64,000 nt of DNA from a virus. The translations under genes were made by a program, and so were the position numbers. This document shows, in pieces, positions 1 through 64,000 of this stretch. Each line of letters opens with the position of its first letter. Position 1 is the stretch's first letter. The notes under the pieces are model-generated. The model worked only from the letters and a program-made list of their open reading frames with translations. It was not told where the DNA came from and made no database searches. The stretch is from IMG/VR virus record IMGVR_UViG_3300036768_001340, positions 1 to 64,000 of that record, one strand, 5' to 3'.

Positions 1-4
1 CCAA

Positions 5-1909
5 TCAAAAATCCAATCTGAGCTTGATGTTCATCCTGTCACGTGGACGAACCCGAAGCGGCTCCGCGAGCCGCGCGACCCCAACAAGCTCACGACTGGA
101 GTTATAGATGCCCACGGTGGTGATGTATAGGGACCCGGTCTGATACCGGCGCACCCGATTGCCATCCTCTTCCGTCCGATAGAATGTCGGATTAAGCGAA
201 GCGTTGTAATCTCCGCGATCGATCCGGCACATCAGAGTCTTCACATAGATTCTGTTGTTGCCTCGAAACTCAAGCTGAAGAAGATTGTTCTCATCATCAG
301 AGGCATGCTCAGTTGGATGGGCGAAATCCAACAGGGCTGGATCCTTGATGACGATCAGTCCCTCGTTGTAGAAGACGTTCCCGACCTTGTTCCACCCAAC
401 GCTGCCGTGTGAATCGGTGCTACCGAGCGCAGCAGAGCCAGACAGATACAGACCTCCCCTTCCATCGTCGATCAAAGTTCGTCGAAGTCCGTGGGTCGAT
501 GCACTGTAGGTGTTATCAGTGACTCGAACCGAGCCCTTCGTGATCTGACGACCCGTAAAACCTGCCGGAATACTCAGGATCCTTAGACGTTCCACCGGAA
601 GAGACCCAGATGATGACCAGTTGGTGCCCGAGATCTTGGTTGGGATGAACTCCTTTGGAACATAGAATCGAGCGTTATCGTTCGGATGCCAGACCGGACC
701 GATCCGATCGCTGAACTTATAGAGGACTCCGTAGTCAGGGCTCTTGGCCTGGTACGCGGCCGCGTGATCAAGGACTCCAGAGCCGACCAAACCCCCGCTC
801 GCATATGAGACGATGAACCCCGAAACGTCCCCAGAAGGAGAAGCATACACGAGCGGACCCTCGCTGAGTTGTATGTCACACAGGAGCGGGGCCGCCAGCC
901 CAGATCCAGTCAGCCTGACATTGTGAGACGCGGAGATCTGAGCCCAGCTCCGGTTCGCGCCCCATATCCTGACGTTCCCAATGAAGCCATGAAAGACCGA
1001 CCCGGCCTGACCGGCAGCATGAAGAGCCACGTTTTCATAATAATGTGAGAACTGCTGACTGACTGCGCCTCCGTACGCCGCTCCGATGTGCAGCGAGCCC
1101 GTGTAGTTGTTGGGATTCGGGATAGGACTGGGGTACGTGAAGCTCGCGACCTGTTGTAGATCGAGGTACATAGCCCCCGTCAGCGTGGTGTGGTCAAACG
1201 AGATAGCGGCATGGTGCCACTGAAGAGGGGTGACCGCGATCGACGATGTCACCGTCGTGTGGACTGCGTTCGTTCCACTGTGAATGTCGAAATTCAGCTT
1301 TCCGGTCGAACCGTCCAGATACATCCGATACGAACGAGCCCGTCCGAATATCGTCAGTTCAACCCCACTCGTACCGGTCGTAAACGGCTTGAACCAGGCT
1401 TCCATCGTGAATGACCCGGTCGGAAGCGCTCGGAACCTCTCGGGGTTCGATGAGTACCTATCGAAGACCGTAACGATATTTGAAGAACCGGAGTTGAAGT
1501 AAAGGCAGTAATGGTTGTACGATGAGGTGACATAGTCAGGGTCCCTACGACTGTAATAGTCATAGAGCCGCATAACCGTCTTCCAATGCTCATGACCCCA
1601 CCTGGTGGATGACCGTTGCAAGAGACCCAGGTCCTCGTCGGTGGCCCACACATAGTTGATCGAGGCAGTGATCGGCCCAGATCGGACTAGCTGGCCGAAC
1701 GAGTCGGTGCCCTGGATGGTCCGCTGGAAACGGTACTCTTGAACTACCCCAGCGGGCTGCCTATTATAGCCGCCATAGAGGCTGACAGAGGCCGACCCTT
1801 CGGGGGACCCCCTCCAACCTCCGGTGCCGGAGGTCACAGTCCAAAGCGGCTCGAGGACCAGGACGTTGTCGATCTGGTCACCCGGCCCAAACCGCTTGAA
1901 GACGGACAA
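5..1909 (-). CDS. Tail/fibre protein with LamG-like lectin domain
   Basis: 634-aa virion protein, probably a tail or adhesin component. A LamG/concanavalin-A-like jelly-roll lies at about residues 134-325; the strands FTMEAWFKP and GFIGNVRIW are typical of that fold, which often binds glycans. The last ~110 residues (ending KLRLDF, with YITTVGIYN before it) match the end of the next gene upstream at 1918-2913, so they form a shared C-terminal module. It is the last complete gene of the minus-strand late operon seen here; the stop lies at the window edge and 8 bp separate it from the upstream gene. LamG call from sequence pattern; exact location in the virion is inferred. Confidence 0.75.
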   Translation of the reverse strand: MSVFKRFGPGDQIDNVLVLEPLWTVTSGTGGWRGSPEGSASVSLYGGYNRQPAGVVQEYRFQRTIQGTDSFGQLVRSGPITASINYVWATDEDLGLLQRSSTRWGHEHWKTVMRLYDYYSRRDPDYVTSSYNHYCLYFNSGSSNIVTVFDRYSSNPERFRALPTGSFTMEAWFKPFTTGTSGVELTIFGRARSYRMYLDGSTGKLNFDIHSGTNAVHTTVTSSIAVTPLQWHHAAISFDHTTLTGAMYLDLQQVASFTYPSPIPNPNNYTGSLHIGAAYGGAVSQQFSHYYENVALHAAGQAGSVFHGFIGNVRIWGANRSWAQISASHNVRLTGSGLAAPLLCDIQLSEGPLVYASPSGDVSGFIVSYASGGLVGSGVLDHAAAYQAKSPDYGVLYKFSDRIGPVWHPNDNARFYVPKEFIPTKISGTNWSSSGSLPVERLRILSIPAGFTGRQITKGSVRVTDNTYSASTHGLRRTLIDDGRGGLYLSGSAALGSTDSHGSVGWNKVGNVFYNEGLIVIKDPALLDFAHPTEHASDDENNLLQLEFRGNNRIYVKTLMCRIDRGDYNASLNPTFYRTEEDGNRVRRYQTGSLYITTVGIYNSSRELVGVARLAEPLRVRPRDRMNIKLRLDF

Positions 1910-1917
1910 GGATTACC

Positions 1918-2913
1918 TCAGTAGTCGAGCCTCAACCGGAACACCGCCTCTGTCTGCGGACTCTTTAGGACCGGCTTGTTGGTCTTACCGACAGCGAGGA
2001 GGTTGTCGTTCTCATCATAGAGCCCGATGGTAGTGATGTAAGTCTGGGTCGTCAAGATGTTGCTTCCTGAGGTAACCCTGATCAGGCCGTCAGCGTTCAC
2101 GAAGGTTGGGTTCGACGAGTAGTTAAACTCGTTATTGTACGCACGACAGAAGTACACCGACGACTGGAGGTTCGTCTGATTGTTCACCTGGATGTTCTCC
2201 ACGTGGGTCCTAAACCCATCGACGATCTGGTTAATGGTTCCGGATGATTGGATGTTGACCAGCGTCTTGGTGCCGGACCAGTTGGCGATGGCACCCCAAC
2301 AGAGGTCAGGAGGAAGGACGATCACGCCGGCCTGATACCAGACCTGGCCGACCTCAGAACCCGTACCGTTGTATTTGAGTGGGGCGTAGTCGCCGCCGAC
2401 CGTCTGCTTAAAGGTAGAGGCGGCGCCGGCATCGGAGGCCGTGTACTGCGTCGGAGCGGTCGAGTTGATCGTGAAGGCGATCGTGCCCTTCTTGAGCTCA
2501 TCCTTGAGGATGTTCCTCTTGAAGAGGATGAAGATCGCCTCGTTTCTCTCTTGTGAATTGATGGTGAACTTGCTGTCAGGATTACCAAGCAAGAGGGCTG
2601 CCATCTGACGATGGATCTTCACCTTCTCGGTCAGCGACGAGGTGGTCGTCGACGCAACGTTGTACACGGAGCCCGTCGTTATGCCGTATGTGATGTCAAA
2701 GAGAGGAGATGAGAGGGCCGACGAGGGAGCCGAATCGTACACTGTCTCGTAGTATCCGCCAAGATCGATCGCGGCAGAACCTGACGCAATGTTCTTGTAG
2801 AACTTGACGTTCGAGTTGTTCGCCGGGATCGAACCAGAGATCGAGATGACCTCGTTGACCGCTGTCGAGAGCGGGGCGAAGTCCTGCTGGAAGTTTATGG
2901 ACTTATACGACAT
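1918..2913 (-). CDS. Virion structural protein sharing the C-terminal module
   Basis: 331-aa protein without a named family that I recognise. It is rich in S, T and G, as are phage beta-structured tail proteins. The C-terminal ~100 residues contain YITTIGLYDENDNLLAVGK and end RLRLDY, closely parallel to the end of the LamG protein downstream (YITTVGIYN, KLRLDF). T4-like phages of cyanobacteria carry proteins with similar endings. It lies 3 bp downstream of the next gene in the operon, consistent with co-translation. No signal peptide or membrane segment. Probably part of the baseplate or tail tip; function not assigned. Confidence 0.7.
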   Translation of the reverse strand: MSYKSINFQQDFAPLSTAVNEVISISGSIPANNSNVKFYKNIASGSAAIDLGGYYETVYDSAPSSALSSPLFDITYGITTGSVYNVASTTTSSLTEKVKIHRQMAALLLGNPDSKFTINSQERNEAIFILFKRNILKDELKKGTIAFTINSTAPTQYTASDAGAASTFKQTVGGDYAPLKYNGTGSEVGQVWYQAGVIVLPPDLCWGAIANWSGTKTLVNIQSSGTINQIVDGFRTHVENIQVNNQTNLQSSVYFCRAYNNEFNYSSNPTFVNADGLIRVTSGSNILTTQTYITTIGLYDENDNLLAVGKTNKPVLKSPQTEAVFRLRLDY

Positions 2914-2916
2914 TGA

Positions 2917-3630
2917 TTACCCCACAAACTCGAGGATGGAGACCGGGATCTGGACAGAGAGACCGCTCTGCTGTCCTGTGACAGTGACCGTCGTGTTGAT
3001 CGTCCTCGGTCGAGAGGCAGTGACACCAGCAAGGACGTTAAAGACCTCGTCGCTGATAGTCTGGACTCGAAGCGTGAAGACGCACTGGGTCCCGTTAGCC
3101 GATGTGGTCGCGGTAGGATCGGCCGGGATGATATACTTCGCTGTCCCGAAGGGCTGCACGGAGACCGGTACCTCCTTGGGAACGTAGACCAAGTCGTTAT
3201 CGACCTCAATGATGTAGTTCACGTCGATGAGCTCGGCCGGGATGATCGCCTGAGAACGGGTGGTCTGCTGCGAGACCGTGATGCTCACGCCGCCGCCGGC
3301 GCTGTCAGTACGCTCCTTCAAAGAGACGCTGGACGGATTGGAAACCATCCTCGGCATGTACTGCAGCGAGGAGTTCCTGATCGTGACGAGCGGGTTGCGA
3401 AGGGCAACAGTCTCGTTCGTCAAGGCCTCAAGGATCGGCGTGTCGAGGATCTTCGCGTCCTTGCTGTCTGAGCCAGTGAGGGCGTTCCAGTCCCGATAGT
3501 CGATCTCATCGTCTCCAAGACGGAACCTGACGACGGAAAAGCTTCCGTCATTCCTCGCGAGGGCACGACGGCCAACGTCCGTTACCGTCGCATCGATATA
3601 GAAGTCGGTGGTGTTGTCGTTGTACCCCAT
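2917..3630 (-). CDS. Virion structural protein, GDDEIDY family
   Basis: 237 aa. The N-terminus (VTDVGRRALARNDGSF then RFRLGDDEIDY, then TPILEALTNE) is a pattern I know from structural proteins of T4-like cyanophages and other large myoviruses. The gene at 9814-10413 is a divergent paralogue (VLTGRGRELLARGELDF, FDDGIDYDPW, SPMLEA). The rest is beta-rich and may form an Ig-like domain (LSVQIPVSILEFVG end). It sits tightly between two other virion genes. The precise role is unknown. Confidence 0.7.
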   Translation of the reverse strand: MGYNDNTTDFYIDATVTDVGRRALARNDGSFSVVRFRLGDDEIDYRDWNALTGSDSKDAKILDTPILEALTNETVALRNPLVTIRNSSLQYMPRMVSNPSSVSLKERTDSAGGGVSITVSQQTTRSQAIIPAELIDVNYIIEVDNDLVYVPKEVPVSVQPFGTAKYIIPADPTATTSANGTQCVFTLRVQTISDEVFNVLAGVTASRPRTINTTVTVTGQQSGLSVQIPVSILEFVG

Positions 3631-3642
3631 AACTCTCCCTAT

Positions 3643-5409
3643 TTATGCATCTGCGACACCTATGTCGATGGCATCGACGTCCATAGTGACAAGCGCCCTC
3701 TCACCGGTCGCCAGTGACCGGACCTCTATGACATACGTAGAGTCCCGTAGGGGATGTCCGCTCCGGGCATCTCTACAGTAAAAGGTGAGGCGCCGATTGG
3801 CATTGATCTCGGTCGAGGCGACCATCTGCCGTGCTGATGCGTGGATCATCGGATCAGCCCCACGGGGAGCAAGCTGCACCACGGGAAACTCCTCACGAGA
3901 ATCCCTCGATGACAACCTTACCTCGATCTGCTCGCTGAGAGGGGAGATGACCCCGTGGTACGAGTTCGAATACAGGGCGTAGATATATGCCCGCTGACCC
4001 TGCTCAAACGGGACCACATCACGATCCACGTAGAGGCCGTTTCCGACGGGGAAGATCTTGATCTCCTTCCAATCTGAGATCATTCCGTCGTCGGAGGTGG
4101 CCCGGACGAGGACTAGAGAGGAGATGTCTCGTTGGGGATCGTTCGGTTCCTTCCACGAGACGTGGATCTCTCCCTTCCACGACACCGGCCTCGCGATGAT
4201 CTCGTCGGGTGGCTCTGGTGGGAGGTTGTCGATGACCTGCGTCCGCGCCCAATCCGACCAATCTCCGGCGTAGAAAGATGAGAGGGGAGGGGCAACAAGG
4301 GATGAAAAGGCTGTCTGTCTATCGATCGTGGATAGGCCCATGAAGTCAACGTTGCTGGTCCTAGTCCATTGCACGATCGACCTAATGCGATAGAAGTACG
4401 TACCGTTGTACGCGACCTGTCTATCGATAAACTCATCCTGCGTTGGATCGTCGATGTTGATGACCCGACCTCTCACCATCGAGCCGTCCGGTTTAAGGTC
4501 GTGTCTCTCAATCACGTATCCCACGTAGAGCACGGCAGGGGCGTCTGGGACACCGGTGAAGTCAGGCGGTGGATTCTGGACCTGGACATCCTGATTGAAC
4601 TCAGAGATGACCTCGAGTGACCCCATGATCTTCGTAAGTGAACCAAGGACCGTAAGCTGGGCTGGATCCTGGGCCACGGTGATCCTGTTCGCATCAAGCG
4701 CTCCAACGATGGATGGGTCGATGAACTTGACCACAGTGGCCTCTCTCGCGGTCGGACGCGTCCTATAGGTGTACGGGGAGCTGGCGTCACCGACGTGATC
4801 GGCCGCAGACTGACCGGCGGCAGCCGGATCGAGCAGAAATGAGTCCTCGTCGAGGGTCGTCGGCTGGTTCATCGCAGGCGGAATCGGGGCCGTGATGATC
4901 GAGGAGATCACCCCTGGCTCGATGAATCCGTTCGCGAGCGATGAGGCTGCGACATCAAATTTCACCGCAATAGGCGGAGAGATGATCTTCGGACTTGCAA
5001 ACGGCCGCGACGTCTTGTTACCGCCCTTCGGGACGAGCGTTGGAGCGGTGGCCCACCTCAGGGTCACATACCGCGGAAGGTCAGAGAGCGATCCGGACGC
5101 ATCGAACGTCGGAGCTACATCCTCACCATCGACGTAGAAGTTATACGTCGAGATGGCTCGAAGGTTGAACCTCCTAAAAAGGGTCGAGTGAAAGGCCCGA
5201 ACCGACTCTGAAGACAAGATTGTCTCACTCGGGTTGATCTCGGGCGGCCGTGTGCCAACCTTGACCCCACCGATCTGACTCTCAGGGAGAGCATCGCCGA
5301 CCCCTCCCTTGATAGGGGTCTTGACAGGGGTCGGCTCTGGAGACGGAGCGACCTCCGTGAGCTCCCCAAGGGCCGTACCATAGACAACGTTGGCAAGCTT
5401 AGAAGGCAT
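3643..5409 (-). CDS. Large tail protein with Fn3-like segments
   Basis: 588 aa, no catalytic motif. The middle contains repeated fibronectin-III-like patterns (YEI..R.. followed by NGTYFYRIRSI, and PPEPPDEIIARPVSWKGEIHVSW), the classic P-x-P linker then W strand of Fn3 domains. The N-terminal 150 residues are proline-rich. The start codon overlaps the stop of the upstream gene as TGATG, so translation is probably coupled. It neighbours two other large proteins (5409-7040, 7037-9817) of similar style, suggesting one tail sub-assembly. Specific role unknown. Confidence 0.65.
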   Translation of the reverse strand: MPSKLANVVYGTALGELTEVAPSPEPTPVKTPIKGGVGDALPESQIGGVKVGTRPPEINPSETILSSESVRAFHSTLFRRFNLRAISTYNFYVDGEDVAPTFDASGSLSDLPRYVTLRWATAPTLVPKGGNKTSRPFASPKIISPPIAVKFDVAASSLANGFIEPGVISSIITAPIPPAMNQPTTLDEDSFLLDPAAAGQSAADHVGDASSPYTYRTRPTAREATVVKFIDPSIVGALDANRITVAQDPAQLTVLGSLTKIMGSLEVISEFNQDVQVQNPPPDFTGVPDAPAVLYVGYVIERHDLKPDGSMVRGRVINIDDPTQDEFIDRQVAYNGTYFYRIRSIVQWTRTSNVDFMGLSTIDRQTAFSSLVAPPLSSFYAGDWSDWARTQVIDNLPPEPPDEIIARPVSWKGEIHVSWKEPNDPQRDISSLVLVRATSDDGMISDWKEIKIFPVGNGLYVDRDVVPFEQGQRAYIYALYSNSYHGVISPLSEQIEVRLSSRDSREEFPVVQLAPRGADPMIHASARQMVASTEINANRRLTFYCRDARSGHPLRDSTYVIEVRSLATGERALVTMDVDAIDIGVADA

Positions 5410-7040
5410 CAGGAGAAGGCTCCTGGATAGAAATCATAGATAGCCCGAAGGATCTGCATGAATCGATTGATGCCTGAGTACGTGGTCAGGTCGATCACAT
5501 CAGATCCTGCGATCTCAGCGAAGGAGGGCGGAGTCGGACCTGACCTTGCATCGAGGAAGTCAACCGCAAAGCTCTTACTGCTCTTGATCTGGGCCCTGCT
5601 GGCGACCGAGATCAGGGTCGGATCAAGAGTAGCAGTCTCAGGATCGATCACTGAGAGGATCCTGGCGAGGCCGGCAGTGGACCCTTCTATCGAGGCCTGG
5701 GTGGCCTGGATCCCGTTCGGATCATCCTTTCCGGAGATGAAGTTGGTCGCGCCCGTTCCATCAAGGATGGACAGGATTGTCTGTGAAACTCCGTATGAAG
5801 AGATCGCGGCCTCAACGTTCTTCTGAACCGTCCCGACGTCAGTCGGAACGAACAGACGACCTGCCCTAGCCTCAGCAAAGATCCTATCTGCACGTGATCC
5901 AATGTATGAGTTCGCGCGGACGTCATCGACCGCATCTCCCCTCCTGATGCTGGCCAGGACATTGCATCCTGCGATCACCCATCCGAACCCCGGATCGCCG
6001 TAGAGAGCCTCCGACAGAGCTGGATACGGACTAATCGTCGAAGTATCACGACCAAAGCGAGTGGCCTCATCCTGCAACGCCTTCGTGGCGGCCTGCGCCA
6101 TCGTCGGCGAGAACAAAAGGGCGTTCATCGGGACATCAAAGATGAACGGAGTCGCCGGCACCTTCCTCTGAAGGCCTGAGATCCGATACGAGTAGAGGGT
6201 ATTCTCGATCACACCGTCGTCGGTGTAGGCGTAGACGTCGTGGGGGCCCGCCCAATCATAGAATGACAGGGCCTGCCAGAACTTCTCATCCTGCAGGAGG
6301 TCATTGGTGGACTCCTCTAGCCCTTCGTTACTAAGGGTGATCGGCGGCAAGTCTACACCGGCAAAGACGTCACGTCTTGAGATGATGTACCCAGCAGCAT
6401 CACGCATCTTGGACCAGCAGACCGTGATGCCGTCGTCAGACTCAAGCGTGAAAAGGAGGTACGGCTTCCTCTTCGAGAAGTCAAGCTTCGCCAGCGCATC
6501 GATGGCCCGCTTCCTCTTGACGAAGTCTCCGTCCGGCTGATATCCGAGGATGTCTGCCAACGCGTCTCCGCTCTGGGGAGAGATGCCATCGACGGAGACC
6601 TCGTAGGACGACAGCTGTGCGGCGGGCTTCCGATCAAAGGTGACCTTCCCATCAACGAATGCCTGGGCAACCTCCGAAAGCTCCTTTGCGGCATTCTGGA
6701 GGATGACCTGTGTGTTGAAGTCCCACGGCAGGTCTTGAAACAGACGACGTCCTGCGTTCACCGCCTCGATCTTAGGAAAGGGGGAGTCTGGCAAGAGGTA
6801 GCCGCGGGACAACGCGAGGACATGGACCTCGTTGATCTTATTGATGCGCTCCATGATAGCACCGCGGATCAACATGGCTACCTGGACAGTCGACAGACTT
6901 GCCCCCGCGTCAATCCAAAATTCTACATTCATGACGCTGGCGGTGTACTGACAGGCATCCAGGAACCTCTGGGCATCCTCCTTCGAGGCATCCATCGACA
7001 ACCCTGCCTTCAGGCAATCTGCTATCTGTTGAAGGCTCAT
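5409..7040 (-). CDS. Tail-region structural protein, unknown family
   Basis: 543 aa, mostly helical in the first 160 residues, then a possible Fn3-like stretch (YLLFTLESDDGITVCWSKMRDAAGY) and a long alpha-rich C-terminal half. No recognised enzymatic motif. It starts with an ATGA overlap on the upstream 926-aa gene and ends in a TGATG overlap with the downstream gene, so it is one of three consecutive coupled large tail genes. I infer a virion role from position and composition only. Confidence 0.6.
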   Translation of the reverse strand: MSLQQIADCLKAGLSMDASKEDAQRFLDACQYTASVMNVEFWIDAGASLSTVQVAMLIRGAIMERINKINEVHVLALSRGYLLPDSPFPKIEAVNAGRRLFQDLPWDFNTQVILQNAAKELSEVAQAFVDGKVTFDRKPAAQLSSYEVSVDGISPQSGDALADILGYQPDGDFVKRKRAIDALAKLDFSKRKPYLLFTLESDDGITVCWSKMRDAAGYIISRRDVFAGVDLPPITLSNEGLEESTNDLLQDEKFWQALSFYDWAGPHDVYAYTDDGVIENTLYSYRISGLQRKVPATPFIFDVPMNALLFSPTMAQAATKALQDEATRFGRDTSTISPYPALSEALYGDPGFGWVIAGCNVLASIRRGDAVDDVRANSYIGSRADRIFAEARAGRLFVPTDVGTVQKNVEAAISSYGVSQTILSILDGTGATNFISGKDDPNGIQATQASIEGSTAGLARILSVIDPETATLDPTLISVASRAQIKSSKSFAVDFLDARSGPTPPSFAEIAGSDVIDLTTYSGINRFMQILRAIYDFYPGAFS

Positions 7041-9817
7041 GGTTCGATCCCGCGAGTGATCCTCAGCCTAATCAACTCCTCAGCAAGCTCGGCTGTGTCC
7101 CTGGTTGTGATCTCGCGTGGATTCGTCGAGAGCTCCACCTTTACCTCATCATCAAGAGTGGAGAAGAACTTGCGGTCGAAGGCGACGTCCCGAAGAACGA
7201 CTCCTGAATAGACCCAGTCCGAGATCGTCCCGAGCCGGCCGACAGTCCGAACGCGATAGAAGTATGCGTTTGCCGGAGTGACGTCAGCGTCGATGTAAAA
7301 ACGATTGCCCACAAAGATAGTTCGATCAAGTGACCCAGTGTCGGCAGTCAGGGCCCTCGCCCGGCTGGACTCCGGTGTGAGGTCTGCCACCCTGCGATAT
7401 TCGAAACGCTTCACAGTCTCGATGTCGACCGCTGAAATCTGAGATCCATACAACCTGTTTGTGACGGCCCTCTCGACCTCCCACCTCTCTACGAAGGTGC
7501 TCACCATGTTCCATGAGACCACGACGATGGTCGGAATAACCTCGATCGGAGTCGATCTGACATAGAGCGGAGATGGGACTGCCGGCGGAGGGGCGACAGT
7601 GACGAAGATAGGATCGGTTCGAGAACTTAGCAATCCTCCGCTCTGCATCGCTATCACCCGGTACTCGTACACCCCGCCCGGGATCACGTATGCAGGCCTG
7701 AACGGTGGCGCTTGTTCGGTGCTCACCTTATCGAGGAACCATGACTCGCTGGTAGCAGGTAAAGCATCCCAGAATGGAGCTCCGACCTGTCTCCTCTCCA
7801 CCTGAAAGACGCTCCTGACCGCGGTCGCGGCAAGGACGTCCTGATCCCCGATCAACGAGTTGGGAGAAAAATCGTTCGTGCTCGGTGTCCACGAGAGGAC
7901 GACCCCGACCGGATCGCCGTCTACCACAGAGATCGATGAGGAGAGGGCGGTCGGAGGATCGATCACCGGCCGCGCATACACCCCGATCGGAGGAGATCCA
8001 ACGAGGAGAGTCTTGTTTCCGCGATTATCGATTGCGCCGATCGCATACTGGTACACCCGATCGATCCGAACGCTGGTATCGACGTATGACGCAGAACCCT
8101 GAGACGCGGGAACGTACACCGGCCAGTCTGCGTCCCTTAGCTGCGGCCCCTGCCGTGAGATTGAGCTCTTGGGACTACGAGGAATCCCAAGGTCAACATG
8201 CTCGGGCTGGTTCGCCTGATGGACGGACTTTTCATGAATCGTTACATCACGCCGCTGAACGGTGAAGCCGAGCACACGCGGATCATCCACCCTCATCTTG
8301 ACGCTCACAGCCGGCTGGCCGACCACCTGCTCGGCGGTGATCGTCGGAACAGGAAGGGGGATCGGTCGTCCATCCTCCGGCATCTTAAGAGAACATGAGA
8401 ATGGAGTCTGCGACTTCATCCCGTACGGATCAACCGCGTAGATCCGGTAGGAGAGCCTGTCACCGGGGACAGCCGATGTATCGACGAATGAGGTGGAGCC
8501 GTCCGGTCCCAGGCCGACATCAGAGATGTGCCAGTATTGGCCGACCTTGGTCGCGGGACCCTGCATGATCAGGGAGTTCTCGCTACCAAGCCTGATAGAG
8601 TCAAGCACCGCCCGACCAGACCTAAAGATCTCTACGTGATCGGTTCCTGGCCTACATCGAATCGTGAACCGTGGATGCCCACCGATGATTGAATAGACCA
8701 CATCGGGCGTATCAGGCGGGACGTTCCGCAAGACGTTGACCTTGACCATCCTTGATCGAGGACCTTCGGAGCCGTCGTGTCCCACGCAGCTGACGTAATA
8801 GACAAAGGAGGATCCATACACAACAGCACGATCGATGACGTACGACTCGATGAAGTCGCCGACGGTGCGGGCGTTTGGTCCTGCCGCATCGACGCGGGTG
8901 ATCTCTGAGAATCCCATGGCGTTCGGAGCCTGGACGATGCCGCTCGACAAGGCTGCGACGCTGTTTCCTTTCAAGACGTTAATCCCCGTCCTACTCACCA
9001 CCTCAGTTGGAAGCACCGGGGGCTTAGGGACTGCGCCAAGCGCCTGCCTGTTCAAGTAAAACGAGAGGTTCTCAACGACGCTCCTGTCAGCCCCTGCGAT
9101 CGACAGAAGTCCGGCCGCAGTATTGGTCCTCTTATTCGTGTTGGTAGGTGGGACGACTGGACGCAGCTCCTGCGCGTTGGGAGACGAGACGGACTTTCCC
9201 GAATCAGCAAGGTCGGTCGAGATGAACGTGACAAGCCTATTTCCAACGCCGACCTTGTCAGCCATCTTCGCCGCAGCGAGGACGGCATCGAGGTTCTTTC
9301 CCGACAGGGCGGGGTTAGTCATCAGGGCAGACACGGCTGGACGAGGTGCCCCGGGTACCGGACCAACATTGGCCCTCATAACCTTAAGATACTTGACCTT
9401 CGAAAGGTCGATCGACCTGATCGACACGGTCAGCCTGACGGAGAAGGCATCAAGGATCCCTCCCGCGTCCTCAAAGACCTCGGCCGAGTCAAGCTCAGGC
9501 TTAGGAGCAGGGACCGACGATCCGGCCATGGACGTGGCCAGCCCCAGATGCGATGTACTTTGAACGATCTTCGAGGCAAGGGGATCCTTTGTGATCGCAG
9601 CCACGTACGATGCGACCGACCCGGAGCCCACCGTCTGGTACGGCGGAATTCCAGATGAAAATGCATCACGGACAGCCGAGACCGACCGCAACGCAGTCTC
9701 GGCAAGCGAGGTGACGGCCTCTCTGATGTCCTTGACCGGAGGCAAGGGCCTCGGAGCGGCTGGCTCTCGGGTAACGATCGGACGCTCCGGCGTCTCAGTC
9801 GCAAACCTTCTGATCAC
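7037..9817 (-). CDS. Very large tail protein with multiple Fn3-like domains
   Basis: 926 aa. Several fibronectin-III-like units are visible: the Y-x-Y strand patterns SSFVYYVSCVG, LSYRIYAVDPYG, YQYAIGAIDNRG, YEYRVIAMQSGG and AYFYRVRTVGRLG, each preceded by a W or proline-rich start. That gives about five units after residue ~300. The N-terminal 300 residues are different and unassigned. Such repeats commonly occur in phage tail proteins for weak surface contacts. Coupled by short overlaps to genes on both sides in the late operon. Confidence 0.7.
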   Translation of the reverse strand: MIRRFATETPERPIVTREPAAPRPLPPVKDIREAVTSLAETALRSVSAVRDAFSSGIPPYQTVGSGSVASYVAAITKDPLASKIVQSTSHLGLATSMAGSSVPAPKPELDSAEVFEDAGGILDAFSVRLTVSIRSIDLSKVKYLKVMRANVGPVPGAPRPAVSALMTNPALSGKNLDAVLAAAKMADKVGVGNRLVTFISTDLADSGKSVSSPNAQELRPVVPPTNTNKRTNTAAGLLSIAGADRSVVENLSFYLNRQALGAVPKPPVLPTEVVSRTGINVLKGNSVAALSSGIVQAPNAMGFSEITRVDAAGPNARTVGDFIESYVIDRAVVYGSSFVYYVSCVGHDGSEGPRSRMVKVNVLRNVPPDTPDVVYSIIGGHPRFTIRCRPGTDHVEIFRSGRAVLDSIRLGSENSLIMQGPATKVGQYWHISDVGLGPDGSTSFVDTSAVPGDRLSYRIYAVDPYGMKSQTPFSCSLKMPEDGRPIPLPVPTITAEQVVGQPAVSVKMRVDDPRVLGFTVQRRDVTIHEKSVHQANQPEHVDLGIPRSPKSSISRQGPQLRDADWPVYVPASQGSASYVDTSVRIDRVYQYAIGAIDNRGNKTLLVGSPPIGVYARPVIDPPTALSSSISVVDGDPVGVVLSWTPSTNDFSPNSLIGDQDVLAATAVRSVFQVERRQVGAPFWDALPATSESWFLDKVSTEQAPPFRPAYVIPGGVYEYRVIAMQSGGLLSSRTDPIFVTVAPPPAVPSPLYVRSTPIEVIPTIVVVSWNMVSTFVERWEVERAVTNRLYGSQISAVDIETVKRFEYRRVADLTPESSRARALTADTGSLDRTIFVGNRFYIDADVTPANAYFYRVRTVGRLGTISDWVYSGVVLRDVAFDRKFFSTLDDEVKVELSTNPREITTRDTAELAEELIRLRITRGIEP

Positions 9818-10413
9818 CGCCTGCCCCTCCTGGTCGAGTTATCTGGACCACGAACGACGGCCTCATCATCGATTGAGAACGCGACAAACGGATCGATGGC
9901 GCGGCGGCCCGACAGGTCGAACTTAGGACTAAGCTCTGTCAGGCCGTTGGTTCCGCTGACATACACGTGGATCGAGAAGCCCGCAGCTCCGGCAGTCTCT
10001 CCAGTGAGCTCTAGCGGGACCATGGCACGAGTGGTGGAGCTCCGGATGAAGGAGGACCCAGAAGAGAGCTGATCACACTGTAGACCCACCCAGGAACCCG
10101 TAGGATGCGGATGAAGAAGTCGGGGAAGGACCAGGTAGTCCGGGGCCGCCTTGAACAGGAAGGACGTCGGCTCGAGCGGCAGAATATTTGACCGACGGTC
10201 TTGGACAATGGGGGCCTCCAGCATCGGTGAAGAGTGGATCAGGTCGTCCCGTTCCTCATCCGTCAACGGTTCCGGTGACCATGGATCGTAATCAATCCCG
10301 TCATCAAAGAACGCGTAGTATGCGAAGTCAAGCTCTCCTCGAGCAAGGAGCTCACGTCCGCGACCGGTCAAAACGACGTCGATGACCCTACTCTGACGGT
10401 CAAGAAATCCCAC
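9814..10413 (-). CDS. Virion structural protein, paralogue of 2917-3630
   Basis: 199 aa. Residues ~10-70 repeat the pattern of the 237-aa protein downstream: LTGRGRELLARGELDF, then FDDGIDYDPW, then SPMLEAPIVQ. The rest diverges and carries a short beta-rich segment (GFSIHVYVSGTNGLTELSPKF). The stop overlaps the start of the 926-aa gene (ATGA). Two copies in one operon suggest related subunits of the same ring or collar. Function by family unknown; virion location inferred. Confidence 0.65.
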   Translation of the reverse strand: MGFLDRQSRVIDVVLTGRGRELLARGELDFAYYAFFDDGIDYDPWSPEPLTDEERDDLIHSSPMLEAPIVQDRRSNILPLEPTSFLFKAAPDYLVLPRLLHPHPTGSWVGLQCDQLSSGSSFIRSSTTRAMVPLELTGETAGAAGFSIHVYVSGTNGLTELSPKFDLSGRRAIDPFVAFSIDDEAVVRGPDNSTRRGRR

Positions 10414-10416
10414 GGT

Positions 10417-12399
10417 TTAACTAGAGCTGCCCGAAAGAAGCTCGGCGAGGACGGCAACCCGAGTCTTAAGTGGCTGAACATCCTCAGCTGCCTCGGCAAG
10501 ACGCTGGGCGCTATCGATCGCAGGTCGGACAGTAATGATCTCCTGCGGATTGATCGAATTAACCGCCGTCGTGGTAAATTCTACCAAGGACGCCGAACTA
10601 ATCGGGATGACCGGAACTGCAAATTGATTGTTGAGGAGCCATCCCGGAGTAGTCCCCGAGATGTCAGCAAGGGACCCAGAGAGCCTGTAATAGAGCGCGA
10701 AGTCAGCGTTCTCGGCCGAGCCTGTCAGAAGGGTGATCCCGATGGTCCGACCGATCTCAGGCCAGACCTGATCATCGGCCAGATACGTGTCGCTGGTGTG
10801 CGCATCCCAGCTGCCGGTCATACCAGTCAAAAAATCACTACCTGAGATGGTCAGGATAAGGACCTCGGAACGAGCCCTCCGAGCACGGACCCTGGACTGC
10901 CTCCGTAAGGTAAACTCCGACTCGCTGCCCGAGGCGAGGATGAACTCAAGACGGACCTGTTGGAAATACGTCGGAGTATAGGTGCCATTAGTTCCTGACA
11001 AAGTAAAGCGATTATCTCCGATCATGAGGTACCATGTCCCGCTTGCCTCGGTCCCACGAAGCCCAGGACGAAATCCGGTCCACCGTCCGGGATCGAATAG
11101 GGCCGAACCAGTGGTCAACCTCACAGGAATATCCCCGTACCTCTTTCTCTGATAGAGAGGGTCGAGCAGCGGATACAGGGGCCGAAGCTGCTCAGCTCCG
11201 TAGTTTACTCCTGTCGTCGGCCACTCGTCGATCAGGTTGGTGCCCCCAGGGCCGTTCAACCAACCCTTAGGAGGAGAGCCGGCCATCTGATACGTGTTTG
11301 CCCCCGAGATCTCTGCCGCAGACGTCCACGGGACGTCAAAGCCGAACGCACTATTGAATCCGAAGTACGAATTCGGAGCTCCGTTATAGCTTCCAGACGA
11401 ACCACCAGGAACGGCATGCCTCGGATTCGGGATGGCCGCCCCGTCTGAAAAGACGGTCCGCATCGAACGATCTCGCTGCCATGATGGATATCGTCTTGTA
11501 AGCGTGTGATTGTCAGCATCCCACGGACCATAAGATGTCTTTTCGAATAGACCTGGACCTTCCCAGAGGATGAAGGAATCGCGATAAAACGGTGAGATAT
11601 AATCCGGTCCAAAAAGAGAACGACCGATTGGATCATGATCGCTCACCGCAGTAAATTCTGCCAAATCTGAGGTGAAGACCTTCTTAAGGATCGGATCGTT
11701 CCTGATCGGATGAGCGTGGAACCCGCTAAGGTTCGGGGACCTGATGGCGATCGCCAGGTTTCCTAGTGGATATCTTCCAGCACCGTCAACACTCGACGAT
11801 CCCGAGACCTGCATCAGCTCGATCCAGACCTTAAGGTCGACGATCCTCCCGCGGTGTGGGACCTCGACCGGGATCACGGCAGGAAACTTGATACTAGATC
11901 CAATCAATGAATAATTAAATATTGATGTGTAGGCCACCGTGCCGGTCACGCTCGTGACGTCGGTCCCTTTCCCCGGGACGTAATAGACCGGAGTGGCGCC
12001 GTCCATACCCGCGGGAAGACGTATCAGATCTTTGACGGACGCCGTCTTCTTCACGATGACGTGCCGGTACCTGCCGTGCTTCGAGTAGTACATCGAGGCG
12101 CTGGCCGGCACCGCCGTGGTCTCGAGCGGTTCCGACCCGCTCCTCCAAAGGTTCAGGGACGTGACCTCGTGATCGCTCGAGCTAAGCACGGTGGTCACGT
12201 ACGATGAATTCCTAAAGTTAACCGATGAAACGGACGGAAGCCGATATGAACCGCTCCGATCCGTCAAGAACCTCTCAACGCTGCCGGTGATAGTCGTGAC
12301 CTCGATCTCTCCGCCGAGAAATCCGGCGTCAGGACCCTGGACGTGCCTGCGGTCGAACCGCATGCCGGGACGATGAGAGTATTCCTTACGACGCTTCAC
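10417..12399 (-). CDS. Structural protein with P-domain-like beta sandwich
   Basis: 660 aa. Around residues 175-250 the pattern PHRGRIVDLKVWIEL followed by LGNLAIAIRSP, and around 440-500 the pattern SGTWYLMIGDNRF then QQVRLEF, resemble the proprotein-convertase P-domain (a jelly roll seen next to subtilases and in adhesins), here with a large insertion. No protease triad is visible, so this is not a protease. Ends with a helical tail (SAQRLAEAAEDVQPLKTRVAVL). It overlaps the downstream LamG gene's start codon. The P-domain reading is tentative. Confidence 0.6.
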   Translation of the reverse strand: MKRRKEYSHRPGMRFDRRHVQGPDAGFLGGEIEVTTITGSVERFLTDRSGSYRLPSVSSVNFRNSSYVTTVLSSSDHEVTSLNLWRSGSEPLETTAVPASASMYYSKHGRYRHVIVKKTASVKDLIRLPAGMDGATPVYYVPGKGTDVTSVTGTVAYTSIFNYSLIGSSIKFPAVIPVEVPHRGRIVDLKVWIELMQVSGSSSVDGAGRYPLGNLAIAIRSPNLSGFHAHPIRNDPILKKVFTSDLAEFTAVSDHDPIGRSLFGPDYISPFYRDSFILWEGPGLFEKTSYGPWDADNHTLTRRYPSWQRDRSMRTVFSDGAAIPNPRHAVPGGSSGSYNGAPNSYFGFNSAFGFDVPWTSAAEISGANTYQMAGSPPKGWLNGPGGTNLIDEWPTTGVNYGAEQLRPLYPLLDPLYQRKRYGDIPVRLTTGSALFDPGRWTGFRPGLRGTEASGTWYLMIGDNRFTLSGTNGTYTPTYFQQVRLEFILASGSESEFTLRRQSRVRARRARSEVLILTISGSDFLTGMTGSWDAHTSDTYLADDQVWPEIGRTIGITLLTGSAENADFALYYRLSGSLADISGTTPGWLLNNQFAVPVIPISSASLVEFTTTAVNSINPQEIITVRPAIDSAQRLAEAAEDVQPLKTRVAVLAELLSGSSS

Positions 12400-13667
12400 C
12401 AGTCCTCATTCCTTTCGACGATGGAGATGCTTCCGCTGATATCAATGATTCCTTCACGGATGGGCCTGAATCCGTAGGTGTACTTCGGACGCTCTAACAT
12501 GTGGCTCTCGACCACGATCTCGTCACCCTTAAAGATGCTCCTGGCAGGGATAAGCCTCTGGACGATCGTGACAAAGGAGCTATCGAAGAAATCCAACATG
12601 TCCACGAAGGCACGGAAGTTCAGCTGGCCTTGGAACCTCTTGAAGTAGGTCTCCCGCATCTGCTGGAGGCCCTCGTAGTCATGCCGGTATCGGTTCATGG
12701 GATGACCGAGGATGTTGTTCAGCTCATCGTACGAGGCCATCAGGTGTGAGATGTCCTCGTTGAGGGCATCGAACATGTTGAACTCAAGGGAGACGAACCT
12801 CTCATCTTCGTATCTCTCAAGCGGATCGACGGTGGTTCCTGTGTAGGTGCGAACCTTCTCCTGGTTCCAGCCGTAATCGATGCTTGGAATGTAGGCGTAA
12901 TCTTCGAGGAACTTGGTGAACGGAGATCGATTAGGGATGAAATTGCTTCCAGTCGCCGTCCAGCCCGCCGGGGTCGAATCAAGGAGGTAGATGCTACCAG
13001 ATGAGTCGGCCGAGACTCCGTCGGCCAACCTCCAATGGATCAAGAGTTCACGATTATCATACGATATTTCACGACCGTAACTCTCAAAATGCCTCGCGTG
13101 GGCATGCAGCTCCGAATCGCGCAGCGATCCGGTCCAGAGCCGAAACTCCTGTGCCCAGAACTGTCCCCGAGACGGGACCAACGCAGACGAACCGAGCTCA
13201 ACGGTATCGTAAGAGGCAGCCGGCGCAAACCCAGTCGACCCGCTCGGCGCCACGCTCGAGGTGCTGAATGTCAAAGAGTCTGCCTCGTATCGGATCGTCG
13301 AGAGCCTCAGGGAGCCGGTGGAGTTCTCACGAACGAGCGAGATGTTGTAGAACCTATCATCAAAGATCGGAACGGATGGGAGCTCCAGCCTTCCGGCCGA
13401 TGACGTGACGTACACCGTTCCGGTCGTGCTCGCAGCCGACGCCTTCTCATACCAGACAGAGAGATAGCCGGCAGGCGACGAACCCACGCTAAGGGTAAAC
13501 AGGGCTCCCGAGAGCTCAGTCGGAGTGAGATTGTCATTTGTCGAAGATGGAAATCTCACCCGTATCTCTGCGCTGAACTCTCCCCCGGCGCGTAAGATTG
13601 GAACTGACGCGACGCTCCCCGAAGAGTTCTGAAACTGAAGATAGAGGATGATGCCGCCGAGGGCCAT
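12396..13667 (-). CDS. Tail/baseplate protein with N-terminal LamG-like domain
   Basis: 423 aa. Residues ~20-215 look like a LamG/pentraxin-type jelly roll (GEFSAEIRVRFPS, YNISLVRENSTGSLRL, GQFWAQEFRLWTGSL). Residues ~270-400 are a different, mixed domain with many aromatic and charged residues (YDELNNILGHPMNRYRHDY, FDSSFVTIVQRLIPARSIF) that probably anchors the protein in the baseplate. The stop overlaps the start of the gene at 10417-12399. Glycan binding is an inference from the fold. Confidence 0.65.
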   Translation of the reverse strand: MALGGIILYLQFQNSSGSVASVPILRAGGEFSAEIRVRFPSSTNDNLTPTELSGALFTLSVGSSPAGYLSVWYEKASAASTTGTVYVTSSAGRLELPSVPIFDDRFYNISLVRENSTGSLRLSTIRYEADSLTFSTSSVAPSGSTGFAPAASYDTVELGSSALVPSRGQFWAQEFRLWTGSLRDSELHAHARHFESYGREISYDNRELLIHWRLADGVSADSSGSIYLLDSTPAGWTATGSNFIPNRSPFTKFLEDYAYIPSIDYGWNQEKVRTYTGTTVDPLERYEDERFVSLEFNMFDALNEDISHLMASYDELNNILGHPMNRYRHDYEGLQQMRETYFKRFQGQLNFRAFVDMLDFFDSSFVTIVQRLIPARSIFKGDEIVVESHMLERPKYTYGFRPIREGIIDISGSISIVERNEDW

Positions 13668-13675
13668 CTTTCACC

Positions 13676-15544
13676 TCACCAGGGTGGGTTCCAGCCGAGG
13701 CTCTTGAGGAACTGGCTTGCCTGGCCATCGTCGCTCAATTGCTCAGCGAGGCTTCCGGTGCAGATCGTGAAGTACAGGTACGTCCCGCTCACTGCGACTG
13801 ATGTCACCCACTGGGGGATGCCCCCGATGCCTATCGACGACGTGAGGCTTGTGTACAGTGACAGCGGCTGATACGAACCGGTGATGGCCTCCAAGTCAGA
13901 GTATCCCTTCACCCTCTGGTTGGTCGCGTCATAGACGAGCATGAACGGATGGACCCTCCCGTCGGCATGGTCATATGAACCGGTGACAGAGGTACCTGAA
14001 CAGTAGACCGCCAGCTTCTTGCCAAGACCGACGCCATGAAGCGCGACCGTCCCACCCGCGCCAAGCTGACTGACGCTAGGAGAGCTACCGATCAAACCAT
14101 ACGACCCTCCTCCGACCGCCTCGATGTCTCCGTAGACCATCATCGCGATCGATCCCGTTGGATTCCAGAGGTTGTCGTCGCCGTTCAAGACATCAGTGAT
14201 CATGATTCGCCGCGACGTCGCGTTAGTTAGGTTGACACCTACCCTCATCCAACCTGGACACGGATATCGAAGAGCGGCATTCGATGGAGTCAGCGTCCAT
14301 GCCGCAACATTCTTACCGTCCCAACCGTTGTATGAAACAAGGCTAGTTCCGGCTGGCTCCTGCATGTTCCAGGTCGCAGTCCACGGTTGCTGACCAAGCT
14401 GTTTCCAGTGGTGTGGCACATAGGGAAGCCTGATGCTTCCTGAGTCAATCGGGCAGTCCTTCCATATGACGTTCCAGCCGAGCCGTGAGAGGAAATCAGC
14501 TGCACCGGACGGATCTGTGAGCGGTTCAACGATGGAACCGGTCGCGATGGCAAAATAGCTGAATGACGCAGAGGCAGCGCCGCCCGTCGTCCCGAATAGC
14601 GGACCGAGACCGACACTTGTAGCTGAAAATGCAGCTAGACTGCTCGACACGACGACGCCCATGTCAGTGCAAGCGAGCGCATCGCCGGTCGTCTTGTTAT
14701 AGACGACAAGCATCGGATGAATACGATCGTCCATCCGTGCCGGGGTTGGACAGATGACCATCTTCGATGTGCCCTGAATCCTCGCCATCACCTCCCCATA
14801 GTATCCAAAAGAAGTGTGTGAGGCCATCGCAAGGATGTTTGTGGCCGAGTCGCTCGGTTGACCGAATAACCCGAGGTTTCCTTGTCCTAGAGGCATCCGA
14901 CAGTAAGCGAGGAATGCCGTGGACGACGTCTGCAAGTTCGGGCCCGTCCCACGGAAGTTGGGAGACCCACCCGAGTTTGTCCCAGAGAGGACAATTGTCT
15001 TTCGAAGCCAACCGGATTCTGTCTGTCCAAAAGAGATCACACCGCCCGCCGGGGCGACCGAGGCCGCCAGGGTAAACGCTGCTGATCCGCTCCCGACCAG
15101 GTTGCCAGTCAACTCCTGCAATCCCCACCAAGAACCCCACGGTGAGAGCCCCAAGGCCATCCACTGATCATCTGACTGCGGCATCCTCGGTGCTACAGAG
15201 CCGCTGTCGCATGACACGACAACGATCGATGCTGTGCCAGGTGTTCCTGGGGCAAGCGTCGCCGTCAACCCAATCGTCCCACCCCAGATCTTGCCAGCAT
15301 CGGCGATCGTGACAAGGCCGGTAAACGTCCCGACCGTCGCAATCGAGGTATCACTGACCGTCCACGTGACAGCGTTCGTGATGTCAGCAGTGCTGCCATC
15401 GGAATACGTTCCTGTCGCGTATGCCTGCTGTGGCGATCCCATGCTTCAGAGGTAGAGGACCATCGGAGACGGAGAGACGGTGATCGAGACCAGGGTCGTC
15501 GCATCGAGCCCGGCGCTTCCAGCGAATGAGAGACAGAGGCTCAT
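13676..15544 (-). CDS. Tail fibre protein, Ig-like (Big_2) plus lectin-like repeats, interrupted by an in-frame TGA
   Basis: The natural start is ATG at 15544, overlapping the upstream stop as ATGA. After 32 codons (start MSLCLSFAG, end SPSPMVLYL) there is an in-frame TGA at 15446-15448, then Ser-Met-Gly and an open frame of 588 codons. A Big_2 Ig-like domain runs straight across the stop: ITVSPSPMVLYL, stop, SMGSPQQAYATGTYSDG, then TADITNAVTWTVSD. Two homologous lectin-like units of ~200 aa follow (WMALGLSPWGSWWGLQEL and WKQLGQQPWTATWNMQEP). Without readthrough, translation would have to restart at 15442. Alternatives are a nonsense mutation, a sequence error, or programmed readthrough. Confidence 0.65.
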
Positions 15545-16407
15545 GGGTTATTAAAGACGGTCCAGGTGACGATGACGCCGCAACTAACGGCGCTGTTCAA
15601 GTTGAGATTGAGGCCCTCATTTGCGAGGGTCTTAAACCAACCGTGTGGGTTGTGTGGTAACACAAAACCGCCGTTCGCCGGCACAGGCATCAGACCAGAG
15701 ATGTTAGTGATGGTACCAGCCGAACCGGTCGACTGCCACCTGACAAAGACGGTCGAAGGCGCCATGAGGTGCGCAGAGAGAACTGCGATCCTCTTACCGG
15801 CGCCCTGCGGCGGGATAACCTGGTTCGCGGAACCAGACGTACCGAAATCACCGAACGCATGGTAGACAGGAACGACGGTCGAACCGGACATAATCTGCCC
15901 GGCAGGTTCAGCCATACAATAGACCGGAAGCGGGTTCGTCCTAGACGCCTGGGAGCCTGCCACAAGCACTCCGATAGCGCCGGTCACCGGCAACGGATTT
16001 GAGTAGTTGACCGGATTTGAGCCAATCAACAGACCGGTCTGGGAGCCCGAGCTGTGGATGACCGGTAACGGATTCGAATAGTTGACCGGGTTTGAGCCGA
16101 CCAACAGACCGGTCTGGGAGCCCGAGCTGTGGATGACCGGTAACGGATTTGATGCAGCAGCCTGTACTCCGCCAACAAGTACACCGATGGAGCCGCTTAC
16201 CCTAAGCGGATTCGTCACGGTCCCGACAACGTCTGACCCCGACACGATCATGATCGGGAACGGGTTCGACATACCGACGAAACCGCCGTCGATACCATCA
16301 CCTCCCGTAATGATCTTTGAGACAGGGACCTTGACGCCTCCACCGACGTCATCTGTCCGAAGGGTATCGCCGCCGCTTCCGGGATTTATCGTAGTGTTAT
16401 CAGCCAT
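15541..16407 (-). CDS. Repeat-containing virion protein with NPLPV repeats
   Basis: 288 aa. The middle contains tandem units of about 24 residues built on NPLPVIHSSGSQTGLL and VGSNPVNYS; two are near-identical and flanking ones are diverged (NPLPVTGAIGVLVAGS, NPFPIMIVSG, NPLRVSGSIGVLVGG). The C-terminal ~100 residues form a beta-rich domain (GKRIAVLSAHLMAPSTVFVRW, ending CGVIVTWTVFNNP) like small phage tail attachments. The repeats probably form a beta-solenoid or extended shaft. Its stop overlaps the start of the next fibre gene. Confidence 0.7.
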   Translation of the reverse strand: MADNTTINPGSGGDTLRTDDVGGGVKVPVSKIITGGDGIDGGFVGMSNPFPIMIVSGSDVVGTVTNPLRVSGSIGVLVGGVQAAASNPLPVIHSSGSQTGLLVGSNPVNYSNPLPVIHSSGSQTGLLIGSNPVNYSNPLPVTGAIGVLVAGSQASRTNPLPVYCMAEPAGQIMSGSTVVPVYHAFGDFGTSGSANQVIPPQGAGKRIAVLSAHLMAPSTVFVRWQSTGSAGTITNISGLMPVPANGGFVLPHNPHGWFKTLANEGLNLNLNSAVSCGVIVTWTVFNNP

Positions 16408-16410
16408 TTG

Positions 16411-18129
16411 TCATCTCCCCACGAACTTCACCGTGGACCCGCTACAAAACATAAGGGCGTTGACACTCTTTTCAGAGACAACTCTTACGACGGGAAGTCG
16501 TGCCTCGGCCCTGTAGGCATACTCCTTTAGACGAACGAAGCCGTTGTTCACTCCGTAGATGCGAAGAAGTGCCTCGACCGACTCGCGGGTTCCCTTCGTC
16601 TTATACAGGTACATCAGGTTCTGCAGGACCCGACGCCAGAACCTGGACTTGATATCTGCTAGACGAGTGTCGAGTGAGACGTTCGCCTGCGGCCCGGGCG
16701 ATATGTCACGCCCGAGGAAATACTTGAACGCATCGACGGTCGAGAAGTTCCCATCAAGCTTCCAGCCGTACAACGCTGCGACGTCCTCGAGCAGATCGTC
16801 AGGAGCGCTGTCGTATTCAGAATAGTCGACCTTCCTCAGGTTAGGGAGCTGCTTGATATACAGCTTGATCCTATCGAAGAACCGTGCCAGGATGAGAGCA
16901 AAATTCTGGAACGACTGTGATCCCTGTGAAAACTTCCCTGGAAAAAGGTTGAAGATCAACGAGTCGTTCTGACGATCAAAGTTTGATCCTGAGGTCTGCG
17001 CCTCAACGATATAGCTGACGACGTCAGGATCATCCAAGCTGAGGATCGGATCTGGGGAATCGAACGCGAGTGAGCCGGATCCCCTTGAACCAGAAAAATA
17101 GAATTGGATCCGCCCGTCAAGCCTATGTCCCGAGCAGTCTCTCGCAATGGAAGCGTACGAGCTTGGGGTGGAGACGGTTGCCTCGTTAAAACGCCATGCA
17201 CCGAGAAGACCGGACTGTGCATAGATCTTTCGGTTGTACGAACTCGTGAGGGCCGACAAGCTCCGAACGCTCGACCAGACGCTGATGTCATCCAGACTTC
17301 CGGTGAAAGGTCGCACCACCTTTCCGGAGATCGATCCCGATCCGATGTAAAACGACCCAGAGGCAAGGTCGAACCTAGTTCCCATCACCATCGTCGTGGT
17401 GTCACGGACGATAGGAAACGTACCGGTCGTCGCCGTGATGAGCATGACCGTCCCGGTCACCGCGGAGCGATCGATCACCGCCGAGAAAAATGACGGCATC
17501 GTCGAGAGGGCACCTGAGACTACGCAAGAGTTTGAACCGGAGGCAACCAAGAAGTACAAGCTGGAGCCCGAGACGTACACGGAGACGCCGTCTGTGGTCC
17601 CCCGCCGCAACTTTTGGAAAACGACCATGACATCGTTAGATCCAGTCATGGCTGGGACGTCAATCCATCCCTGGATGGACAGCGACCCTGTGCCGGGGCT
17701 GACAAACGAAGAACGCGCGACCCCGTCCTGGACGCCAAAGTCATCGATGCGAATGTATGACGAGGACACCATCGGATTCAGTCGAAGATGTCCCGTCCGC
17801 GATGGCCACCTTCCAAGGAAGTATCGCTGGTACCCATCGAGTGAATCCAAGAACGCCTGGAGGTCATCCACAGTTCCGCCGAATGGATATTCGTTTAGGA
17901 TCTGATCGGCTGTGACGTTGACGTACGACTCGGCTGAGTTGAACGTCACAAAGTTCGAGAAGTCACTGTAGTCGACGTTCAGGTCGACCATATCTGAGCC
18001 CGACGCGAGCCTCGTGACCAGGTCATTCTCCGGACCCACGTCTGAGAATGAATCCTGGCTCTGCGCAGAGACAGCGGCCGCGGAGCCGGCGCCCATCTTT
18101 CCGTCAAAAAGACTGAAGATGTCAGGCAT
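16411..18129 (-). CDS. LamG plus tail protein I-like baseplate protein
   Basis: 572 aa. Residues ~130-330 are LamG-like (TGSLSIQGWIDVP, RPFTGSLDDISVW, LLGAWRFNEA). Residues ~400-540 look like the P2 gpI / T4 wedge type of tail protein: an N-terminal FALILARFFDRIKLYIKQLP helix and the hallmark MYLYKTKGTRESVEALLRIYGV. This family contacts the baseplate wedge. It lies two genes upstream of the Ig-like fibre gene and near the gp6 homologue, fitting a baseplate assembly block. Domain calls from pattern recognition. Confidence 0.7.
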   Translation of the reverse strand: MPDIFSLFDGKMGAGSAAAVSAQSQDSFSDVGPENDLVTRLASGSDMVDLNVDYSDFSNFVTFNSAESYVNVTADQILNEYPFGGTVDDLQAFLDSLDGYQRYFLGRWPSRTGHLRLNPMVSSSYIRIDDFGVQDGVARSSFVSPGTGSLSIQGWIDVPAMTGSNDVMVVFQKLRRGTTDGVSVYVSGSSLYFLVASGSNSCVVSGALSTMPSFFSAVIDRSAVTGTVMLITATTGTFPIVRDTTTMVMGTRFDLASGSFYIGSGSISGKVVRPFTGSLDDISVWSSVRSLSALTSSYNRKIYAQSGLLGAWRFNEATVSTPSSYASIARDCSGHRLDGRIQFYFSGSRGSGSLAFDSPDPILSLDDPDVVSYIVEAQTSGSNFDRQNDSLIFNLFPGKFSQGSQSFQNFALILARFFDRIKLYIKQLPNLRKVDYSEYDSAPDDLLEDVAALYGWKLDGNFSTVDAFKYFLGRDISPGPQANVSLDTRLADIKSRFWRRVLQNLMYLYKTKGTRESVEALLRIYGVNNGFVRLKEYAYRAEARLPVVRVVSEKSVNALMFCSGSTVKFVGR

Positions 18130-18176
18130 TCTGGGGCCTCTTTGCAGCCAAGGTTCTCTCCACGCTCTCCGACCTT

Positions 18177-19538
18177 CTAGACAACTTTGAACTTGTACCC
18201 AGGATCTACGATCTGCTTTCGACCCTGCTCATCGACGAGGAAAATGATCCGGTACACGTTTCCCTGATGGAGGTTCGACATGTGGAACTTGAACGAGTTT
18301 CCCGAGCCTCCATAGGACAATCTGGTGTGGTTCTGCGAGCCAGTTCCAAACGGGACCACCCGCTCCTTCGTGGCAAAGTTCTCGATCGCATACCACGCCC
18401 TCTCCACGATATAGGGAGTCGGACCCAAGGAGGCTGTCGATAGCACAGGGACGGTATGGGGGCGCTTACGAAACAGCACCTCAAACACCGGCACATCTTC
18501 AGGAGTATACTCATCTTGCCCGTTCCTGACCCTAGCGATCAAAGGATGCTGGGCCAAGGTGTTCACCGGATTCGGCTTTGAGAGGGTAAACGTTCCAGTG
18601 GTCATTGCGACCGCTCCTGCACGCCAGCGATCGTAGAAAAGAGATCCGCTGTACGATCCGGTCGGCAACGCAAACGATGCGCTGTAGATACCGGTGCCGA
18701 CCTGGCTCGCTGTGACATGCATGAGGACGCCAGATGCGTCTGCGATGCTGACCACTACCTGGCCAATCAGGTCAGTGAAAACACCTCCGACGACATTGTA
18801 GAGATACAGGGAGCCAGTCCGTGACCACTGCATATTGGCCCGATCGTCGCCTCGGAAGTCATTGACACGGACCTCAATGTACGGACGACGATCCTTATAC
18901 GAGCTGTGTCGAGAATAGAACTTCTTGCGGTAGTAGTCGACGTAAACAGAGTCTGACTCTAGGCTCGCCGTCATGTGGACGGCGACGCCGTAGTTTGGAA
19001 AGGTACCGCTCAACCAACCGTTTACGATCGAGGTAACGTCGACGTCGATGTCCTCAGTGCCAGTGTCGAAGTACGCGCTTGCGGTCGGAGAGGGCAAGAA
19101 GTCGCCGCCGGCGACGTTCCAATACTGAGTCGAAGTCCGCTTCTCCCAATTGGCATATCCGTCATCGGCGTACGTGTTGACGTCCATGCCATCACCCTCA
19201 TCCCAAGATGACGAGATGGGACGGATGGTCAACTCATAGCTTTTCGGCTCAGGACATCCACGGGTCTTATGGTTCATCCTGAGATGGAAGGTCAAGCCGG
19301 CCGTCGGAATGTCCCCCGAGGCGGTCAGCTCAGAGAACTTCGATAGATCAAACTGCAGCAACGCCCTGGCAAGCGTCCCAGAACCAGCCGTCCCGATCGC
19401 TCCCGAGATGCCCGCCCGCTTAAAGACGTCAAGCTCCTCAGAGAAACCGACGTTGGCCCCTGTCAACCGCGTAAAGTTCGGTGCGACGTAGTCGTTCGTG
19501 ATGAACGTATCCTTGAACGGAAAGATCCGATAGATCAT
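18177..19538 (-). CDS. DNRLRE-domain tail protein
   Basis: 453 aa. The N-terminal ~220 residues match the DNRLRE / disaggregatase-related beta-sandwich pattern: an opening with PFKDTFIT, then LARALLQFDLSKF, then SYELTIRPISSSWDEGDG, IDVDVTSIVNGWLSG and NYGVAVHM. Related modules occur in baseplate genes of large myoviruses. The C-terminal half is beta-rich and unassigned. The start codon overlaps the stop of the gp6-like gene, supporting a baseplate role. Role in glycan binding is inferred. Confidence 0.7.
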   Translation of the reverse strand: MIYRIFPFKDTFITNDYVAPNFTRLTGANVGFSEELDVFKRAGISGAIGTAGSGTLARALLQFDLSKFSELTASGDIPTAGLTFHLRMNHKTRGCPEPKSYELTIRPISSSWDEGDGMDVNTYADDGYANWEKRTSTQYWNVAGGDFLPSPTASAYFDTGTEDIDVDVTSIVNGWLSGTFPNYGVAVHMTASLESDSVYVDYYRKKFYSRHSSYKDRRPYIEVRVNDFRGDDRANMQWSRTGSLYLYNVVGGVFTDLIGQVVVSIADASGVLMHVTASQVGTGIYSASFALPTGSYSGSLFYDRWRAGAVAMTTGTFTLSKPNPVNTLAQHPLIARVRNGQDEYTPEDVPVFEVLFRKRPHTVPVLSTASLGPTPYIVERAWYAIENFATKERVVPFGTGSQNHTRLSYGGSGNSFKFHMSNLHQGNVYRIIFLVDEQGRKQIVDPGYKFKVV

Positions 19539-21355
19539 CGTGCGCTCCCGACGATGTCCCGGGTTGGATACTTGACCTGAAAGATCGCTCCGGTCGGACA
19601 GATCAACATGCCGTCCCGAAGGTTGTCCGTGATCGCAAACCGATCGTCGGAGTATGAAAGCCCGTCGGTCACCCCGAAGACGTTTGTGAATGAGACCTCA
19701 TACACCGAGACTACCCCGTGGATGCTCTGAAGCACGCCGACGACGTCAGAGACCACGATCGGTTGACCGATCTGCATGTTATCGCGCCTGAAGTACTCCT
19801 GCAACCGAGTAGCACAGTTCAAAAGGACCTCAGAGCGGTTCTTACCGGATGCGACAACTACCCCGAAGTAGACTCTAATGTCCAGGATGCTTGCATCGAG
19901 GATGTTCACCCCGTCAGTGAGCATCTTGAACTTCTTGAGATACGTTGCCAGGTTCGACTTTAGCGTCGGAGTAGCCGTCGTAAGGTTACCGTCAGCGTCT
20001 GACGATAGAATGTGGACGTCATACGAGTACCTACCGGCCTCGGTCGGCTTAACGAAGACCTTCTCGATCGCTCCGAACTTTGACGGTAGCGAGAGAACCC
20101 GTGCCGCGATGTCCTCACGAGTGACCGCCCTCGATTGGGACGCGAAGAACGCCGCAGAGTTGGCCTTGATCTCCTTGATCGTCTCGGCCGGACCTCCACC
20201 CTTCATGGAGGAAAGGTTGATGCATCCGATCGACGCCTCGACGGCGCCCTTCTTAAGGGGATCGAGGCCTGTGGAAGCAAACGAGAGGTTCACCACGATC
20301 GGCTGCCTGACCGAACGAGCAGGGACGTTAGTCTCAGAACCACCTCCTACGCGGTAGCGCACCGTCAAAGTCGTGTTATGAGGCGAAAGGCCGAGGCTGC
20401 GCGTCTTCAGAAAGTTCTGAGGGTCGATGTTGAAGCTATTGAAAGTACGTCTTCCAGCTAACGGCAGGGCATAACTGGCCACATTCGGAATGAGTTCGTC
20501 ATCGTAGCTCACACCGTCACCTGATCCGAAGACCAGCGAGGTGACTCCGGTTGCGATGTTTCGATCAACGATGAAACGACGGGGCGCTGACTGGAGCTTC
20601 AAAACATACGGGACTGACACACCGTCATCTCCAGGGTTGGTGTCGGAGGTAAACACCCAGTCCTGTGCGAGGTAGTCCACCTCGAACCACTCATTCCCCT
20701 CTTCATCGAAGACATCGATGACCTCGATCACATCCTCATAGCTCAGGTCGATGCGTCTGAACTGCTGGAACTCGGTGATGGTGAACGTCTCGGTGACCGT
20801 CTTCCCTGCGATCACATCGACATACTTCCTGATCGCAAAGTGAGTCGGCATTCCCGTATTCGAATCAAAACGAGAGCCGGTAACCTCACGGCCGAGTGAA
20901 GCCGTAAAGTGAATGTCCTCCAGGGTCTCAAACAAGGTGCCGTTCTGAGCCATTCCCTGTGAACCCTTCAGAAGGGTCGGAGTGTAGGCATCGTCAGGGA
21001 CCACTCGACCGAACGAGTCGACAGTCGCTGGAACCTCGACGGCCCAATGAAGCGTTCCGACAGACGGCCTCTTTCCCTGAGGTCTATATCCACGAGCCTT
21101 TGCCAGGGCGATCACATTCTCAAGCTGGGTCGCTCCCTCCCCAGACTCGTTGAAGGCCTGGTCAAGCATGAAGTGGAGACCGTCACCGACATAGGCGAGG
21201 AACTCCAAGATAGCCATTCCGGGAGAGCTCTCGTTATAGTCAGTGAAAGACCCAGATGCGTACGCTCTGCCGAAATTGATCAGGTCACGCTTGAGGGACT
21301 TGAAGTCCCTATTCGTGAGGCTGACGATCCTCTCCTTCTTGACATCAATCGCCAT
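19535..21355 (-). CDS. Baseplate wedge protein, T4 gp6 / baseplate J family
   Basis: 606 aa. Family features: an N-terminal helical region with SPGMAILEFLAYVGDGLHFMLDQ and ENVIALAKARGY, followed by a central region with RRFIVDRNIATGVTSLVFGSGDG, then the conserved ITREDI-like site SRAVTREDIAARVLSLPSKFG and the KKFKMLTDGVNI C-terminal wedge domain. In T4-like tails gp6 dimers link adjacent wedges into the baseplate inner ring. It lies directly downstream of the gp25 homologue, the standard order in myoviruses. Confidence 0.9.
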   Translation of the reverse strand: MAIDVKKERIVSLTNRDFKSLKRDLINFGRAYASGSFTDYNESSPGMAILEFLAYVGDGLHFMLDQAFNESGEGATQLENVIALAKARGYRPQGKRPSVGTLHWAVEVPATVDSFGRVVPDDAYTPTLLKGSQGMAQNGTLFETLEDIHFTASLGREVTGSRFDSNTGMPTHFAIRKYVDVIAGKTVTETFTITEFQQFRRIDLSYEDVIEVIDVFDEEGNEWFEVDYLAQDWVFTSDTNPGDDGVSVPYVLKLQSAPRRFIVDRNIATGVTSLVFGSGDGVSYDDELIPNVASYALPLAGRRTFNSFNIDPQNFLKTRSLGLSPHNTTLTVRYRVGGGSETNVPARSVRQPIVVNLSFASTGLDPLKKGAVEASIGCINLSSMKGGGPAETIKEIKANSAAFFASQSRAVTREDIAARVLSLPSKFGAIEKVFVKPTEAGRYSYDVHILSSDADGNLTTATPTLKSNLATYLKKFKMLTDGVNILDASILDIRVYFGVVVASGKNRSEVLLNCATRLQEYFRRDNMQIGQPIVVSDVVGVLQSIHGVVSVYEVSFTNVFGVTDGLSYSDDRFAITDNLRDGMLICPTGAIFQVKYPTRDIVGSAR

Positions 21356-21361
21356 GACAGA

Positions 21362-21745
21362 TCATCCCGAAAAGAGCACAGTTGCCTCGACCGGGATGTT
21401 CCCGTACACGAGGGTGAGGTGAATATGGAAGCCATTCTCAGGAACAGCCGGATCCTCGTCGGCAAATGTAATGAAGATTCCAGTCAGGGTGAGGAACGAC
21501 ATCCACTTTGCAACCTGGGCCTTGATCCGCTCCGCGATCCTCCCCTTGAGCGACTTCGAGCGAGGTTCAAAGATGAACTCTCGAAGGTTACAGCCAAAGT
21601 CGAAGTGCATCACCCTCTCGCCCCAGTTCGTAAGCAAGAGAGAGCGAAGGTTTGCCACGATGGCTGACGCGACATCATCCGTCACCTCAAGGTACCCAAG
21701 AGAGCCAGTCGCTGGTTGGAACGGAAAGTTAAATCCGATTGACAA
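21362..21745 (-). CDS. Baseplate wedge protein, gp25-like (GPW/gp25 family)
   Basis: 127 aa, normal for the gp25 family. Diagnostic features are the central NLRSLLLTNWGERVMHFDFGC and NLREFIFEP motifs (family consensus with R and E of the wedge-core interaction) and a C-terminal HLTLVYGNIPVE strand. gp25 binds the sheath-facing side of the wedge and nucleates sheath assembly. Although called lysozyme-like in databases it is not an enzyme. Adjacent to the gp6 homologue. Confidence 0.92.
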   Translation of the reverse strand: MSIGFNFPFQPATGSLGYLEVTDDVASAIVANLRSLLLTNWGERVMHFDFGCNLREFIFEPRSKSLKGRIAERIKAQVAKWMSFLTLTGIFITFADEDPAVPENGFHIHLTLVYGNIPVEATVLFSG

Positions 21746-21805
21746 CTTTGCGTCCCCCTGGGCAACTCAACAAGAGCCTTTCGCTTTTAATCGCGGACTT
21801 CATCA

Positions 21806-22243
21806 CTACGCCACGGTCGTTAAGAACGGGATCCCTGTTGCAGGGGTAACTGTCACAACAACGCTTAGCGTATATGTATGAAGTGCTTTGGCTATCAACG
21901 TTGGAGCCAGTTCAGGATCGTAGCTTACGTTTAGAGTCGGAGTCAGAGCGATCAGAAGCGGTTCGAAGGGAGGGACGACGCTGGTCACAGCGGTCACACC
22001 AGGCCCAACCCAAACGGCGGCGGTCCACATCTCCATAAGGGCCCTTGAGAAGCCCTGGATCGTAAATTGACCCACCGCTGCACTGGTGAGCGGGACCGCA
22101 AGTACCGCCGGTCCTGCAACTCCTACACTTGCATATTGCGAATAGGCACGGATCCAATCACCAAGCGGATCGAACGTCGGCATCGTCTGCGGATCAAACA
22201 GCGGTCTGATAATCCGACGTAGGTCCGCAACTGACAACGGCAT
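21806..22243 (-). CDS. Small structural protein, unknown
   Basis: 145 aa, hydrophobic and beta-rich (ALMEMWTAAVWVGPGVTAVTSVVPPFEP, LSVVVTVTPATGIPFLTTVA). It opens with a short charged helix (LSVADLRRIIRPLF). No signal peptide is obvious and no family is recognised. It sits between the spike gene and the gp25 gene, and its start codon overlaps the end of the spike gene, so a baseplate or tail completion role is likely. A 60-bp gap separates it from the gp25 gene. Confidence 0.55.
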   Translation of the reverse strand: MPLSVADLRRIIRPLFDPQTMPTFDPLGDWIRAYSQYASVGVAGPAVLAVPLTSAAVGQFTIQGFSRALMEMWTAAVWVGPGVTAVTSVVPPFEPLLIALTPTLNVSYDPELAPTLIAKALHTYTLSVVVTVTPATGIPFLTTVA

Positions 22244-22833
22244 CAGATAACCTTATTCGACGGGCTCAACAAAAAGTCCGGAAGCGGCTGCGGAGGACCA
22301 GAAAGTCCAACAGGCGTCGGATGCGTATGCCCAGGGCCACTCCAGTACCTAGCAAACGCATCACCTCGGATGATCCGCTCTGCCGCCCCCTCGCCGAGCT
22401 GGATATCACCCTCAATCACGATCTTTCCCTCTGCCGTCATCATGAGGTACGCCTTGCCCACCGAAACCTTTAGGTCGGTCCGAGGAACGATTCTCACGCA
22501 GTCGGCCCTCAAGATGGCCGAGGGCCTACCAGAAATCTTCGATCCAATCTCCTCGGTCCCCGCCTGGACATCAGGATCCGCCTTCTGAGAGAGGTAGAGG
22601 GTGGCAGCGTCATCAAGGACCGAGGGATCTGAACCTTTCCGCCCGACGACAGCGTGGATCGCTCCGGCCGACTTACCGCCGCCGTTCTCCCGTGCTCCGT
22701 ACCCTGTGTCGACAGAGTCAACACGGTCCCTCCCGAGCAGGATGGTGGCATTGTTCTGTCCTGCCACGACGTTGTCACCCTGCCTTCGATTCAGGATCGG
22801 GACATCCTCGTAAACCATGTCCCTCGACATCAA
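22243..22833 (-). CDS. Baseplate spike/hub protein, C-terminal part
   Basis: 196 aa. The C-terminal region carries GDAFARYWSGPGHTHPTPVG, a pattern seen at the distal end of gp5-like central spike and PAAR-linked proteins, preceded by beta-helix-like strands (ADCVRIVPRTDLKVSV, KAYLMMTAEGKIVIEGDIQLG). Such histidine-rich tips can hold a metal ion. The upstream gene supplies the OB-fold portion, so the hub spike appears split into two overlapping genes (4-bp ATGA-type overlap). Confidence 0.7.
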   Translation of the reverse strand: MMSRDMVYEDVPILNRRQGDNVVAGQNNATILLGRDRVDSVDTGYGARENGGGKSAGAIHAVVGRKGSDPSVLDDAATLYLSQKADPDVQAGTEEIGSKISGRPSAILRADCVRIVPRTDLKVSVGKAYLMMTAEGKIVIEGDIQLGEGAAERIIRGDAFARYWSGPGHTHPTPVGLSGPPQPLPDFLLSPSNKVI

Positions 22834-23414
22834 CCGTCTCCAAACCTCACGATCGCACCCTCAGACGGAGCGAGGCTGGCGTACTCATCATCACGAGGAT
22901 ATTCTGGAAGATTAGGCTCGAACGAGTCCATCGCAGACTGCATATGGGACGGGGCATCATACTCAAGAGCACCCTGGGAGCTATTTGCAGATTCATGACC
23001 AGCCACTCGAGAGACCCAAATACCATGGGACATGCCATCCCCCTCAAACATGACATAGACATGTTCTCCCGGGGTCACTGGGGTGCCTGCCATATCCTGA
23101 GGAAACATCGGCCAGAACACTCGGAGAGACTGATCATCAAGCAGACGATCGAATCCGTCCGTGATGATCCTGGCCTTGATGGACCCCCGCGGATTTGCCG
23201 GGCCGGTCAAAGCTGCATACCTCCTTATCGTGCCGTCACGAAGGACGACGGAAACCTCACCGGCCCCATCGGGGTTCTGCAGCTTACCTCCGTCAAGGTC
23301 TACGGCAAGGACGGAGGCACGATAGTACTGCCTCTCACTCTCGTGACGAGCGGCCTTGTGGAGAAGCTCTGAGAGGATCAGCTCAGGACGTCTGTACCAG
23401 TCAATGTCCATCAT
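22830..23414 (-). CDS. Hub/spike protein with gp5-like OB-fold
   Basis: 194 aa. Residues ~90-135 (LRVFWPMFPQDMAGTPVTPGEH, then VYVMFEGDGMSHGIWVSRV) match the OB-fold of T4 gp5-type spike proteins, with the typical PG-E-V-W-V-x-FE pattern and a conserved tryptophan in GxW. There is no lysozyme domain as in T4 gp5. The first ~80 residues are a helical lead and a small beta-region. Overlaps the next gene, which carries the HTH(P)TP tip, so the two together probably form the membrane-piercing spike. Confidence 0.75.
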   Translation of the reverse strand: MMDIDWYRRPELILSELLHKAARHESERQYYRASVLAVDLDGGKLQNPDGAGEVSVVLRDGTIRRYAALTGPANPRGSIKARIITDGFDRLLDDQSLRVFWPMFPQDMAGTPVTPGEHVYVMFEGDGMSHGIWVSRVAGHESANSSQGALEYDAPSHMQSAMDSFEPNLPEYPRDDEYASLAPSEGAIVRFGDG

Positions 23415-23562
23415 CCTTCGCGGCCTTCTCTAGTTCCTCGATGATCTGGTGCGCCTCCTTGCGGAGATGAGCCAGTCGAATCCATTTCGGACCAAGGTCG
23501 CGGACGAGCGCATCCATCTCAACCGCGATCACTCGCAGTCTATCAGCCCTCTCACGATCCAT
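23401..23562 (-). CDS. Small helical protein, unknown
   Basis: 53 aa, entirely helical and highly charged (start MDRERADRLRVIAVEMDALV, end EELEKAAKDDGH). The start ATG overlaps the upstream stop as TGATG and its end overlaps the hub gene by 14 bp, which argues that it is really translated. No homologue recognised. It could be a small chaperone or a ruler-type tail factor, but nothing in the sequence decides this. Confidence 0.55.
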   Translation of the reverse strand: MDRERADRLRVIAVEMDALVRDLGPKWIRLAHLRKEAHQIIEELEKAAKDDGH

Positions 23563-23867
23563 CAGTTCGATCCCTCATCAAAGTCTTCCTCAGGGAAGGG
23601 TCTTCCGATCTCATCAGTGATGTCATCTTCATCATCATCTGACAATACTTCAAGGACCTTACCGAAGGCCTTGACGGTATTCACCCGAACCTGATTTTGG
23701 CGACTTAATTCGGCAGCAATCTTGGCCACATACTCAGCGATTACAGCAGGTTGGTCACTGTGCTCCGAAAGAAGCCTGTCAAGGAAGTTTGACAGACGTT
23801 CTCGGTCTTCACCGACGTTATCGAGGATATCATCGACCAGGTCTGCAAGTTCATCCTTCTTCCCCAC
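23562..23867 (-). CDS. Small acidic protein, unknown
   Basis: 101 aa, acidic and helical: DELADLVDDILDNVGEDRER near the N-terminus, LEVLSDDDEDDITDEIG near the C-terminus. It overlaps the 3' end of the sigma-like gene by 17 bp and couples to the next small gene by TGATG. No family recognised. Its location directly behind the late sigma factor would suit a co-regulator, comparable in position only to small transcription co-factors in T4-like phages; this is speculation. Confidence 0.5.
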   Translation of the reverse strand: MGKKDELADLVDDILDNVGEDRERLSNFLDRLLSEHSDQPAVIAEYVAKIAAELSRQNQVRVNTVKAFGKVLEVLSDDDEDDITDEIGRPFPEEDFDEGSN

Positions 23868-24528
23868 TGTGGAACCTCTCCCTGAAGGCAGCGTACAACA
23901 TCTTCAACCGATTCATGTTGAGGTTGACCTGCTTCGTGGTCAGACCCGTCATCTCTTTGATATAGAGGAAGACCGCCTTCTTGTTAAAGATAGAGACCAG
24001 GTGAGGATTCTGCAAGAGGAAAACGATGGCGTCAAGCACCCGCCGCTCCTGGTCCTTCTTTAGGGACCCGCGCCACTTATCCATGTCACGGTGAAGCTCA
24101 ACCCAAAACTCCCTCTCGATGACCTCGTCCTCATAAGATTGGAGAACGATTGACGGATCGTTCTTGACCCGATCGTGATCGATGCCATAGAAGTTCTCAG
24201 ACTGCTGTTTGAGCTTCTTATTCTTGTCTCTGATCTTCCAGATGAACCAGTTCTTGACCACCACGTTGAAGTACGAGAATGCCTTCTTTCCCTTCGACGG
24301 ATCGAACTTAGGAAGGGTCTCATATAGCGTGGCCAGGCACTCGTTCTTGAGCGTGTCCGGATCATCAATCTTATAGAAGCCGTACAGGTACATCTGACTC
24401 TCGATAAGCTTGAGCATCGCAGGGCGAATATGCTCCTCAAAGATCTTGTTTCGCTTATCGATGTCAGGCTCGCTGTGGTACTCAGCGATCTTTTCATCGA
24501 CCTGCGGGCCGAAGTACATCGACATCAT
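23851..24528 (-). CDS. Late-transcription sigma factor, T4 gp55-like
   Basis: 225 aa. The central region, IESQMYLYGFYKIDD through ECLATLYETLPKFDPSKG and KAFSYFNVVVKNWFIWKIRD, is the region-2 pattern (core binding and -10 recognition) of gp55-type late sigma factors. The C-terminus (VFLYIKEMTGLTTKQVNLNMNRLK) looks like a helix-turn-helix. gp55 directs host RNA polymerase to late promoters with a sliding-clamp co-activator. It lies at the head of the tail gene block it would be expected to activate. Confidence 0.85.
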   Translation of the reverse strand: MMSMYFGPQVDEKIAEYHSEPDIDKRNKIFEEHIRPAMLKLIESQMYLYGFYKIDDPDTLKNECLATLYETLPKFDPSKGKKAFSYFNVVVKNWFIWKIRDKNKKLKQQSENFYGIDHDRVKNDPSIVLQSYEDEVIEREFWVELHRDMDKWRGSLKKDQERRVLDAIVFLLQNPHLVSIFNKKAVFLYIKEMTGLTTKQVNLNMNRLKMLYAAFRERFHSGEEG

Positions 24529-24836
24529 TCCACCTGTGGAGGAAGTCCTTGGGGCACTGGCTCCTTCGGCTGGACCTCCTTGATGGAGGCGATCGCGGCA
24601 TCGATCCTCGCAAGCATCTGCATGTTGGCACGATGGAATGCAAGGACCTCAGGATGGTCATGCAAAAGACCTTCGGCAGACGCAACCTTCCTCAGCTCTT
24701 CGGCGTAATCATTCATCGGATCGATGATCGACCTTAAGAGCTCATCAAACTCAAAAAGACGAATCACCAGCCTCCAACAGATGAATGAGAGAGCACAAAC
24801 TATCAGAAATAAGAGAACAGTGAAGACCCAGACCAT
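24525..24836 (-). CDS. Small membrane protein, unknown
   Basis: 103 aa. One N-terminal hydrophobic segment of about 20 residues (VWVFTVLLFLIVCALSFICW) followed by a positively charged turn and a long amphipathic helical tail (DYAEELRKVASAEGLLHDHP), ending in a proline-rich tail. Overlaps the sigma-like gene by 4 bp. This layout is found in small holin-like or spanin-like accessory proteins, but no family is recognised and there is no clear lysis context. Confidence 0.6.
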   Translation of the reverse strand: MVWVFTVLLFLIVCALSFICWRLVIRLFEFDELLRSIIDPMNDYAEELRKVASAEGLLHDHPEVLAFHRANMQMLARIDAAIASIKEVQPKEPVPQGLPPQVE

Positions 24837-24837
24837 C

Positions 24838-25041
24838 TCAATCCGCCCCTGTCTTTGAGTAACCGTCTGAGGCCCAGCCTACTCCCTTTAGGACAAAGCT
24901 GGTCTTTGAGATGATCTGCTCCATCTCCTGCTGCCCGTCACATCCTGGCTCCATACACAGAGGTGCTGAGTCATCCTTAATTGAGCGCTGAAGTTCGATG
25001 ACCTTTCGGCACTTGACGCACCGAAACTCGTAGGTCGGCAT
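24838..25041 (-). CDS. FmdB-like zinc ribbon protein
   Basis: 67 aa, the usual FmdB size. Opens with MPTYEFRCVKCRK and a second knuckle CMEPGCDG, giving a CxxC...CxxxxC arrangement that fits a zinc ribbon. It ends with SKTSFVLKGVGWASDGY, the family's standard tail. FmdB-type ribbons were named as putative regulators and occur as small genes in many phages. One base separates it from the membrane-protein gene downstream. Confidence 0.85.
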   Translation of the reverse strand: MPTYEFRCVKCRKVIELQRSIKDDSAPLCMEPGCDGQQEMEQIISKTSFVLKGVGWASDGYSKTGAD

Positions 25042-25044
25042 GTC

Positions 25045-25221
25045 TTACTCCGAGGTCATAGTCCAGCCAGCATTCGATCCCGAAGACACTCCCAGTTTCC
25101 CTTGTGAGTTCTGCTCTAAATCGAGCTCTCGCAGAAGATCTGAAATGTCCTTATTCTCCATCAGACCCTGGCGAAGGATCTCAATGATCCTGATCAGGGC
25201 ATCGTCAGCGAGCTTCATCAT
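25045..25221 (-). CDS. Small protein, unknown
   Basis: 58 aa, too short for many gene callers. A strong ribosome site TAGGGAGGA stands immediately before ATGATG, and the ATG overlaps the stop of the kinase gene upstream. The N-terminal half is an amphipathic helix (ALIRIIEILRQGLMENKD), the C-terminal half is polar (SSGSNAGWTMTSE). No homologue recognised. The ribosome site and overlap are the evidence that it is expressed. Confidence 0.55.
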   Translation of the reverse strand: MMKLADDALIRIIEILRQGLMENKDISDLLRELDLEQNSQGKLGVSSGSNAGWTMTSE

Positions 25222-26141
25222 TCCTCCCTATCCAACAACCTCAAAGTCTCACTAAGGTCTGCCACCGCTGTCCTCGGTTGTGACACGACGGTTGCCGCAG
25301 CTGCGTTTGCAAACTGCATCGCTGTAAAGTAATCATCATTCTTCAAAAGCGAGGCAGCCAATCCAGCCATAAAGGTATCTCCACAACCGCAAACGTCTAC
25401 GACAGAAACCCCATGGGCTTCGTCCTTAAGATTGTTGGTGACAGAGACCTTATCGTTCATCTCCTTATGCATCATCAGCTCAGCACCATCAGCACCAAGA
25501 GTGACAATGAATGCTTCAAAGTAACGCTCTGGGATAGCATCTCTCGCAACAACGTCGCTCCACTCCGAACGGTTCAGCTTGATCAGCTTCGTTCGTCTAT
25601 CGCCGTCACGAAACATCGAGAGGTCAACCTTCTTGGTATCGACCAAGAGCCTATCACGGCAAGCAAGGAGCATATCCCAAGAAGCCTCGCTAAGGCTCCC
25701 ATGGGCATAATCAGACACGATAATGAGATCTGGATCGTTCTCGGAAAGATAGTCCCTGATCTTATGCTCGATCAGCTCACGTATGTATGGACCGACATCG
25801 GAACGGTTATCCTTTCGGAGGACAAGTTGACCGTCGATGAGAATCCTTTCCTTGGTCAACATCCCATCGTTTCTCACGATATATTCCAGATCGAGCTTGT
25901 TCCAAGACCTCCTCTTCAGGAGGAACCCCATCTCGACGTCGATCTCGGCTATTAGAGACACCCGAACATCTGGAGCTAACGCCACCATGTTCAAGGCAAC
26001 GTTAGCTGCCCCACCAGGGCGTAGATCCCTCGATTGGACGACAACTGCCCTTGTCTCCGGGGCATCGGGACACATCTTCTTAAAGCTACAATCGCAGTAG
26101 ACATCCGCGATCGCATCCCCAACTACCAAAACCTTCTTCAC
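25218..26141 (-). CDS. PfkB-family sugar kinase, heptose-7-phosphate kinase-like
   Basis: 307 aa, normal for the family. Visible motifs: substrate-side RPGGAANVALN at ~41-51 and the anion-hole/catalytic VVDVCGCGDTFMAGLA at ~250-265 (family consensus DTxGAGD; here the small residue is Cys, the catalytic Asp is kept). The best functional match is the RfaE/HldE N-domain, which phosphorylates D-glycero-manno-heptose-7-phosphate at C1. The next gene is the matching nucleotidyltransferase, so together they resemble a split HldE that makes ADP-heptose. Substrate not proven. Confidence 0.8.
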   Translation of the reverse strand: MKKVLVVGDAIADVYCDCSFKKMCPDAPETRAVVVQSRDLRPGGAANVALNMVALAPDVRVSLIAEIDVEMGFLLKRRSWNKLDLEYIVRNDGMLTKERILIDGQLVLRKDNRSDVGPYIRELIEHKIRDYLSENDPDLIIVSDYAHGSLSEASWDMLLACRDRLLVDTKKVDLSMFRDGDRRTKLIKLNRSEWSDVVARDAIPERYFEAFIVTLGADGAELMMHKEMNDKVSVTNNLKDEAHGVSVVDVCGCGDTFMAGLAASLLKNDDYFTAMQFANAAAATVVSQPRTAVADLSETLRLLDREE

Positions 26142-26662
26142 CTAGTATCGCCCAAGATCCCTGAGGTCGACCAGTCATCCAACATCGGAACGGTGATCAC
26201 CTCGCTGTCCTTCCATCTTACCACAGACTCCTTCTGGTACTCACTGCCCTTCAAGACGACAGCTGGTTTAAGAAGATCCATGAGCCTCTGCGGGGTATCC
26301 TCATCGAAGACGACGACAGTCAACGGCCACTTAAGGTTGTTGATCAGGGTAGCCCGAACGTTATGAGGCCAGACAGGCCGGCCGGGTCCCTTCAGACATC
26401 TCACAGACCTATCTGAGTTAATCGCAACGATAGGCCGTAGCCTAAGTCTATAGGCATAGGTGTCAAGCCAACCTAGCAGACTAAGATGGCCCGGATGTAA
26501 ACCATCGAAGCAACCGTTCGCGATGATGGTACGACCAACAGGGATCACATCACGACGACCCTTGACATAGACCTGTGTGCCATCATAGCTAAGTTTCAGG
26601 TCATCTAAACAGGCGGTAAAACGTTCTCCAATCACACCGACGCAGGTCTGCGTGTCAATCAT
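26138..26662 (-). CDS. Heptose-1-phosphate nucleotidyltransferase (HldE C-domain-like)
   Basis: 174 aa from ATG at 26662, which overlaps the upstream stop by 8 bp; a longer start at 26716 is possible but less likely. The cytidylyl/adenylyltransferase fingerprint is IIANGCFDGLHPGH (HxGH at ~56-59), then INSDRSVRCLKGPGRPV and KPAVVLKGSEY, closest to RfaE2, which makes ADP-heptose from heptose-1-phosphate and ATP. The ISSTK signature of the family's C-terminal end is replaced by DDWSTSGIL. Coupled to the kinase gene (4-bp overlap). Confidence 0.8.
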   Translation of the reverse strand: MIDTQTCVGVIGERFTACLDDLKLSYDGTQVYVKGRRDVIPVGRTIIANGCFDGLHPGHLSLLGWLDTYAYRLRLRPIVAINSDRSVRCLKGPGRPVWPHNVRATLINNLKWPLTVVVFDEDTPQRLMDLLKPAVVLKGSEYQKESVVRWKDSEVITVPMLDDWSTSGILGDTR

Positions 26663-27644
26663 CAGATACCGCCCGACCCTTCTGAGCCTCCCAATCACGA
26701 TCATCTCTGATCTCAAGGTTCCTCAGGTGAAGCTGATGGAAGAGACTCGACTTTCCAACAGCCGTCCCAAGCTGATTTGAGATGAATGCGAGGCTCTGTG
26801 TATCCTTCACGAAGCAATGTCCACCGTATCCAAGGTGTCCGTCGGGGCCCGGAACGTTCATGTGACTGAGGCCGATCCGACGGTCGAGCTGGGTCATAAT
26901 CTTGACCTTCTCGTAATCGATGCCCATCTTCTGACAGATCAAGTACAATTCGTTAGAGATCATCACCCTGGCTGTCAGATGGACGTTAGTCGACAGCTTC
27001 ACCATCTCAGCCTCCTCTGGCTCACACTGGATGATCTGGACGATACCGTCAGGGTGCTCTGGATCGAAGTTTGGGCCATCGATACGGGTCGGCCAGACTC
27101 CCTCGAAGTACTTGAAAACCACCCGTGCATCCTCGAGATCACCGCCAAGAAGAACCCGATTAGTTGTCTTAAAATCATTGACGGCATTCGCCTCGGTCAG
27201 GAACTCCGGAGAGAAGAGGATACGAAGAGCGTACCTATCCTGCATCCTCCTAGTAAACCCGGGAGGAACCGTGCTCTTGATCACAACGATGAAATCCTCG
27301 ACGTCTCTCTTTGCCCTCAAGGCGGCGCTCTGGATATCTTGGACAACTGACTCAACGATACGAGTGTCACATTCGCCTGACTGTCTCATCGGAGTCGGAA
27401 CAGCTACAAAGATGATCTCAGAGACCTTTACAACCGAATCGATGTCATTGCAAAGAGTTACTCGAGGAAACTTTTCACGACCTTCGTACCCATTCTCAGC
27501 GAGGAACTTGTCATAGACTATGACGCTGCAGAACGGTCGAAAGAGCTCTACAACAGCATTTCCAATGAACCCGTACCCAACCTGGCCAACAGTCGCCTGC
27601 GACATCTCAAACGTACGGATGAAATCAGGATCGTTAATATTCAC
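26655..27644 (-). CDS. Nucleotide-sugar 6-dehydrogenase, short form
   Basis: 329 aa. The Rossmann start VGQVGYGFIGNAV binds NAD. VAVPTPM, IVVIKSTVPPGFT, FSPEFLTEANAVND and the nucleophile GGHCFVKD (family GxxGxCFPKD) identify the UDP-glucose/GDP-mannose dehydrogenase family, which oxidises C6 to an acid. The C-terminal UDP-binding domain usual in ~430-aa members is missing, so the protein is about 100 residues short and may act as a dimer with a different substrate. In the sugar cluster, coupled to genes on both sides. Confidence 0.8.
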   Translation of the reverse strand: MNINDPDFIRTFEMSQATVGQVGYGFIGNAVVELFRPFCSVIVYDKFLAENGYEGREKFPRVTLCNDIDSVVKVSEIIFVAVPTPMRQSGECDTRIVESVVQDIQSAALRAKRDVEDFIVVIKSTVPPGFTRRMQDRYALRILFSPEFLTEANAVNDFKTTNRVLLGGDLEDARVVFKYFEGVWPTRIDGPNFDPEHPDGIVQIIQCEPEEAEMVKLSTNVHLTARVMISNELYLICQKMGIDYEKVKIMTQLDRRIGLSHMNVPGPDGHLGYGGHCFVKDTQSLAFISNQLGTAVGKSSLFHQLHLRNLEIRDDRDWEAQKGRAVSDD

Positions 27645-28711
27645 GAAAGACCCTTCGAGAAGAAGTTAAAGAATCGCTTGGCCTGAACGGCCCAGTTCTC
27701 ACCCAATGCGTAGGTACGTGCGTTCCGACCGATCTCTTGCCACGACCCATCCTTCACACGTGAGATGATAATGTCAGGCCAAAGATCGGGAGTCTCCACG
27801 ATTCCAGTCAGACCGTTCTCTATCAACATCGACGGTGTGCCCATATGTGGCGGATAAAGTACCATCGAGCCGGCGGCCATTGCCTGACGATGGCATCGAG
27901 AGGATGGCTCAGGAAATGTGGATGAGTACGGAAGAATCGCTGACTCGTTAAACAAGCTCCAGAGCTGTGCACTGTTACGGACAGAGGGGAGGTGCCTCAC
28001 TCCAGGATGCTTAAGGAAGTGCTGGAACCGTACAACCACATCTGGCTTGACATAGTCAGGATAAGTGACCGTCAATCGAAACCTTCGATCTTTGTTCCAA
28101 AGTCTAAGAAAAGGATTGATCAACGCATCGAGTCCACGTCCTGGATCCGATGCCCAGAGGAGTGAGTACGGATCCTTGTTACCTGGATAGTACGTGTCCG
28201 TGTCGACCCCAAGGGTCATCCCTTCATACAGACGAGATGCTGGAACTAACCCATCGAGCTCCCTAGCAGTGTTTTCCTTATGCCAGGAAGGGAACACCAA
28301 GATTCCGTCAAGACGACCAGACTTGAATGCACTTCCGACATTTCGCTTCCAATCATCAGAGTATGAATGGTCCTGCGAGAGGATGACGTTTCGAGCTCCT
28401 GGAACGTACAGGTCGTCAAACCACTTCCTCCAATGTACGACGACATCATACGGCTGATGGTTTTCCTTGAAGAACGGATCAAGAAACTGCCCTTCAGTGA
28501 GTGTCGAGATGGTCCCTCCGCCTTCACTCTGAAAGTTCTTGGAAAACTCAACTGGCTCCGTGGTGGTGAGGTGGACCCTCACATCTGCATATCTGGCGTA
28601 GTACCAGGGAAGCTCCAGATGATAGCGGACGAAGGTCTCCCAGTAGCCAGTTGGGAGACTCGACGGATCCCTTCGCATGCCCACGAACGCAACATAAAGC
28701 GATCTTGCCAC
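27641..28711 (-). CDS. Glycosyltransferase, GT-B fold
   Basis: 356 aa. The pattern of a GT4-like enzyme is visible: LYEGMTLGVDTDTYYPG is the hinge before the donor domain (HxGVDTxxF in the family), then LLWASDPGRGLDALI, and PYSSTFPEPSSRCHRQAMAAG is the E-x7-E donor-binding region with a Ser-rich variation. Donor and acceptor are unknown. It overlaps the dehydrogenase gene by 4 bp, and a gap of about 33 bp separates it from the next upstream gene. Confidence 0.7.
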   Translation of the reverse strand: MARSLYVAFVGMRRDPSSLPTGYWETFVRYHLELPWYYARYADVRVHLTTTEPVEFSKNFQSEGGGTISTLTEGQFLDPFFKENHQPYDVVVHWRKWFDDLYVPGARNVILSQDHSYSDDWKRNVGSAFKSGRLDGILVFPSWHKENTARELDGLVPASRLYEGMTLGVDTDTYYPGNKDPYSLLWASDPGRGLDALINPFLRLWNKDRRFRLTVTYPDYVKPDVVVRFQHFLKHPGVRHLPSVRNSAQLWSLFNESAILPYSSTFPEPSSRCHRQAMAAGSMVLYPPHMGTPSMLIENGLTGIVETPDLWPDIIISRVKDGSWQEIGRNARTYALGENWAVQAKRFFNFFSKGLS

Positions 28712-28744
28712 TTATAACTTCTCCAGGTATTCGATAGACAGCTC

Positions 28745-29344
28745 TCAAACCGAGGTACGCCAGATGTCACCTTTTCGGAATCGCATCTTGAAGTTCCAAT
28801 TGGGCGCCTGCTGTTCCTGATCTTCGTCAGAAAGAAGTTCGAGGCCGACTGACGCAGCCTTTTCGGTCAACATTTGCTTCGTAAAGCAAGTGTGATGCCA
28901 ATTTCCAGGATAATTCTGCCCTCCAAAAAGTCGCATCATCGCTGCCTCTCGAATGTCACTCAGGGTCTGTCCACACCCTTGACATGATCCATCTTGGGTA
29001 GCGGTATTTAACCAACACCCACATCGATTGCACTGAAACGGAAGATACTGCGTCGTTGTGTCTCCAACGAAGACTGACGCGAGGATCTCCATATCCGGGA
29101 CTTGGATGACCACCGTACCATCCGATCTAAGCACCCGATAACACTCCAAGAGGATCAACTTCGTCTGAGCGTACGGAAAGTGCTCCAGGAGGTCTAACAT
29201 GAGAATCTCGTCCGCAGACTGGTCCTCGAACGGCCATGGAAACTTCGATAGGTCCACAATGACCACGCGAGGATCGATCTGCCTAAAATCGACGTTGACG
29301 TATCCTTCGCGGATATCATTTCCGCAGCCAAGGTTTAACCTCAT
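28745..29344 (-). CDS. SAM-dependent methyltransferase with zinc-ribbon insert
   Basis: 199 aa. Motif I is LNLGCGNDIREGYVNVDF; the post-I and motif II regions include ADEILMLDLLEHFPY and ECYRVLRSDGTVVIQVPD, as in class I methyltransferases acting on small sugars or lipids. Residues ~120-145 insert a four-cysteine ribbon (CNRCG...CQGCGQ), unusual for this family. Position within the sugar genes suggests O-methylation of a glycan unit. Four-base overlap with the next gene. Confidence 0.75.
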   Translation of the reverse strand: MRLNLGCGNDIREGYVNVDFRQIDPRVVIVDLSKFPWPFEDQSADEILMLDLLEHFPYAQTKLILLECYRVLRSDGTVVIQVPDMEILASVFVGDTTTQYLPFQCNRCGCWLNTATQDGSCQGCGQTLSDIREAAMMRLFGGQNYPGNWHHTCFTKQMLTEKAASVGLELLSDEDQEQQAPNWNFKMRFRKGDIWRTSV

Positions 29345-30249
29345 GCATTCCTCTCGATGAAGTCAACAAGCTGCCTGGCACGATCGACCGGCATATGACC
29401 CTGCAAGATATCATTATAGAGGTTCTCGCCGGCCGACTGATAGTATGGGATCCCATCAACCTTCGATGTCACGACCTCAACCAGGCGATCGACAAAGTCC
29501 TCACCGGCAAACTGACAGAATGTTGGCCTCGGGATGGACGGATCCCAACTAAGAAGCTTGTTGGAGAGCAGGCATGTCTTGGTCAGACCGACCTCGAAGT
29601 GTCTACACTGCAGCCCAAAACCCGTTCCAAACGGTTGCCCGACGTCTGTGGCATGGTTGAGGACCACCTTCGAACGACGATAGATGTCCACCACATGCGG
29701 GATGTCTTGACTGACCTCGAAATGGGTCTTCCAACCAAACTCCTGGGCCACAATCTTAGCCTGGTTGATCATCCGCAAACGACTGGCATGGGCTGTCGGG
29801 CTTCCGATACTCCCTATGAAGGACACGTCGATGTCCCTCTCGATCGGAGAGGGACTTGGACTGTAGAGATCTGGATCTGCCGTAAGCAAAAGGGTCTCAG
29901 CGGCCCGATATCCAAGAGACCGAGCCACTGTCGCGCCGTGATCATCAAAGCTGAGGAAGAGGTCCGCGTACCTCCTCATCTTCAAGATCATCTCTCGAAT
30001 GTGAGGAAACCTCGCATCGTCAGGCTGGTAAACCACGATCGGATGATCCAGCCGTCTCAGCATGATGTCTTCATTGCCGACACAGCTCTTGAAGACCACC
30101 GTCACGTCGGCCTCATTTGGACAGTCGGTCGTCACGTTCGGATCAACCTCATTCACCTCATGGCCAGCCTCCCTGAGGCCCTTGGCAAAGGCGATCTCAG
30201 TACCAAACGGGGCGTTAACCACAAACGGGCCAATCAGGTTGAGCTTCAT
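29341..30249 (-). CDS. Glycosyltransferase, CgeB-like
   Basis: 302 aa. The N-terminus is a Rossmann-type opening (KLNLIGPFVVNAPFGTEIAFAKGL); the middle has VSFIGSIGSPTAHASRLR, and the C-domain has SKVVLNHATDVGQPFGTGFGL followed by RHFEVGLTKTCLLS, matching the CgeB/Glyco_trans_1_2 group, where the R-x-FE pattern contacts the donor phosphate. A second CgeB-like gene lies at 33234-34289. Substrates unknown; the cluster context suggests a polysaccharide or virion glycan. Confidence 0.7.
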   Translation of the reverse strand: MKLNLIGPFVVNAPFGTEIAFAKGLREAGHEVNEVDPNVTTDCPNEADVTVVFKSCVGNEDIMLRRLDHPIVVYQPDDARFPHIREMILKMRRYADLFLSFDDHGATVARSLGYRAAETLLLTADPDLYSPSPSPIERDIDVSFIGSIGSPTAHASRLRMINQAKIVAQEFGWKTHFEVSQDIPHVVDIYRRSKVVLNHATDVGQPFGTGFGLQCRHFEVGLTKTCLLSNKLLSWDPSIPRPTFCQFAGEDFVDRLVEVVTSKVDGIPYYQSAGENLYNDILQGHMPVDRARQLVDFIERNA

Positions 30250-30713
30250 CCTGGTTTCCCAAGCCTGATGCTGTCCTCATCCCTGTGCTCGGTACTAAAC
30301 TCGAACAAAGCATTGAAATCTCCGACACCGTGGATCGAGTGTGGAAGCATCGGCGGAATCACAATTGAGTCGCCCTGAGTAAGATTCCGGCTGACAACTT
30401 CACCTGATCCATCGATGAAGTCGATGCGGAACTGCCCCTCGACGCAAAACATAGTCTCATGTTTGATTCCATGGAAGTGCATCGAGGTATGGTGACCCTT
30501 CTTCACCTCAAGGATCTTTCCACAATAATACGGCAGGTTGATGATCCAGACCTCTCGACCCCAGACCTTCTGGACGACCTTATAGTCATAGTCGTCCCTA
30601 ACCCGTGGGACATTGAAGTTAATCTCAGCCCTGTCTAAGGGGGTGGAACTCCACTCTTTTGAGTCATTCTTGAGGTCTTTGATAACCTCATCTTCGTCAG
30701 CAGTCCACGCCAT
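30246..30713 (-). CDS. Cupin, mannose-6-phosphate isomerase type II-like
   Basis: 155 aa. Cupin motif 1 is HTSMHFHGIKHETMFCVEGQ, with H-x-H-x4-E metal ligands, and motif 2 is GDSIVIPPMLPHSIHG with the third His. The opening KVWGREVWIIN is the standard start of the type II PMI / mannose-1-phosphate guanylyltransferase C-domain, here without the nucleotidyl domain. It is likely a sugar-phosphate isomerase or epimerase. Overlaps the CgeB gene by 4 bp. Confidence 0.75.
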   Translation of the reverse strand: MAWTADEDEVIKDLKNDSKEWSSTPLDRAEINFNVPRVRDDYDYKVVQKVWGREVWIINLPYYCGKILEVKKGHHTSMHFHGIKHETMFCVEGQFRIDFIDGSGEVVSRNLTQGDSIVIPPMLPHSIHGVGDFNALFEFSTEHRDEDSIRLGKPG

Positions 30714-31617
30714 ATGCGCTCCTTATCCCCTGACTAGTTCCGATCTTACCACCGATATTCTCTACGCCGTTCTTCCCAGCACATGTGTAGAACTGGTACC
30801 TGCCCTCCAAGTGCGAGGGCATTGAGACGATCTCGATCGGACTACGCCCGGTATACTTCTTAGCCGAGGCAATCTCATCCACAAGGTCCTCAAAGCTCAT
30901 CGGAGCACCAGTCCCAACATCATAGACCACACGCCAACTGTGTCCAGTCCCAGGTAGCTTCTGAACGAGATCGCATACGACCATCGAGACAGCAGTGCAC
31001 GGGATAAAGTCCCTCTGGGCCAAAGGACTGTGCAACTCGAACTTCGAGCCCTTCTCGAATGCCTGGGCGATCTTCCATGGCACCGAAGCCATGGTACCCT
31101 TATGATGCTCATTCCTACCAAAGACGTTGAATAGACGAAGGGAGACCGTGCTGATCCCCTCTGCACGAAGCATCATCTGCTCACCGAGAGCTTTCGACAA
31201 CCCATATGGATTGTTCGGCCTGCGGTCGTTTCCGTAGACAGCCGCGCTGGACATGAAAATGATGTCCGAGCCATCATCCGACGCATTCTTGACGAGACGC
31301 TGGGTGAACTGGACGTTTCGACAGAAAAGGTCATCGCTTCCTAGGTCCATCGTGTCAACGACGGCTCCGGCGTGAACGATGATCTCAGGCTTGACTGCCT
31401 TCTGTTCATCGAGGACAAAATCAAACGGGTCGATAAGCCCAGCTACTCGAGGCAAGATCCGATATAACTCATCCATAATAGGCAGACGAGCCCTCTCATA
31501 CCGAGAAATCAGGTCCTTCCAGAAGTCAACCACGTACACATCGTGACCCTGATTAACCAGATCATCAACAATCTGTGATCCTATGAATCCCATCCCACCG
31601 GTGACCGCAATCCTCAT
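30697..31617 (-). CDS. NAD-dependent sugar epimerase/dehydratase (extended SDR)
   Basis: 306 aa. The NAD-binding GGMGFIGSQIVDDL and the catalytic SSAAVYG and NPYGLSKALGEQ (the YxxxK dyad) define the extended SDR family. The substrate region LFNVFGRNEHHKG, with FIPCTAVSMVVCDL, is of the GalE/dTDP-glucose-dehydratase type. The exact reaction cannot be read from sequence. A heptose-6-epimerase (HldD-like) role would suit the neighbouring ADP-heptose genes, but HldD-specific residues are not evident. Overlaps both neighbours. Confidence 0.75.
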   Translation of the reverse strand: MRIAVTGGMGFIGSQIVDDLVNQGHDVYVVDFWKDLISRYERARLPIMDELYRILPRVAGLIDPFDFVLDEQKAVKPEIIVHAGAVVDTMDLGSDDLFCRNVQFTQRLVKNASDDGSDIIFMSSAAVYGNDRRPNNPYGLSKALGEQMMLRAEGISTVSLRLFNVFGRNEHHKGTMASVPWKIAQAFEKGSKFELHSPLAQRDFIPCTAVSMVVCDLVQKLPGTGHSWRVVYDVGTGAPMSFEDLVDEIASAKKYTGRSPIEIVSMPSHLEGRYQFYTCAGKNGVENIGGKIGTSQGIRSAYGVDC

Positions 31618-32522
31618 CCCTTACCCCAAACGAAATCGACAAATTGTTCAGCGATATGCTCCACTGACGGAGAATCCTTGTCGAACGCTATGCTCAAAGA
31701 TCTATCACAGAATGGAGGGTTCTTAATGGTGAGGCCAGGATAGGCAAAGAGACCACAGGTTGGCATACCTGTCGAAGCCGCCACGTGCATCATCCCAGTG
31801 TCATTTCCGATGTATGCTGCGCATCCCGTGAGCTCTCGAAATGAAACTTTTAGATCTGCTATTGGCGGAAAACGATATGGACTATCATTCCCAAGAGCCT
31901 TGATGATCTGATATCCAACCTGAACTAGGTCCATCGGACCTCCGGTAGAGAGGAACTTCGTTCCAGGCCGAAGCCTATGGACCTCCCTGATCAGCTTCGC
32001 GTATCGCTCATTCCCAAAATGCTTTGATGAACCGAATCCGCCTGGATCCCGCTTGTATCCGACCCCGACATAGACAAGGTTGGGATCCTGCGCTGCAGCT
32101 GGAAGGAAGCAAGCGCTGGGAGTAGGGCCATCGTAACCAAGCTCTCGAGCATTCTCCATCTGATACTCGACCTCATGTTTCTTCCACATGTCAAAGCCGA
32201 GACGCTCTACGTTTCCAGGCCTTTTCCTCTCATCGAGAACTCTTTTGGCTTCATAGTGCTGACCGTTCTTCCACCTGCCGTCGAATGGAATGGCCATGAT
32301 AGCTACATCGTAGCCTTTTCGATGACCAGGTGGGACCTGATCGACCCAGATCTCATTGATGATGGTACCCCGAAGGTACGAGAAAACGACAGCCGCTCCA
32401 AAGTCATCCGGAGTAGATCCGATGAGAAGATCGACATCTCCCAACGTAGAGAGAGCCTTGATCATAGGAATCGCAAGGACTGCATTCCCAATCCCAAAGG
32501 TCTTTCCGACGAGGATCTTCAA
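31614..32522 (-). CDS. GT9 heptosyltransferase-like glycosyltransferase
   Basis: 302 aa. The GT9 (ADP-heptose:LPS heptosyltransferase, WaaF/WaaC) signature is clear: an N-terminal GKTFGIGNAVLAIPMIKAL, then CAAYIGNDTGMMHVAASTGMP, the (D/N)TGPMHxA donor-site motif. This matches the ADP-heptose precursor genes in the same cluster. The enzyme would transfer heptose to an LPS or virion glycan. Four-base overlap with the epimerase gene. Confidence 0.85.
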   Translation of the reverse strand: MKILVGKTFGIGNAVLAIPMIKALSTLGDVDLLIGSTPDDFGAAVVFSYLRGTIINEIWVDQVPPGHRKGYDVAIMAIPFDGRWKNGQHYEAKRVLDERKRPGNVERLGFDMWKKHEVEYQMENARELGYDGPTPSACFLPAAAQDPNLVYVGVGYKRDPGGFGSSKHFGNERYAKLIREVHRLRPGTKFLSTGGPMDLVQVGYQIIKALGNDSPYRFPPIADLKVSFRELTGCAAYIGNDTGMMHVAASTGMPTCGLFAYPGLTIKNPPFCDRSLSIAFDKDSPSVEHIAEQFVDFVWGKG

Positions 32523-33244
32523 GGCTTCCTGCAGCTAAAGATCAGATCTGGATACGACAGTTGGAGGTTGCCGACCCTTGACAGTTGGGTCCAGATCGGC
32601 GGCGGAGGCACTGGAGTGAGACCTCGGGTGTGCATCCGATGGTCCTCGAAGCGACCAAAGATCCTCTTCATGTCCTGAAGGTTGTAGAAGGCCACGTGTC
32701 CACCGTGATACACCTCAGAATCACCAGAGGTATGTGGGAACACGCCGTCAACCACTAGGCTGTGCAGATGCTTCCAAAACTGGATGTTAGGAGTGTTGAT
32801 GAGGACCTTACCGCCAGACCTAAGGACTCGAAAACACTCTGCGGCAAACTTCTCCGGATTGATGATGTGCTCGATGAAATCGAGCGCCACGACCAGATCG
32901 ACCTCCTCCTGCCCGATCGTATTGCCGCTCAGATCGGAGAACCCGCTGCTGTCAACGTTGGTGCAGATAAACCTGTTCCCCTTGGCCTCAGCAGGACCCT
33001 TACAATCCTTTGCGATGTCGATCGTCCAGCGAACCTGGAAGTGATCTCTTAGAGCATATCCGAGATTTCCAGTGGCGCCTCCGACATCCAACAATGACCC
33101 AGAACGTGGAAAATCCTCATTAAGGATGAGGTCCACGGCACGATCGATCCTCCCATTTCCGCCGCCGTACGGACCGACATTCGCCGACTCGTTCTTGCGA
33201 GCGGAGATGTCGTCGTAGAGCTTGACAAAAGGATCAGACCCCAT
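32519..33244 (-). CDS. SAM-dependent methyltransferase, class I
   Basis: 241 aa. Motif I SGSLLDVGGATGNLGYAL (GxGxG-like, here GGATG), motif II DLVVALDFIEHIINPEKF and ECFRVLRSGGKVLINTPN are typical of methyltransferases acting on sugar or glycan substrates. The end region FYNLQDMKRIFGRFED resembles O-antigen methyltransferases. Overlaps the CgeB-like gene upstream by 11 bp and the GT9 gene downstream by 4 bp. Confidence 0.8.
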   Translation of the reverse strand: MGSDPFVKLYDDISARKNESANVGPYGGGNGRIDRAVDLILNEDFPRSGSLLDVGGATGNLGYALRDHFQVRWTIDIAKDCKGPAEAKGNRFICTNVDSSGFSDLSGNTIGQEEVDLVVALDFIEHIINPEKFAAECFRVLRSGGKVLINTPNIQFWKHLHSLVVDGVFPHTSGDSEVYHGGHVAFYNLQDMKRIFGRFEDHRMHTRGLTPVPPPPIWTQLSRVGNLQLSYPDLIFSCRKP

Positions 33245-34289
33245 CTAACCACCTTAATACATCGGCCCAACGCTGCTTTACAGAAAGTGCGGTGGTCGCA
33301 AGCTGGTTTCCCTGACGGGCGACCTCCTCACGATAATCATCATGTGAGAGGAGATAGTCGATCATGGTATCCAACTCGGACTCATCGCTAAAGTACGAGC
33401 AGTGCCAACCGTCAGTGAAATCATCCATCATGCCCGGATCGTCTATTCTCTGACTGAGCATGTGAGAGCCGACGAACGGAATCTCGTATGCCCGCAACGT
33501 TTTACCACGATCAGCCGCCCCACGCAGGTTTAGACAGATCTTTGATTGCTGCATGATCGTAAAGAGCATCTTCTTGGGCAAGAACTCCTCAAACGAGTCT
33601 GGGCGGCGCTCAAGATAGATGTGATTGCGTAGGTGCCCCCATCTCCTCTCAATGTGATCGATGAACCTCGCTCGATCGGGATGACTGTTGTAACCGACGA
33701 AACAGATATCAATGTGCTTCTCGGGAGGTTCCCCGGGCCTCTCCCAGTAGTGATCGAAGTTTGTCGACCAACGAATGTTTCCGACCTTGAACGGAAGATT
33801 CGCATACTCGGGATACCAGTTATCGAGGAGCATCGCCTGCAGCTTATCACCGTAAAGTGATGCGACGAATTGAGGCGATTGGTTCCAAAAGCGATCATGG
33901 CCAGCAACCACGACGACCTTCGCATCGACCTTATCGAGCCCAAGCTCACGATACTTCTGGAAGCTCTCCATCCGCTCGTCAAGCCAGATTCGATCAATCA
34001 ATCCATTGCCATCAAGCGCCTTGATCACCTCCTTATCATTCCTCAGGATGCCGGCATGTCGATCGTCCCAGACGTCATTCGAAAACCCCAACGTTCGACG
34101 TTCAAGCCCCCAGTCAGGAGCCCGTAACCCATTGATGACATCCCACCACTCACGATGCTTGGGCTTATACGGGACATCGATCACACTCTCATACCCAAGA
34201 TTCTGCACAAGACCGGCGAAGCACAGGTCGAGGGACCAATCGCCGCCAGCTCGAAGGTCAATCACAATCTCAGCCATCGAAGTCCTCAA
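33234..34289 (-). CDS. Glycosyltransferase, CgeB-like (second copy)
   Basis: 351 aa. The shared plan with the first CgeB-like gene includes DICFVGYNSHPDRARFIDHI at the start of the donor domain and QSKICLNLRGAADRGKTLRAYEIPFVGSHMLS, where R-x-YE is the donor-contact pattern. N-terminal half binds the acceptor (unknown). The two copies diverge strongly, so they may act on different sugars. Overlaps the NodB-like gene by 20 bp. Confidence 0.7.
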   Translation of the reverse strand: MRTSMAEIVIDLRAGGDWSLDLCFAGLVQNLGYESVIDVPYKPKHREWWDVINGLRAPDWGLERRTLGFSNDVWDDRHAGILRNDKEVIKALDGNGLIDRIWLDERMESFQKYRELGLDKVDAKVVVVAGHDRFWNQSPQFVASLYGDKLQAMLLDNWYPEYANLPFKVGNIRWSTNFDHYWERPGEPPEKHIDICFVGYNSHPDRARFIDHIERRWGHLRNHIYLERRPDSFEEFLPKKMLFTIMQQSKICLNLRGAADRGKTLRAYEIPFVGSHMLSQRIDDPGMMDDFTDGWHCSYFSDESELDTMIDYLLSHDDYREEVARQGNQLATTALSVKQRWADVLRWLDGV

Positions 34290-34938
34290 AGAGATCCTTT
34301 GGGATTTGATCGAAGAAACACCTCATGTGTTCCAACCCGATGTTCGTCTCCCACGTCCAATGCAGCGTAAGCACCACATCACGATCCTTTCCCTCACCGA
34401 TGAGGTGCATATGGGCATTCCTCTGAAGGAGCTCATCGGTACGACCATACTCCAACGGAGACATGCTATAAATGAATCGACTTGAGCCCCTCACCATGTC
34501 CGGATTCGTCTCGGGTCCACTGGTGATCCAGACCATGGGAGAGTTAAGCAGGGCTGCATAGGTCCTACCGTCGATCACATTCCTCGGCGGCATATAGACC
34601 TGAACCTTACGACCGACAGCCTCCTGTAACGAGACATGACGTGAGAGCAGCTCCTCACGGATCTGCGTCACGGTCAACCACGGCTCAAACTGATTTCCGC
34701 CGTTCCTGTCAAGGCGCGCCTCGTCATGGTCCGTGCCATGCATCCCGATGACGCAATCTGTCTCGTCCCGAAGAAACAGGACATCGTCTATGGTACACCG
34801 ATCAGGGATGACCCCAAGGAGATACCTCTTCCCACCAAGATGCTCCCTCAGACGTCTGTCAAACTCTCGAAAGGCGGCCAAGGTGTGCTGCGGCTCTCCT
34901 CTGGTTTGCGGAAAGTCATCCACCCGGACTCGAATCAC
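34270..34938 (-). CDS. NodB/polysaccharide deacetylase-like protein
   Basis: 222 aa. The deacetylase fold is suggested by an N-terminal MIRVRVDDFPQ (D-D acid pair), a motif GMHGTDHDEARLDR (the metal-binding HxxxH-like pair, here H-G-T-D-H) and a late LTLHWTWETN histidine. These fit the carbohydrate esterase 4 family that removes N- or O-acetyl groups from glycans, although the spacing is not canonical. Overlaps the SGNH-like gene. Confidence 0.55.
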   Translation of the reverse strand: MIRVRVDDFPQTRGEPQHTLAAFREFDRRLREHLGGKRYLLGVIPDRCTIDDVLFLRDETDCVIGMHGTDHDEARLDRNGGNQFEPWLTVTQIREELLSRHVSLQEAVGRKVQVYMPPRNVIDGRTYAALLNSPMVWITSGPETNPDMVRGSSRFIYSMSPLEYGRTDELLQRNAHMHLIGEGKDRDVVLTLHWTWETNIGLEHMRCFFDQIPKDLFEDFDG

Positions 34939-35627
34939 GACGATATCACCTGACCATCAAAGACCTCCCTCATCCGTCTAAAGATCGCCGGCTGGATCTT
35001 CTCAGGGATGAGATGGACGCCGTCTGTAGAGACATCGTCGTCATTAACATGCGACTGCCCAACCCAATGGACCCTTCCGTAGACATTTCCGAGGAGGGAA
35101 CACATGGCCCGGACCCCGTCATTCACACGAATGTTCAGATCGGTGGCCTGTCGGACGTTCGGACCGATCGGCTGCCCAGGTTGTAGGAGGGTGTTGACTC
35201 CCTGCGGATAACGAAAACCATGATAGATGAACACGTTTCCCCTGACCCTTCCGGAGAGGATCAGATCCTCCTCAACAAATCGCATGTATCTCGAGATGAG
35301 CTCGAGGACCTTTCCATGTAACATCGCGCCATCCTTGAAGTACCTGCCATTGTGATACCGAGCATCGACCTCGCCGAAGACCAGTCCGACGTTATCAACC
35401 CCGCCAAGAGAGTCGAGGGTGTTAAGGATCCTATTTCGAGCCCCATGCCGACTGTTCGGATTTAAAAGACCGTACATCGTAGAGCCTGATAGTTCGTTGG
35501 CAATCGTATCGATCGTACGAATGTTGTGTTCGACGTAAGAGACGTTGTCAGCCGCAGCCCCGTGATTCACAAACGGAAAGAAGACCCTCCAGTGAGAGTC
35601 TCCGAAGACATACACGTCATGCGTCAT
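34935..35627 (-). CDS. SGNH/GDSL-hydrolase-like protein
   Basis: 230 aa. Block I is VYVFGDSHW (Ser nucleophile), block III is FGEVDAR (GxND-like position) and block V is TDGVHLIPEK (DxxH), in the right order and spacing for an SGNH-fold esterase or acyltransferase. Sugar clusters often include such proteins for O-acetyl addition or removal. With the NodB-like protein next door, glycan acetylation state is a reasonable but unproven target. Confidence 0.6.
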   Translation of the reverse strand: MTHDVYVFGDSHWRVFFPFVNHGAAADNVSYVEHNIRTIDTIANELSGSTMYGLLNPNSRHGARNRILNTLDSLGGVDNVGLVFGEVDARYHNGRYFKDGAMLHGKVLELISRYMRFVEEDLILSGRVRGNVFIYHGFRYPQGVNTLLQPGQPIGPNVRQATDLNIRVNDGVRAMCSLLGNVYGRVHWVGQSHVNDDDVSTDGVHLIPEKIQPAIFRRMREVFDGQVISS

Positions 35628-36652
35628 CCCTCAATCTCCTCTACATACTGTCGCCAGCCCTGACGAAACTTCTCGATCGAGAGATACTCCTCAGCCACTT
35701 CCCTAGAAACATCTCCCATGACTGGGAGAAGATCAGGCTTCTCGATAACCATCTTGACGGTCTCAACCGTCAATTCCGGTGACCTCTTCTCTCGAGGCAT
35801 AGCCTGAAGGCCGCGGCGCTTTCTTACCGTCCAGACGAAACCAACATCATATCCTACGAAAGGAACTCCACAGGCAAGGGACTCAGCGACAAACATGCTA
35901 TTTCCCTCGTAACCAGAGGGATGTACGACGATATCTGCAGCCGCCAGAACCTGAGCCTTTGTCCATGACTCATCATGACGACCTAAAAGGGCCTGGGCTT
36001 CATCCAATGAGAGGACATTGGCCTCCGAGATGCTATTCTTGAGCAGACTGATGTGATCCCAGCCCTTATTGACATTCCCCCTGTCATTCACTCCATGGAT
36101 GATAAGCAGGCCATCCAAGCCAGTATCACGATCAGTCGGACGGAACACCTCAGTGTCCACCCCGTTGTTGATCACCCGATCGACCTTGAATCCCCACTGC
36201 CGTTCCATCTCATTGGCAATGAAGTCAGAGACAGCCGTGATGTGTTTACCAAGATCGACCCAACGCCTTCTGAAGGCCACTTGGGCGGCGTGATGGTAGG
36301 GCATGTCGGGCTGCTTCCCAGCCTCCACGTCTTCCTTCGTGAGATGGGACCAGATGCCGTGACTGTGGCTGATGGCATTTTCCAAGTGTTGGAGCCCATC
36401 GGCCCAAAACCCATCTGCGATGACCACGTCCGTCGGACGGATCTTCTTAGACTGGATCAGGTAGTGGTTCAGTGTTCGAGCCCTCTCCCATTCAGGGAGA
36501 TGCTCCATCTCGATGCACCATGGAAAGTCCCACCAGGAGAAGTGAAGACACTCTCGGTCAGGAAATGCTGCATGAAGGTCCCGATTGAACTTCGGAACAC
36601 CCCCTGGAGCATCCAAAGGAGTAAAAGAGACAGTGATGATACGATTTGGCAT
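35624..36652 (-). CDS. GT4 family glycosyltransferase
   Basis: 342 aa. Good GT4 features: HITAVSDFIANEM for the acceptor domain, RVINNGVDTEVFRP for the hinge, and VVHPSGYEGNSMFVAESLACGVP for the donor site (E-x7-E). Uses an activated sugar and an unknown acceptor, retaining mechanism expected. Overlaps the SGNH gene by 4 bp; ends 18 bp before the small lipoprotein gene. Confidence 0.8.
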   Translation of the reverse strand: MPNRIITVSFTPLDAPGGVPKFNRDLHAAFPDRECLHFSWWDFPWCIEMEHLPEWERARTLNHYLIQSKKIRPTDVVIADGFWADGLQHLENAISHSHGIWSHLTKEDVEAGKQPDMPYHHAAQVAFRRRWVDLGKHITAVSDFIANEMERQWGFKVDRVINNGVDTEVFRPTDRDTGLDGLLIIHGVNDRGNVNKGWDHISLLKNSISEANVLSLDEAQALLGRHDESWTKAQVLAAADIVVHPSGYEGNSMFVAESLACGVPFVGYDVGFVWTVRKRRGLQAMPREKRSPELTVETVKMVIEKPDLLPVMGDVSREVAEEYLSIEKFRQGWRQYVEEIEG

Positions 36653-36670
36653 CGACTCAAGCGAGCGCTA

Positions 36671-36889
36671 TCACCTGGTATAGCCCCACAGGATCGGATA
36701 TTCCCGATGACACTCCCAACCCATGCCACGAATATCACAGATCCACGGCTTTTGGTGCATGTCCCAACAACGCTGGTGATACTCGCTGAGTGGTTGACAG
36801 TAGATTCCTGGTCCTAGGACATCGACTGGACGCATGGCCACCGTACAGGACATCACGAATACCATGACTAAAGCAAGCAGAAACCTCAC
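36671..36889 (-). CDS. Small lipoprotein, unknown
   Basis: 72 aa. Signal peptide MRFLLALVMVFVMSC ends in a lipobox-like FVMSC, so Cys at position 15 would be lipidated. The mature part has cysteines at the CQPL, CWDM, CDIRG and CHRE positions, perhaps two disulfides. The ATG overlaps the stop of the GT2 gene, which supports expression. No family recognised; an envelope role such as superinfection exclusion is only an idea. Confidence 0.6.
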   Translation of the reverse strand: MRFLLALVMVFVMSCTVAMRPVDVLGPGIYCQPLSEYHQRCWDMHQKPWICDIRGMGWECHREYPILWGYTR

Positions 36890-37653
36890 CCCTTCACCCT
36901 CTCCTTGTCTGTATCGCTCTCAGGAAGCTCCCGACTGAGCCACGTGCTCTTATCGTATCCGGCGTGAACCACCAATCCAGGCATCACCAAGTTAGTGCGT
37001 CCAGACCTGCAGACTGAGTTCTCGTGATTTCGAATAAGCCACCAATCGACGCCGCTTCCCATTCCATCGTTCGGTTTAGCACGGACCCTACCGGTCTCTG
37101 GATCAAACCGTGGGATCGGCATCATGCTGATCCAGTACTCCCGCCGGGCCATCATCTGAGACGCTCTAATCCAGTCCTTGGTGACCAGCTGCCTGCCTAT
37201 GACATCCCTTACAGGATGCTCGATGCACTCGACTCCCGAGGCAAACCCTAACCTCAGACTCTTCTCGTAGGCAAAGAACCTAGACGCTAAGATCGACAAC
37301 CAATCCTTTGTGTAGAGGAGGTCATCCTGACACATCGTGATCAGCGGTGCCACCTTCGATGGATCACCGTGGGTCGGATGTCCATACCAGGTGTTGATCG
37401 ACTGGATGTGTGCGATCGCTCTATTGATCGTCGGACCCAAACCCTCATTCTCGTTGGACATCAAGACGTAGTCGGCGCATTCATGGGTGATGCCCTTAAG
37501 ATCATCGTCGATGTCCGCATTGTTACCATCAAAGCAGAGGGTGAGCCGAAACTCGTCTCGCTTCGTGTTCTTTAGGAGTGACTCAAGGGAGCGGACGGTC
37601 AACTCGTCCCTTCCAGGTTTTATCGTCACAAAGATGTCAGTGATCAGTCCCAT
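36886..37653 (-). CDS. GT2-like glycosyltransferase
   Basis: 255 aa from ATG at 37653; a longer in-frame start at 37695 is possible. GT-A fold: N-terminal FVTIKPGRDELTVRSLESLL, acid TLCFDGNNADID, then ITMCQDDLLYTKDW, which carries the metal-binding acidic pair, and a late MGSGVDWWLIRN. Donor nucleotide and acceptor unknown. Overlaps the lipoprotein gene. Confidence 0.7.
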   Translation of the reverse strand: MGLITDIFVTIKPGRDELTVRSLESLLKNTKRDEFRLTLCFDGNNADIDDDLKGITHECADYVLMSNENEGLGPTINRAIAHIQSINTWYGHPTHGDPSKVAPLITMCQDDLLYTKDWLSILASRFFAYEKSLRLGFASGVECIEHPVRDVIGRQLVTKDWIRASQMMARREYWISMMPIPRFDPETGRVRAKPNDGMGSGVDWWLIRNHENSVCRSGRTNLVMPGLVVHAGYDKSTWLSRELPESDTDKERVKG

Positions 37654-37710
37654 CGTCTCAACTCTTCGTTGGACATCTCGACGACATGCTGCCAATGTCT
37701 CTAAGATCGT

Positions 37711-40700
37711 TCACACCCAGCCCCTCATGCTTGTCGGCGGCTCCCGGTCGATGGTGAACGTCTCGGCTTCATGGTGCTCACCGCCGCGCTGACGAAGCTC
37801 CTTAGCTTTCTTGAGGACATCCTCATCGGTAACGACGTCTGGAAACCTAGGTTCAGGTGGAGTCTGGTACAGGACCTGCCACTGCTTATCCCAGAAGTCT
37901 CGGAAATTCCGCACCTTCCTGGGAAGGTCAGCCCAACTGTAGTGCCAGACCGACGGAAGCCTCCTAAAGATCTCATTCATGACCCGCCCATACTCCTGCG
38001 GAGACTGCTGACGCAGGGTGTCAAGTTCATTACTATAGAAACCACGGTGCGGTAGGTGTTCGCCGGTCACGATATCGATCATCTCGCATCCGTCCGACAT
38101 TCCCTTCTTGGCATAGAAACGACCCGTGTTTGGGTCCATGACCCGCGCATGGATGTTGATACCGTGGGTGATACGCAGGTTGTTCCTGCTGAGTCTCCAT
38201 TTCCAAGAGTGTCTGTCGGTCCGAACCGTCCGCTGGTCTCCCCAGAGCTCGATCACCGGAAGGTGAATCACGTCCACATCGCTTGGAAACCTCTTACACA
38301 TATCGACGATCTTCTCATAGTCGTCCTCATGGACGACCTCGTCGGCATCCTGTTGCCAGAGGAACTCCATGTCAGGAGACACCATGGCACGTCCGAAGGC
38401 CTTCTGCATGCCATCCATGCCAGGCTCGTCGGGATCCCACTCTCGAAGAATGACCTTCAGCTTTCCACTTTCGATCTCATCCTTAAAAGATCTTTCAAGT
38501 TCTTCACGACTATCGTCCGTTGAGCCGCCATCGACGACGATCACCTCATCGCAGAATCCTAGCATGCTCCCGATACTTTGGATGTATGGATAACCGTGGG
38601 TCTTGGGATTTAAGATGTGAGTGTACCCGGCAACCTTTGGTCGATAATCCTGAAACTCGCGCCCCGATTCAACCCCACAGGCCTCTAGGACGCTTCGATA
38701 CACATCTGCAGGTGCGATGTTGTTGATACAAGGATTCCCCGCATCGATCCTACAGACATCCTTGTAGCAGGCCTTCTCGCATCCATTGCGATCTGGGGTC
38801 TCAATGATCCTCAGGCGACGTGCCGCCTTTCCTATAGATTCCTTGTCAACCAAGAAATCAACATCTGAGAGAGACCTCAGCTTAAAGTCCATCGGACCCG
38901 TCGACCTAGGATACGAGCTTCCGAAGAGGGCGACGACAGGCAGCCCATAAGCCGAAGCGACATGCATCGGAAAAGAGTCGATGCCGACAAGCGCGTCACA
39001 CTGCTCGAGTAGAAACACGCCGAGCTCATTATATCCGAGCTTGCCGCGCATATCCAAGTCGACATCACCGACAGAGATGTCGTCAGAGGCCCCGACCTGG
39101 ACGACCTTGATGCCAGCCTCACGAATGTTCCTGACGACATCCTTCCAGTAGGAATAAGCCCTCGCAGACTTCTGCCCGCCAGAGTGTAGCGCCAGCCAGG
39201 GTCCGCCCTCAAGCTCATCCCACGAACGATCATCTTCGGGTAAGGCAGCCATCGTGGGCTTCTCTAGCCTGGTCGGATCGACGTTACATTGGACGGCAAA
39301 TTCCTCGATCAGATTCCGACCTTTGCCCCCGTGGATCCAGTTGGACCACGTCATCTGGACCGCAAGGTTCGGGGTGTAGACCTCGTCGAAGACATCCTCA
39401 AGGATGCCGACGTCCTGCATCCAGGGCTGCCATTCGATCACCTCATCGATGAAGTCAAGCCCTTGAACGATGGGAAAATACTGTGTCGAAGTAGCGAAAT
39501 ACACCACGTGATCATGGTGCTTACGTTTTAGCTCGCGTACAATCGAGGTGCTGAGGAAGACGTCACCGGCAGACATCGGCATCGTATAGATGAGCGATTT
39601 CCCCCTTGCTCGCACCTTCCCACGCAAGGCAGCAATCAGGCTTTCGCGAGTAGCCGGCCTTGTGATCGAGGCCTCCTCACAGGCCCTCCTGACGAAGTCT
39701 ACAAAGACCGCACCGGTGGCCTCAAGCGAATATCGACTATGGATGTGCTGTTGTAGTTCCTCAGCCCACTTCCTCGGTGTCTCAGCGCTCATCACCAACT
39801 TCTGCATCTTGGTGACCGCGTCCGACTCTCTCGGAACCGCCCAACGTGATCCTTGACCCATGACTCCCGGCCAGATGCACTCTGGGTAGATCTCCTGAAG
39901 GTCTGCATCGACAGGAACAAAGAGCTTCTTCCCTTCCTTTGTAAGGAAGTCAACGTGCCCAGACCAGTCGGTGGCCATGACCGGAGTACCGCAGGCTGCA
40001 GCCTCGATCAAGGGCAAGCCGAAGCCCTCACCGTGGGTAAGACTGACGGCGGCGATGACCCTCGGATCATTGTACACCGCAGCCATCTCCGACTCAGACA
40101 TCCTGCCATGGAGGATGAAGATCTTTGGATACTCACCGCAGCCGGTACCCTGTTTAATGTCCGAGACCCTCTTCTTCGTCACCTCAAAGTCGACCATTGA
40201 GGCATTGACGATAGAGGTCTTCAAGATCAAACCGACGTTCTTGTTCCCTGCAAACGAACGACAGAACCATTCGACCAGCTTAGTAACGTTCTTTCGATCT
40301 CTACCGTCAGGCCTGTCGAGCCCCAGTCCACAAAAGATAAAGTTCTTTGCCGGAACCCCAAGCTCGTCGAGAAGACTGCTGGAGACGACCATCGGCTTAA
40401 AGACCGACGTGTCAACGCCCTCAGGGATTACAACGATAGGCTTCTCAAGACGAAGCTTCTCGCCCCGCTGTCCCTGGTACTCCACAGCAAACGAACGCCT
40501 AGAGTGCTCTGACGGGACAACGACGACATCGACTTCGTTATTGCAGGCGATCAGCCACTCAGGGGTGACGCGATCGGTCTCGATACCAGCGGTCACTCCG
40601 ATCATCAACGGAGCCCGACGACGGAACTCGTTGGGAATCGTGACTTGGATGGCCACATCTGGATTGGCATGCTTCCGCCCTGTCAACTTCCTGATCCAAG

Positions 40701-40863
40701 CCAGTTCATCATCCCACAGGAATGGGGTCTCACCCCACTTAAGAGACTCGACGGCGATGTCATACTCACCGGAGTCATAGAGGGCCTTGAGCAACTGACG
40801 GGAGTGAACGCCATATCCCGATGCGGTCAGCGCCGGGGCGATGAACAAAAGCTTTCGCTTCAT
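37711..40863 (-). CDS. Three-domain glycosyltransferase (GT4-GT9-GT2)
   Basis: 1050 aa, three complete-looking glycosyltransferase units in one chain. Residues ~1-405: GT4 (PIVVIPEGVDTSVFKP hinge, SLTHGEGFGLPLIEAAACGTP donor site). ~425-720: GT9 heptosyltransferase-like (SAGDVFLSTSIVRELK start, ALVGIDSFPMHVASAYGLP), followed by a cysteine-rich link (C at CEKACYKDVC and PCINNI). ~745-1050: GT2 (VIVVDGGSTDDSREEL, WQQDADEVVH). The fusion suggests that several consecutive sugars are added by one polypeptide. Each unit is named from motifs; donors are inferred, heptose for the GT9 unit. Confidence 0.85.
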   Translation of the reverse strand: MKRKLLFIAPALTASGYGVHSRQLLKALYDSGEYDIAVESLKWGETPFLWDDELAWIRKLTGRKHANPDVAIQVTIPNEFRRRAPLMIGVTAGIETDRVTPEWLIACNNEVDVVVVPSEHSRRSFAVEYQGQRGEKLRLEKPIVVIPEGVDTSVFKPMVVSSSLLDELGVPAKNFIFCGLGLDRPDGRDRKNVTKLVEWFCRSFAGNKNVGLILKTSIVNASMVDFEVTKKRVSDIKQGTGCGEYPKIFILHGRMSESEMAAVYNDPRVIAAVSLTHGEGFGLPLIEAAACGTPVMATDWSGHVDFLTKEGKKLFVPVDADLQEIYPECIWPGVMGQGSRWAVPRESDAVTKMQKLVMSAETPRKWAEELQQHIHSRYSLEATGAVFVDFVRRACEEASITRPATRESLIAALRGKVRARGKSLIYTMPMSAGDVFLSTSIVRELKRKHHDHVVYFATSTQYFPIVQGLDFIDEVIEWQPWMQDVGILEDVFDEVYTPNLAVQMTWSNWIHGGKGRNLIEEFAVQCNVDPTRLEKPTMAALPEDDRSWDELEGGPWLALHSGGQKSARAYSYWKDVVRNIREAGIKVVQVGASDDISVGDVDLDMRGKLGYNELGVFLLEQCDALVGIDSFPMHVASAYGLPVVALFGSSYPRSTGPMDFKLRSLSDVDFLVDKESIGKAARRLRIIETPDRNGCEKACYKDVCRIDAGNPCINNIAPADVYRSVLEACGVESGREFQDYRPKVAGYTHILNPKTHGYPYIQSIGSMLGFCDEVIVVDGGSTDDSREELERSFKDEIESGKLKVILREWDPDEPGMDGMQKAFGRAMVSPDMEFLWQQDADEVVHEDDYEKIVDMCKRFPSDVDVIHLPVIELWGDQRTVRTDRHSWKWRLSRNNLRITHGINIHARVMDPNTGRFYAKKGMSDGCEMIDIVTGEHLPHRGFYSNELDTLRQQSPQEYGRVMNEIFRRLPSVWHYSWADLPRKVRNFRDFWDKQWQVLYQTPPEPRFPDVVTDEDVLKKAKELRQRGGEHHEAETFTIDREPPTSMRGWV

Positions 40864-40871
40864 GGAGCCTT

Positions 40872-41870
40872 TCAGGGAAGGATGATACGGGAGCCAGTCC
40901 CCATCTTCTTCTCATACTGGTCCAGGACCTGGAGGCCCTGGTGGAGGTCGATCTGGGGCCTCCATCCCATGACGGAGGCGGCCTTGGCGTTGTCGGCCAA
41001 GGTGATCCTGGCCTCACCGAGACGCGGTGGGATGTACTCGACGAGGCGATCCCACTCCTCCTGGGAGAGATGACAGTCGTGCTTGCCGGCCACCACACGG
41101 GCAAGTTCATTGATGCTATAGTTCTTCCCGGTGCCGATATTAAAGACACCGGTCGCCTCCCAATTCATCATGGCCATCATGTTGGCCCTTACAACGTCAC
41201 CGACGAAGGTGAAGTCACGTCGTTGTTCGCCGTCACCGACGATCGTCATCCTCTTGCCCTCACGAAGCTGCTTGCGGAAGATGGCGATGACTGTCGCGTA
41301 CCGCCCCTCCTCCTGGTGACGAGGACCGTAGACGTTGAAGTACCTAAGGCTGACGGTCGAGAGGCCATAGAGCCTATGGTACACATCCATGATCTCCTCA
41401 CCCGCCTTCTTGCTCATCGAGTATGGGTTGAGGCAGTCCGTCGGCAGGTCCTCGTGCAACGGGATACCTTGGTCCAAGAGATGATCGCTTCGACGACCAT
41501 AGGCGGAAGAGCTGGCTGAGTAAACCACCCTCCTGACTCCCATCTGCCGGGCGGCCTCGGCCACGTTGGCCGTCCCTTGGACGTTCGTCATGAACGAATG
41601 TAGAGGATTGGTGATCCCGGTCTGGATACGAGAATCAGCCGCCAGATGGAACACACAGGTGACATGATCGCAGGCCCGTCGGACCAGATCAAAGTCCAAG
41701 ATGCTGCCTCTAATGAAGTCGAACTTCCTGTTCCCGCTCCAACGTCTTAGGTTCTCGACCTTACCTTCCGAGAGGTCATCGAGGACCCTGACCTCGTGAC
41801 CCAACGTCATAAGCTCATCTACGAGGTTACTTCCGATGAATCCGGCTCCGCCGGTGACGAGGACTGGCAT
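40872..41870 (-). CDS. NAD-dependent nucleotide-sugar epimerase (GalE-like SDR)
   Basis: 332 aa. Rossmann start VTGGAGFIGSNLVDEL, catalytic SASSSAYGRRSD and NPYSMSKKAGEE (YxxxK), and the sugar-binding YFNVYGPRHQEEGRYATVIAIF are textbook GalE/UDP-glucuronate 4-epimerase features. Epimerises a UDP-hexose, possibly the product of the dehydrogenase at 26655-27644. Abuts the GroES-like gene at one base. Confidence 0.85.
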   Translation of the reverse strand: MPVLVTGGAGFIGSNLVDELMTLGHEVRVLDDLSEGKVENLRRWSGNRKFDFIRGSILDFDLVRRACDHVTCVFHLAADSRIQTGITNPLHSFMTNVQGTANVAEAARQMGVRRVVYSASSSAYGRRSDHLLDQGIPLHEDLPTDCLNPYSMSKKAGEEIMDVYHRLYGLSTVSLRYFNVYGPRHQEEGRYATVIAIFRKQLREGKRMTIVGDGEQRRDFTFVGDVVRANMMAMMNWEATGVFNIGTGKNYSINELARVVAGKHDCHLSQEEWDRLVEYIPPRLGEARITLADNAKAASVMGWRPQIDLHQGLQVLDQYEKKMGTGSRIILP

Positions 41871-42199
41871 TATCCGCGAGTCTCCGCAATAACATCGGTT
41901 GACCGCTCGGCCTGTTCCTTCTGCCGAATGACAGCCATGATATTTCGGGCGCTCACCATCGTAAAGCTCTGGTTTCCAACGCGACCTTCTACGGCACCGA
42001 TCACATCGTAAAACACCAGATCACCGACCGAGAATGACCTAGCTTCATCACAGTCATCCTTAGCGACTATCTGTGCCAATCGATGCTGCTTAGCCAATGC
42101 ATTGCTCGGAGCAATAATGATGCCCTCCTTACCGACCCTCTCATCTTCTTTGACGGGATCGATCACGACCCACTTGTTCGTTGGTCTCAACTCAAACAT
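41870..42199 (-). CDS. GroES-like co-chaperonin
   Basis: 109 aa from ATG at 42199, chosen because TAGGAGGA lies just upstream. The fold pattern matches GroES/T4 gp31: RPTNKWVVIDPVKEDE (first strand), the EGIIIAP loop, FSVGDLVFYDVIGAV and the last FTMVSARNIMAVI strand. GroES caps the GroEL chamber; phages encode variants to fold their capsid protein. It lies inside the sugar cluster rather than near head genes. GroES call is based on pattern, length and order. Confidence 0.75.
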   Translation of the reverse strand: MFELRPTNKWVVIDPVKEDERVGKEGIIIAPSNALAKQHRLAQIVAKDDCDEARSFSVGDLVFYDVIGAVEGRVGNQSFTMVSARNIMAVIRQKEQAERSTDVIAETRG

Positions 42200-42207
42200 C
42201 GTTCCTC

Positions 42208-43536
42208 CTACACAGTCGCCAGACGGATAGATCCTCGAGATCCCCTCTGCACCGCATACTGAGAGATCGCACGTTCCAAACCGTTCCGCCAACCGTCGAT
42301 CATCTCTTGCATCCCAAAGGTCTTCGAGGCCCACTCCCGAGCCTGCAGCCCGAGCCTCTTCCTCTCAGCACGACCCATCCTGAAGACTTTCTCTAGAGCA
42401 GCGGCGACGTCGTCGTCATTCACACGATCATCGTAGATGTAAGGCACAGATTGGGAGCCGACTCGGTTACGCGCCACCGGAAACACCGGCTGGCCCCACC
42501 ACCTATGAGTGGACCGACGCTGCCGAGCGATCTTCGTAAGCCTATCTTGGTCACTAAAATCCTTCAGGTCCTGCCACCAGTCTCCGATCTGAAACTGCAA
42601 CCCACCGGTCATGTTGACGACAATGGGAGTACCCGCATAGAGCGCCTCGAGCGTACCAAGACCGAACCCCTCGTTATTCGAGATGTTGATCACGCAGTCA
42701 GCGCAGTTATACATCACGTTCAGCTGCTCCGGCGGGACCCTCTGCTCTGAGAGGATGAAGAGGTCCTCGATGCCGAGCTGCTTTACGTTGGCCCGAACGT
42801 CCTGGCCCTCCTGGTCATCAGCCTGAGTGTGCATCAGGAGGGCGACCTTCTGTCGACCGACCTTCTTGGCAAACCTGGCAAACGATTCGATAACGTCACC
42901 GGTCATCTTACGGCGAGCGTTTCGATTGTTCCACATCACGATGAACTCTCGATCCGCAAATGGGCCGAAATTTTTTCGCCTAGTCTCTGTGATGATTGCC
43001 GGATCAAGCGGCTTGAACAGGTCTGCCGGCTCCGCGTGTGGCACGTATGCGTACCGTTCCTCCGGATAGTTTAGTCCCTGAAGGATTCCGTACGTCTTAA
43101 GAGAGAGCGTCATGATGAAGTCGGTGGCATTATAGATCGCCCGGTTGAACTCTGGGATCGGATCGTTATCCCAGACGTGCCAGTACACAATCGGGCAGAC
43201 CGACCTAACCTCGTCCTCCATCTCCCAGACCCACTGGAAGAACCGTGGATCAGTGAAGAGGACGACAGCGTCAGGCCTCTCCTCTGCGAGGAACTTTCGA
43301 AGGAGCTCTTTGTTTCCATGCCCGTCGACAGGATGGATGATCCAGTTACCTTGGCCGAACTCCTCAGGAGCAACCATCTGCGGTCTGTAATCGGGATGCC
43401 TGATCGCACCTCCAAAGCAGATGAACTGATACTCACCGGTCTTCAAGAGACCACTGATGACGTACTTGGCCTGGATACCGACCCCTGAGGGGACAAGCGG
43501 GTGGTCAGACAACCACAGGATCTTCTTTCGAACCAT
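42208..43536 (-). CDS. GT4 family glycosyltransferase
   Basis: 442 aa. N-terminal WLSDHPLVPSGVGIQAKYV is a typical GT4 nucleotide-sugar acceptor-side opening; the donor domain has FIVMWNNRNARRKMTGDVI and ISNNEGFGLGTLEALYAGTP (E-x7-E). One of about nine transferases in the cluster. A 125-bp gap upstream (43537-43661) has a hairpin with CCTGAG/CTCAGG arms but no recognised promoter. Co-directional with all genes downstream. Confidence 0.8.
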   Translation of the reverse strand: MVRKKILWLSDHPLVPSGVGIQAKYVISGLLKTGEYQFICFGGAIRHPDYRPQMVAPEEFGQGNWIIHPVDGHGNKELLRKFLAEERPDAVVLFTDPRFFQWVWEMEDEVRSVCPIVYWHVWDNDPIPEFNRAIYNATDFIMTLSLKTYGILQGLNYPEERYAYVPHAEPADLFKPLDPAIITETRRKNFGPFADREFIVMWNNRNARRKMTGDVIESFARFAKKVGRQKVALLMHTQADDQEGQDVRANVKQLGIEDLFILSEQRVPPEQLNVMYNCADCVINISNNEGFGLGTLEALYAGTPIVVNMTGGLQFQIGDWWQDLKDFSDQDRLTKIARQRRSTHRWWGQPVFPVARNRVGSQSVPYIYDDRVNDDDVAAALEKVFRMGRAERKRLGLQAREWASKTFGMQEMIDGWRNGLERAISQYAVQRGSRGSIRLATV

Positions 43537-43661
43537 TCCTCCGAACCTTTTTCGAGATAAACCTTCGATGGATAAGAAGAGTCTCCCGATCCACCTGAGG
43601 TCTGATCTCTCAGGGAGGAAAATAAACGGGCATCTGACCCAGGGGAGCTCGTTCTACAGGT

Positions 43662-44555
43662 CTAACTACCTGCGGTGACTTCCGCAGACCCTGGACAGAG
43701 TTCGGTGCCCATCCAAGGACACTTTGTAGATCTTTTCTCCTTTGTGTCCTTATCGATCCATGAGCGAACGCAGGCTGCAAAGTTCTGCTCGTATGAATAC
43801 GAGTGCATCGCCGTAATCGTTTTCTGCAGATAATCTAGGGCCCTCTCGATGGCCTTCGGTCCTGCACTGACCTTGACCACTTCAACAGAAAGATCTCCTT
43901 CCCTCGGCTTCTTCTTGAGGAGAATGAACGCGAGGCTGACGTTCTTCGGATCCGCTCCGGTCATCTTGCAGAAGAAGTGCTTGTACAGGAGAAGCTGGGA
44001 GATTACCTCGATGTCCTGAAACTTCTTCGCAGGCCATCCCCACTGACAGGTCTTGAAATCCGCGATATAGATCACGGTCTTCCGCTTGAGCTTCTTGACG
44101 AAGACGATGTCGATGAATCCCTTAAAGTTGATCTGAAGACCGTCGGTCCTGAGGATCGGTTCAAGGAGCATCAGTTCGGACTTGAGGGTCGTGATCCCCT
44201 TCAGCTCCTCACACTCCATGCAGTCTGCATAGAACTTCGGGATGCAGTCCCTGATCCGATGAGCCTCGGCTCTATCTGAGGGATGGGTGAGGTCTAGTGT
44301 CTTCAATGCCTCATCGTACATCTCGAGGGCATGTTTCGATGCCTTCTCGACGGTCCCCTCAGGTCCGTAAAGGACCTCCATCCCAGAGTGAACTGCCCTT
44401 CCGAAGTCCATCTGGAACGACCGTTCTTCTACCTTGTGTCCCTGGACGTTCTGGATGAACCACCTCCACGAGCATTCATGGAAGAGCCTTAGCTCAGAGA
44501 ATGAGACCCTATCCCTTAGCTGCCCGTAGAGCGGAAGATGTATCCGCTTGGACAC
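43662..44555 (-). CDS. Cas4/RecB-like PD-(D/E)XK nuclease with Fe-S cysteines
   Basis: 297 aa. The nuclease core is visible: a His in AVHSGMEVL, an acidic GFIDIVFV strand and the VIYIADFKT motif (D-x-K). Cysteines at ~28 (HECSW) and a C-terminal group (CVRSW, KCPWMG, LCPG) fit the one-plus-three cysteine set of Cas4/AddB-type 4Fe-4S nucleases. Probably a single-strand exonuclease for recombination or DNA processing. Abuts the coiled-coil gene with a one-base overlap. Fe-S binding is inferred from cysteine positions. Confidence 0.75.
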   Translation of the reverse strand: MSKRIHLPLYGQLRDRVSFSELRLFHECSWRWFIQNVQGHKVEERSFQMDFGRAVHSGMEVLYGPEGTVEKASKHALEMYDEALKTLDLTHPSDRAEAHRIRDCIPKFYADCMECEELKGITTLKSELMLLEPILRTDGLQINFKGFIDIVFVKKLKRKTVIYIADFKTCQWGWPAKKFQDIEVISQLLLYKHFFCKMTGADPKNVSLAFILLKKKPREGDLSVEVVKVSAGPKAIERALDYLQKTITAMHSYSYEQNFAACVRSWIDKDTKEKRSTKCPWMGTELCPGSAEVTAGS

Positions 44556-44866
44556 TATGGCTTCAGAATAATCAGCTCTGTCTCAAGACCGTTCGGAAGG
44601 TGTCCCTTACGGGCTTCATCGGTGGCGAATCTCGCCTCCACGACACCAGCGATCTGATAGATCCTTCCGTTTAGGAAGGCATAGTCCATTCCTGAAGGAA
44701 TCTCCTTGAGCTTCTGTTCGAGGGCGACGATCCGCTCATTGGCCATCTCAAGATCACTCCTGAGCTTGGCATTCTCGATCTTTAACTCCTTTGCCTCGTC
44801 TCGGGTCCTCGTTTCAGAAACCTTGACATCGGCTGACGCTTTTGTCTTGTCATTCTCAGTCGGCAT
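44555..44866 (-). CDS. Coiled-coil protein, unknown; first gene of the left operon
   Basis: 103 aa from ATG at 44866. Residues ~20-60 form a heptad-type coiled coil (ELKIENAKLRSDLEMANERI). The C-terminal half is a small alpha/beta domain (MDYAFLNGRIYQIAGVVEAR). No ribosome site precedes the ATG, but a -10-like TATCTA lies exactly 6 nt upstream, the leaderless pattern seen at three other genes here. A longer GTG start at 44884 would place translation upstream of that box. No family recognised. Confidence 0.6.
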   Translation of the reverse strand: MPTENDKTKASADVKVSETRTRDEAKELKIENAKLRSDLEMANERIVALEQKLKEIPSGMDYAFLNGRIYQIAGVVEARFATDEARKGHLPNGLETELIILKP

Positions 44867-44872
44867 GTCGGT

Positions 44873-44880
44873 TAGATACC
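44873..44880 (-). promoter_or_regulatory. -10-like box of the left operon, GGTATCTA
   Basis: On the minus strand GG-TATCTA, then 6 nt (ACCGAC), then ATG. Spacing equals that at 52653, 55348 and 55307. No -35 consensus is seen at 17 bp. TATCTA deviates from TANNNT at its last base, so this is the weakest of the four examples. Confidence 0.4.
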
Positions 44881-44908
44881 ACACGCGCTCTTATAGAAGA
44901 CTGAAAGG

Positions 44909-45052
44909 ATTAACTTAAATAATTGAATTAACTTAAATAATTAAATTAACTTAAATAATTGAATTAATTTAAATAATTAAATTAACTTAAATAATTAAAT
45001 TAACTTAAATAATTAAATTAACTTAAATAATTAAATTAACTTAAATAATTAA
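44909..45052. repeat. Eight tandem 18-bp AT-rich repeats
   Basis: Eight head-to-tail copies of ATTAACTTAAATAATTRA with only one to three substitutions, followed by another AT-rich stretch to about 45085. The array starts about 40 bp upstream of the first gene of the left operon. The 18-bp unit is highly unlike the GC-rich surroundings. Candidate roles: replication origin iterons, DNA-unwinding region, or an upstream activating region for late transcription. All six reading frames are closed or non-coding. Confidence 0.95.
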
Positions 45053-45150
45053 ATTAATTATAATATATATATTAAATATATAGACTATTAGTTAGTAACA
45101 GAGGATATGCGGTGTGACCAATTTTCTGTGGTCTGCTTGTGATCTAATGC

Positions 45151-45245
45151 CCCTCCTTCAGGAGGGCGGTCTGTTACCCTGCCTCAGATGACCTCGGGCC
45201 ATCATCCCAGTTTTTGGGATGAACACCTACTCCTTTCAGGAGGTG
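45151..45245. other. Three consecutive RNA hairpins downstream of the C39-peptidase gene
   Basis: Hairpin 1: CCCTCC-TTCA-GGAGGG (45151-45166). Hairpin 2: TCATCCCA-GTTTT-TGGGATGA, perfect 8-bp stem (45202-45222). Hairpin 3: CTCCT-TTC-AGGAG with outer CAC/GTG (45224-45245). They follow the stop of the minus-strand gene at 45328. No U-run suits a classical intrinsic terminator, so termination is possible but not shown. The rest of 44885-45327, apart from the repeats, holds no gene that I can support. Confidence 0.6.
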
Positions 45246-45327
45246 ATCCCAGGATCCGGACAGCGTACGTTCTGGGGTGGCCAGATTAGTCTGAGATGTG
45301 TCTATCAGGTCGACTTGGCGGGAAACC

Positions 45328-45777
45328 TTACTTCCCAATTGCGATGGCGTAGAAGGGCTTCGATTCACTCGGGCACCTCCAGCGCTTGGAGAGGTTCGTC
45401 CGGGATGCCACGGTGAGACCGTTCTCGTCCATGTTCTTCTTGGTCCGCGCAGGGTCGAAGTAGATGACCTTGTCTCCTACGATTCCGATGACAGTGACCC
45501 AGTGGGTCCACTGGTCGAGACAGAGCACGACCGGCCTTCCGTCTAGGACGTTGGCCCGGACGAAGGCCCACGCTGCCGCTGTGTCTGCGGAATGGTGCGG
45601 TGTGGCGGTCCAACCGAGCTGCCGTGCGGCCTGGATGAGCTCCTCCTCGTCCGTCCCGTCTTCAGTGGTCCCTGCCTTGGCACGGATGGTCCGCTCAGAG
45701 ACCTTTTGTCCAAGGACCAACCCCGCCGACCTCAGCGCCGCGGGACCGCACGACCATGGTCTCTCCTGGTACCGCAC
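45328..45777 (-). CDS. C39-like cysteine peptidase
   Basis: 149 aa. The papain-like C39 triad is visible: Cys10 in RPWSCGPAALR, His92 in QWTHWVTVIG and Asp108 in VIYFDPAR, in order and with typical spacing. The N-terminal Q-x-x-x-x-CG sets the oxyanion Gln. C39 peptidases cleave after a double glycine in ABC-exported leader peptides, but lone versions also occur in phages. No transport partner is seen nearby. The target is unknown; one guess is a phage-encoded protein cleavage role. Confidence 0.75.
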   Translation of the reverse strand: MRYQERPWSCGPAALRSAGLVLGQKVSERTIRAKAGTTEDGTDEEELIQAARQLGWTATPHHSADTAAAWAFVRANVLDGRPVVLCLDQWTHWVTVIGIVGDKVIYFDPARTKKNMDENGLTVASRTNLSKRWRCPSESKPFYAIAIGK

Positions 45778-45785
45778 GGGATAAG

Positions 45786-45867
45786 TGGCACCTCTGACAG
45801 GAGTCGAACCTGCGTGTTATCTAATCACCGTTTCAATGACTTAGAATGTCAGACGGGCGTTGAGGTG
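45786..45867 (-). tRNA. tRNA-Arg(TCT)-like, D arm apparently missing
   Basis: T arm GCAGG-TTCGACT-CCTGT, acceptor CACCTC/GAGGTG and an encoded 3' CCA are clear. The anticodon arm CTGAC-ATTCTAA-GTCAT has T33, anticodon TCT and A37. Only 8 nt separate acceptor and anticodon arm, so a normal D arm cannot form, and the variable region is 22 nt. An outer CCGT/ACGG pairing encloses the anticodon arm. The same layout appears at 46790-46866. Could be a decayed gene. Confidence 0.5.
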
Positions 45868-45875
45868 AGAAGGTC

Positions 45876-46349
45876 TTAGATTCTCTTGAGGAATCCGAGG
45901 AGGGCGGCTGCCTCAACATCCGAGAACGATAGTAACGACTTCAGACCACCGTGGACCTCTCTTGAGGTACGGTCCCGATCGAGTAGCTTCCTGAGGACGT
46001 CACGTTCTGCGGAGGTTACCTCAAGGTGTACGGATTCATCGTCGATTTCTACTGGGAATAGATAGCCCTCGACGGTCTTACGTCGCGGGATCCTCTTGAG
46101 GAATCCGAGGAGGACGGCTGCTTCGGCATCCGAGAATGACAGTAACGACTTCAAACCGCCGTTGACTTTTCCTGAGGTACTGTCCCAACCGAGTAGCTTC
46201 CTGAGGACGTCCCGTTCTACGGGGGTCACCTCAAGGCACACGGAGTCATCGTCGATTTCTACCGGGACCAGGTAGGCCTCGATGGTCTTGCGTTGTGGCT
46301 GGGGCTCAGATGGATTGCCCTCACCCTCGAAGTTGCTCTTCTTCGGCAT
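45876..46349 (-). CDS. Two-repeat small protein, unknown
   Basis: 157 aa from ATG at 46349 (a longer start at 46391 is possible). Two tandem ~66-residue copies, about 80 percent identical by eye: RKTIEAYLVPVEIDDDSVCL...LLSFSDAEAAVLLGFLKRI and RKTVEGYLFPVEIDDESVHL...LLSFSDVEAAALLGFLKRI. Each has ERDVLRKLL. No family recognised; internal duplication seems recent. The gene lies between tRNA-like genes. Confidence 0.6.
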   Translation of the reverse strand: MPKKSNFEGEGNPSEPQPQRKTIEAYLVPVEIDDDSVCLEVTPVERDVLRKLLGWDSTSGKVNGGLKSLLSFSDAEAAVLLGFLKRIPRRKTVEGYLFPVEIDDESVHLEVTSAERDVLRKLLDRDRTSREVHGGLKSLLSFSDVEAAALLGFLKRI

Positions 46350-46420
46350 TATGGTACGTATGGTAGCTCTTTCGGGTGCACTCGTCGTCATACCACATGA
46401 TCGTGATAGGATAGGATGAT

Positions 46421-46636
46421 ATGCAATCCATCATCTTCTTTACTGCCTGTAACGGTAACGAGTACGAGCTACAAGTTGAACACGATCCGATCGTATCCAT
46501 TCCAATCTCCGTAAGGGAGTTATCCGACGGGACAGTTCGAGAAGTTGAAGGCGATCGACAGTGGGCCGATCTTCGGGAGATGACCCATGACCTTAAGACC
46601 GAGATCAAGAAGTGGTCCTCTGACGTCGGTAATTGA
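46421..46636 (+). CDS. Small protein, unknown, opposite strand
   Basis: 71 aa on the plus strand, divergent from the two-repeat gene. AGGATGAT stands just before ATG, an acceptable ribosome site. Composition is ordinary coding (IIFFTACNGNEYELQVEHDP, then an acidic helix DRQWADLREMTHDLKTEIKK). No family recognised. Divergent orientation inside an otherwise minus-strand tRNA region is a reason to treat it as its own small unit. Confidence 0.5.
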   Translation: MQSIIFFTACNGNEYELQVEHDPIVSIPISVRELSDGTVREVEGDRQWADLREMTHDLKTEIKKWSSDVGN

Positions 46637-46679
46637 TCGTTTGAAAACACGAGAACGGATCGCTGGGTGTGTTCATTTG

Positions 46680-46754
46680 TCGCGGTGGTCGGAATTGCAC
46701 CGACGTAGTCGCGGGTTATGAGCCCGGATTGGAAATGCTAACATCCTCACCGCA
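46680..46754 (-). tRNA. tRNA-Met(CAT), initiator-like
   Basis: Acceptor TGCGGTG/CACCGCG, T stem GTCGG/CCGAC (loop TGCAATT), anticodon arm CCGGG-CTCATAA-CCCGC with anticodon CAT. Three consecutive G-C pairs (GGG/CCC) flank the loop, the hallmark of initiator tRNA. The first pair is T1-G72, where initiators have a weak 1-72 pair. CCA is not encoded (CAA). D stem GGAT/ATCC. Confidence 0.8.
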
Positions 46755-46789
46755 TGACGGATTATCCGAAGATATTCCGTGTTAGAAAG

Positions 46790-46866
46790 CGCCACTGGCA
46801 GGACTCGAACCTGCGTGAATCCGACTACCCTTTCTACAGCTTAGGAAACTGAGGGGATACAGTGGC
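46790..46866 (-). tRNA. tRNA-Arg(CCT)-like, D arm apparently missing
   Basis: Perfect 7-bp acceptor GCCACTG/CAGTGGC and perfect T arm GCAGG-TTCGAGT-CCTGC. Anticodon arm TCAGT-TTCCTAA-GCTGT has T33, CCT and A37. Only 7 nt (TATCCCC) separate acceptor and anticodon arm, so no D arm. The 21-nt variable region starts AGAAAGGG, and its GGG can pair with the CCC of the linker, as in the TCT copy. Strong ends argue that it is used; no D arm is odd. Confidence 0.55.
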
Positions 46867-46936
46867 AAGTCGTGTCGAGGTTGAGCACAATAATAACGCA
46901 GCAAAATGAGCATTTGCCGCTGAAGTGGCCTAATCG

Positions 46937-47022
46937 TGCTTCCGCAGAGAGTCGAACTCTGACCGGGCGCCCATCTGGCCACGGGGTATAAACCCGCCTG
47001 CTCTACCGAGAGCTACGGAAGC
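46937..47022 (-). tRNA. tRNA-Ile(TAT) with long variable region
   Basis: Perfect acceptor GCTTCCG/CGGAAGC; D arm GCTC-TCGGTA-GAGC; anticodon arm GCGGG-TTTATAC-CCCGT with TAT; T arm CAGAG-TTCGACT-CTCTG. The variable region is 19 nt (with GGC/GCC ends), unusual for isoleucine, which normally has a short one. Discriminator A, CCA not encoded. Confidence 0.75.
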
Positions 47023-47149
47023 TTTAGATTTGTCCTTAAGCGATTATTCCGTATGATTTGATACAAATCGTATATCTTAAGCAACATTCCGTATCATACC
47101 ATCTGCTGCCTCAACCAAGATCATCGCGTTCTTTCGGTTTGCTCAGAAG

Positions 47150-47223
47150 TGGTCGGTGTGCGCTCGGAGTTCGAACCGCCTGGCGGTCTCGAGTATCATG
47201 CTACCTCCCCGCTGGGAACACCG
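47150..47223 (-). tRNA. Degenerate tRNA-like sequence
   Basis: Acceptor CGGTGT/ACACCG, discriminator A and encoded CCA at the 3' end, plus GGTTCGAAC in the T region. The T stem is not regular (CGG/CCG with bulges) and no anticodon arm with T33 can be drawn. The core includes the palindromic ACCGCCAGGCGGT. Best read as a decayed or highly unusual tRNA. Confidence 0.3.
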
Positions 47224-47248
47224 GTAAACTGTATTGTGCGTTCGTTAG

Positions 47249-47316
47249 CACACTGTCTGAGAATCGAACTCAGGAAGGGAGGATTTGGAGTCCTCCCAGG
47301 GCCCAGCCCCCGGTGT
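47249..47316 (-). tRNA. tRNA-Trp(CCA)
   Basis: Anticodon arm GAGGA-CTCCAAA-TCCTC is perfect with anticodon CCA, T33 and A37. T arm CTGAG-TTCGATT-CTCAG is perfect. Acceptor ACACCGG/ACAGTGT pairs at five of seven positions. The D arm is short (GGGC...GCCC with a 3-nt loop), giving a compact 68-nt gene. CCA is not encoded. Confidence 0.7.
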
Positions 47317-47319
47317 ATA

Positions 47320-47395
47320 TGGTCGAGATGGCAGGAATCGAACCTGCTGCCTCACGCTCCCAAAGCGTGCGCCTCACCATGTCGGCCTCATCTCG
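47320..47395 (-). tRNA. tRNA-Pro(TGG)
   Basis: Acceptor CGAGATG/CATCTCG, D stem GCC/GGC, anticodon arm CACGC-TTTGGGA-GCGTG with TGG, T arm GCAGG-TTCGATT-CCTGC, discriminator A, encoded CCA. A normal tRNA throughout. Confidence 0.93.
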
Positions 47396-47522
47396 TTGAG
47401 GGTTTGGAAATCTTTCTCTGAAGTCTCCGCCTTGAAAACATCATCATCATCAGCAGATGGGAAATATGAGTGGTAGCGGATTATGATCTGTCAACTGTTT
47501 GGTACACATTATTAAGAGTTAG

Positions 47523-47592
47523 AGCCCGTAGTGGGTACGAATCCACAACCTCCTGGGTACAAGCCAGGGCTCTACTTTTGAGCTATACGGGC
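47523..47592 (-). tRNA. tRNA-Thr(TGT)
   Basis: Acceptor GCCCGTA/TACGGGC, D arm GCTC-AAAAGTA-GAGC, anticodon arm CCTGG-CTTGTAC-CCAGG with TGT. T stem GTGG/CCAC with a loop containing TTCGTA and one mismatch. Discriminator T; CCA not encoded. Confidence 0.88.
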
Positions 47593-47598
47593 GTTAAG

Positions 47599-47683
47599 TG
47601 GGTCTGGCAGGACTCGAACCTGCATATGGACGCAATGTCCCCCGATTAAAAGTCGGGTGGTCAGCCTTTGACACCACAGACCC
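47599..47683 (-). tRNA. tRNA-Lys(TTT) with long variable arm
   Basis: Acceptor GGGTCTG/CAGACCC, T arm GCAGG-TTCGAGT-CCTGC, anticodon arm CCCGA-CTTTTAA-TCGGG with TTT. The variable arm GGAC-ATTGC-GTCC plus four bases is class II in style, unusual for lysine. A shifted loop reading TAA (Leu) does not give a paired stem. Confidence 0.8.
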
Positions 47684-47701
47684 CTGGGATATTGACATCT
47701 G

Positions 47702-47783
47702 TACGTGGAGTGGGAGTCGAACCCACACGATGATCAATCGGGGAGGTTTAAGCTCCCCACGTCTACCGTTCCGTCATCCACGC
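47702..47783 (-). tRNA. tRNA-Leu(TAA)
   Basis: Acceptor GCGTGGA/TCCACGT, anticodon arm GGGAG-CTTAAAC-CTCCC with TAA, class II variable arm of 14 nt as expected for leucine, T arm GTGGG-TTCGACT-CCCAC. CCA not encoded. Confidence 0.92.
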
Positions 47784-47846
47784 GAAGAGGATAGAGATCA
47801 CCCTCTATAAAAGAGATGCACGGTCTATTCTATTTTCAAAGTTCTG

Positions 47847-47930
47847 CGGGTCGTTGAGGATTCGAACCTCTGACTTTCGTCCTAACCGATTTTCAAGACC
47901 GGCGCTGGAACCCGTCCAGCTTAACGACCC
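47847..47930 (-). tRNA. tRNA-Ser(TGA)
   Basis: Acceptor GGGTCGT/ACGACCC, D arm with AGCTGG/CCAGC, anticodon arm CCGGT-CTTGAAA-ATCGG with TGA, class II variable arm, T arm AGAGG-TTCGAAT-CCTCA. Discriminator G as expected for serine. Confidence 0.92.
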
Positions 47931-47974
47931 AAATTGATAGCAAGAAGAATACTTCTTTGTCTTTTTAACGGTGG

Positions 47975-48508
47975 TCAGCTTACTAGACGTCGACCGTTGT
48001 TCTCCGCATGCGGTTTCTTCCTTTCCTCTTTGTGCTTCACCGCGTGGTCGGCCGCGTGTGACGCCGCCCATGCCTTTGGCTTCACAACTGCATTGAAGCC
48101 CTGTCCGATCACAAGGCCGACCAGCTCTTCCACATATCTCGATGACCGATGTTTCGGATCGACGTTTACGTCGATGTGGATCGCGTCGACGTTGATCTTC
48201 ATCCTATCTCCGATGTCTGGAGTCTCGGTCAGCTCCGCGGCTAGCTCGGTAGAGCGCCACGTCTCCTTCCAAAGCCTCTCTCTCAGTTCTCTGACCCTCG
48301 GGATAAGTTCGCGGTTGAAGATGACCCGACCACCCTTACCTGGGCGAATCAACGTCACGACAGTAACATATTCGGTGTGTTGACCTCTCTGTTGCGAGTC
48401 GGAGGCGATCGTTAGTTCTGCATCTGGAAATTCACGAAGCACTGCTTCGATGGACGACCGTAGGTCGACCTCTTCGCCAGCAAGCGTCTTCCACTTCTTC
48501 TCGATCAC
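47975..48508 (-). CDS. YkuK/DUF458-like RNase H-fold protein
   Basis: 177 aa, starting with GTG. The DUF458 (YkuK) pattern is present: LTIASDSQQRG (first acidic strand), YVTVVTLIRPGKGG, a helix LWKETWRSTELAAELTE, and IHIDVNVDPKHRSSRYVEEL, then GFNAVVKPKAWAASHAADH, with the acidic residues of an RNase H-like active site. The family is a predicted nuclease. It follows the tRNA cluster, so RNA processing is possible but unproven. GGGCACG before GTG could be a weak ribosome site. Confidence 0.75.
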   Translation of the reverse strand: MIEKKWKTLAGEEVDLRSSIEAVLREFPDAELTIASDSQQRGQHTEYVTVVTLIRPGKGGRVIFNRELIPRVRELRERLWKETWRSTELAAELTETPDIGDRMKINVDAIHIDVNVDPKHRSSRYVEELVGLVIGQGFNAVVKPKAWAASHAADHAVKHKEERKKPHAENNGRRLVS

Positions 48509-48585
48509 CGTGCCCTTTTACTGTAGAAAATAAAATATCCACTCCGGGTTACCCCCGGGCGGCCATAATACGACATTCCTCCCGG

Positions 48586-48700
48586 GGACTCAGTTCAAGC
48601 CAAGCGCGGCTTATCAGCGACAGGGTACTGGCCACCGCGCCCGGTGGTTCCAATGGGAAACCAGCCTGTGGTATCCAAAAATGCTTTGTCGCCTGAGTTC
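48586..48700. ncRNA. Candidate structured RNA, strand unknown
   Basis: Nested helices by hand: P1 GGACTCAG/CTGAGTTC (48586-48593 with 48693-48700), P2 hairpin AAGCC-GGCTT (48597-48612), P3 GCGACA/TGTCGC (48617-48622 with 48687-48692), P4 GGGTAC/GTATCC (48623-48628 with 48671-48676), P5 TGG/CCA (48629-48631 with 48661-48663), P6 CCACCG-CGCC-CGGTGG and P7 TTCC-AATG-GGAA. Helices follow one another without overlap over 115 nt in a divergent intergenic region. It resembles no riboswitch or ribozyme that I can name. Confidence 0.6.
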
Positions 48701-48783
48701 AGCATGGGAGCTACTCTAATACCTCGTTAATTATAGTACAAGCGCCGATCTGACACAGTAAATGATCGGAAGGGGGAGGGAAG

Positions 48784-49317
48784 ATGATCGCGGCAGTCAT
48801 GCTGTTCTTTTTGTCTGCGACTGTCGTTGACTTCCTTGGATATTGGCTCCACCGGTGGATCCATATCCCGGACAGCTGGGGCTATCGCGCCCACATGACC
48901 CACCACGTGGTCAACTATCCACCAAAGTCTTTCTTCTCAAAGAGGTATCGGTCGTCCCGACACGACAGCTTGGCCTGGTACTTCGCGCCGTTCGCCATGA
49001 CATATGGCGCCTTGGTCATCCTTTTAGACCTGCCGCATCCCATGGCGATCATCTCAGGAGCCGCAACGACGATTTTCCTCAGCTCATATCTCCACGATGT
49101 GACCCACATCTCAGAGTCATTCGTATGGCGTTGGAGGATCTTTAAGGGAATCGCGGTGAGGCACTACACCCATCACTTCAAGATGGGTCGAAACTATGGG
49201 ATCATTGTTTCGTGGTGGGATGACATCTTCGGCACACGTCGTCCTCCATGGCGTCCCGGATCGGGATCAACATCCCGACGACGAAGCCGAAAGCGTGGCC
49301 CAACACCGAAGCTGTGA
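48784..49317 (+). CDS. Fatty-acid hydroxylase / sterol desaturase superfamily membrane enzyme
   Basis: 177 aa. All four histidine clusters of the superfamily are present: HRWIH (23-27), HMTHH (37-41), HDVTH (104-108) and HYTHH (127-131), which hold a di-iron centre. Hydrophobic segments surround them. The ribosome site GGGGGAGGGAAG precedes the ATG. The homologous part ends at DDIFGT; the last ~25 residues are read antisense to the 49202-49495 gene. The substrate could be a lipid or carotenoid. Very rare in phages. Confidence 0.8.
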   Translation: MIAAVMLFFLSATVVDFLGYWLHRWIHIPDSWGYRAHMTHHVVNYPPKSFFSKRYRSSRHDSLAWYFAPFAMTYGALVILLDLPHPMAIISGAATTIFLSSYLHDVTHISESFVWRWRIFKGIAVRHYTHHFKMGRNYGIIVSWWDDIFGTRRPPWRPGSGSTSRRRSRKRGPTPKL

Positions 49318-49495
49318 CGAGCGAGTCATCATGCTTAGTCACCAGCAGGATGCTTGACCAGTTTAGGAACGCAATCATAGCTGTGGTCAACACGCCAACC
49401 AGCATCCTCTTCATCTGGACCGACCTCGTAAAGAGGACGGCTCCGACATCGACGGCGGCAGAGAAAAGAAAGATCTGGATGGACTCCCACGTCAC
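49202..49495 (-). CDS. Small membrane protein with about three TM segments
   Basis: 97 aa. Hydrophobic helices at IFLFSAAVDVGAVLFT, VGVLTTAMIAFLNWSSIL and VLGHAFGFVVGMLIPI. This small-TM pattern, with a charged TRSVQMKR turn, occurs in many phage genomes, sometimes annotated as a hypothetical membrane protein; no holin evidence. Start overlaps the next upstream gene's stop (ATGA). Convergent with the hydroxylase gene, overlapping its 3' end by about 116 bp. Confidence 0.6.
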   Translation of the reverse strand: MTWESIQIFLFSAAVDVGAVLFTRSVQMKRMLVGVLTTAMIAFLNWSSILLVTKHDDSLVTASVLGHAFGFVVGMLIPIRDAMEDDVCRRCHPTTKQ

Positions 49496-49926
49496 GGGAT
49501 CAGCTCGATAAGTTGAATCTGATCTTCACTGACGTATGACCTGAAGTAGTCCGGAGAGGAGAGACCGCTGAGGTATTCGATCACGGCCTGACCGATCGGT
49601 CCCTTGGGGATTTCACGGGAGAGCTGTTCAACCGACCTCAGCCATCGATCATCGACCGAGATCTTGGTATGGGCTACCCACAGCGCCTGGACGATGCCTG
49701 TCTCAAGCAATGCCCACGCGGCGCCATATCGCGGATCTTTATCTTCAGCAAAGACGTCCTCGAACTGCTTTCCTAGCTCGGAGACAAACTTCCACTCTCC
49801 AAACCGTTCTAGCCCGTATGCCCAGTCGACGAATTTTGGGCCGGTTGCTAGAAAGGGAACCTCACCCCTTATCTGCGGCCAATTTGCAGAGCAATATCGT
49901 TGAATGAGAAAAGTCCGCTCACTCAC
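49492..49926 (-). CDS. Protein of unknown function
   Basis: 144 aa from GTG at 49926, chosen because GAGG overlaps the upstream stop 6 nt before it; the longest frame would start 12 codons earlier with a cysteine run. The sequence is helical (YGLERFGEWKFVSELGKQF, AWALLETGIVQALWVAH). No family recognised. Coupled to the small membrane gene by ATGA. Confidence 0.6.
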   Translation of the reverse strand: MSERTFLIQRYCSANWPQIRGEVPFLATGPKFVDWAYGLERFGEWKFVSELGKQFEDVFAEDKDPRYGAAWALLETGIVQALWVAHTKISVDDRWLRSVEQLSREIPKGPIGQAVIEYLSGLSSPDYFRSYVSEDQIQLIELIP

Positions 49927-49934
49927 GGTTAGCC

Positions 49935-50258
49935 TCAACGATTGATGACAGCAGCACCGCATAGCCTGCAGTCAAACCAACGGTGCTCATCAAATGAGAA
50001 AGGAACGTCAGACTTCCTGTAACCATCATACAACCGATGCGGTTGCGGGTGCGGACACATCACCCTCCAACGATGAAGGGTGTCGATGTATGCTTGGTAG
50101 AATTCCTCCGGGCCCGAGGCCTTTCGATTCCTACAGAGCTCGATGAAGTCGGCGTTTATGATCGCCTTCTCCTCATGGGTAAGCTCCTCGATCCGAAGGA
50201 GTGGTCCGTGGACATTCTCCTCCTCCATCTGTTTACGTCGGGCCTCTAACCTAGTCAC
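49935..50258 (-). CDS. Small zinc-ribbon-like protein, unknown
   Basis: 107 aa from a GTG at 50258 just after the upstream stop (TGAGGTG); ATG at 50228 is an alternative. The N-terminal part is helical. The C-terminal half has MCPHPQPHR then DEHRWFDCRLCG, giving C-x-H...C-x2-C that could bind zinc. No homologue recognised. Confidence 0.55.
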   Translation of the reverse strand: MTRLEARRKQMEEENVHGPLLRIEELTHEEKAIINADFIELCRNRKASGPEEFYQAYIDTLHRWRVMCPHPQPHRLYDGYRKSDVPFSFDEHRWFDCRLCGAAVINR

Positions 50259-50259
50259 C

Positions 50260-50532
50260 TCAGTTGGATCCTCGTGGAAGTTCGTCTTCCATGTCTTCAA
50301 ATGCGATGAGCTGGGTCCCAAAGAACGCAATGACCTCACAGATTATCCGATACTGTTTCACAGCCTCGGCGGCCTCATCCGAGTCGACGTCCTTGTCGAT
50401 CTCAGCCGCGGCGCGATCGTGTAAGAACATGGTAAGGTTGACCAGTCCCCTCTCGATCTCATCAGACTCCATGTCGATGTGCTCGGCCAGCTCACGAGCC
50501 ACCATCTGTAGCGGGTTCAGTTTCTTATTCAT
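50260..50532 (-). CDS. Small helical protein, unknown
   Basis: 90 aa, mostly helical and acidic: LNPLQMVARELAEHIDMESD, then LHDRAAAEIDKDVDSDEAAEA. Ordinary ATG start with no clear ribosome site. First of four close genes on the minus strand (50532 down to 49202). The interval 50533-50588 holds no recognisable -10 box. Unknown function. Confidence 0.55.
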   Translation of the reverse strand: MNKKLNPLQMVARELAEHIDMESDEIERGLVNLTMFLHDRAAAEIDKDVDSDEAAEAVKQYRIICEVIAFFGTQLIAFEDMEDELPRGSN

Positions 50533-50588
50533 CGGGATCCATTCGATACATACGTCAAATCTCAGGATGAGATGACTACGGCATACGT

Positions 50589-51068
50589 TTAGGATTTGGA
50601 AAGCGAGGCGAGCCAGGCAAGGTATCTCTTGAGCTCCTTGTCTTCGACCGTGATCCTTGTCTCTCCTCGCACGAAGATCCTGTAGCTATCGGAGCCATAT
50701 TTCCCGATCCCGGGCAGTTGCATCGGATCTCGACCATCCCACAGGAAGGCATACGCCGTCGACATTCTGATCAGGCTTTTGGCCCGTCGACGTTGGAGTC
50801 CGAGGGGACTTAGAAGCGCCTCCAGATCGACCGTGTCCGCCGTCGCCATCTCATAGGGACTGCCCCAGAGAGCGAAGAGGTCCTCGTGGATTGTCTCGAA
50901 CATCCGACCCGCGCAGAGGTTTAAACAGATCGTACAACAGAGCAGCTTCCATGGATCATCCGCGTATCTCTCTTGGAAAAGGTTGAACGGAGACCGCATC
51001 ACTAGAGGAGACCGGCCAGAGGCCAGTCGCAGGTCCCCCATCGTAGGTCCGCATGCCTCAACCATCAT
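50589..51068 (-). CDS. HhH-GPD DNA glycosylase-like protein
   Basis: 159 aa. The helix-hairpin-helix LPGIGKYGSDSYRIF (family LPGVGxYTA) and the downstream VRGETRITVEDKELKRY are those of endonuclease III/MBD4-like glycosylases. The catalytic Asp of the family would fall at E or D in this latter stretch (VEDKE). No 4Fe-4S cysteine cluster. A base-excision-repair enzyme for damaged or mismatched bases. Start is uncertain (ATG at 51068, 51065 or 51041), overlapping the Fpg-like gene. Confidence 0.7.
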   Translation of the reverse strand: MMVEACGPTMGDLRLASGRSPLVMRSPFNLFQERYADDPWKLLCCTICLNLCAGRMFETIHEDLFALWGSPYEMATADTVDLEALLSPLGLQRRRAKSLIRMSTAYAFLWDGRDPMQLPGIGKYGSDSYRIFVRGETRITVEDKELKRYLAWLASLSKS

Positions 51069-51882
51069 TGGGTTGGCAACCCTCGCAGACAAAGGTGGCA
51101 CGGCCACAGAGTATGTACCGCTTCACAGGAAGCCCACACGTCCCGCAGGAGGCACGTCTATACACATTCAGCCAGTCGTACCTGACCTGGGGGATGGAGT
51201 GATCCACAGACCAAATCAGGGCGGCGTGAAGTACACGGGCCTCCTCCGAGGATAGTCGGTTGGACCTGGCGCTCGGGTGGATGCCTGCCGCGTGAAGCGC
51301 CTCGACCGAGTAGATGTTACCGATGCCTCCGATGAACCGCTGGTCCATCAGCCGGACCTTAATCGGCGTCTTGACCTTGAGTCCCTCATAGAACTCGCTC
51401 GGACTCATCACGGGATGGCTTGGCATCCCATTCGGGGTCGAGAGCAGCTCAGGAGGAGCCGTAGGAAGTTCTGACACGACCTTCATGCTCCCGAAGAGAC
51501 GGACGTCATGGAACTGAAGTACCTTTCCGTCGCCAAAGCGGATCTTTACCCGGATGTCATTCCGGTCCGGTTCGCGATCAGCCTCGACGTAATCGAAGGT
51601 CCACGGCTCATGTTCCCAATCGAAGTACCCGGTCATCGCGTTGTGTGCGATCAGGTAAAGCGGTCGAGGTGACAGGATCCGGAAGACGATCCGTTTCCCA
51701 AGGCGGAACACATCGTCAACATCCCATCTTCCACCGCACTGCTTGGGTCCGATCAAAGGTCCATCTGGTCCGTCAAAATACCTTCCGTTCCAGCGGACGA
51801 TCTCAAAGTCGACGATCGAGTTGCCCCTGGCGTACTTTCGTACGACACCTGTGATGGCGTCAACCTCAGGCAACTCTGGCAT
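51058..51882 (-). CDS. Fpg/Nei-family DNA glycosylase
   Basis: 274 aa from ATG at 51882 with a good GGAGGAAG ribosome site. Starts MPELPEVDAI, giving the catalytic Pro2 and Glu3 of the family. AHNAMTGYFDWE is the Lys57-like loop region, though Lys is not obvious. QRFIGGIGNIYSVEALHAAGI is the H2TH motif. The zinc finger is CGTCGLPVKRYILCG and CEGCQ. Removes oxidised purines or pyrimidines. Overlaps the HhH-GPD gene; both probably serve base-excision repair. Confidence 0.85.
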   Translation of the reverse strand: MPELPEVDAITGVVRKYARGNSIVDFEIVRWNGRYFDGPDGPLIGPKQCGGRWDVDDVFRLGKRIVFRILSPRPLYLIAHNAMTGYFDWEHEPWTFDYVEADREPDRNDIRVKIRFGDGKVLQFHDVRLFGSMKVVSELPTAPPELLSTPNGMPSHPVMSPSEFYEGLKVKTPIKVRLMDQRFIGGIGNIYSVEALHAAGIHPSARSNRLSSEEARVLHAALIWSVDHSIPQVRYDWLNVYRRASCGTCGLPVKRYILCGRATFVCEGCQPNDG

Positions 51883-52220
51883 CACTTCCTCCGGAAGATG
51901 CGTCGCCAGAGGTTTGGTTTTCGAGGCTGGACGTCCTTCTGCCACTCGCCGGAGATCGTCAGTCTCCCGCGGTGGTCGACCTTCTCCTGGACGGAGAAGA
52001 CGACCTCTCTGCCCAGTTTAACGAGGATCGGGAGGCCGTCGTCAGCGACGTCAATCTCGATCCCCTTACCAGGCCTTGAGCCGCGCTCGTACCCAAGCGC
52101 CTCAAGCCGGTCGAGCGCGGCCCGGACGACCATGATGATCGAACGTTGGACCCGATCCAGCGCCTCAGGGCTGTCAGCAGACACCTGAATCTTCTGGACC
52201 TCGTCTCCTCTGAGGGTCAC
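51882..52220 (-). CDS. Small protein, unknown
   Basis: 112 aa with start at 52220; ends TGATG into the Fpg-like gene. Helical N-terminal part (RVQRSIIMVVRAALDRLEAL) followed by a beta-rich part (GIEIDVADDGLPILVKLG, REVVFSVQEKVDHRGRLTI) and a basic end (RRIFRRK). No family recognised. Operon with the glycosylases. Confidence 0.6.
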   Translation of the reverse strand: MTLRGDEVQKIQVSADSPEALDRVQRSIIMVVRAALDRLEALGYERGSRPGKGIEIDVADDGLPILVKLGREVVFSVQEKVDHRGRLTISGEWQKDVQPRKPNLWRRIFRRK

Positions 52221-52221
52221 A

Positions 52222-52545
52222 CTAGTTCTCCATGGACGGATCGCGTGCCACCGGGATGAAGCCCGGACGCTTGTGCGGGGGATCGAACACCAGGCCCTCG
52301 ATGCCGTCGATCCCCTCCTCCTGACGCCACATTTGGAATGACATGTACGCGGCCCGCATGAACTGCTCTGGCTCGATGTCTGTCCCCTTGATCACGCCGC
52401 CGACCGCCATCGCCAGAACGCTCACCGCCTCCTCGGAGGCGAGCCCATTCGCGATGAGGACCAGGCGGAGCTTCTTCACCAGTTCCACGCCGGCCTCGCA
52501 CACAGCGTCGAACCTCTCGTCACTCATGGGATTGATGACTTGCAT
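52222..52545 (-). CDS. Protein of unknown function, first gene of a short operon
   Basis: 107 aa from ATG at 52545. The longest open frame reaches 52671 but a strong promoter (52597-52625) would start the mRNA at about 52590, so the downstream ATG is favoured. A weak GAGTGGAAAG is upstream of the ATG. Helical protein (VCEAGVELVKKLRLVLI, EEAVSVLAMAVGGVIKG). No family recognised. One base separates it from the next gene in the operon (51882-52220). Confidence 0.6.
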   Translation of the reverse strand: MQVINPMSDERFDAVCEAGVELVKKLRLVLIANGLASEEAVSVLAMAVGGVIKGTDIEPEQFMRAAYMSFQMWRQEEGIDGIEGLVFDPPHKRPGFIPVARDPSMEN

Positions 52546-52596
52546 TGGCTTGACTTTCCACTCTACGTTGTTGATGGCAGTTATACCGCCAAATCC

Positions 52597-52625
52597 ATTA
52601 TAATACGTTTGGCGGCACACGTCAA
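52597..52625 (-). promoter_or_regulatory. Sigma70-type promoter, TTGACG-17-TATAAT
   Basis: On the minus strand: TTGACG at 52625-52620, spacer 17 nt, TATAAT at 52602-52597. This is close to the bacterial consensus and points to host RNA polymerase early in infection. It would drive the minus-strand operon that begins at 52545 (unknown protein, then the glycosylases). Confidence 0.85.
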
Positions 52626-52637
52626 CATCGGCCATAG

Positions 52638-52646
52638 TGGTAGAAT
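52638..52646 (+). promoter_or_regulatory. Extended -10 promoter TGGTAGAAT, leaderless
   Basis: TGG-TAGAAT, then 6 nt, then GTG at 52653. A start six or seven nt downstream of -10 is the normal transcription start, so the mRNA would begin at the start codon. Divergent from the TTGACG/TATAAT promoter about 30 bp away. Confidence 0.6.
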
Positions 52647-52652
52647 GTTTGG

Positions 52653-52844
52653 GTGACCTTTTTGGACGCAATAAGGGCTGGGAGGTGGATCCGACGCAAG
52701 GGTAACAAGAGGATACTCTGCGTCAGCGAGATACCGAACCATCTCTACAACGTGGTCAGGTCAGACCTCCTTGCGGAGGATTGGGAGGTCGTCGATGGAG
52801 AGGGGCTGAGGATGAATCAACGAGGCGATTCAGACCCGCCTTGA
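52653..52844 (+). CDS. Tad2/DUF2829-like small protein, apparently leaderless
   Basis: 63 aa starting with GTG. The pattern MTFLDAIRAGRWIRRKGN, a beta strand, and SDLLAEDWEVV is that of short DUF2829-type proteins; family members called Tad2 sequester the Thoeris signal molecule (gcADPR) in other phages. The link rests on motifs at both ends only; the middle is shorter than in typical DUF2829. The gene is alone on the plus strand between minus-strand operons with its own -10 box. Confidence 0.5.
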   Translation: MTFLDAIRAGRWIRRKGNKRILCVSEIPNHLYNVVRSDLLAEDWEVVDGEGLRMNQRGDSDPP

Positions 52845-52864
52845 TGGCACTGGTCGGAGGGGAC

Positions 52865-53383
52865 CTAGAGGGATCCCGTTCCCAGGCCAGCAGACGTCCC
52901 TGGATGCTGCTGTCTCAGCAGCCTAACCTTTCCGTCACCCGGGACGATCCAGGCGACAAGAGAAGGGATGTCCTGTCTCTGCGCCTGACGATATGTCCTT
53001 AGACGATGGTGTCCGTCCCAGACGGTGAACTGTTCACCCAGACGCTTCAACACCACGGGGACAGCGTCGTACCCGGGATCTCTTTCGAGCTGGGCCCTCA
53101 GCTGAGGATAGCCCTTGGCCGCCCGCGCTTCCCTCTCGGGGTTGGTGACCGAGATCTCGCAAAGGGGGACGCGGCCGAAGTAGATGACGCAGTCGGCCCT
53201 GCACTCAGACCACTTGATCTGTCCTCCTTTCGTCAGGGCGCCCTCGACGCGGGCCACCATGAACTCGGAGATCTCAACGAGGTGGCCCCGATACGAGTCT
53301 GGCCATGTCGGAGTGCAGAGCTTTGCGATGTGTGGGACGGCGAGCCGACGCCACTCCCGGTCTGACCCAGGAGACCAGCTCAT
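52865..53383 (-). CDS. ParB/Srx-like domain protein
   Basis: 172 aa. VPVVLKRLGEQFTVWDGHHR and LRTYRQAQRQDIPSLVAWIV match the ParB/sulfiredoxin-type nucleotide-binding fold (family IxDGxHRxxA). This fold serves DNA partition and nucleotidyl or kinase-like reactions. No helix-turn-helix is visible after it, so partition is unlikely; unassigned enzyme is more likely. The start overlaps the stop of the gene upstream by 4 bp. Confidence 0.6.
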   Translation of the reverse strand: MSWSPGSDREWRRLAVPHIAKLCTPTWPDSYRGHLVEISEFMVARVEGALTKGGQIKWSECRADCVIYFGRVPLCEISVTNPEREARAAKGYPQLRAQLERDPGYDAVPVVLKRLGEQFTVWDGHHRLRTYRQAQRQDIPSLVAWIVPGDGKVRLLRQQHPGTSAGLGTGSL

Positions 53384-54486
53384 CGTCCTCGTCTGAAGAA
53401 CTTCGTGAGCGGACTCTTCGGGGCCGCCGGGGTCGCCTGCGGTCTGATGAAGTTTGCGGCGCCGGCCTGCCGCTTGGTCGGTTCCTCGATGTCTTCCTCG
53501 TCGTCGTCTTCTGGCTCGGGCCGCGCCGTCGCCGCCGGCGGCTCTTCCTTCTTTCGGACTGTCACGCCGGGCCCGGCCGATGGGGTGACGGGCTTGGAGA
53601 AGGACGGAGGGGCGATGGTTCTCTTCACAGGGGGCGAGGGCGGCTCCTCCTCGTCGTACTCGTCGTCCGAAGTCGCCTCGGGCTCCTCCTCGTCGTACTC
53701 GTCGTCCGAAGTCGCCTCGGACTCCTCCTCGTCGTACTCTTCGTCTGGAATCGTGTCCAGGTCCTCGGGCTCGTCTGAGAACTCGCCGACGTCATCGTCG
53801 TCGTCATGGGAAGAGACGGCCGGGGGCGCCGGGGCGACCTGGTCCTCTGCGTCTTCGACGTCGTCCTCGTCAGCCGCGCCCCGATCGATGAGGAACTCGG
53901 AGGCGATATGGAGGGCGTCCATCTGCCCAGCCTTCGGGATCGTCCCCCTGATGTCGGCCACGACCTGGTTCAGGGTCTTCATCTTCTTCCAGCGCTCGAT
54001 GGCGGCCTTGAGCCTCTGTCGTCCCTGCTTCGGGTCGTCCGGGAGACCCTTGCCCATGCGGCTCAGGACCTTCTCGAGTCGATCCATCGCGTCTCCGGTG
54101 CTGCTGTCGTCGTCGGGCTCCACGAAGTGGGCTGCGCTAGGATCGCGAAGTGGCCTGTCGAGCCCCCATTGAAGGATGGTCGGGTTGCGGCCGCCCCCTC
54201 CGCGCGCTCCTCGCCTCACGGCCAGGAGCGGCCTCTTCTCAGAGACACCGTACTTGTCCTGGTCCTCCTTCCACGGCTTGGCGATGTACCTGTTGATCTG
54301 CGTCGAAAACGACTGCTTGTTGTCGCCCATGCTGTTGGCCCGGCCCCCGTTTGCGACGTAGACGTTGTACAGGTCGTTGATCGTGAAGGTGCCCCTCTGT
54401 TGGGCAGCCCAGTCGAGGGTCGCCAGGATGGGATCCCCCTTCCTCCTGGGCATCTCGAACATGAAGTACTCGTAGAGACGCGGCAT
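53380..54486 (-). CDS. Acidic tandem-repeat protein with N-terminal winged-helix-like part
   Basis: 368 aa from ATG at 54486 (TTG at 54495 is an alternative). Residues ~1-120 are a possible winged helix (ILATLDWAAQQRGTFTINDL and SFSTQINRYI). Later there are tandem 14-residue acidic units: EEYDEEESEATSDD, DEYDEEEPEATSDD, DEYDEEEP, embedded in a long D/E-rich and P-rich stretch, ending in a basic TKFFRRGR. Low-complexity acidic tails commonly mimic DNA or hold partners. Function not assigned. Confidence 0.65.
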   Translation of the reverse strand: MPRLYEYFMFEMPRRKGDPILATLDWAAQQRGTFTINDLYNVYVANGGRANSMGDNKQSFSTQINRYIAKPWKEDQDKYGVSEKRPLLAVRRGARGGGGRNPTILQWGLDRPLRDPSAAHFVEPDDDSSTGDAMDRLEKVLSRMGKGLPDDPKQGRQRLKAAIERWKKMKTLNQVVADIRGTIPKAGQMDALHIASEFLIDRGAADEDDVEDAEDQVAPAPPAVSSHDDDDDVGEFSDEPEDLDTIPDEEYDEEESEATSDDEYDEEEPEATSDDEYDEEEPPSPPVKRTIAPPSFSKPVTPSAGPGVTVRKKEEPPAATARPEPEDDDEEDIEEPTKRQAGAANFIRPQATPAAPKSPLTKFFRRGR

Positions 54487-54515
54487 CGCCTTCAAAATTA
54501 GGCCGCGGAGGGAAC

Positions 54516-55034
54516 CTACTTCCAGGCGATCAGGTTTCCGTGGCCGTCCGGGAACTTAACCCCAAACGTCCGCGTCTGCCATCCGATGGATGCGAAGTCT
54601 TCGGGCACAGGACCCCAGTGGTGGAACTCCGGATCGTTCCGGTCCTCACCTTGCTCCTGGAACCCCCAGGGGCAGCTGATGAGGACCCGGGCGTTCCTCC
54701 TCGCCAGGTACCTGCAGAGCTCCAGCGACTCCTCCCGCGGCAGGTGCTCGGGCCCCTCATCCCAGAAGACGAGGCCGAACCCGTGGGGGACGTCGCTCTG
54801 GCGGATGTCCCCGTGGTAGAGCTCCGAGGTGACGTGTCGGGCCGTCAGCAGGTTATTCCTGTCGACGTCGATCACCGCGATGCGGGAGGCTCCGATCGCC
54901 GGGGCGAACGTCTGATACCACCATGGATGGGTATCCCTGCGGTGACCGACGTAGAGCATGGAGCCGACAGAGGTCCCGAAGATTCCAGGGCCCTCTTGGG
55001 CCAAGAAGCCAAACGCCTCTCCTACAGACGGCAC
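54516..55034 (-). CDS. Methyltransferase-like protein
   Basis: 172 aa from a GTG at 55034. Class I-like pieces: SMLYVGHRRDTH (motif I position), IAVIDVDRNNLL (acidic end of strand 2), LYHGDIRQSDVPHGFGLVF and WDEGPEHLPREESLELCRYL. The glycine-rich loop is weak (VGHR). The family assignment as SAM-binding is plausible but not firm. The 30-bp gap before 54486 contains no clear ribosome site. Confidence 0.55.
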   Translation of the reverse strand: MPSVGEAFGFLAQEGPGIFGTSVGSMLYVGHRRDTHPWWYQTFAPAIGASRIAVIDVDRNNLLTARHVTSELYHGDIRQSDVPHGFGLVFWDEGPEHLPREESLELCRYLARRNARVLISCPWGFQEQGEDRNDPEFHHWGPVPEDFASIGWQTRTFGVKFPDGHGNLIAWK

Positions 55035-55046
55035 CGGATAGGTACC

Positions 55047-55307
55047 TCAGTCGACCTGGAAGATCCTCGCGGTGTGGAGGGCTCCGTCGCCGTGGGCGCG
55101 GGCGCAGACCTCGGCCATCTTCGCGTCGAGGTCCGCGCCCTCGAGGAAGCTTCGAATGAAGTCGTGGTCCTCCCGGTCGATCTCCCCGACCGACTCGATC
55201 TGCCTGACCGCCATCGGACGACCCTCGACCAGCCTGTTCTCGTACACGTACGAGCCGGCGACGATCCGAAAGGTTCGAACCATGAAACGCTCCTGTCTGT
55301 CCTGCAT
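55047..55307 (-). CDS. Small protein, apparently leaderless
   Basis: 86 aa from ATG at 55307. A -10 box TACTAT with GG before it lies exactly 6 nt upstream, so the mRNA would start at the codon. The protein has a beta-rich start (VRTFRIVAGSYVYENRLVEG) and a helix (DHDFIRSFLEGADLDAKMAEV). No family recognised. Divergent from the plus-strand gene at 55348. Confidence 0.6.
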   Translation of the reverse strand: MQDRQERFMVRTFRIVAGSYVYENRLVEGRPMAVRQIESVGEIDREDHDFIRSFLEGADLDAKMAEVCARAHGDGALHTARIFQVD

Positions 55308-55313
55308 GCGGCC

Positions 55314-55321
55314 ATAGTACC
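55314..55321 (-). promoter_or_regulatory. -10 box GGTACTAT, leaderless
   Basis: On the minus strand GG-TACTAT followed by GGCCGC (6 nt) and ATG at 55307. Same spacing as at 52653 and 55348. No clear -35 hexamer at 17 bp. Confidence 0.55.
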
Positions 55322-55332
55322 GCCTTCGGCCG

Positions 55333-55341
55333 TGGTAAGAT
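55333..55341 (+). promoter_or_regulatory. Extended -10 TGGTAAGAT, leaderless
   Basis: TGG-TAAGAT followed by GCTGAC (6 nt) and ATG at 55348. Together with the minus-strand box at 55314-55321 it forms a compact divergent promoter pair, about 15 bp apart. -35 not evident. Confidence 0.55.
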
Positions 55342-55347
55342 GCTGAC

Positions 55348-55509
55348 ATGCATAGGGACGTAAACGACAAGACAGTCGGCCGAGGATCGCCTGTCACGAC
55401 GACGGCGGTTTGGTCCGTGAAGGTCGACAAATCCATGATCGGATATCATCGACCTGGCCGCGCCACGACCCTCACAAGGATGACCTGGAGCCATGATCAA
55501 CGTCTATAA
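55348..55509 (+). CDS. Small protein, apparently leaderless, unknown
   Basis: 53 aa. No ribosome site, but a -10 box lies six bases before the ATG. The sequence is basic and otherwise unremarkable (HRDVNDKTVGRGSPVTTTAV, ending MTWSHDQRL). It ends inside the first codons of the pentapeptide-repeat gene (17-bp overlap), suggesting coupled expression. No family recognised; could also be a leader with no product. Confidence 0.4.
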   Translation: MHRDVNDKTVGRGSPVTTTAVWSVKVDKSMIGYHRPGRATTLTRMTWSHDQRL

Positions 55510-56263
55510 CCGTCACGGCGACGTGATCCTCGGCGACGCCAAGGCCACCTGCCTCGCCGAGGCGATCTGCAATGCCTACGCCAGGTGCATCTCCCTTGAC
55601 GAGGTCGACCTGCGCCACATCTCTCTCGACGAGAGGCGCCTGGCGGGGATCGTGCTCGACCGCGCCTGCCTCGACGAGGCGAGCCTCTTCGGCACGAACC
55701 TGGAGCGTGCCAGCCTGGTATCCGCCAGCGTCGCACACATCTTCGCCCCGATGCTCCGGCTGGCCGGCGCCAAGCTCATCGGCGCCGACTTCTCAAGCGC
55801 CCACCTGGGCGGCGCTGACCTCTCGGGGGCCCTCGGGAGGGAGGCAGATTTCGGGCGAGCCGTCCTCGCGGATGCCCAGCTTCGTGAGGGAGACTTCAAG
55901 GCGGCATGGTTCAGCCGCGCCTATCTCACCGACGCCTGCCTGGCCTCCGCCCGCCTCTGTCATGCGGACTTTCGGCATGCGTATTGTCGCGCCGTCGACT
56001 TCGCGGGTGCCGACCTATCCGGGGCGGACTTTCGGGACGCCGACCTGCGTGGGGCCGACTTTACAGGGGCGGACCTATGCGGGGCCGATTTTACGGGAGC
56101 GAACCTGACCGGCGCGTGCCTCACGGAGGCCAAGACGGAGGGCGTCCTCGGCCTCTGTGCGCCAGGGGAGTACCGCTGCGATAGGTGCGACGGCCTCTTC
56201 GAGGAAAAGAACACGCAGTCGGTCGCGGGAAAGATCATCTGCAGGTGGTGCCTGCCGTGGTGA
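55493..56263 (+). CDS. Pentapeptide-repeat protein with C-terminal zinc ribbon
   Basis: 256 aa. From residue ~35 to ~215 the A(D/N)LxX repeat is continuous (ADLSGADFRDADLRGADF, ADLCGADFTGANLTGACL), forming a right-handed beta-helix. Members such as Qnr mimic DNA and protect gyrase, but the family is functionally broad. The last ~30 residues are a Cys ribbon (YRCDRCDG and CRWCLPW). Ribosome site GGAG precedes the ATG. Start of the GC-rich plus-strand block. Confidence 0.85.
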   Translation: MINVYNRHGDVILGDAKATCLAEAICNAYARCISLDEVDLRHISLDERRLAGIVLDRACLDEASLFGTNLERASLVSASVAHIFAPMLRLAGAKLIGADFSSAHLGGADLSGALGREADFGRAVLADAQLREGDFKAAWFSRAYLTDACLASARLCHADFRHAYCRAVDFAGADLSGADFRDADLRGADFTGADLCGADFTGANLTGACLTEAKTEGVLGLCAPGEYRCDRCDGLFEEKNTQSVAGKIICRWCLPW

Positions 56264-56454
56264 TCGAGAAGTGCGTCCTCCCGGGTTACCATCGCGTCTA
56301 TCGACTCGTCACCAACGATGCGAACCGCGCGTTGGCGCTCGAGGTCTTCGTCGAGGAAGACGCCGACAAGCACAGGGCGATCGTCAAGTACTTCGCCAAC
56401 GGAAGCGAGGTCTCGCAGGAGGACTTCAGGTTCCTCAGGAGCCTATTGCCGTGA
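56260..56454 (+). CDS. Small protein, unknown
   Basis: 64 aa from GTG at 56260, which overlaps the upstream stop as GTGA, so translation is coupled. The protein is VIEKCVLPGYHRVYRLVTND with NRALALEVFVEEDADKHRAI and YFANGSEVSQEDFRFLRSLL; a compact alpha/beta domain is likely. No family recognised. Confidence 0.55.
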   Translation: MIEKCVLPGYHRVYRLVTNDANRALALEVFVEEDADKHRAIVKYFANGSEVSQEDFRFLRSLLP

Positions 56455-56486
56455 GCGAAGGTCGACCGGATGAAAGGATGTCGTCG

Positions 56487-57026
56487 ATGCACACGTACGA
56501 CCCCGGGTCGGAGGCCGATGAGGCCTGGGCCCAACTCTGTGAGATCTGGCGGCTCGCCGAGCGGGTCTGCCGCGTCCAGTACTCGGCCGACCTTCCCCGT
56601 GGGATCGCGGGCGGCTACGACATGTCCGGCAACAGGATCCTCATCAGGAGCGGGACGGTCCCGTCGGGGCAGGACTTCCCCACGCGGGACGACCGGGACA
56701 AGATGACGTACCAGGCGTGCGTGGTGGCGCACGAGCTGAGCCACGCCCACAGCCTCCTCGAGGGCGGCAAGGAGTTCGAGCGGTACCGGCGCTCCCTCAT
56801 CCGCTGGAACCTCGCCGGCATGGACGGGACGGTCCTCTCCGAGGCCGACCGCGGGCGGATCTTCGACGAGGAGGTCCGGGTGGAGCTGCGGGGGATCAAG
56901 ATGGTCCGCTCGGTCGCCCCGACGCTCGAGGAGGCCTACCTGGGCACGATGGCGAGCAACCTCTCGGCCTACTCCTCCTTGCTCTGGACCGGACGCTGGC
57001 CGGAGAGGCCGAGGGGGTCGGTCTGA
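56487..57026 (+). CDS. Zincin metallopeptidase-like protein
   Basis: 179 aa from ATG at 56487, with AAAGG 9 nt upstream. VVAHELSHAHSLLEGGKEF carries the HExxH zinc motif; the E further on (FDEEVRVELRGI) could be the third ligand as in gluzincins, though not proven. No signal peptide, so it would act in the cytoplasm. The end (AYLGTMASNLSAYSSLLW) is helical. The target is unknown. Precedes a small lipoprotein gene. Confidence 0.7.
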   Translation: MHTYDPGSEADEAWAQLCEIWRLAERVCRVQYSADLPRGIAGGYDMSGNRILIRSGTVPSGQDFPTRDDRDKMTYQACVVAHELSHAHSLLEGGKEFERYRRSLIRWNLAGMDGTVLSEADRGRIFDEEVRVELRGIKMVRSVAPTLEEAYLGTMASNLSAYSSLLWTGRWPERPRGSV

Positions 57027-57094
57027 GGATGGGCCGGCGGGACGGACGGCCGTCGGCCAGGGTCTCGGACCCGTCGCCGACAAGGGAGAAGACG

Positions 57095-57349
57095 ATGGAG
57101 GATCGACGGACGGGGCGCAGCCGGCTGCCGACCCTGCTCCTTGCCTGGGCCATCCTCGGCTGCCGGGACGGCGGGCCTGAGGACATCAACCTCCGCCTGA
57201 ACCGGGTCGAGGACGCGGTGAGAAGGGCGGCGGACCGGTCCGAGCGGGTCGACAGGTGCCTGACCGACCGGCTTGACCCCATGATGCGAGATAGCGATAT
57301 CGTGGTCACGCTTCGCGAGTGCCTACGGGCCGGGAGGACCTGGCGATGA
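57095..57349 (+). CDS. Small lipoprotein
   Basis: 84 aa. After a charged start, LPTLLLAWAILGC forms the signal peptide with a lipobox (AILGC), and the mature part is helical and charged (DINLRLNRVEDAVRRAADRS). AAGGGAGAAGACG is the ribosome site. The next gene encodes a one-span membrane protein and starts in an ATGA overlap; a two-component spanin would fit this layout, but no sequence match is seen. Confidence 0.65.
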   Translation: MEDRRTGRSRLPTLLLAWAILGCRDGGPEDINLRLNRVEDAVRRAADRSERVDRCLTDRLDPMMRDSDIVVTLRECLRAGRTWR

Positions 57350-57651
57350 GGGCCGTCGTCATCGTCATCGGGGCGGTCTATGTCCTCGCCGCGGTGGCCG
57401 GCTGGCTGGCCTGGTTCTGGATGCATACCTGGCCGCAGCATGCCTGGGAGCGAGATCCGGGGCGGGCCTTCTGGCGGCTGGTCTGGCGGAGACTGACGTG
57501 GGTCGACCTAGGCCTCCCCATGGGGAAGGAGATCCTCCCGCCGACGATCAGCTCAGATGATCTGGCGGCCCGGCCGACGAACCCTGGCGAAAATCTCTCC
57601 CGGGATTCTCGAGGGGGTATGGCCCGTGGGAGGCACTCGGGTCTGGGATAA
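57346..57651 (+). CDS. Small membrane protein
   Basis: 101 aa, overlapping the lipoprotein gene as ATGA. One N-terminal transmembrane helix (VVIVIGAVYVLAAVAGWLAW) then a basic and polar cytoplasmic-type tail. Its C-terminal codons lie in the first copy of a direct repeat (CGAACCCTGGCGAAAA at 57578) that also bounds the tandem array downstream. Unknown function; inner-membrane spanin partner is one option. Confidence 0.6.
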   Translation: MRAVVIVIGAVYVLAAVAGWLAWFWMHTWPQHAWERDPGRAFWRLVWRRLTWVDLGLPMGKEILPPTISSDDLAARPTNPGENLSRDSRGGMARGRHSGLG

Positions 57652-57750
57652 AAGGCCGCCGCTCCTCGAGGCATGCCCAGACGTTTGCCTCAAGATGCCC
57701 CTTCCCAAGACACCTCCAAGGCAAGTCTTGTTCCAAGGCAAGGCACCTCC

Positions 57751-57900
57751 AAGGCACTCTTAAGGCACCAAGGTACCTCCAAGGCACTCTTAAGGCACCA
57801 AGGCACCTCCAAGGCACTCTTAAGGCACCAAGGTACCTCCAAGGCACTCTTAAGGCACCAAGGCACCTCCAAGGCACTCTTAAGGCACCAAGGCACTCCT
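57751..57900. repeat. Five tandem 30-bp repeats built from AAGGCAC heptads
   Basis: Each unit is three heptad-like pieces: AAGGCACTCTT, AAGGCACC, AAGGYACCTCC. The Y alternates T and C from unit to unit, so the real period is 60 bp. Partial copies precede it (57730-57750). The units are open in several frames and give shadow peptides on both strands; no ribosome site. The direct repeats CGAACCCTGGCGAAAA (57578, 57943) and TCTGGGATAAA (57642, 57925) bracket it. Probably a protein-binding array or expanded simple repeat. Confidence 0.85.
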
Positions 57901-58037
57901 AAGGTCCGTTCCAAGGCATCCGACTCTGGGATAAAGTGCCGTCGAACCCTGGCGAAAAATGGGCCCCGGCTCGCGAGATGGCCAAGCGCCGCAATTTTAA
58001 TTCTATTTTTCCTATGAACCCAATACTACTAATATTT

Positions 58038-58239
58038 ATAGTATATCAAATATAATTATTAGAATATATAATTCCAAAATATTTAGTATTATTTTTTACT
58101 ACTAATATTTATAGTATATCAAATATAATTATTAGAATATATTATTACCCAATAATTAATTGGGGCCTTAAAGGTATATACTATAAATAATTTATAGTAT
58201 ATCATTTAAGGTAAATAGAATATATTATTACCCAATAAT
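58038..58239. repeat. AT-rich island with three copies of a bipartite element
   Basis: Three copies of ATAGTATATC then, always 22 nt from its first base, TAGAATATAT: 58038/58060, 58111/58133, 58194/58216. Copies two and three also share TATTACCCAATAAT after the box. A 27-nt inverted repeat (58176-58202) overlaps copy three. The island is about 200 bp of nearly pure A+T in a GC-rich region and is followed by the plus-strand gene at 58343. A fourth copy is at 63948. Confidence 0.9.
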
Positions 58240-58342
58240 AGGGAGGCGTCCGAGGCTCGACCTCCGCTTGGGTTGGTAGGCACGGTACCCGCACCCGTGG
58301 TGGGTACGGGGCCGGTCCTGCCAACAGAAGAAGGAGAGCCAG

Positions 58343-58858
58343 ATGTCGAACGTCCCTGCGTACCTCACCCTCGTCGCCCGCATCCTCGAGACCGCCGAGT
58401 CCCTCGGGTTGACCGTCGCCCGGGACCCGGGCACGGCCTCGACCCTCCCCGAGAACAAGGGGTTCGTCTTCGTGCGGGTCAACGGTGGCAACGCCGCCCT
58501 GATCGTCCCGAAGCACGCGGATCGGGTCAAGTGGGCCGACAGCCACCTCGATTGGACGGGGAGGGAGGGGTACCTCCCGCTGCCGCGCCCGAACGGGGCG
58601 GTGGTCTGCCGGATCGACCCGGAGCGGGTCGACCTCGAAGCCTTCCTCCAGGCGCTGGGCGGCGCCAGCAAGCGTGCCTCCAAGCGCGCCTCCCGGGACG
58701 CCTCCCAGGACGCCTCCCAGGAGTCCCTCGACGCCCTCAAGGCCAAGCTCCTGGCGCTCGGGCAGCCGAAGGCCCAGCCCGCCTCCCAGGAGTCCTTTGA
58801 GGAGATCGTCCGCCCGACGGATGAGGACCTCCCGGACGGGTTCTTCGAGCAGGCCTGA
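58343..58858 (+). CDS. Protein of unknown function with degenerate repeat region
   Basis: 171 aa. AGAAGGAGAGCC is a strong ribosome site. The N-terminal ~105 residues form a compact domain (LTLVARILETAESLGLTV, ENKGFVFVRVNGGNAALIV, LDWTGREGYLPLP). After it a short K/R/A/S-rich repetitive stretch (ASKRASKRASRDASQDASQE), then an acidic end. No family recognised. First gene after the AT-rich island. Confidence 0.6.
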   Translation: MSNVPAYLTLVARILETAESLGLTVARDPGTASTLPENKGFVFVRVNGGNAALIVPKHADRVKWADSHLDWTGREGYLPLPRPNGAVVCRIDPERVDLEAFLQALGGASKRASKRASRDASQDASQESLDALKAKLLALGQPKAQPASQESFEEIVRPTDEDLPDGFFEQA

Positions 58859-58939
58859 GCGGCCGCCTCGCGGGGCCCGACCGGTCTGAGGAGGCGACGC
58901 CTCGTGGCCCGCCCCTTGTCCGCCCGGGTCCCCGACCCA

Positions 58940-58991
58940 TCGACCGTCTCCGGAGAGACCTTGGTCCCGGGTTCGACTCCCGGGCGGTCGA
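58940..58991 (+). ncRNA. tRNA-like minihelix without anticodon or D arm
   Basis: Perfect 7-bp acceptor-like stem TCGACCG (58940-58946) with CGGTCGA (58985-58991), enclosing a hairpin GTCTC-CGGA-GAGAC and a T-arm-like hairpin CCCGGG-TTCGACT-CCCGGG. Total 52 nt. No anticodon arm fits. It may be a remnant of an att/tRNA site, a minihelix recognised by processing enzymes, or chance in a GC-rich intergenic region. The T-loop match is exact. Confidence 0.45.
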
Positions 58992-59029
58992 CCGCCGCCG
59001 TGATGTGCGGCAGGAAAGGAGAGAGCGCG

Positions 59030-59188
59030 ATGAAGAGCTTCGTGATCGTCCACCAGAACGATGCCCGGGTCGTCGGGCCGTTCGCCTCCGCCGAGGCCGC
59101 CGAGGACTGGGCCCGGCGGACCCCAAACGTCCTCTTCGGCTCCGAGGAGGAGCTGGAGCACGTCTCTGAGCTGGAGGGAGTCCGATGA
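59030..59188 (+). CDS. Small protein, unknown
   Basis: 52 aa with AAAGGAGAGAGCGCG before ATG. KSFVIVHQNDARVVGPFASA followed by EDWARRTPNVLFGSEEELEH, a small alpha/beta fold. Ends in an ATGA overlap with the next gene. No family recognised. Confidence 0.6.
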   Translation: MKSFVIVHQNDARVVGPFASAEAAEDWARRTPNVLFGSEEELEHVSELEGVR

Positions 59189-59340
59189 GCTGGTACTGGT
59201 TCTACGCCCTGGTGATCGCCCTGAGCCTGGCCGGGGCCTTCCAGGCGATCCTGCTCATCCTCTACGGCGTCTACCTCCTCCTCCGGCTGCCGTTCGAGCT
59301 CTGGGCGATCGACCGGGAGCTCAAGCGGAACAACGACTGA
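59185..59340 (+). CDS. Small membrane protein
   Basis: 51 aa. One long hydrophobic stretch (FYALVIALSLAGAFQAILLI) continues into a second part (YGVYLLLRLPFELW), then a charged tail (AIDRELKRNND). Coupled to the upstream gene as ATGA. Probably a single- or double-span membrane peptide. No family recognised. Confidence 0.6.
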   Translation: MSWYWFYALVIALSLAGAFQAILLILYGVYLLLRLPFELWAIDRELKRNND

Positions 59341-59353
59341 GGAGGGAGACGCC

Positions 59354-59431
59354 ATGGCGACCGTGCTTGGGATCCTCCTGCTCGGGCTGGCCCTGGTCGG
59401 CTGGACCGCCGACCGGCTCGAGCGTGACTGA
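59354..59431 (+). CDS. Tiny membrane peptide
   Basis: 25 aa, hydrophobic (ATVLGILLLGLALVGWTADR then LERD). A GGAGGGAGACGCC ribosome site precedes the ATG. Position in a chain of small genes and the strong ribosome site are the only support. Confidence 0.45.
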   Translation: MATVLGILLLGLALVGWTADRLERD

Positions 59432-59515
59432 CCGGGGCTCGTCCGTGACCGGATGTCCGCGGCAAGACCGCGGGCACCCGCTGGCGGGACGAGCCCGTCA
59501 AGAAAGGAACGAACC

Positions 59516-60016
59516 GTGTTGATCACAGCCAAGCAATTCCGTCTGTGGGGTGGAGTTGACCTGCCGGAGATGGCCCCGGCCACGCTGGCGGCCCGCCAGG
59601 ACATCCCGCTCAGCGACCGCGTGTGGTTCCTCGTCCATACGCTCTGGCACCTGGACGAGGACGCCACCCGCCGGTATGCCCGAGAGACGGCGCTCGCCGT
59701 CGCCCGGCTGATGGACGACGACGTCTGGACCTCCATGGTCCAGGAGGCGTGCGCGGACATCCCGTCCGCGGCATCCGCCTGGGCCGCGGTGATGGTCACC
59801 GCGGACGCGAGCGCCATCCTGACCGCGGCCGCCGTCATCCCGGGCGACCTCCACGCGTACGGCTGCGCCCTGGAGGAGGCCATCGCCCAGGCCCGGCCGC
59901 CCGGGACGGAGACCGTGCACTCCTCGGCCGAGGACCCCGTGTACGTCGTCGCCCTGGAGCGGGCGCTCCGCCGGGCGCTCACGCTCCTCGACGCCGTCGA
60001 GACCGCCCGGTCCTGA
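59516..60016 (+). CDS. Paralogue family protein A, unknown
   Basis: 166 aa from GTG, with AAAGGA upstream. Shares LSDRVWFLVHTLWHLDEDAT and ETALAVARLMDDDV with the gene at 62230-62853 (INDRLWVIGRTLVHLDERAA, ETALTVARLACDV). A helical, alanine-rich protein of unknown role. The paralogue pair flanks several other small genes, suggesting local duplication. Confidence 0.6.
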   Translation: MLITAKQFRLWGGVDLPEMAPATLAARQDIPLSDRVWFLVHTLWHLDEDATRRYARETALAVARLMDDDVWTSMVQEACADIPSAASAWAAVMVTADASAILTAAAVIPGDLHAYGCALEEAIAQARPPGTETVHSSAEDPVYVVALERALRRALTLLDAVETARS

Positions 60017-60530
60017 AGAGAGGGCGGGCCTGGGGCATCCGGCCAAGGCGCAGATCAAGTCCGAGGCGCAACCGTGACCCGCCGGGCCCCTCCCTCAGAA
60101 GCCATGGGGGGACGAGGAGAGAGAGAGGACGGCGTGGCGGACGTCGGAGTCGTGCCCAAGGCTCGGAGCGCAGCCGGGGCGGGACGCGGCCTGAGGTGCC
60201 GGGCACCCTCGACGGCGAAGATCATGACCCCGACCCACCGGGCCGACCCCAGAAGAGAGGGGGCCTCCCCCGACCTGCGGTATGCTGGCGCAGCTCGGGG
60301 CGCAACCCGCCCCCGGACACCTCTGGCGATGAGTCGGGCGCCCGGCCATGGTCTCGCCATGACCCGCCGGGCCAACCCTCCTCAGAGGACAGGGCTGAAG
60401 AGAGAGGGTGTGAGACGGCCCTGAAGAGAGGGAGGGAGCCTTTCCGTCCCCCGCCCCGTCGGGCCCCGTGGTATGATGGCCGGAGGCCCGCCCCCGAGGC
60501 GCAAGGCGCGGGTCACGGAGGAGACACGGC
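60017..60530. other. Non-coding stretch with degenerate GA-rich repeats
   Basis: No gene with a ribosome site and conserved coding pattern is supported here. Visible: four copies of C(N)GAAGAGAGGG-like sequence, three degenerate copies of CCCGCCGGGCC/CCACCGGGCC (near 60076, 60231 and 60361), and two boxes resembling GGTATGCTGG and TGGTATGATGG without start codons behind them. A 116-aa open frame at 60074 reflects these repeats. Confidence 0.5.
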
Positions 60531-60730
60531 TCAAGACACGGGCCAAGGCGTAGCTCGAGACACGTCCGAGGCACGGCTCGAGACGCAGCTTAAGGCGCAG
60601 TTGAGGTACAGGCCAAGATACGGGTCATGGCGTCGCTCGAGACACGTCCGAGACACGCAGCTTAAGGCACAGTTGAGGCACGGGTTGAGGGTACGTCCGA
60701 GGTGCGAGTTGAGGCACGATTCGAGGGCGC
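60531..60730. repeat. Degenerate 11-12-bp repeat array, RAGRYRC heptad
   Basis: About 17 copies of a heptad close to GAGGCAC/AAGGCAC/GAGACAC, spaced about every 11-12 bp, joined by short linkers CTC, CTT, TTG, TCC. The same AAGGCAC heptad makes up the 57751-57900 array. No reading frame is convincing on either strand. Confidence 0.7.
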
Positions 60731-60758
60731 GGACGTTGCCAAAAAAGTCATAGATTCC

Positions 60759-60829
60759 AGGCGCTTGCGCCTTCCCTTCAAGGGCGGTTGCCGGAAACCT
60801 CAGGTGCCTAAGACTCCTGGGGTTTCCGG
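60759..60829. other. Intergenic hairpins before 60920
   Basis: Hairpin A: AGGCGC-TT-GCGCCT (60759-60772). Hairpin B: CCGGAAACC paired with GGTTTCCGG (60791-60799 with 60821-60829) and an inner CAGG/CCTG (60801-60804 with 60816-60819). Perfect 9-bp outer stem. Could be a terminator or a 5' leader structure; no U-run follows. Confidence 0.55.
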
Positions 60830-60919
60830 GAGTCGCTCCGTCGATTCCCCGGGGCCATGGTGGTCCCCGGCTCGGTCCCGCCGTGCCTCCCGCGCGCGCG
60901 TGGACAGGAGGATCCTCCG

Positions 60920-61066
60920 ATGTCGCAACCGTCCCGTCTCCGGCCGGCGGGCCGCCGCCCCGTCCAGGCACGACAGTCCATCGACCTGAACCTGGCCGAA
61001 CGCGGCCGAGGCGGCGATCGCCTCCGGACGAGGCCGGGCGCCCGCCGAGTTGCTGGCGAGGGTTAG
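60920..61066 (+). pseudogene. Small gene with apparent frameshift
   Basis: ATG with a strong AGGAGG ribosome site 12 nt upstream opens a 48-codon frame (MSQPSRLRPAGRRPVQ through SIDLNLAERG). From about 61010 the coding-like pattern (high GC at third positions, helix EAAIASGRGRAPAELLARVR) moves to the +1 frame, which is open until it joins the frame of 61140-61469. A one-base indel would restore one reading frame. Either a broken gene, a frameshifting event, or two overlapping small genes. Confidence 0.4.
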
Positions 61067-61139
61067 GGCCAGCGCGTCCGCGATGGATGAGATGGTTTCC
61101 TCCGTCGCGGGGTCCCTCAGGTACCAACGAAAGGAGCCG

Positions 61140-61469
61140 ATGATGACAGCCGAGATGGTGCCCGCCACGTTGACCGTCCCGGACGGCCGCCGGATCGACC
61201 GCCTGCTGGCGGCGGCCGGCCTCCGTTCCTCGCCGGTCGGTCCCCGTTACGACCCGTATATGTGCGAGACCGCCGACTTCGCCGTCACCGCCGCCCTGGC
61301 CCGCCTCCTCATGCGGAAGGGCCTCCTCCGGGACGGCCAGGAGGTCCGGGTCGTCGGCCCCCAGCACGTCACCTCCTACTTCATCACCGTCGCCCGGGCG
61401 TGGGAGTCCGCCCGGTACCGGGCGGGCCACGGCGCCCGCCGCTGGACGATCCGTCGCATCACCCTGTGA
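61140..61469 (+). CDS. Small protein, unknown
   Basis: 109 aa from ATG at 61140 with AAAGGAGCCG upstream. LTVPDGRRIDRLLAAAGL, then ETADFAVTAALARLLMRKGL and VTSYFITVARAWESARY suggest a compact alpha/beta domain. It may be a continuation of the frameshifted upstream gene, as its frame is open further upstream. No family recognised. Confidence 0.55.
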   Translation: MMTAEMVPATLTVPDGRRIDRLLAAAGLRSSPVGPRYDPYMCETADFAVTAALARLLMRKGLLRDGQEVRVVGPQHVTSYFITVARAWESARYRAGHGARRWTIRRITL

Positions 61470-61507
61470 TCGGCCGGGCCCCAGGCCCGGCGGAAAGGAG
61501 AGAGAGC

Positions 61508-61942
61508 ATGACCGAGAGCATGGATGAGGATGTCACCGAGCTCGCCGCGGCGGTCGAACGCTGCCTCGGCCGGACGATCGCCGAGGCCACCCTCGGGTAC
61601 CATCCGGGGGAGCCCCCGGGGCAGTCGCTCCGGCTGCTGTTCGAGGGCGGCGGCGAGCTTCACCTCTACGACGAGCTGCGGCTCTGCTGCGAGTCCCGGT
61701 TCATGACCTGCGACGACGACCTCCCCTCGATCCGAGGGGGCCGGCTGGTCGGGGTCTCCGTCCGCGACGGAGGAAGCCGGGCCGAGGAGGACGACCTGTA
61801 CGAGGACGTCCGGTTCCTCGTCGTCAGGACGACCCGAGGAGACGTCACCGTGGCGACCCACAACCGCCACAACGGGTACTACGGCGGGTTCGAGCTCCGG
61901 GCCCGGGCCGTCCTCCCGTCCGCCGAAGGAGGGCGACGATGA
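61508..61942 (+). CDS. DUF7448-like small protein
   Basis: 144 aa with AAAGGAGAGAGAGC before ATG. Visible pieces: LRLLFEGGGELHLYDELRLC, FLVVRTTRGDVTVATHNRHN and GYYGGFELRARAV; the last two resemble a small phage domain labelled DUF7448 in databases, but I recall this pattern rather than compare it. Acidic middle. Coupled to the next gene by ATGA. Confidence 0.5.
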   Translation: MTESMDEDVTELAAAVERCLGRTIAEATLGYHPGEPPGQSLRLLFEGGGELHLYDELRLCCESRFMTCDDDLPSIRGGRLVGVSVRDGGSRAEEDDLYEDVRFLVVRTTRGDVTVATHNRHNGYYGGFELRARAVLPSAEGGRR

Positions 61943-62133
61943 AGACGATGGACGTCCGCGAGCAGGGGTCCATCGCCCTGCTCTGCGAGCAGGCGGACCG
62001 GTCGCTCCGCGGTTGGTGGCTCGAGCTGGAGAGGGTCCTCCGCCCGGAGATCATGACGGACCTCCGCGTCGTCCTCGACGCCCTCCAGGAGATCGAGGCG
62101 ATCGTCGTCCGGCCGGAGGATCCGGCTCGCTGA
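61939..62133 (+). CDS. Small helical protein, unknown
   Basis: 64 aa, overlapping the upstream stop as ATGA. One long helix pair (IALLCEQADRSLRGWWLELE, MTDLRVVLDALQEIEAIVV). No family recognised. Typical of small phage regulators in size only. Confidence 0.5.
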   Translation: MKTMDVREQGSIALLCEQADRSLRGWWLELERVLRPEIMTDLRVVLDALQEIEAIVVRPEDPAR

Positions 62134-62229
62134 CCGGCCGCCCGCGCCGTCCCCGTCGATCCGGGACCGGGAGGTTGACGACCTCCCCGGCGCCCCACGT
62201 CCCGCCTCGGGACGGAAAGGAGAGAGAGC

Positions 62230-62853
62230 ATGATCACGCCCAAGCTGCTTCGTTCGTGGAACGCCGACGCCCGGCTCGTCCAGGCCCTCGGCGCCGAGGA
62301 GCTGTCGCCCCGGGAGCTGGTGACCCGGGAGGACATCTCCATCAACGACCGCCTGTGGGTCATCGGCCGGACGCTCGTGCACCTCGATGAGCGGGCGGCC
62401 GGGTCGTTCGCGGTCGAGACGGCCCTCACGGTCGCCCGCCTCGCCTGCGACGTCGAGGACGAGGCGCTCTTCCGCGGCCTGATGAACGACCTGCTGGCCA
62501 CGGAGGAACCGGTCGACGCCCGGAACGTCGCCTGGGCCGACGTCGCCTGGGATGTTGCCTTGGACGTTTCCCGAAGCACCGCGGCGCTCGCCGCCTGGGC
62601 CGCGGCGTGTTCCGCCGCCCAGGCCGTCGCCTGGGCCACCCGGCGGGACTTTGCCCGGAACGTCGTCGCCCGGCACGTCGTGACGAACGCCGTCTGCGAC
62701 GTCGTCTGGGACGCCGCTCGGGCCGTCGCCTGGGCGGCCAGCGACGGGACCGTCGCCTGGAACGTCCCGTGGAACTCCGCGTGGCTCGCCGAGGTCCGGC
62801 TCTCGCTCTCCCGGGCGCTGGAGTGGCTCGGCGACTGGGCCGACGGGTGGTAA
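62230..62853 (+). CDS. Paralogue family protein B, W/A-rich repeats
   Basis: 207 aa with GAAAGGAGAGAGAGC before ATG. The first ~85 residues are homologous to the 59516-60016 gene. The remainder is W/A-rich with repeating VAWADVAWDVALDV, LAAWAAACSAAQAVAWA, AVAWAASDGTVAWNV and similar units of about 8-10 residues, which the paralogue lacks. Probably a helical, extended structure. Function unknown. Confidence 0.6.
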   Translation: MITPKLLRSWNADARLVQALGAEELSPRELVTREDISINDRLWVIGRTLVHLDERAAGSFAVETALTVARLACDVEDEALFRGLMNDLLATEEPVDARNVAWADVAWDVALDVSRSTAALAAWAAACSAAQAVAWATRRDFARNVVARHVVTNAVCDVVWDAARAVAWAASDGTVAWNVPWNSAWLAEVRLSLSRALEWLGDWADGW

Positions 62854-62880
62854 CGCTGAGATCAACCGGAGGATTGGACG

Positions 62881-63201
62881 ATGACGACATGGCTCATGAA
62901 CTCTGCGGTCATTCCCGAGGGCTGTCACGGCTCGTACACGTTCGAGCCGGCGACCGTCGACGAGCTCAAGCGGATCGTCCGGCACGCCGAGTCGCGGATC
63001 GGCTACGAGGCGACGGCCGCGCAGATCGAGCGGTGGACCGGGTACCGGCCCGAGGTCCGCCGCGACTCGTGCACGCTCGCGGTCGGCGACGTGGCCTACG
63101 TCGTCCGACTCCGCTATCGGATCCAAGATCCGAGGAAGAAGCACTTCCAACGGCCCGCCGAGTCTCAGTTCGAGATCGGCAAGCTGACGAGGGTTGCGTG
63201 A
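62881..63201 (+). CDS. DUF1874 / AcrIII-1 ring-nuclease family protein, catalytic His replaced by Tyr
   Basis: 106 aa. The DUF1874 pattern is clear from end to end: NSAVIPEGCHGSYTFEP, ESRIGYEATAAQIERWTGY, DSCTLAVGDVAYVVRLRYRI and a final FEIGKLTRVA. Family members (SIRV1 gp29 / AcrIII-1, YddF) bind or cleave cyclic tetra-adenylate and so block type III CRISPR signalling; the conserved SxIGHxxT histidine is catalytic. Here it is IGYEAT (Tyr42), so it may only bind the ring or act differently. Family call firm by pattern; activity inferred. Confidence 0.8.
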   Translation: MTTWLMNSAVIPEGCHGSYTFEPATVDELKRIVRHAESRIGYEATAAQIERWTGYRPEVRRDSCTLAVGDVAYVVRLRYRIQDPRKKHFQRPAESQFEIGKLTRVA

Positions 63202-63261
63202 CGCTCGCCGCGTCGATCCCATGCCGGGAGGGCTGACCTCCCAAGGAAGGAAGGAATCAAG

Positions 63262-63444
63262 ATGAGGATGATCGTGTTGACGTTGCTGGCCGGCTGCCTC
63301 GACCGCCGGGTCGAGCTGCCGACATGCGAGGAGCTCGGGTGCGATGGCACCCCCGAGCGGCCCGCCGAGGACGACGGACCGCCCGTGGACGGAGCGTGCT
63401 TCTGCCCGGCCCCTGCCGGGTCGGACGGGAGGTGTGTGCCATGA
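63262..63444 (+). CDS. Small secreted lipoprotein
   Basis: 60 aa. MRMIVLTLLAGC is a short signal with a lipobox (LLAGC), and the mature part is acidic and cysteine-containing (CEELGCDGT, ACFCPAPAGSDGRC). AAGGAAGGAATCAAG precedes the ATG. The stop overlaps the start of the metzincin lipoprotein gene (ATGA), so they are probably co-expressed. Confidence 0.65.
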   Translation: MRMIVLTLLAGCLDRRVELPTCEELGCDGTPERPAEDDGPPVDGACFCPAPAGSDGRCVP

Positions 63445-63911
63445 CCCGGCTTGCCCTCCTCGCCCTGGCCCTCTCGGGATGCGTTGTGGATCCGGAGCCG
63501 TGGGGCCGGACCGCCCTGACGGTCCACGGGGACGTCGAGTTCGTGTCCGCGGCCATCGAGGCCGCCTTCGTCTGGGACGCGGCGCTCTACGACCGCTGCG
63601 GCCAGGTGTTCTGGATCGTAGAGGACGGCGGTCGTCCGGTCCGACAGTACTCCGTCGAGCGGTGGAAGGAGGATGGGTACGAGGGGAAGTATATGGGCTG
63701 GTTCGACGGAGACGAGGTCGCCGTCCGTGACACCGACTTCCGGGCCGAACGGCAGATCGTGGTCCACGAGCTGGGCCACGCCCTCGGCCTGGGCCACGTG
63801 AGTCGGGCCGACGACCCCAGGAGCGTGATGTTCGAGGTGGCGGCCGCGCAGTTCTACATCCCGACGGCCGGTGACGTGGAGCGGGCGGCGGCGGCCCTCG
63901 GGTGCCCCTAG
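63441..63911 (+). CDS. Metzincin-like lipoprotein peptidase
   Basis: 156 aa. Signal MTRLALLALALSGC with a lipobox (LSGC). The zinc motif HELGHALGLGH (HExxHxxGxxH) and the Met-turn SVMFEV identify a matrixin-type metzincin. It would act outside the membrane or in the periplasm, perhaps on a host envelope or surface protein. Coupled to the upstream lipoprotein. Catalytic family is firm; substrate unknown. Confidence 0.8.
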   Translation: MTRLALLALALSGCVVDPEPWGRTALTVHGDVEFVSAAIEAAFVWDAALYDRCGQVFWIVEDGGRPVRQYSVERWKEDGYEGKYMGWFDGDEVAVRDTDFRAERQIVVHELGHALGLGHVSRADDPRSVMFEVAAAQFYIPTAGDVERAAAALGCP

Positions 63912-63947
63912 AGGGCGCCGGCCTAAGCAGCGGATTTCAAGGTTTTT

Positions 63948-63983
63948 ATAGTATATCTAAATTATTATTTAGAATATATTATA
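63948..63983. repeat. Fourth copy of the bipartite AT-rich element
   Basis: ATAGTATATC at 63948 and TAGAATATAT at 63970, same 22-nt offset as the three copies at 58 kb. Followed by an AT-rich tail reaching the window end. Directly after the stop of the metzincin gene. Confidence 0.85.
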
Positions 63984-64000
63984 ATTTTATAATAACCAAA

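What the first reader, a model, noticed from the sequence alone, without database searches (positions are those of the whole stretch)
58038..63983. Four copies of a bipartite AT-rich element with an exact 22-nt offset
ATAGTATATC and TAGAATATAT recur at 58038, 58111, 58194 and 63948, always 22 nt between first bases, with variable sequence between. Constant spacing close to two helix turns suggests two protein contacts on one DNA face, as in a promoter for a dedicated polymerase, a regulator site, or an origin. They lie only in non-coding AT-rich islands between GC-rich genes.
Basis: seen in the sequence. Interest (0 to 1): 0.8.

Follow-up and report, generated by a model that had tools for sequence, protein, structure and literature searches.

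The report
Phage promoter array in AT-rich islands
A T4-like soil phage and a distant cousin carry the same three-part AT-rich DNA signal, which looks like a strong switch (promoter) for turning on blocks of small phage genes and is not a promoter type I could match to a known one.

Summary
ATAGTATATC-N12-TAGAATATAT occurs exactly four times, all on the + strand, in two non-coding AT-rich islands; shuffles give 0.

The record is a 68-kb fragment of a T4-like phage with a gp55-type late sigma factor. A 185-kb relative (G003) has three diverged copies, in the same register and the same kind of place. The seven copies align without gaps and add a third block, xATAAT, 18 nt after the start of box 2. 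Box 1 and box 2 are direct repeats (TRGWAT) exactly 21 bp apart. Over 2.9 million viral contigs the three-part pattern hits only G003.

The islands are syntenic. In three phages, two or three tandem units precede the same gene. The last -10-like hexamer ends 103-107 nt before the start codon in four of five islands, including one in G004, whose unit sequence differs.

Best reading: tandem phage promoters with a -10 (xATAAT), no recognisable -35, and a protein contacting two same-face repeats near -30 and -51. Promoter function is well supported. The activator is inferred; a winged-helix-like neighbour protein is a weak candidate. No MotA, AraC-type regulator or second sigma factor was found. 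An origin is less likely, and a conserved RNA hairpin is not supported.

The parts
57987..58255 (+). AT-rich island 1 (78% AT in about 65% GC surroundings), three tandem copies of the element, non-coding
   Evidence: syntenic islands in G003 (177673-177847) and G004 (11554-11781, - strand)
58038..58047 (+). copy 1 box 1 (ATAGTATATC; repeat core TAGTATAT 58039-58046)
58060..58069 (+). copy 1 box 2 (TAGAATATAT), direct repeat of box 1 at 21 bp
58078..58083 (+). copy 1 third block (AATATT, the weakest, 4 of 6 to TATAAT)
   Evidence: sequence
58111..58120 (+). copy 2 box 1
58133..58142 (+). copy 2 box 2
58151..58156 (+). copy 2 third block AATAAT (-10-like)
58176..58188 (-). inverted copy of the box 1 sequence (ATATACTATAAAT), arm of a palindrome with copy 3
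   Evidence: I5
58194..58203 (+). copy 3 box 1
58216..58225 (+). copy 3 box 2
58234..58239 (+). copy 3 third block AATAAT (-10-like), ends 103 nt before ATG 58343
58343..58858 (+). gene downstream of island 1 (171 aa, function unknown), orthologous genes downstream of the islands of G003 (30%) and G004 (42%)
63920..64000 (+). AT-rich island 2 (runs on to 64025 in the record), one copy; precedes the gene at record position 64205-64465
63948..63957 (+). copy 4 box 1
63970..63979 (+). copy 4 box 2
63988..63993 (+). copy 4 third block TATAAT (-10-like), 211 nt before ATG 64205
53380..54495 (-). candidate trans-acting protein: N-terminal winged-helix-like domain, acidic tail; relatives at the same place in G003 and G004
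   Evidence: low-confidence model with H-S-H-H-S-wing-S topology; best folds mostly winged helices, none significant. Role inferred only
23851..24528 (-). gp55-like late sigma factor (PHROG 234), identifies the phage type

Best explanation
The elements are promoters of a T4-like phage, used as a tandem array (three copies, then one) to start transcription of rightward blocks of small, GC-rich genes. Each unit has three parts: two direct repeats of TRGWATWT exactly 21 bp apart (two helix turns, one face) and, 18 nt after the start of the second, a -10-like hexamer xATAAT. The transcription start would lie just downstream, about 95-100 nt before the first gene. A canonical -35 is missing, so I infer that host RNA polymerase is placed by its sigma region 2 on xATAAT and by a protein bound to the two repeats (near -30 and -51), probably phage-encoded. 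Shown: the parts, their spacing, conservation in a relative, orientation, non-coding context, syntenic placement and constant leader length. Inferred: promoter activity, which block is the -10, the activator, and the time class (early or middle).
For: Seven copies in two phages align without a gap over 50 columns. The three-part pattern fits all G003 copies and G000 copies 2-4, with no hit on the other strand or in the other relatives, including AT-rich G001 (the pattern was drawn from these copies). In IMG/VR it hits only G003, two copies; with the last gap one base longer it hits nothing (a mis-typed pattern that serves as a control). Repeat offset 21: 48/56 identical against at most 31/56. 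All copies point at a downstream gene. In three phages the islands hold 2-3 tandem units before orthologous genes. The last xATAAT ends 103, 107, 103 and 107 nt before the start codon in G000 island 1, G003 islands 1 and 2, and G004, although the G004 unit differs. No TTGACA-like -35 lies upstream of xATAAT in the window copies (sequence).
Against: No transcript data. Copy 1 has a poor third block (AATATT), and G000 island 2 has a 211-nt leader. Only 3 elements were found in the 185-kb relative, so this is not the promoter of most phage genes. Only two phages carry the sequence; G004 has another one. An alternative sigma reading exists (box 1 = -35, box 2 = TAGAAT = -10, 16-bp spacer; one search scores one G003 copy 9 of 12). 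No trans-acting factor is identified with confidence.
Confidence: 0.6

Rival explanations
1. A promoter, but read differently: box 1 is the -35 and box 2 (TRGAAT) the -10 of a sigma factor, with a 16-bp spacer. This gives the 22-nt offset directly, and xATAAT lies in the transcribed region.
For: A start-to-start distance of 22 equals 6+16. TAGAAT matches TATAAT in 5 of 6. One G003 copy is called by the sigma-70 scan (TTGGTA-16-TAGAAT).
Against: Two of three G003 copies have TGGAAT, lacking the critical A at position 2. The window -35 would be ATAGTA (2 of 6). It does not explain why xATAAT and its distance to the gene are kept, nor why both boxes are the same repeat.
Confidence: 0.17
2. A replication origin or replication-control region: iteron-like 21-bp direct repeats in an AT-rich unwinding region.
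For: AT-rich islands, direct repeats two turns apart, tandem arrays, 30-bp tandem repeats just left of island 1 (57739-57904). T4 origins use promoters, so both readings could hold (own knowledge).
Against: A single copy at a second locus about 6 kb on in both phages, always before a gene and in the same orientation. A fixed distance to the start codon. No initiator gene recognised. The GC-skew extremes do not fall on the islands (G003: 65,979 and 130,727; G000: 56,020 and 5,809).
Confidence: 0.1
3. Operator sites of a repressor or another DNA-binding protein (including a partition or nucleoid protein) that acts beside an undetected promoter.
For: Direct and inverted repeats of the box (I5; G003 ATGGAAT-TTC-ATTCCAT) are typical of regulator sites.
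Against: The -10-like block keeps exact register with the boxes in both phages, which an independent operator would not need.
Confidence: 0.1
4. A transcribed RNA hairpin with box 1 pairing box 2.
For: Copy 4 folds well (z -3.4) and the window boxes are partly complementary.
Against: The other three window copies fold no better than shuffles. G003 copies 1 and 3 do not form the stem. 68% of cells paired and no excess of compensatory changes.
Confidence: 0.03

Closest known systems
T4 middle promoters (MotA box + -10, sigma appropriation)
   Same: -10-like hexamer, no recognisable -35, a conserved phage-type box near -30, T4-like phage
   Different: Box sequence is TTRGAATWTA, not wwwTGCTTtA; it ends 9 bp, not 12+/-1, before the -10 (PMC2988021); a second repeat lies 21 bp upstream; no MotA C-terminal domain match
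T4 early promoters (UP/-35/TGn/-10)
   Same: Strong-looking AT-rich phage promoter with multiple upstream contacts (PMC2988021)
   Different: No -35, no TGn before xATAAT; box 1 holds an invariant G and a mostly conserved C, unlike an UP element
T7 A1-A2-A3 tandem early promoters (own knowledge)
   Same: Several promoters in tandem ahead of a block of small genes
   Different: T7 promoters are canonical sigma-70 and are not built on 21-bp repeats
AraC/XylS-type activator sites at Pm
   Same: Two tandem direct repeats upstream of a -10, bound by two monomers (PMC5481539); the 21-bp spacing at Pm is own knowledge
   Different: Repeat sequence differs; no HTH_18 protein found in the phage records
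T4 late promoter (TATAAATA, gp55)
   Same: The phage encodes a gp55-like sigma; TATAAATA occurs inside island 1
   Different: TATAAATA is absent from G003 and G004 and is not the conserved part

Membership tests
T4 middle promoter | MotA box wwwTGCTTtA 12+/-1 bp upstream of the -10 | tested here: not met
   box 2 is TTRGAATWTA ending 9 bp before xATAAT (definition PMC2988021)
T4 middle promoter | MotA encoded by the phage | tested here: inconclusive
   PF09158 no match at E<=1, but the records may be fragments and no control genome exceeded the cut-off
T4 middle promoter | good -10 and no -35 | tested here: met
   xATAAT matches 4-6 of 6; the -35 hexamers at 17-bp spacing are ATTATT, ATTATT, GTAAAT, TTATTT, AAAATT, ATTATT, GTTTTT (sequence)
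T4 early (canonical sigma-70) promoter | -35 TTGACA-like 16-18 bp before the -10 | tested here: not met
   no + strand site called in the window islands; one G003 copy called with box 1 and box 2 as hexamers
T4 late promoter | TATAAATA at the -10 | tested here: not met
   absent from the conserved columns and from all of G003 and G004
Promoter of a phage-encoded single-subunit RNA polymerase | such a polymerase gene in the phage | tested here: inconclusive
   PF00940 found nowhere, but the control did not ring and the window record is a fragment
AraC/XylS-regulated promoter | AraC-type HTH_18 regulator | tested here: not met
   none in four phage records, control rang; a host regulator cannot be tested
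Iteron origin | repeats beside an initiator gene, replication starts there | not testable with these tools
   no initiator recognised; no replication data
Phage promoter in general | transcripts start there | not testable with these tools
   no RNA data; indirect evidence only

The most novel reading that the evidence does not exclude
A new phage transcription class: in this T4-like lineage a phage protein, perhaps the winged-helix-like protein encoded at 53380-54495, binds paired 21-bp repeats and recruits host polymerase to -35-less promoters. It would be a MotA-like solution evolved with unrelated parts, and protein and site would have changed together in the relative G004.
Probability: 0.22. 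Interest if true: 0.6.

Novelty: new variant of a known kind. Interest (0 to 1): 0.42.

Why it matters
If right, the element is a compact phage promoter with a strict three-part geometry, conserved between phages whose core genes are about two-thirds identical in DNA, and it does not match the T4 early, middle or late types. It would give a defined handle on how T4-like phages of high-GC soil bacteria take over host transcription, and the syntenic array with a changed sequence in G004 would let site and protein co-evolution be tested.

Tried and rejected
Chance: rejected. Wide distribution: exact two-box matches in five other viral contigs are single, inside long open frames of 24-35% GC DNA and without the third block. 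RNA hairpin: not conserved. T4 late promoter: not conserved. Known RNA family: none in the islands. Second sigma factor: only the gp55-like one. Further relatives: orthologues of 58343-58858 and of 54516-55034 led back only to G004 and G003; the gp55-like profile found nothing in genome contigs, so the host is unknown. Structure of the 58343 protein: model too poor to search (pLDDT 57). Structure of the candidate regulator: low confidence (53), Foldseek hits mostly winged helices but none significant. The claim that the G004 element is the same sequence was tested and rejected: it has a different unit (CATTATT...TATAATA).

Full report
Observation. The pattern ATAGTATATC-N12-TAGAATATAT is present exactly four times at the stated places, all on the + strand, with no other match at up to three mismatches in the window or in the whole 68,245-bp record, and none in 100 shuffles. 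Three copies lie in one AT-rich island (57987-58255) and one in a second island (63920-64025), the only such islands in the right part of the record. Copies 1 and 2 are a recent duplicate. Copies 3 and 4 share only the boxes: box letters 20 of 20 identical, spacers 2-6 of 12. Both islands are non-coding and precede + strand genes.

What carries it. The record is a viral contig. It encodes a gp55-like late sigma factor (PHROG 234) and a baseplate wedge protein, so it is a T4-like phage; the nearest isolated phages are distant (gp55-like protein 26-31% identical to Flavobacterium and Microcystis phages). Searching with the gp55-like protein gave four relatives at 75-77% protein identity: G001, G002, G003 (185 kb) and G004 (107 kb).

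Conservation. The literal 20-base motif is not in the relatives, but G003 has only two AT-rich islands, both in its GC-rich right end, and these hold three diverged copies. All seven copies align over 50 columns without a gap: TTaTrGtATwTCa, variable spacer, TrGAATwTAwTaT, six variable bases, xATAATa. A weight matrix scores the copies at 56-75 and everything else in five phage records at 7 or less; the matrix was built from these copies, so the gap matters more than the scores. The degenerate three-part pattern has exact matches in one contig of the 2.9-million-contig viral collection, G003, at two places; with one extra base in the last gap there is none. The search tool may leave out the window's own record.

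Anatomy. Two G positions, 21 bp apart, are invariant. Comparing box 1 with the sequence k bases further on gives 48 of 56 identical letters at k = 21 and at most 31 of 56 at any other offset from 14 to 29. The boxes are therefore direct repeats two helix turns apart, and the third block is a -10-like hexamer (4-6 matches of 6 to TATAAT). At 17-bp spacing from it there is no -35-like hexamer.

Setting. The gene after island 1 (58343-58858, unknown function) has orthologues directly after the islands of G003 (30%) and G004 (42%). The islands hold 3, 2 and 3 tandem units, spaced 66-87 bp. The G004 units are a different sequence (CATTATT...TATAATA), yet the distance from the end of the last xATAAT to the start codon is 103 (G000), 107 (G003) and 107 (G004), and 103 at the second G003 island; only G000 island 2 differs, with 211. 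This constant anchor, kept while the element sequence changed, is the best evidence that xATAAT is a promoter -10.

Mechanism. I conclude that these are tandem promoters for rightward blocks of small genes, with two same-face upstream contacts. That some kind of promoter sits here I hold at about 0.75-0.8; the specific reading with xATAAT as the -10 at about 0.6. The missing -35 suggests that a bound protein does the work of sigma region 4, as MotA does at T4 middle promoters (PMC2988021), but box sequence and spacing fail the MotA definition and no MotA domain was found. No AraC-type regulator and no second sigma factor were found. A weak candidate is the protein at 53380-54495. It is encoded close to island 1 in G000 and G003 and also near the G004 island, and its low-confidence model has winged-helix order of elements, with mostly winged-helix fold matches, none significant. 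That it binds the element is untested.

Rivals. A sigma factor reading box 1 as -35 and box 2 as -10 explains the 22-nt offset simply, but leaves xATAAT and the anchor distance unexplained and gives TGGAAT as the -10 in two G003 copies. An origin is possible but not favoured: single copy before a second operon, strict orientation, no initiator, skew extremes elsewhere. A conserved RNA hairpin is not supported.

Limits. Only two phages carry this sequence, all copies within each are related by descent, and no expression data exist. The host is unknown.

Noticed in passing
window 44881-45131: A further AT-rich island with eight copies of an 18-bp tandem repeat (ATTAACTTAAATAATTAA), at the head of the 45-kb minus-strand block; it does not hold the element and has no counterpart AT island in G003 or G004.
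   Followed up: partly
window 57739-57904: Five and a half copies of a 30-bp GC-rich tandem repeat (CAAGGCACCTCCAAGGCACTCTTAAGGCAC) immediately left of island 1.
   Followed up: no
L010 16010-16456 (record 66010-66456), G004 8051-8446: Phage-encoded RNase III-like protein (PF14622, 3e-30), with a relative in G004 but none found by tblastn in G003.
   Followed up: partly
L023 19150-20000, L024 405-480; window 59016, 61495, 62217: Right-arm genes have strong GC hairpins just before the ribosome-binding site. In G003 two leaders share CTCCGATCGG...CCGGACAGGAGCGA, with the stem base pairing the ribosome-binding site.
   Followed up: partly
L010 14112-14180 (record 64112-64180): tRNA-like remnant in the leader after island 2 (GCCACCG...GGTTCAAGCCCCGCCGGTGGCGCCA), not called by ARAGORN or Rfam.
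   Followed up: no
window 46936-47930: Seven tRNA genes (Ile-TAT, Trp, Pro, Thr, Lys, Leu, Ser) in a cluster on the minus strand.
   Followed up: no
window 22000-68245; G001 (L031-L033): GC jumps from about 52% to about 70% along the record, and relative G001 has 36% GC although its gp55-like protein is 77% identical.
   Followed up: no
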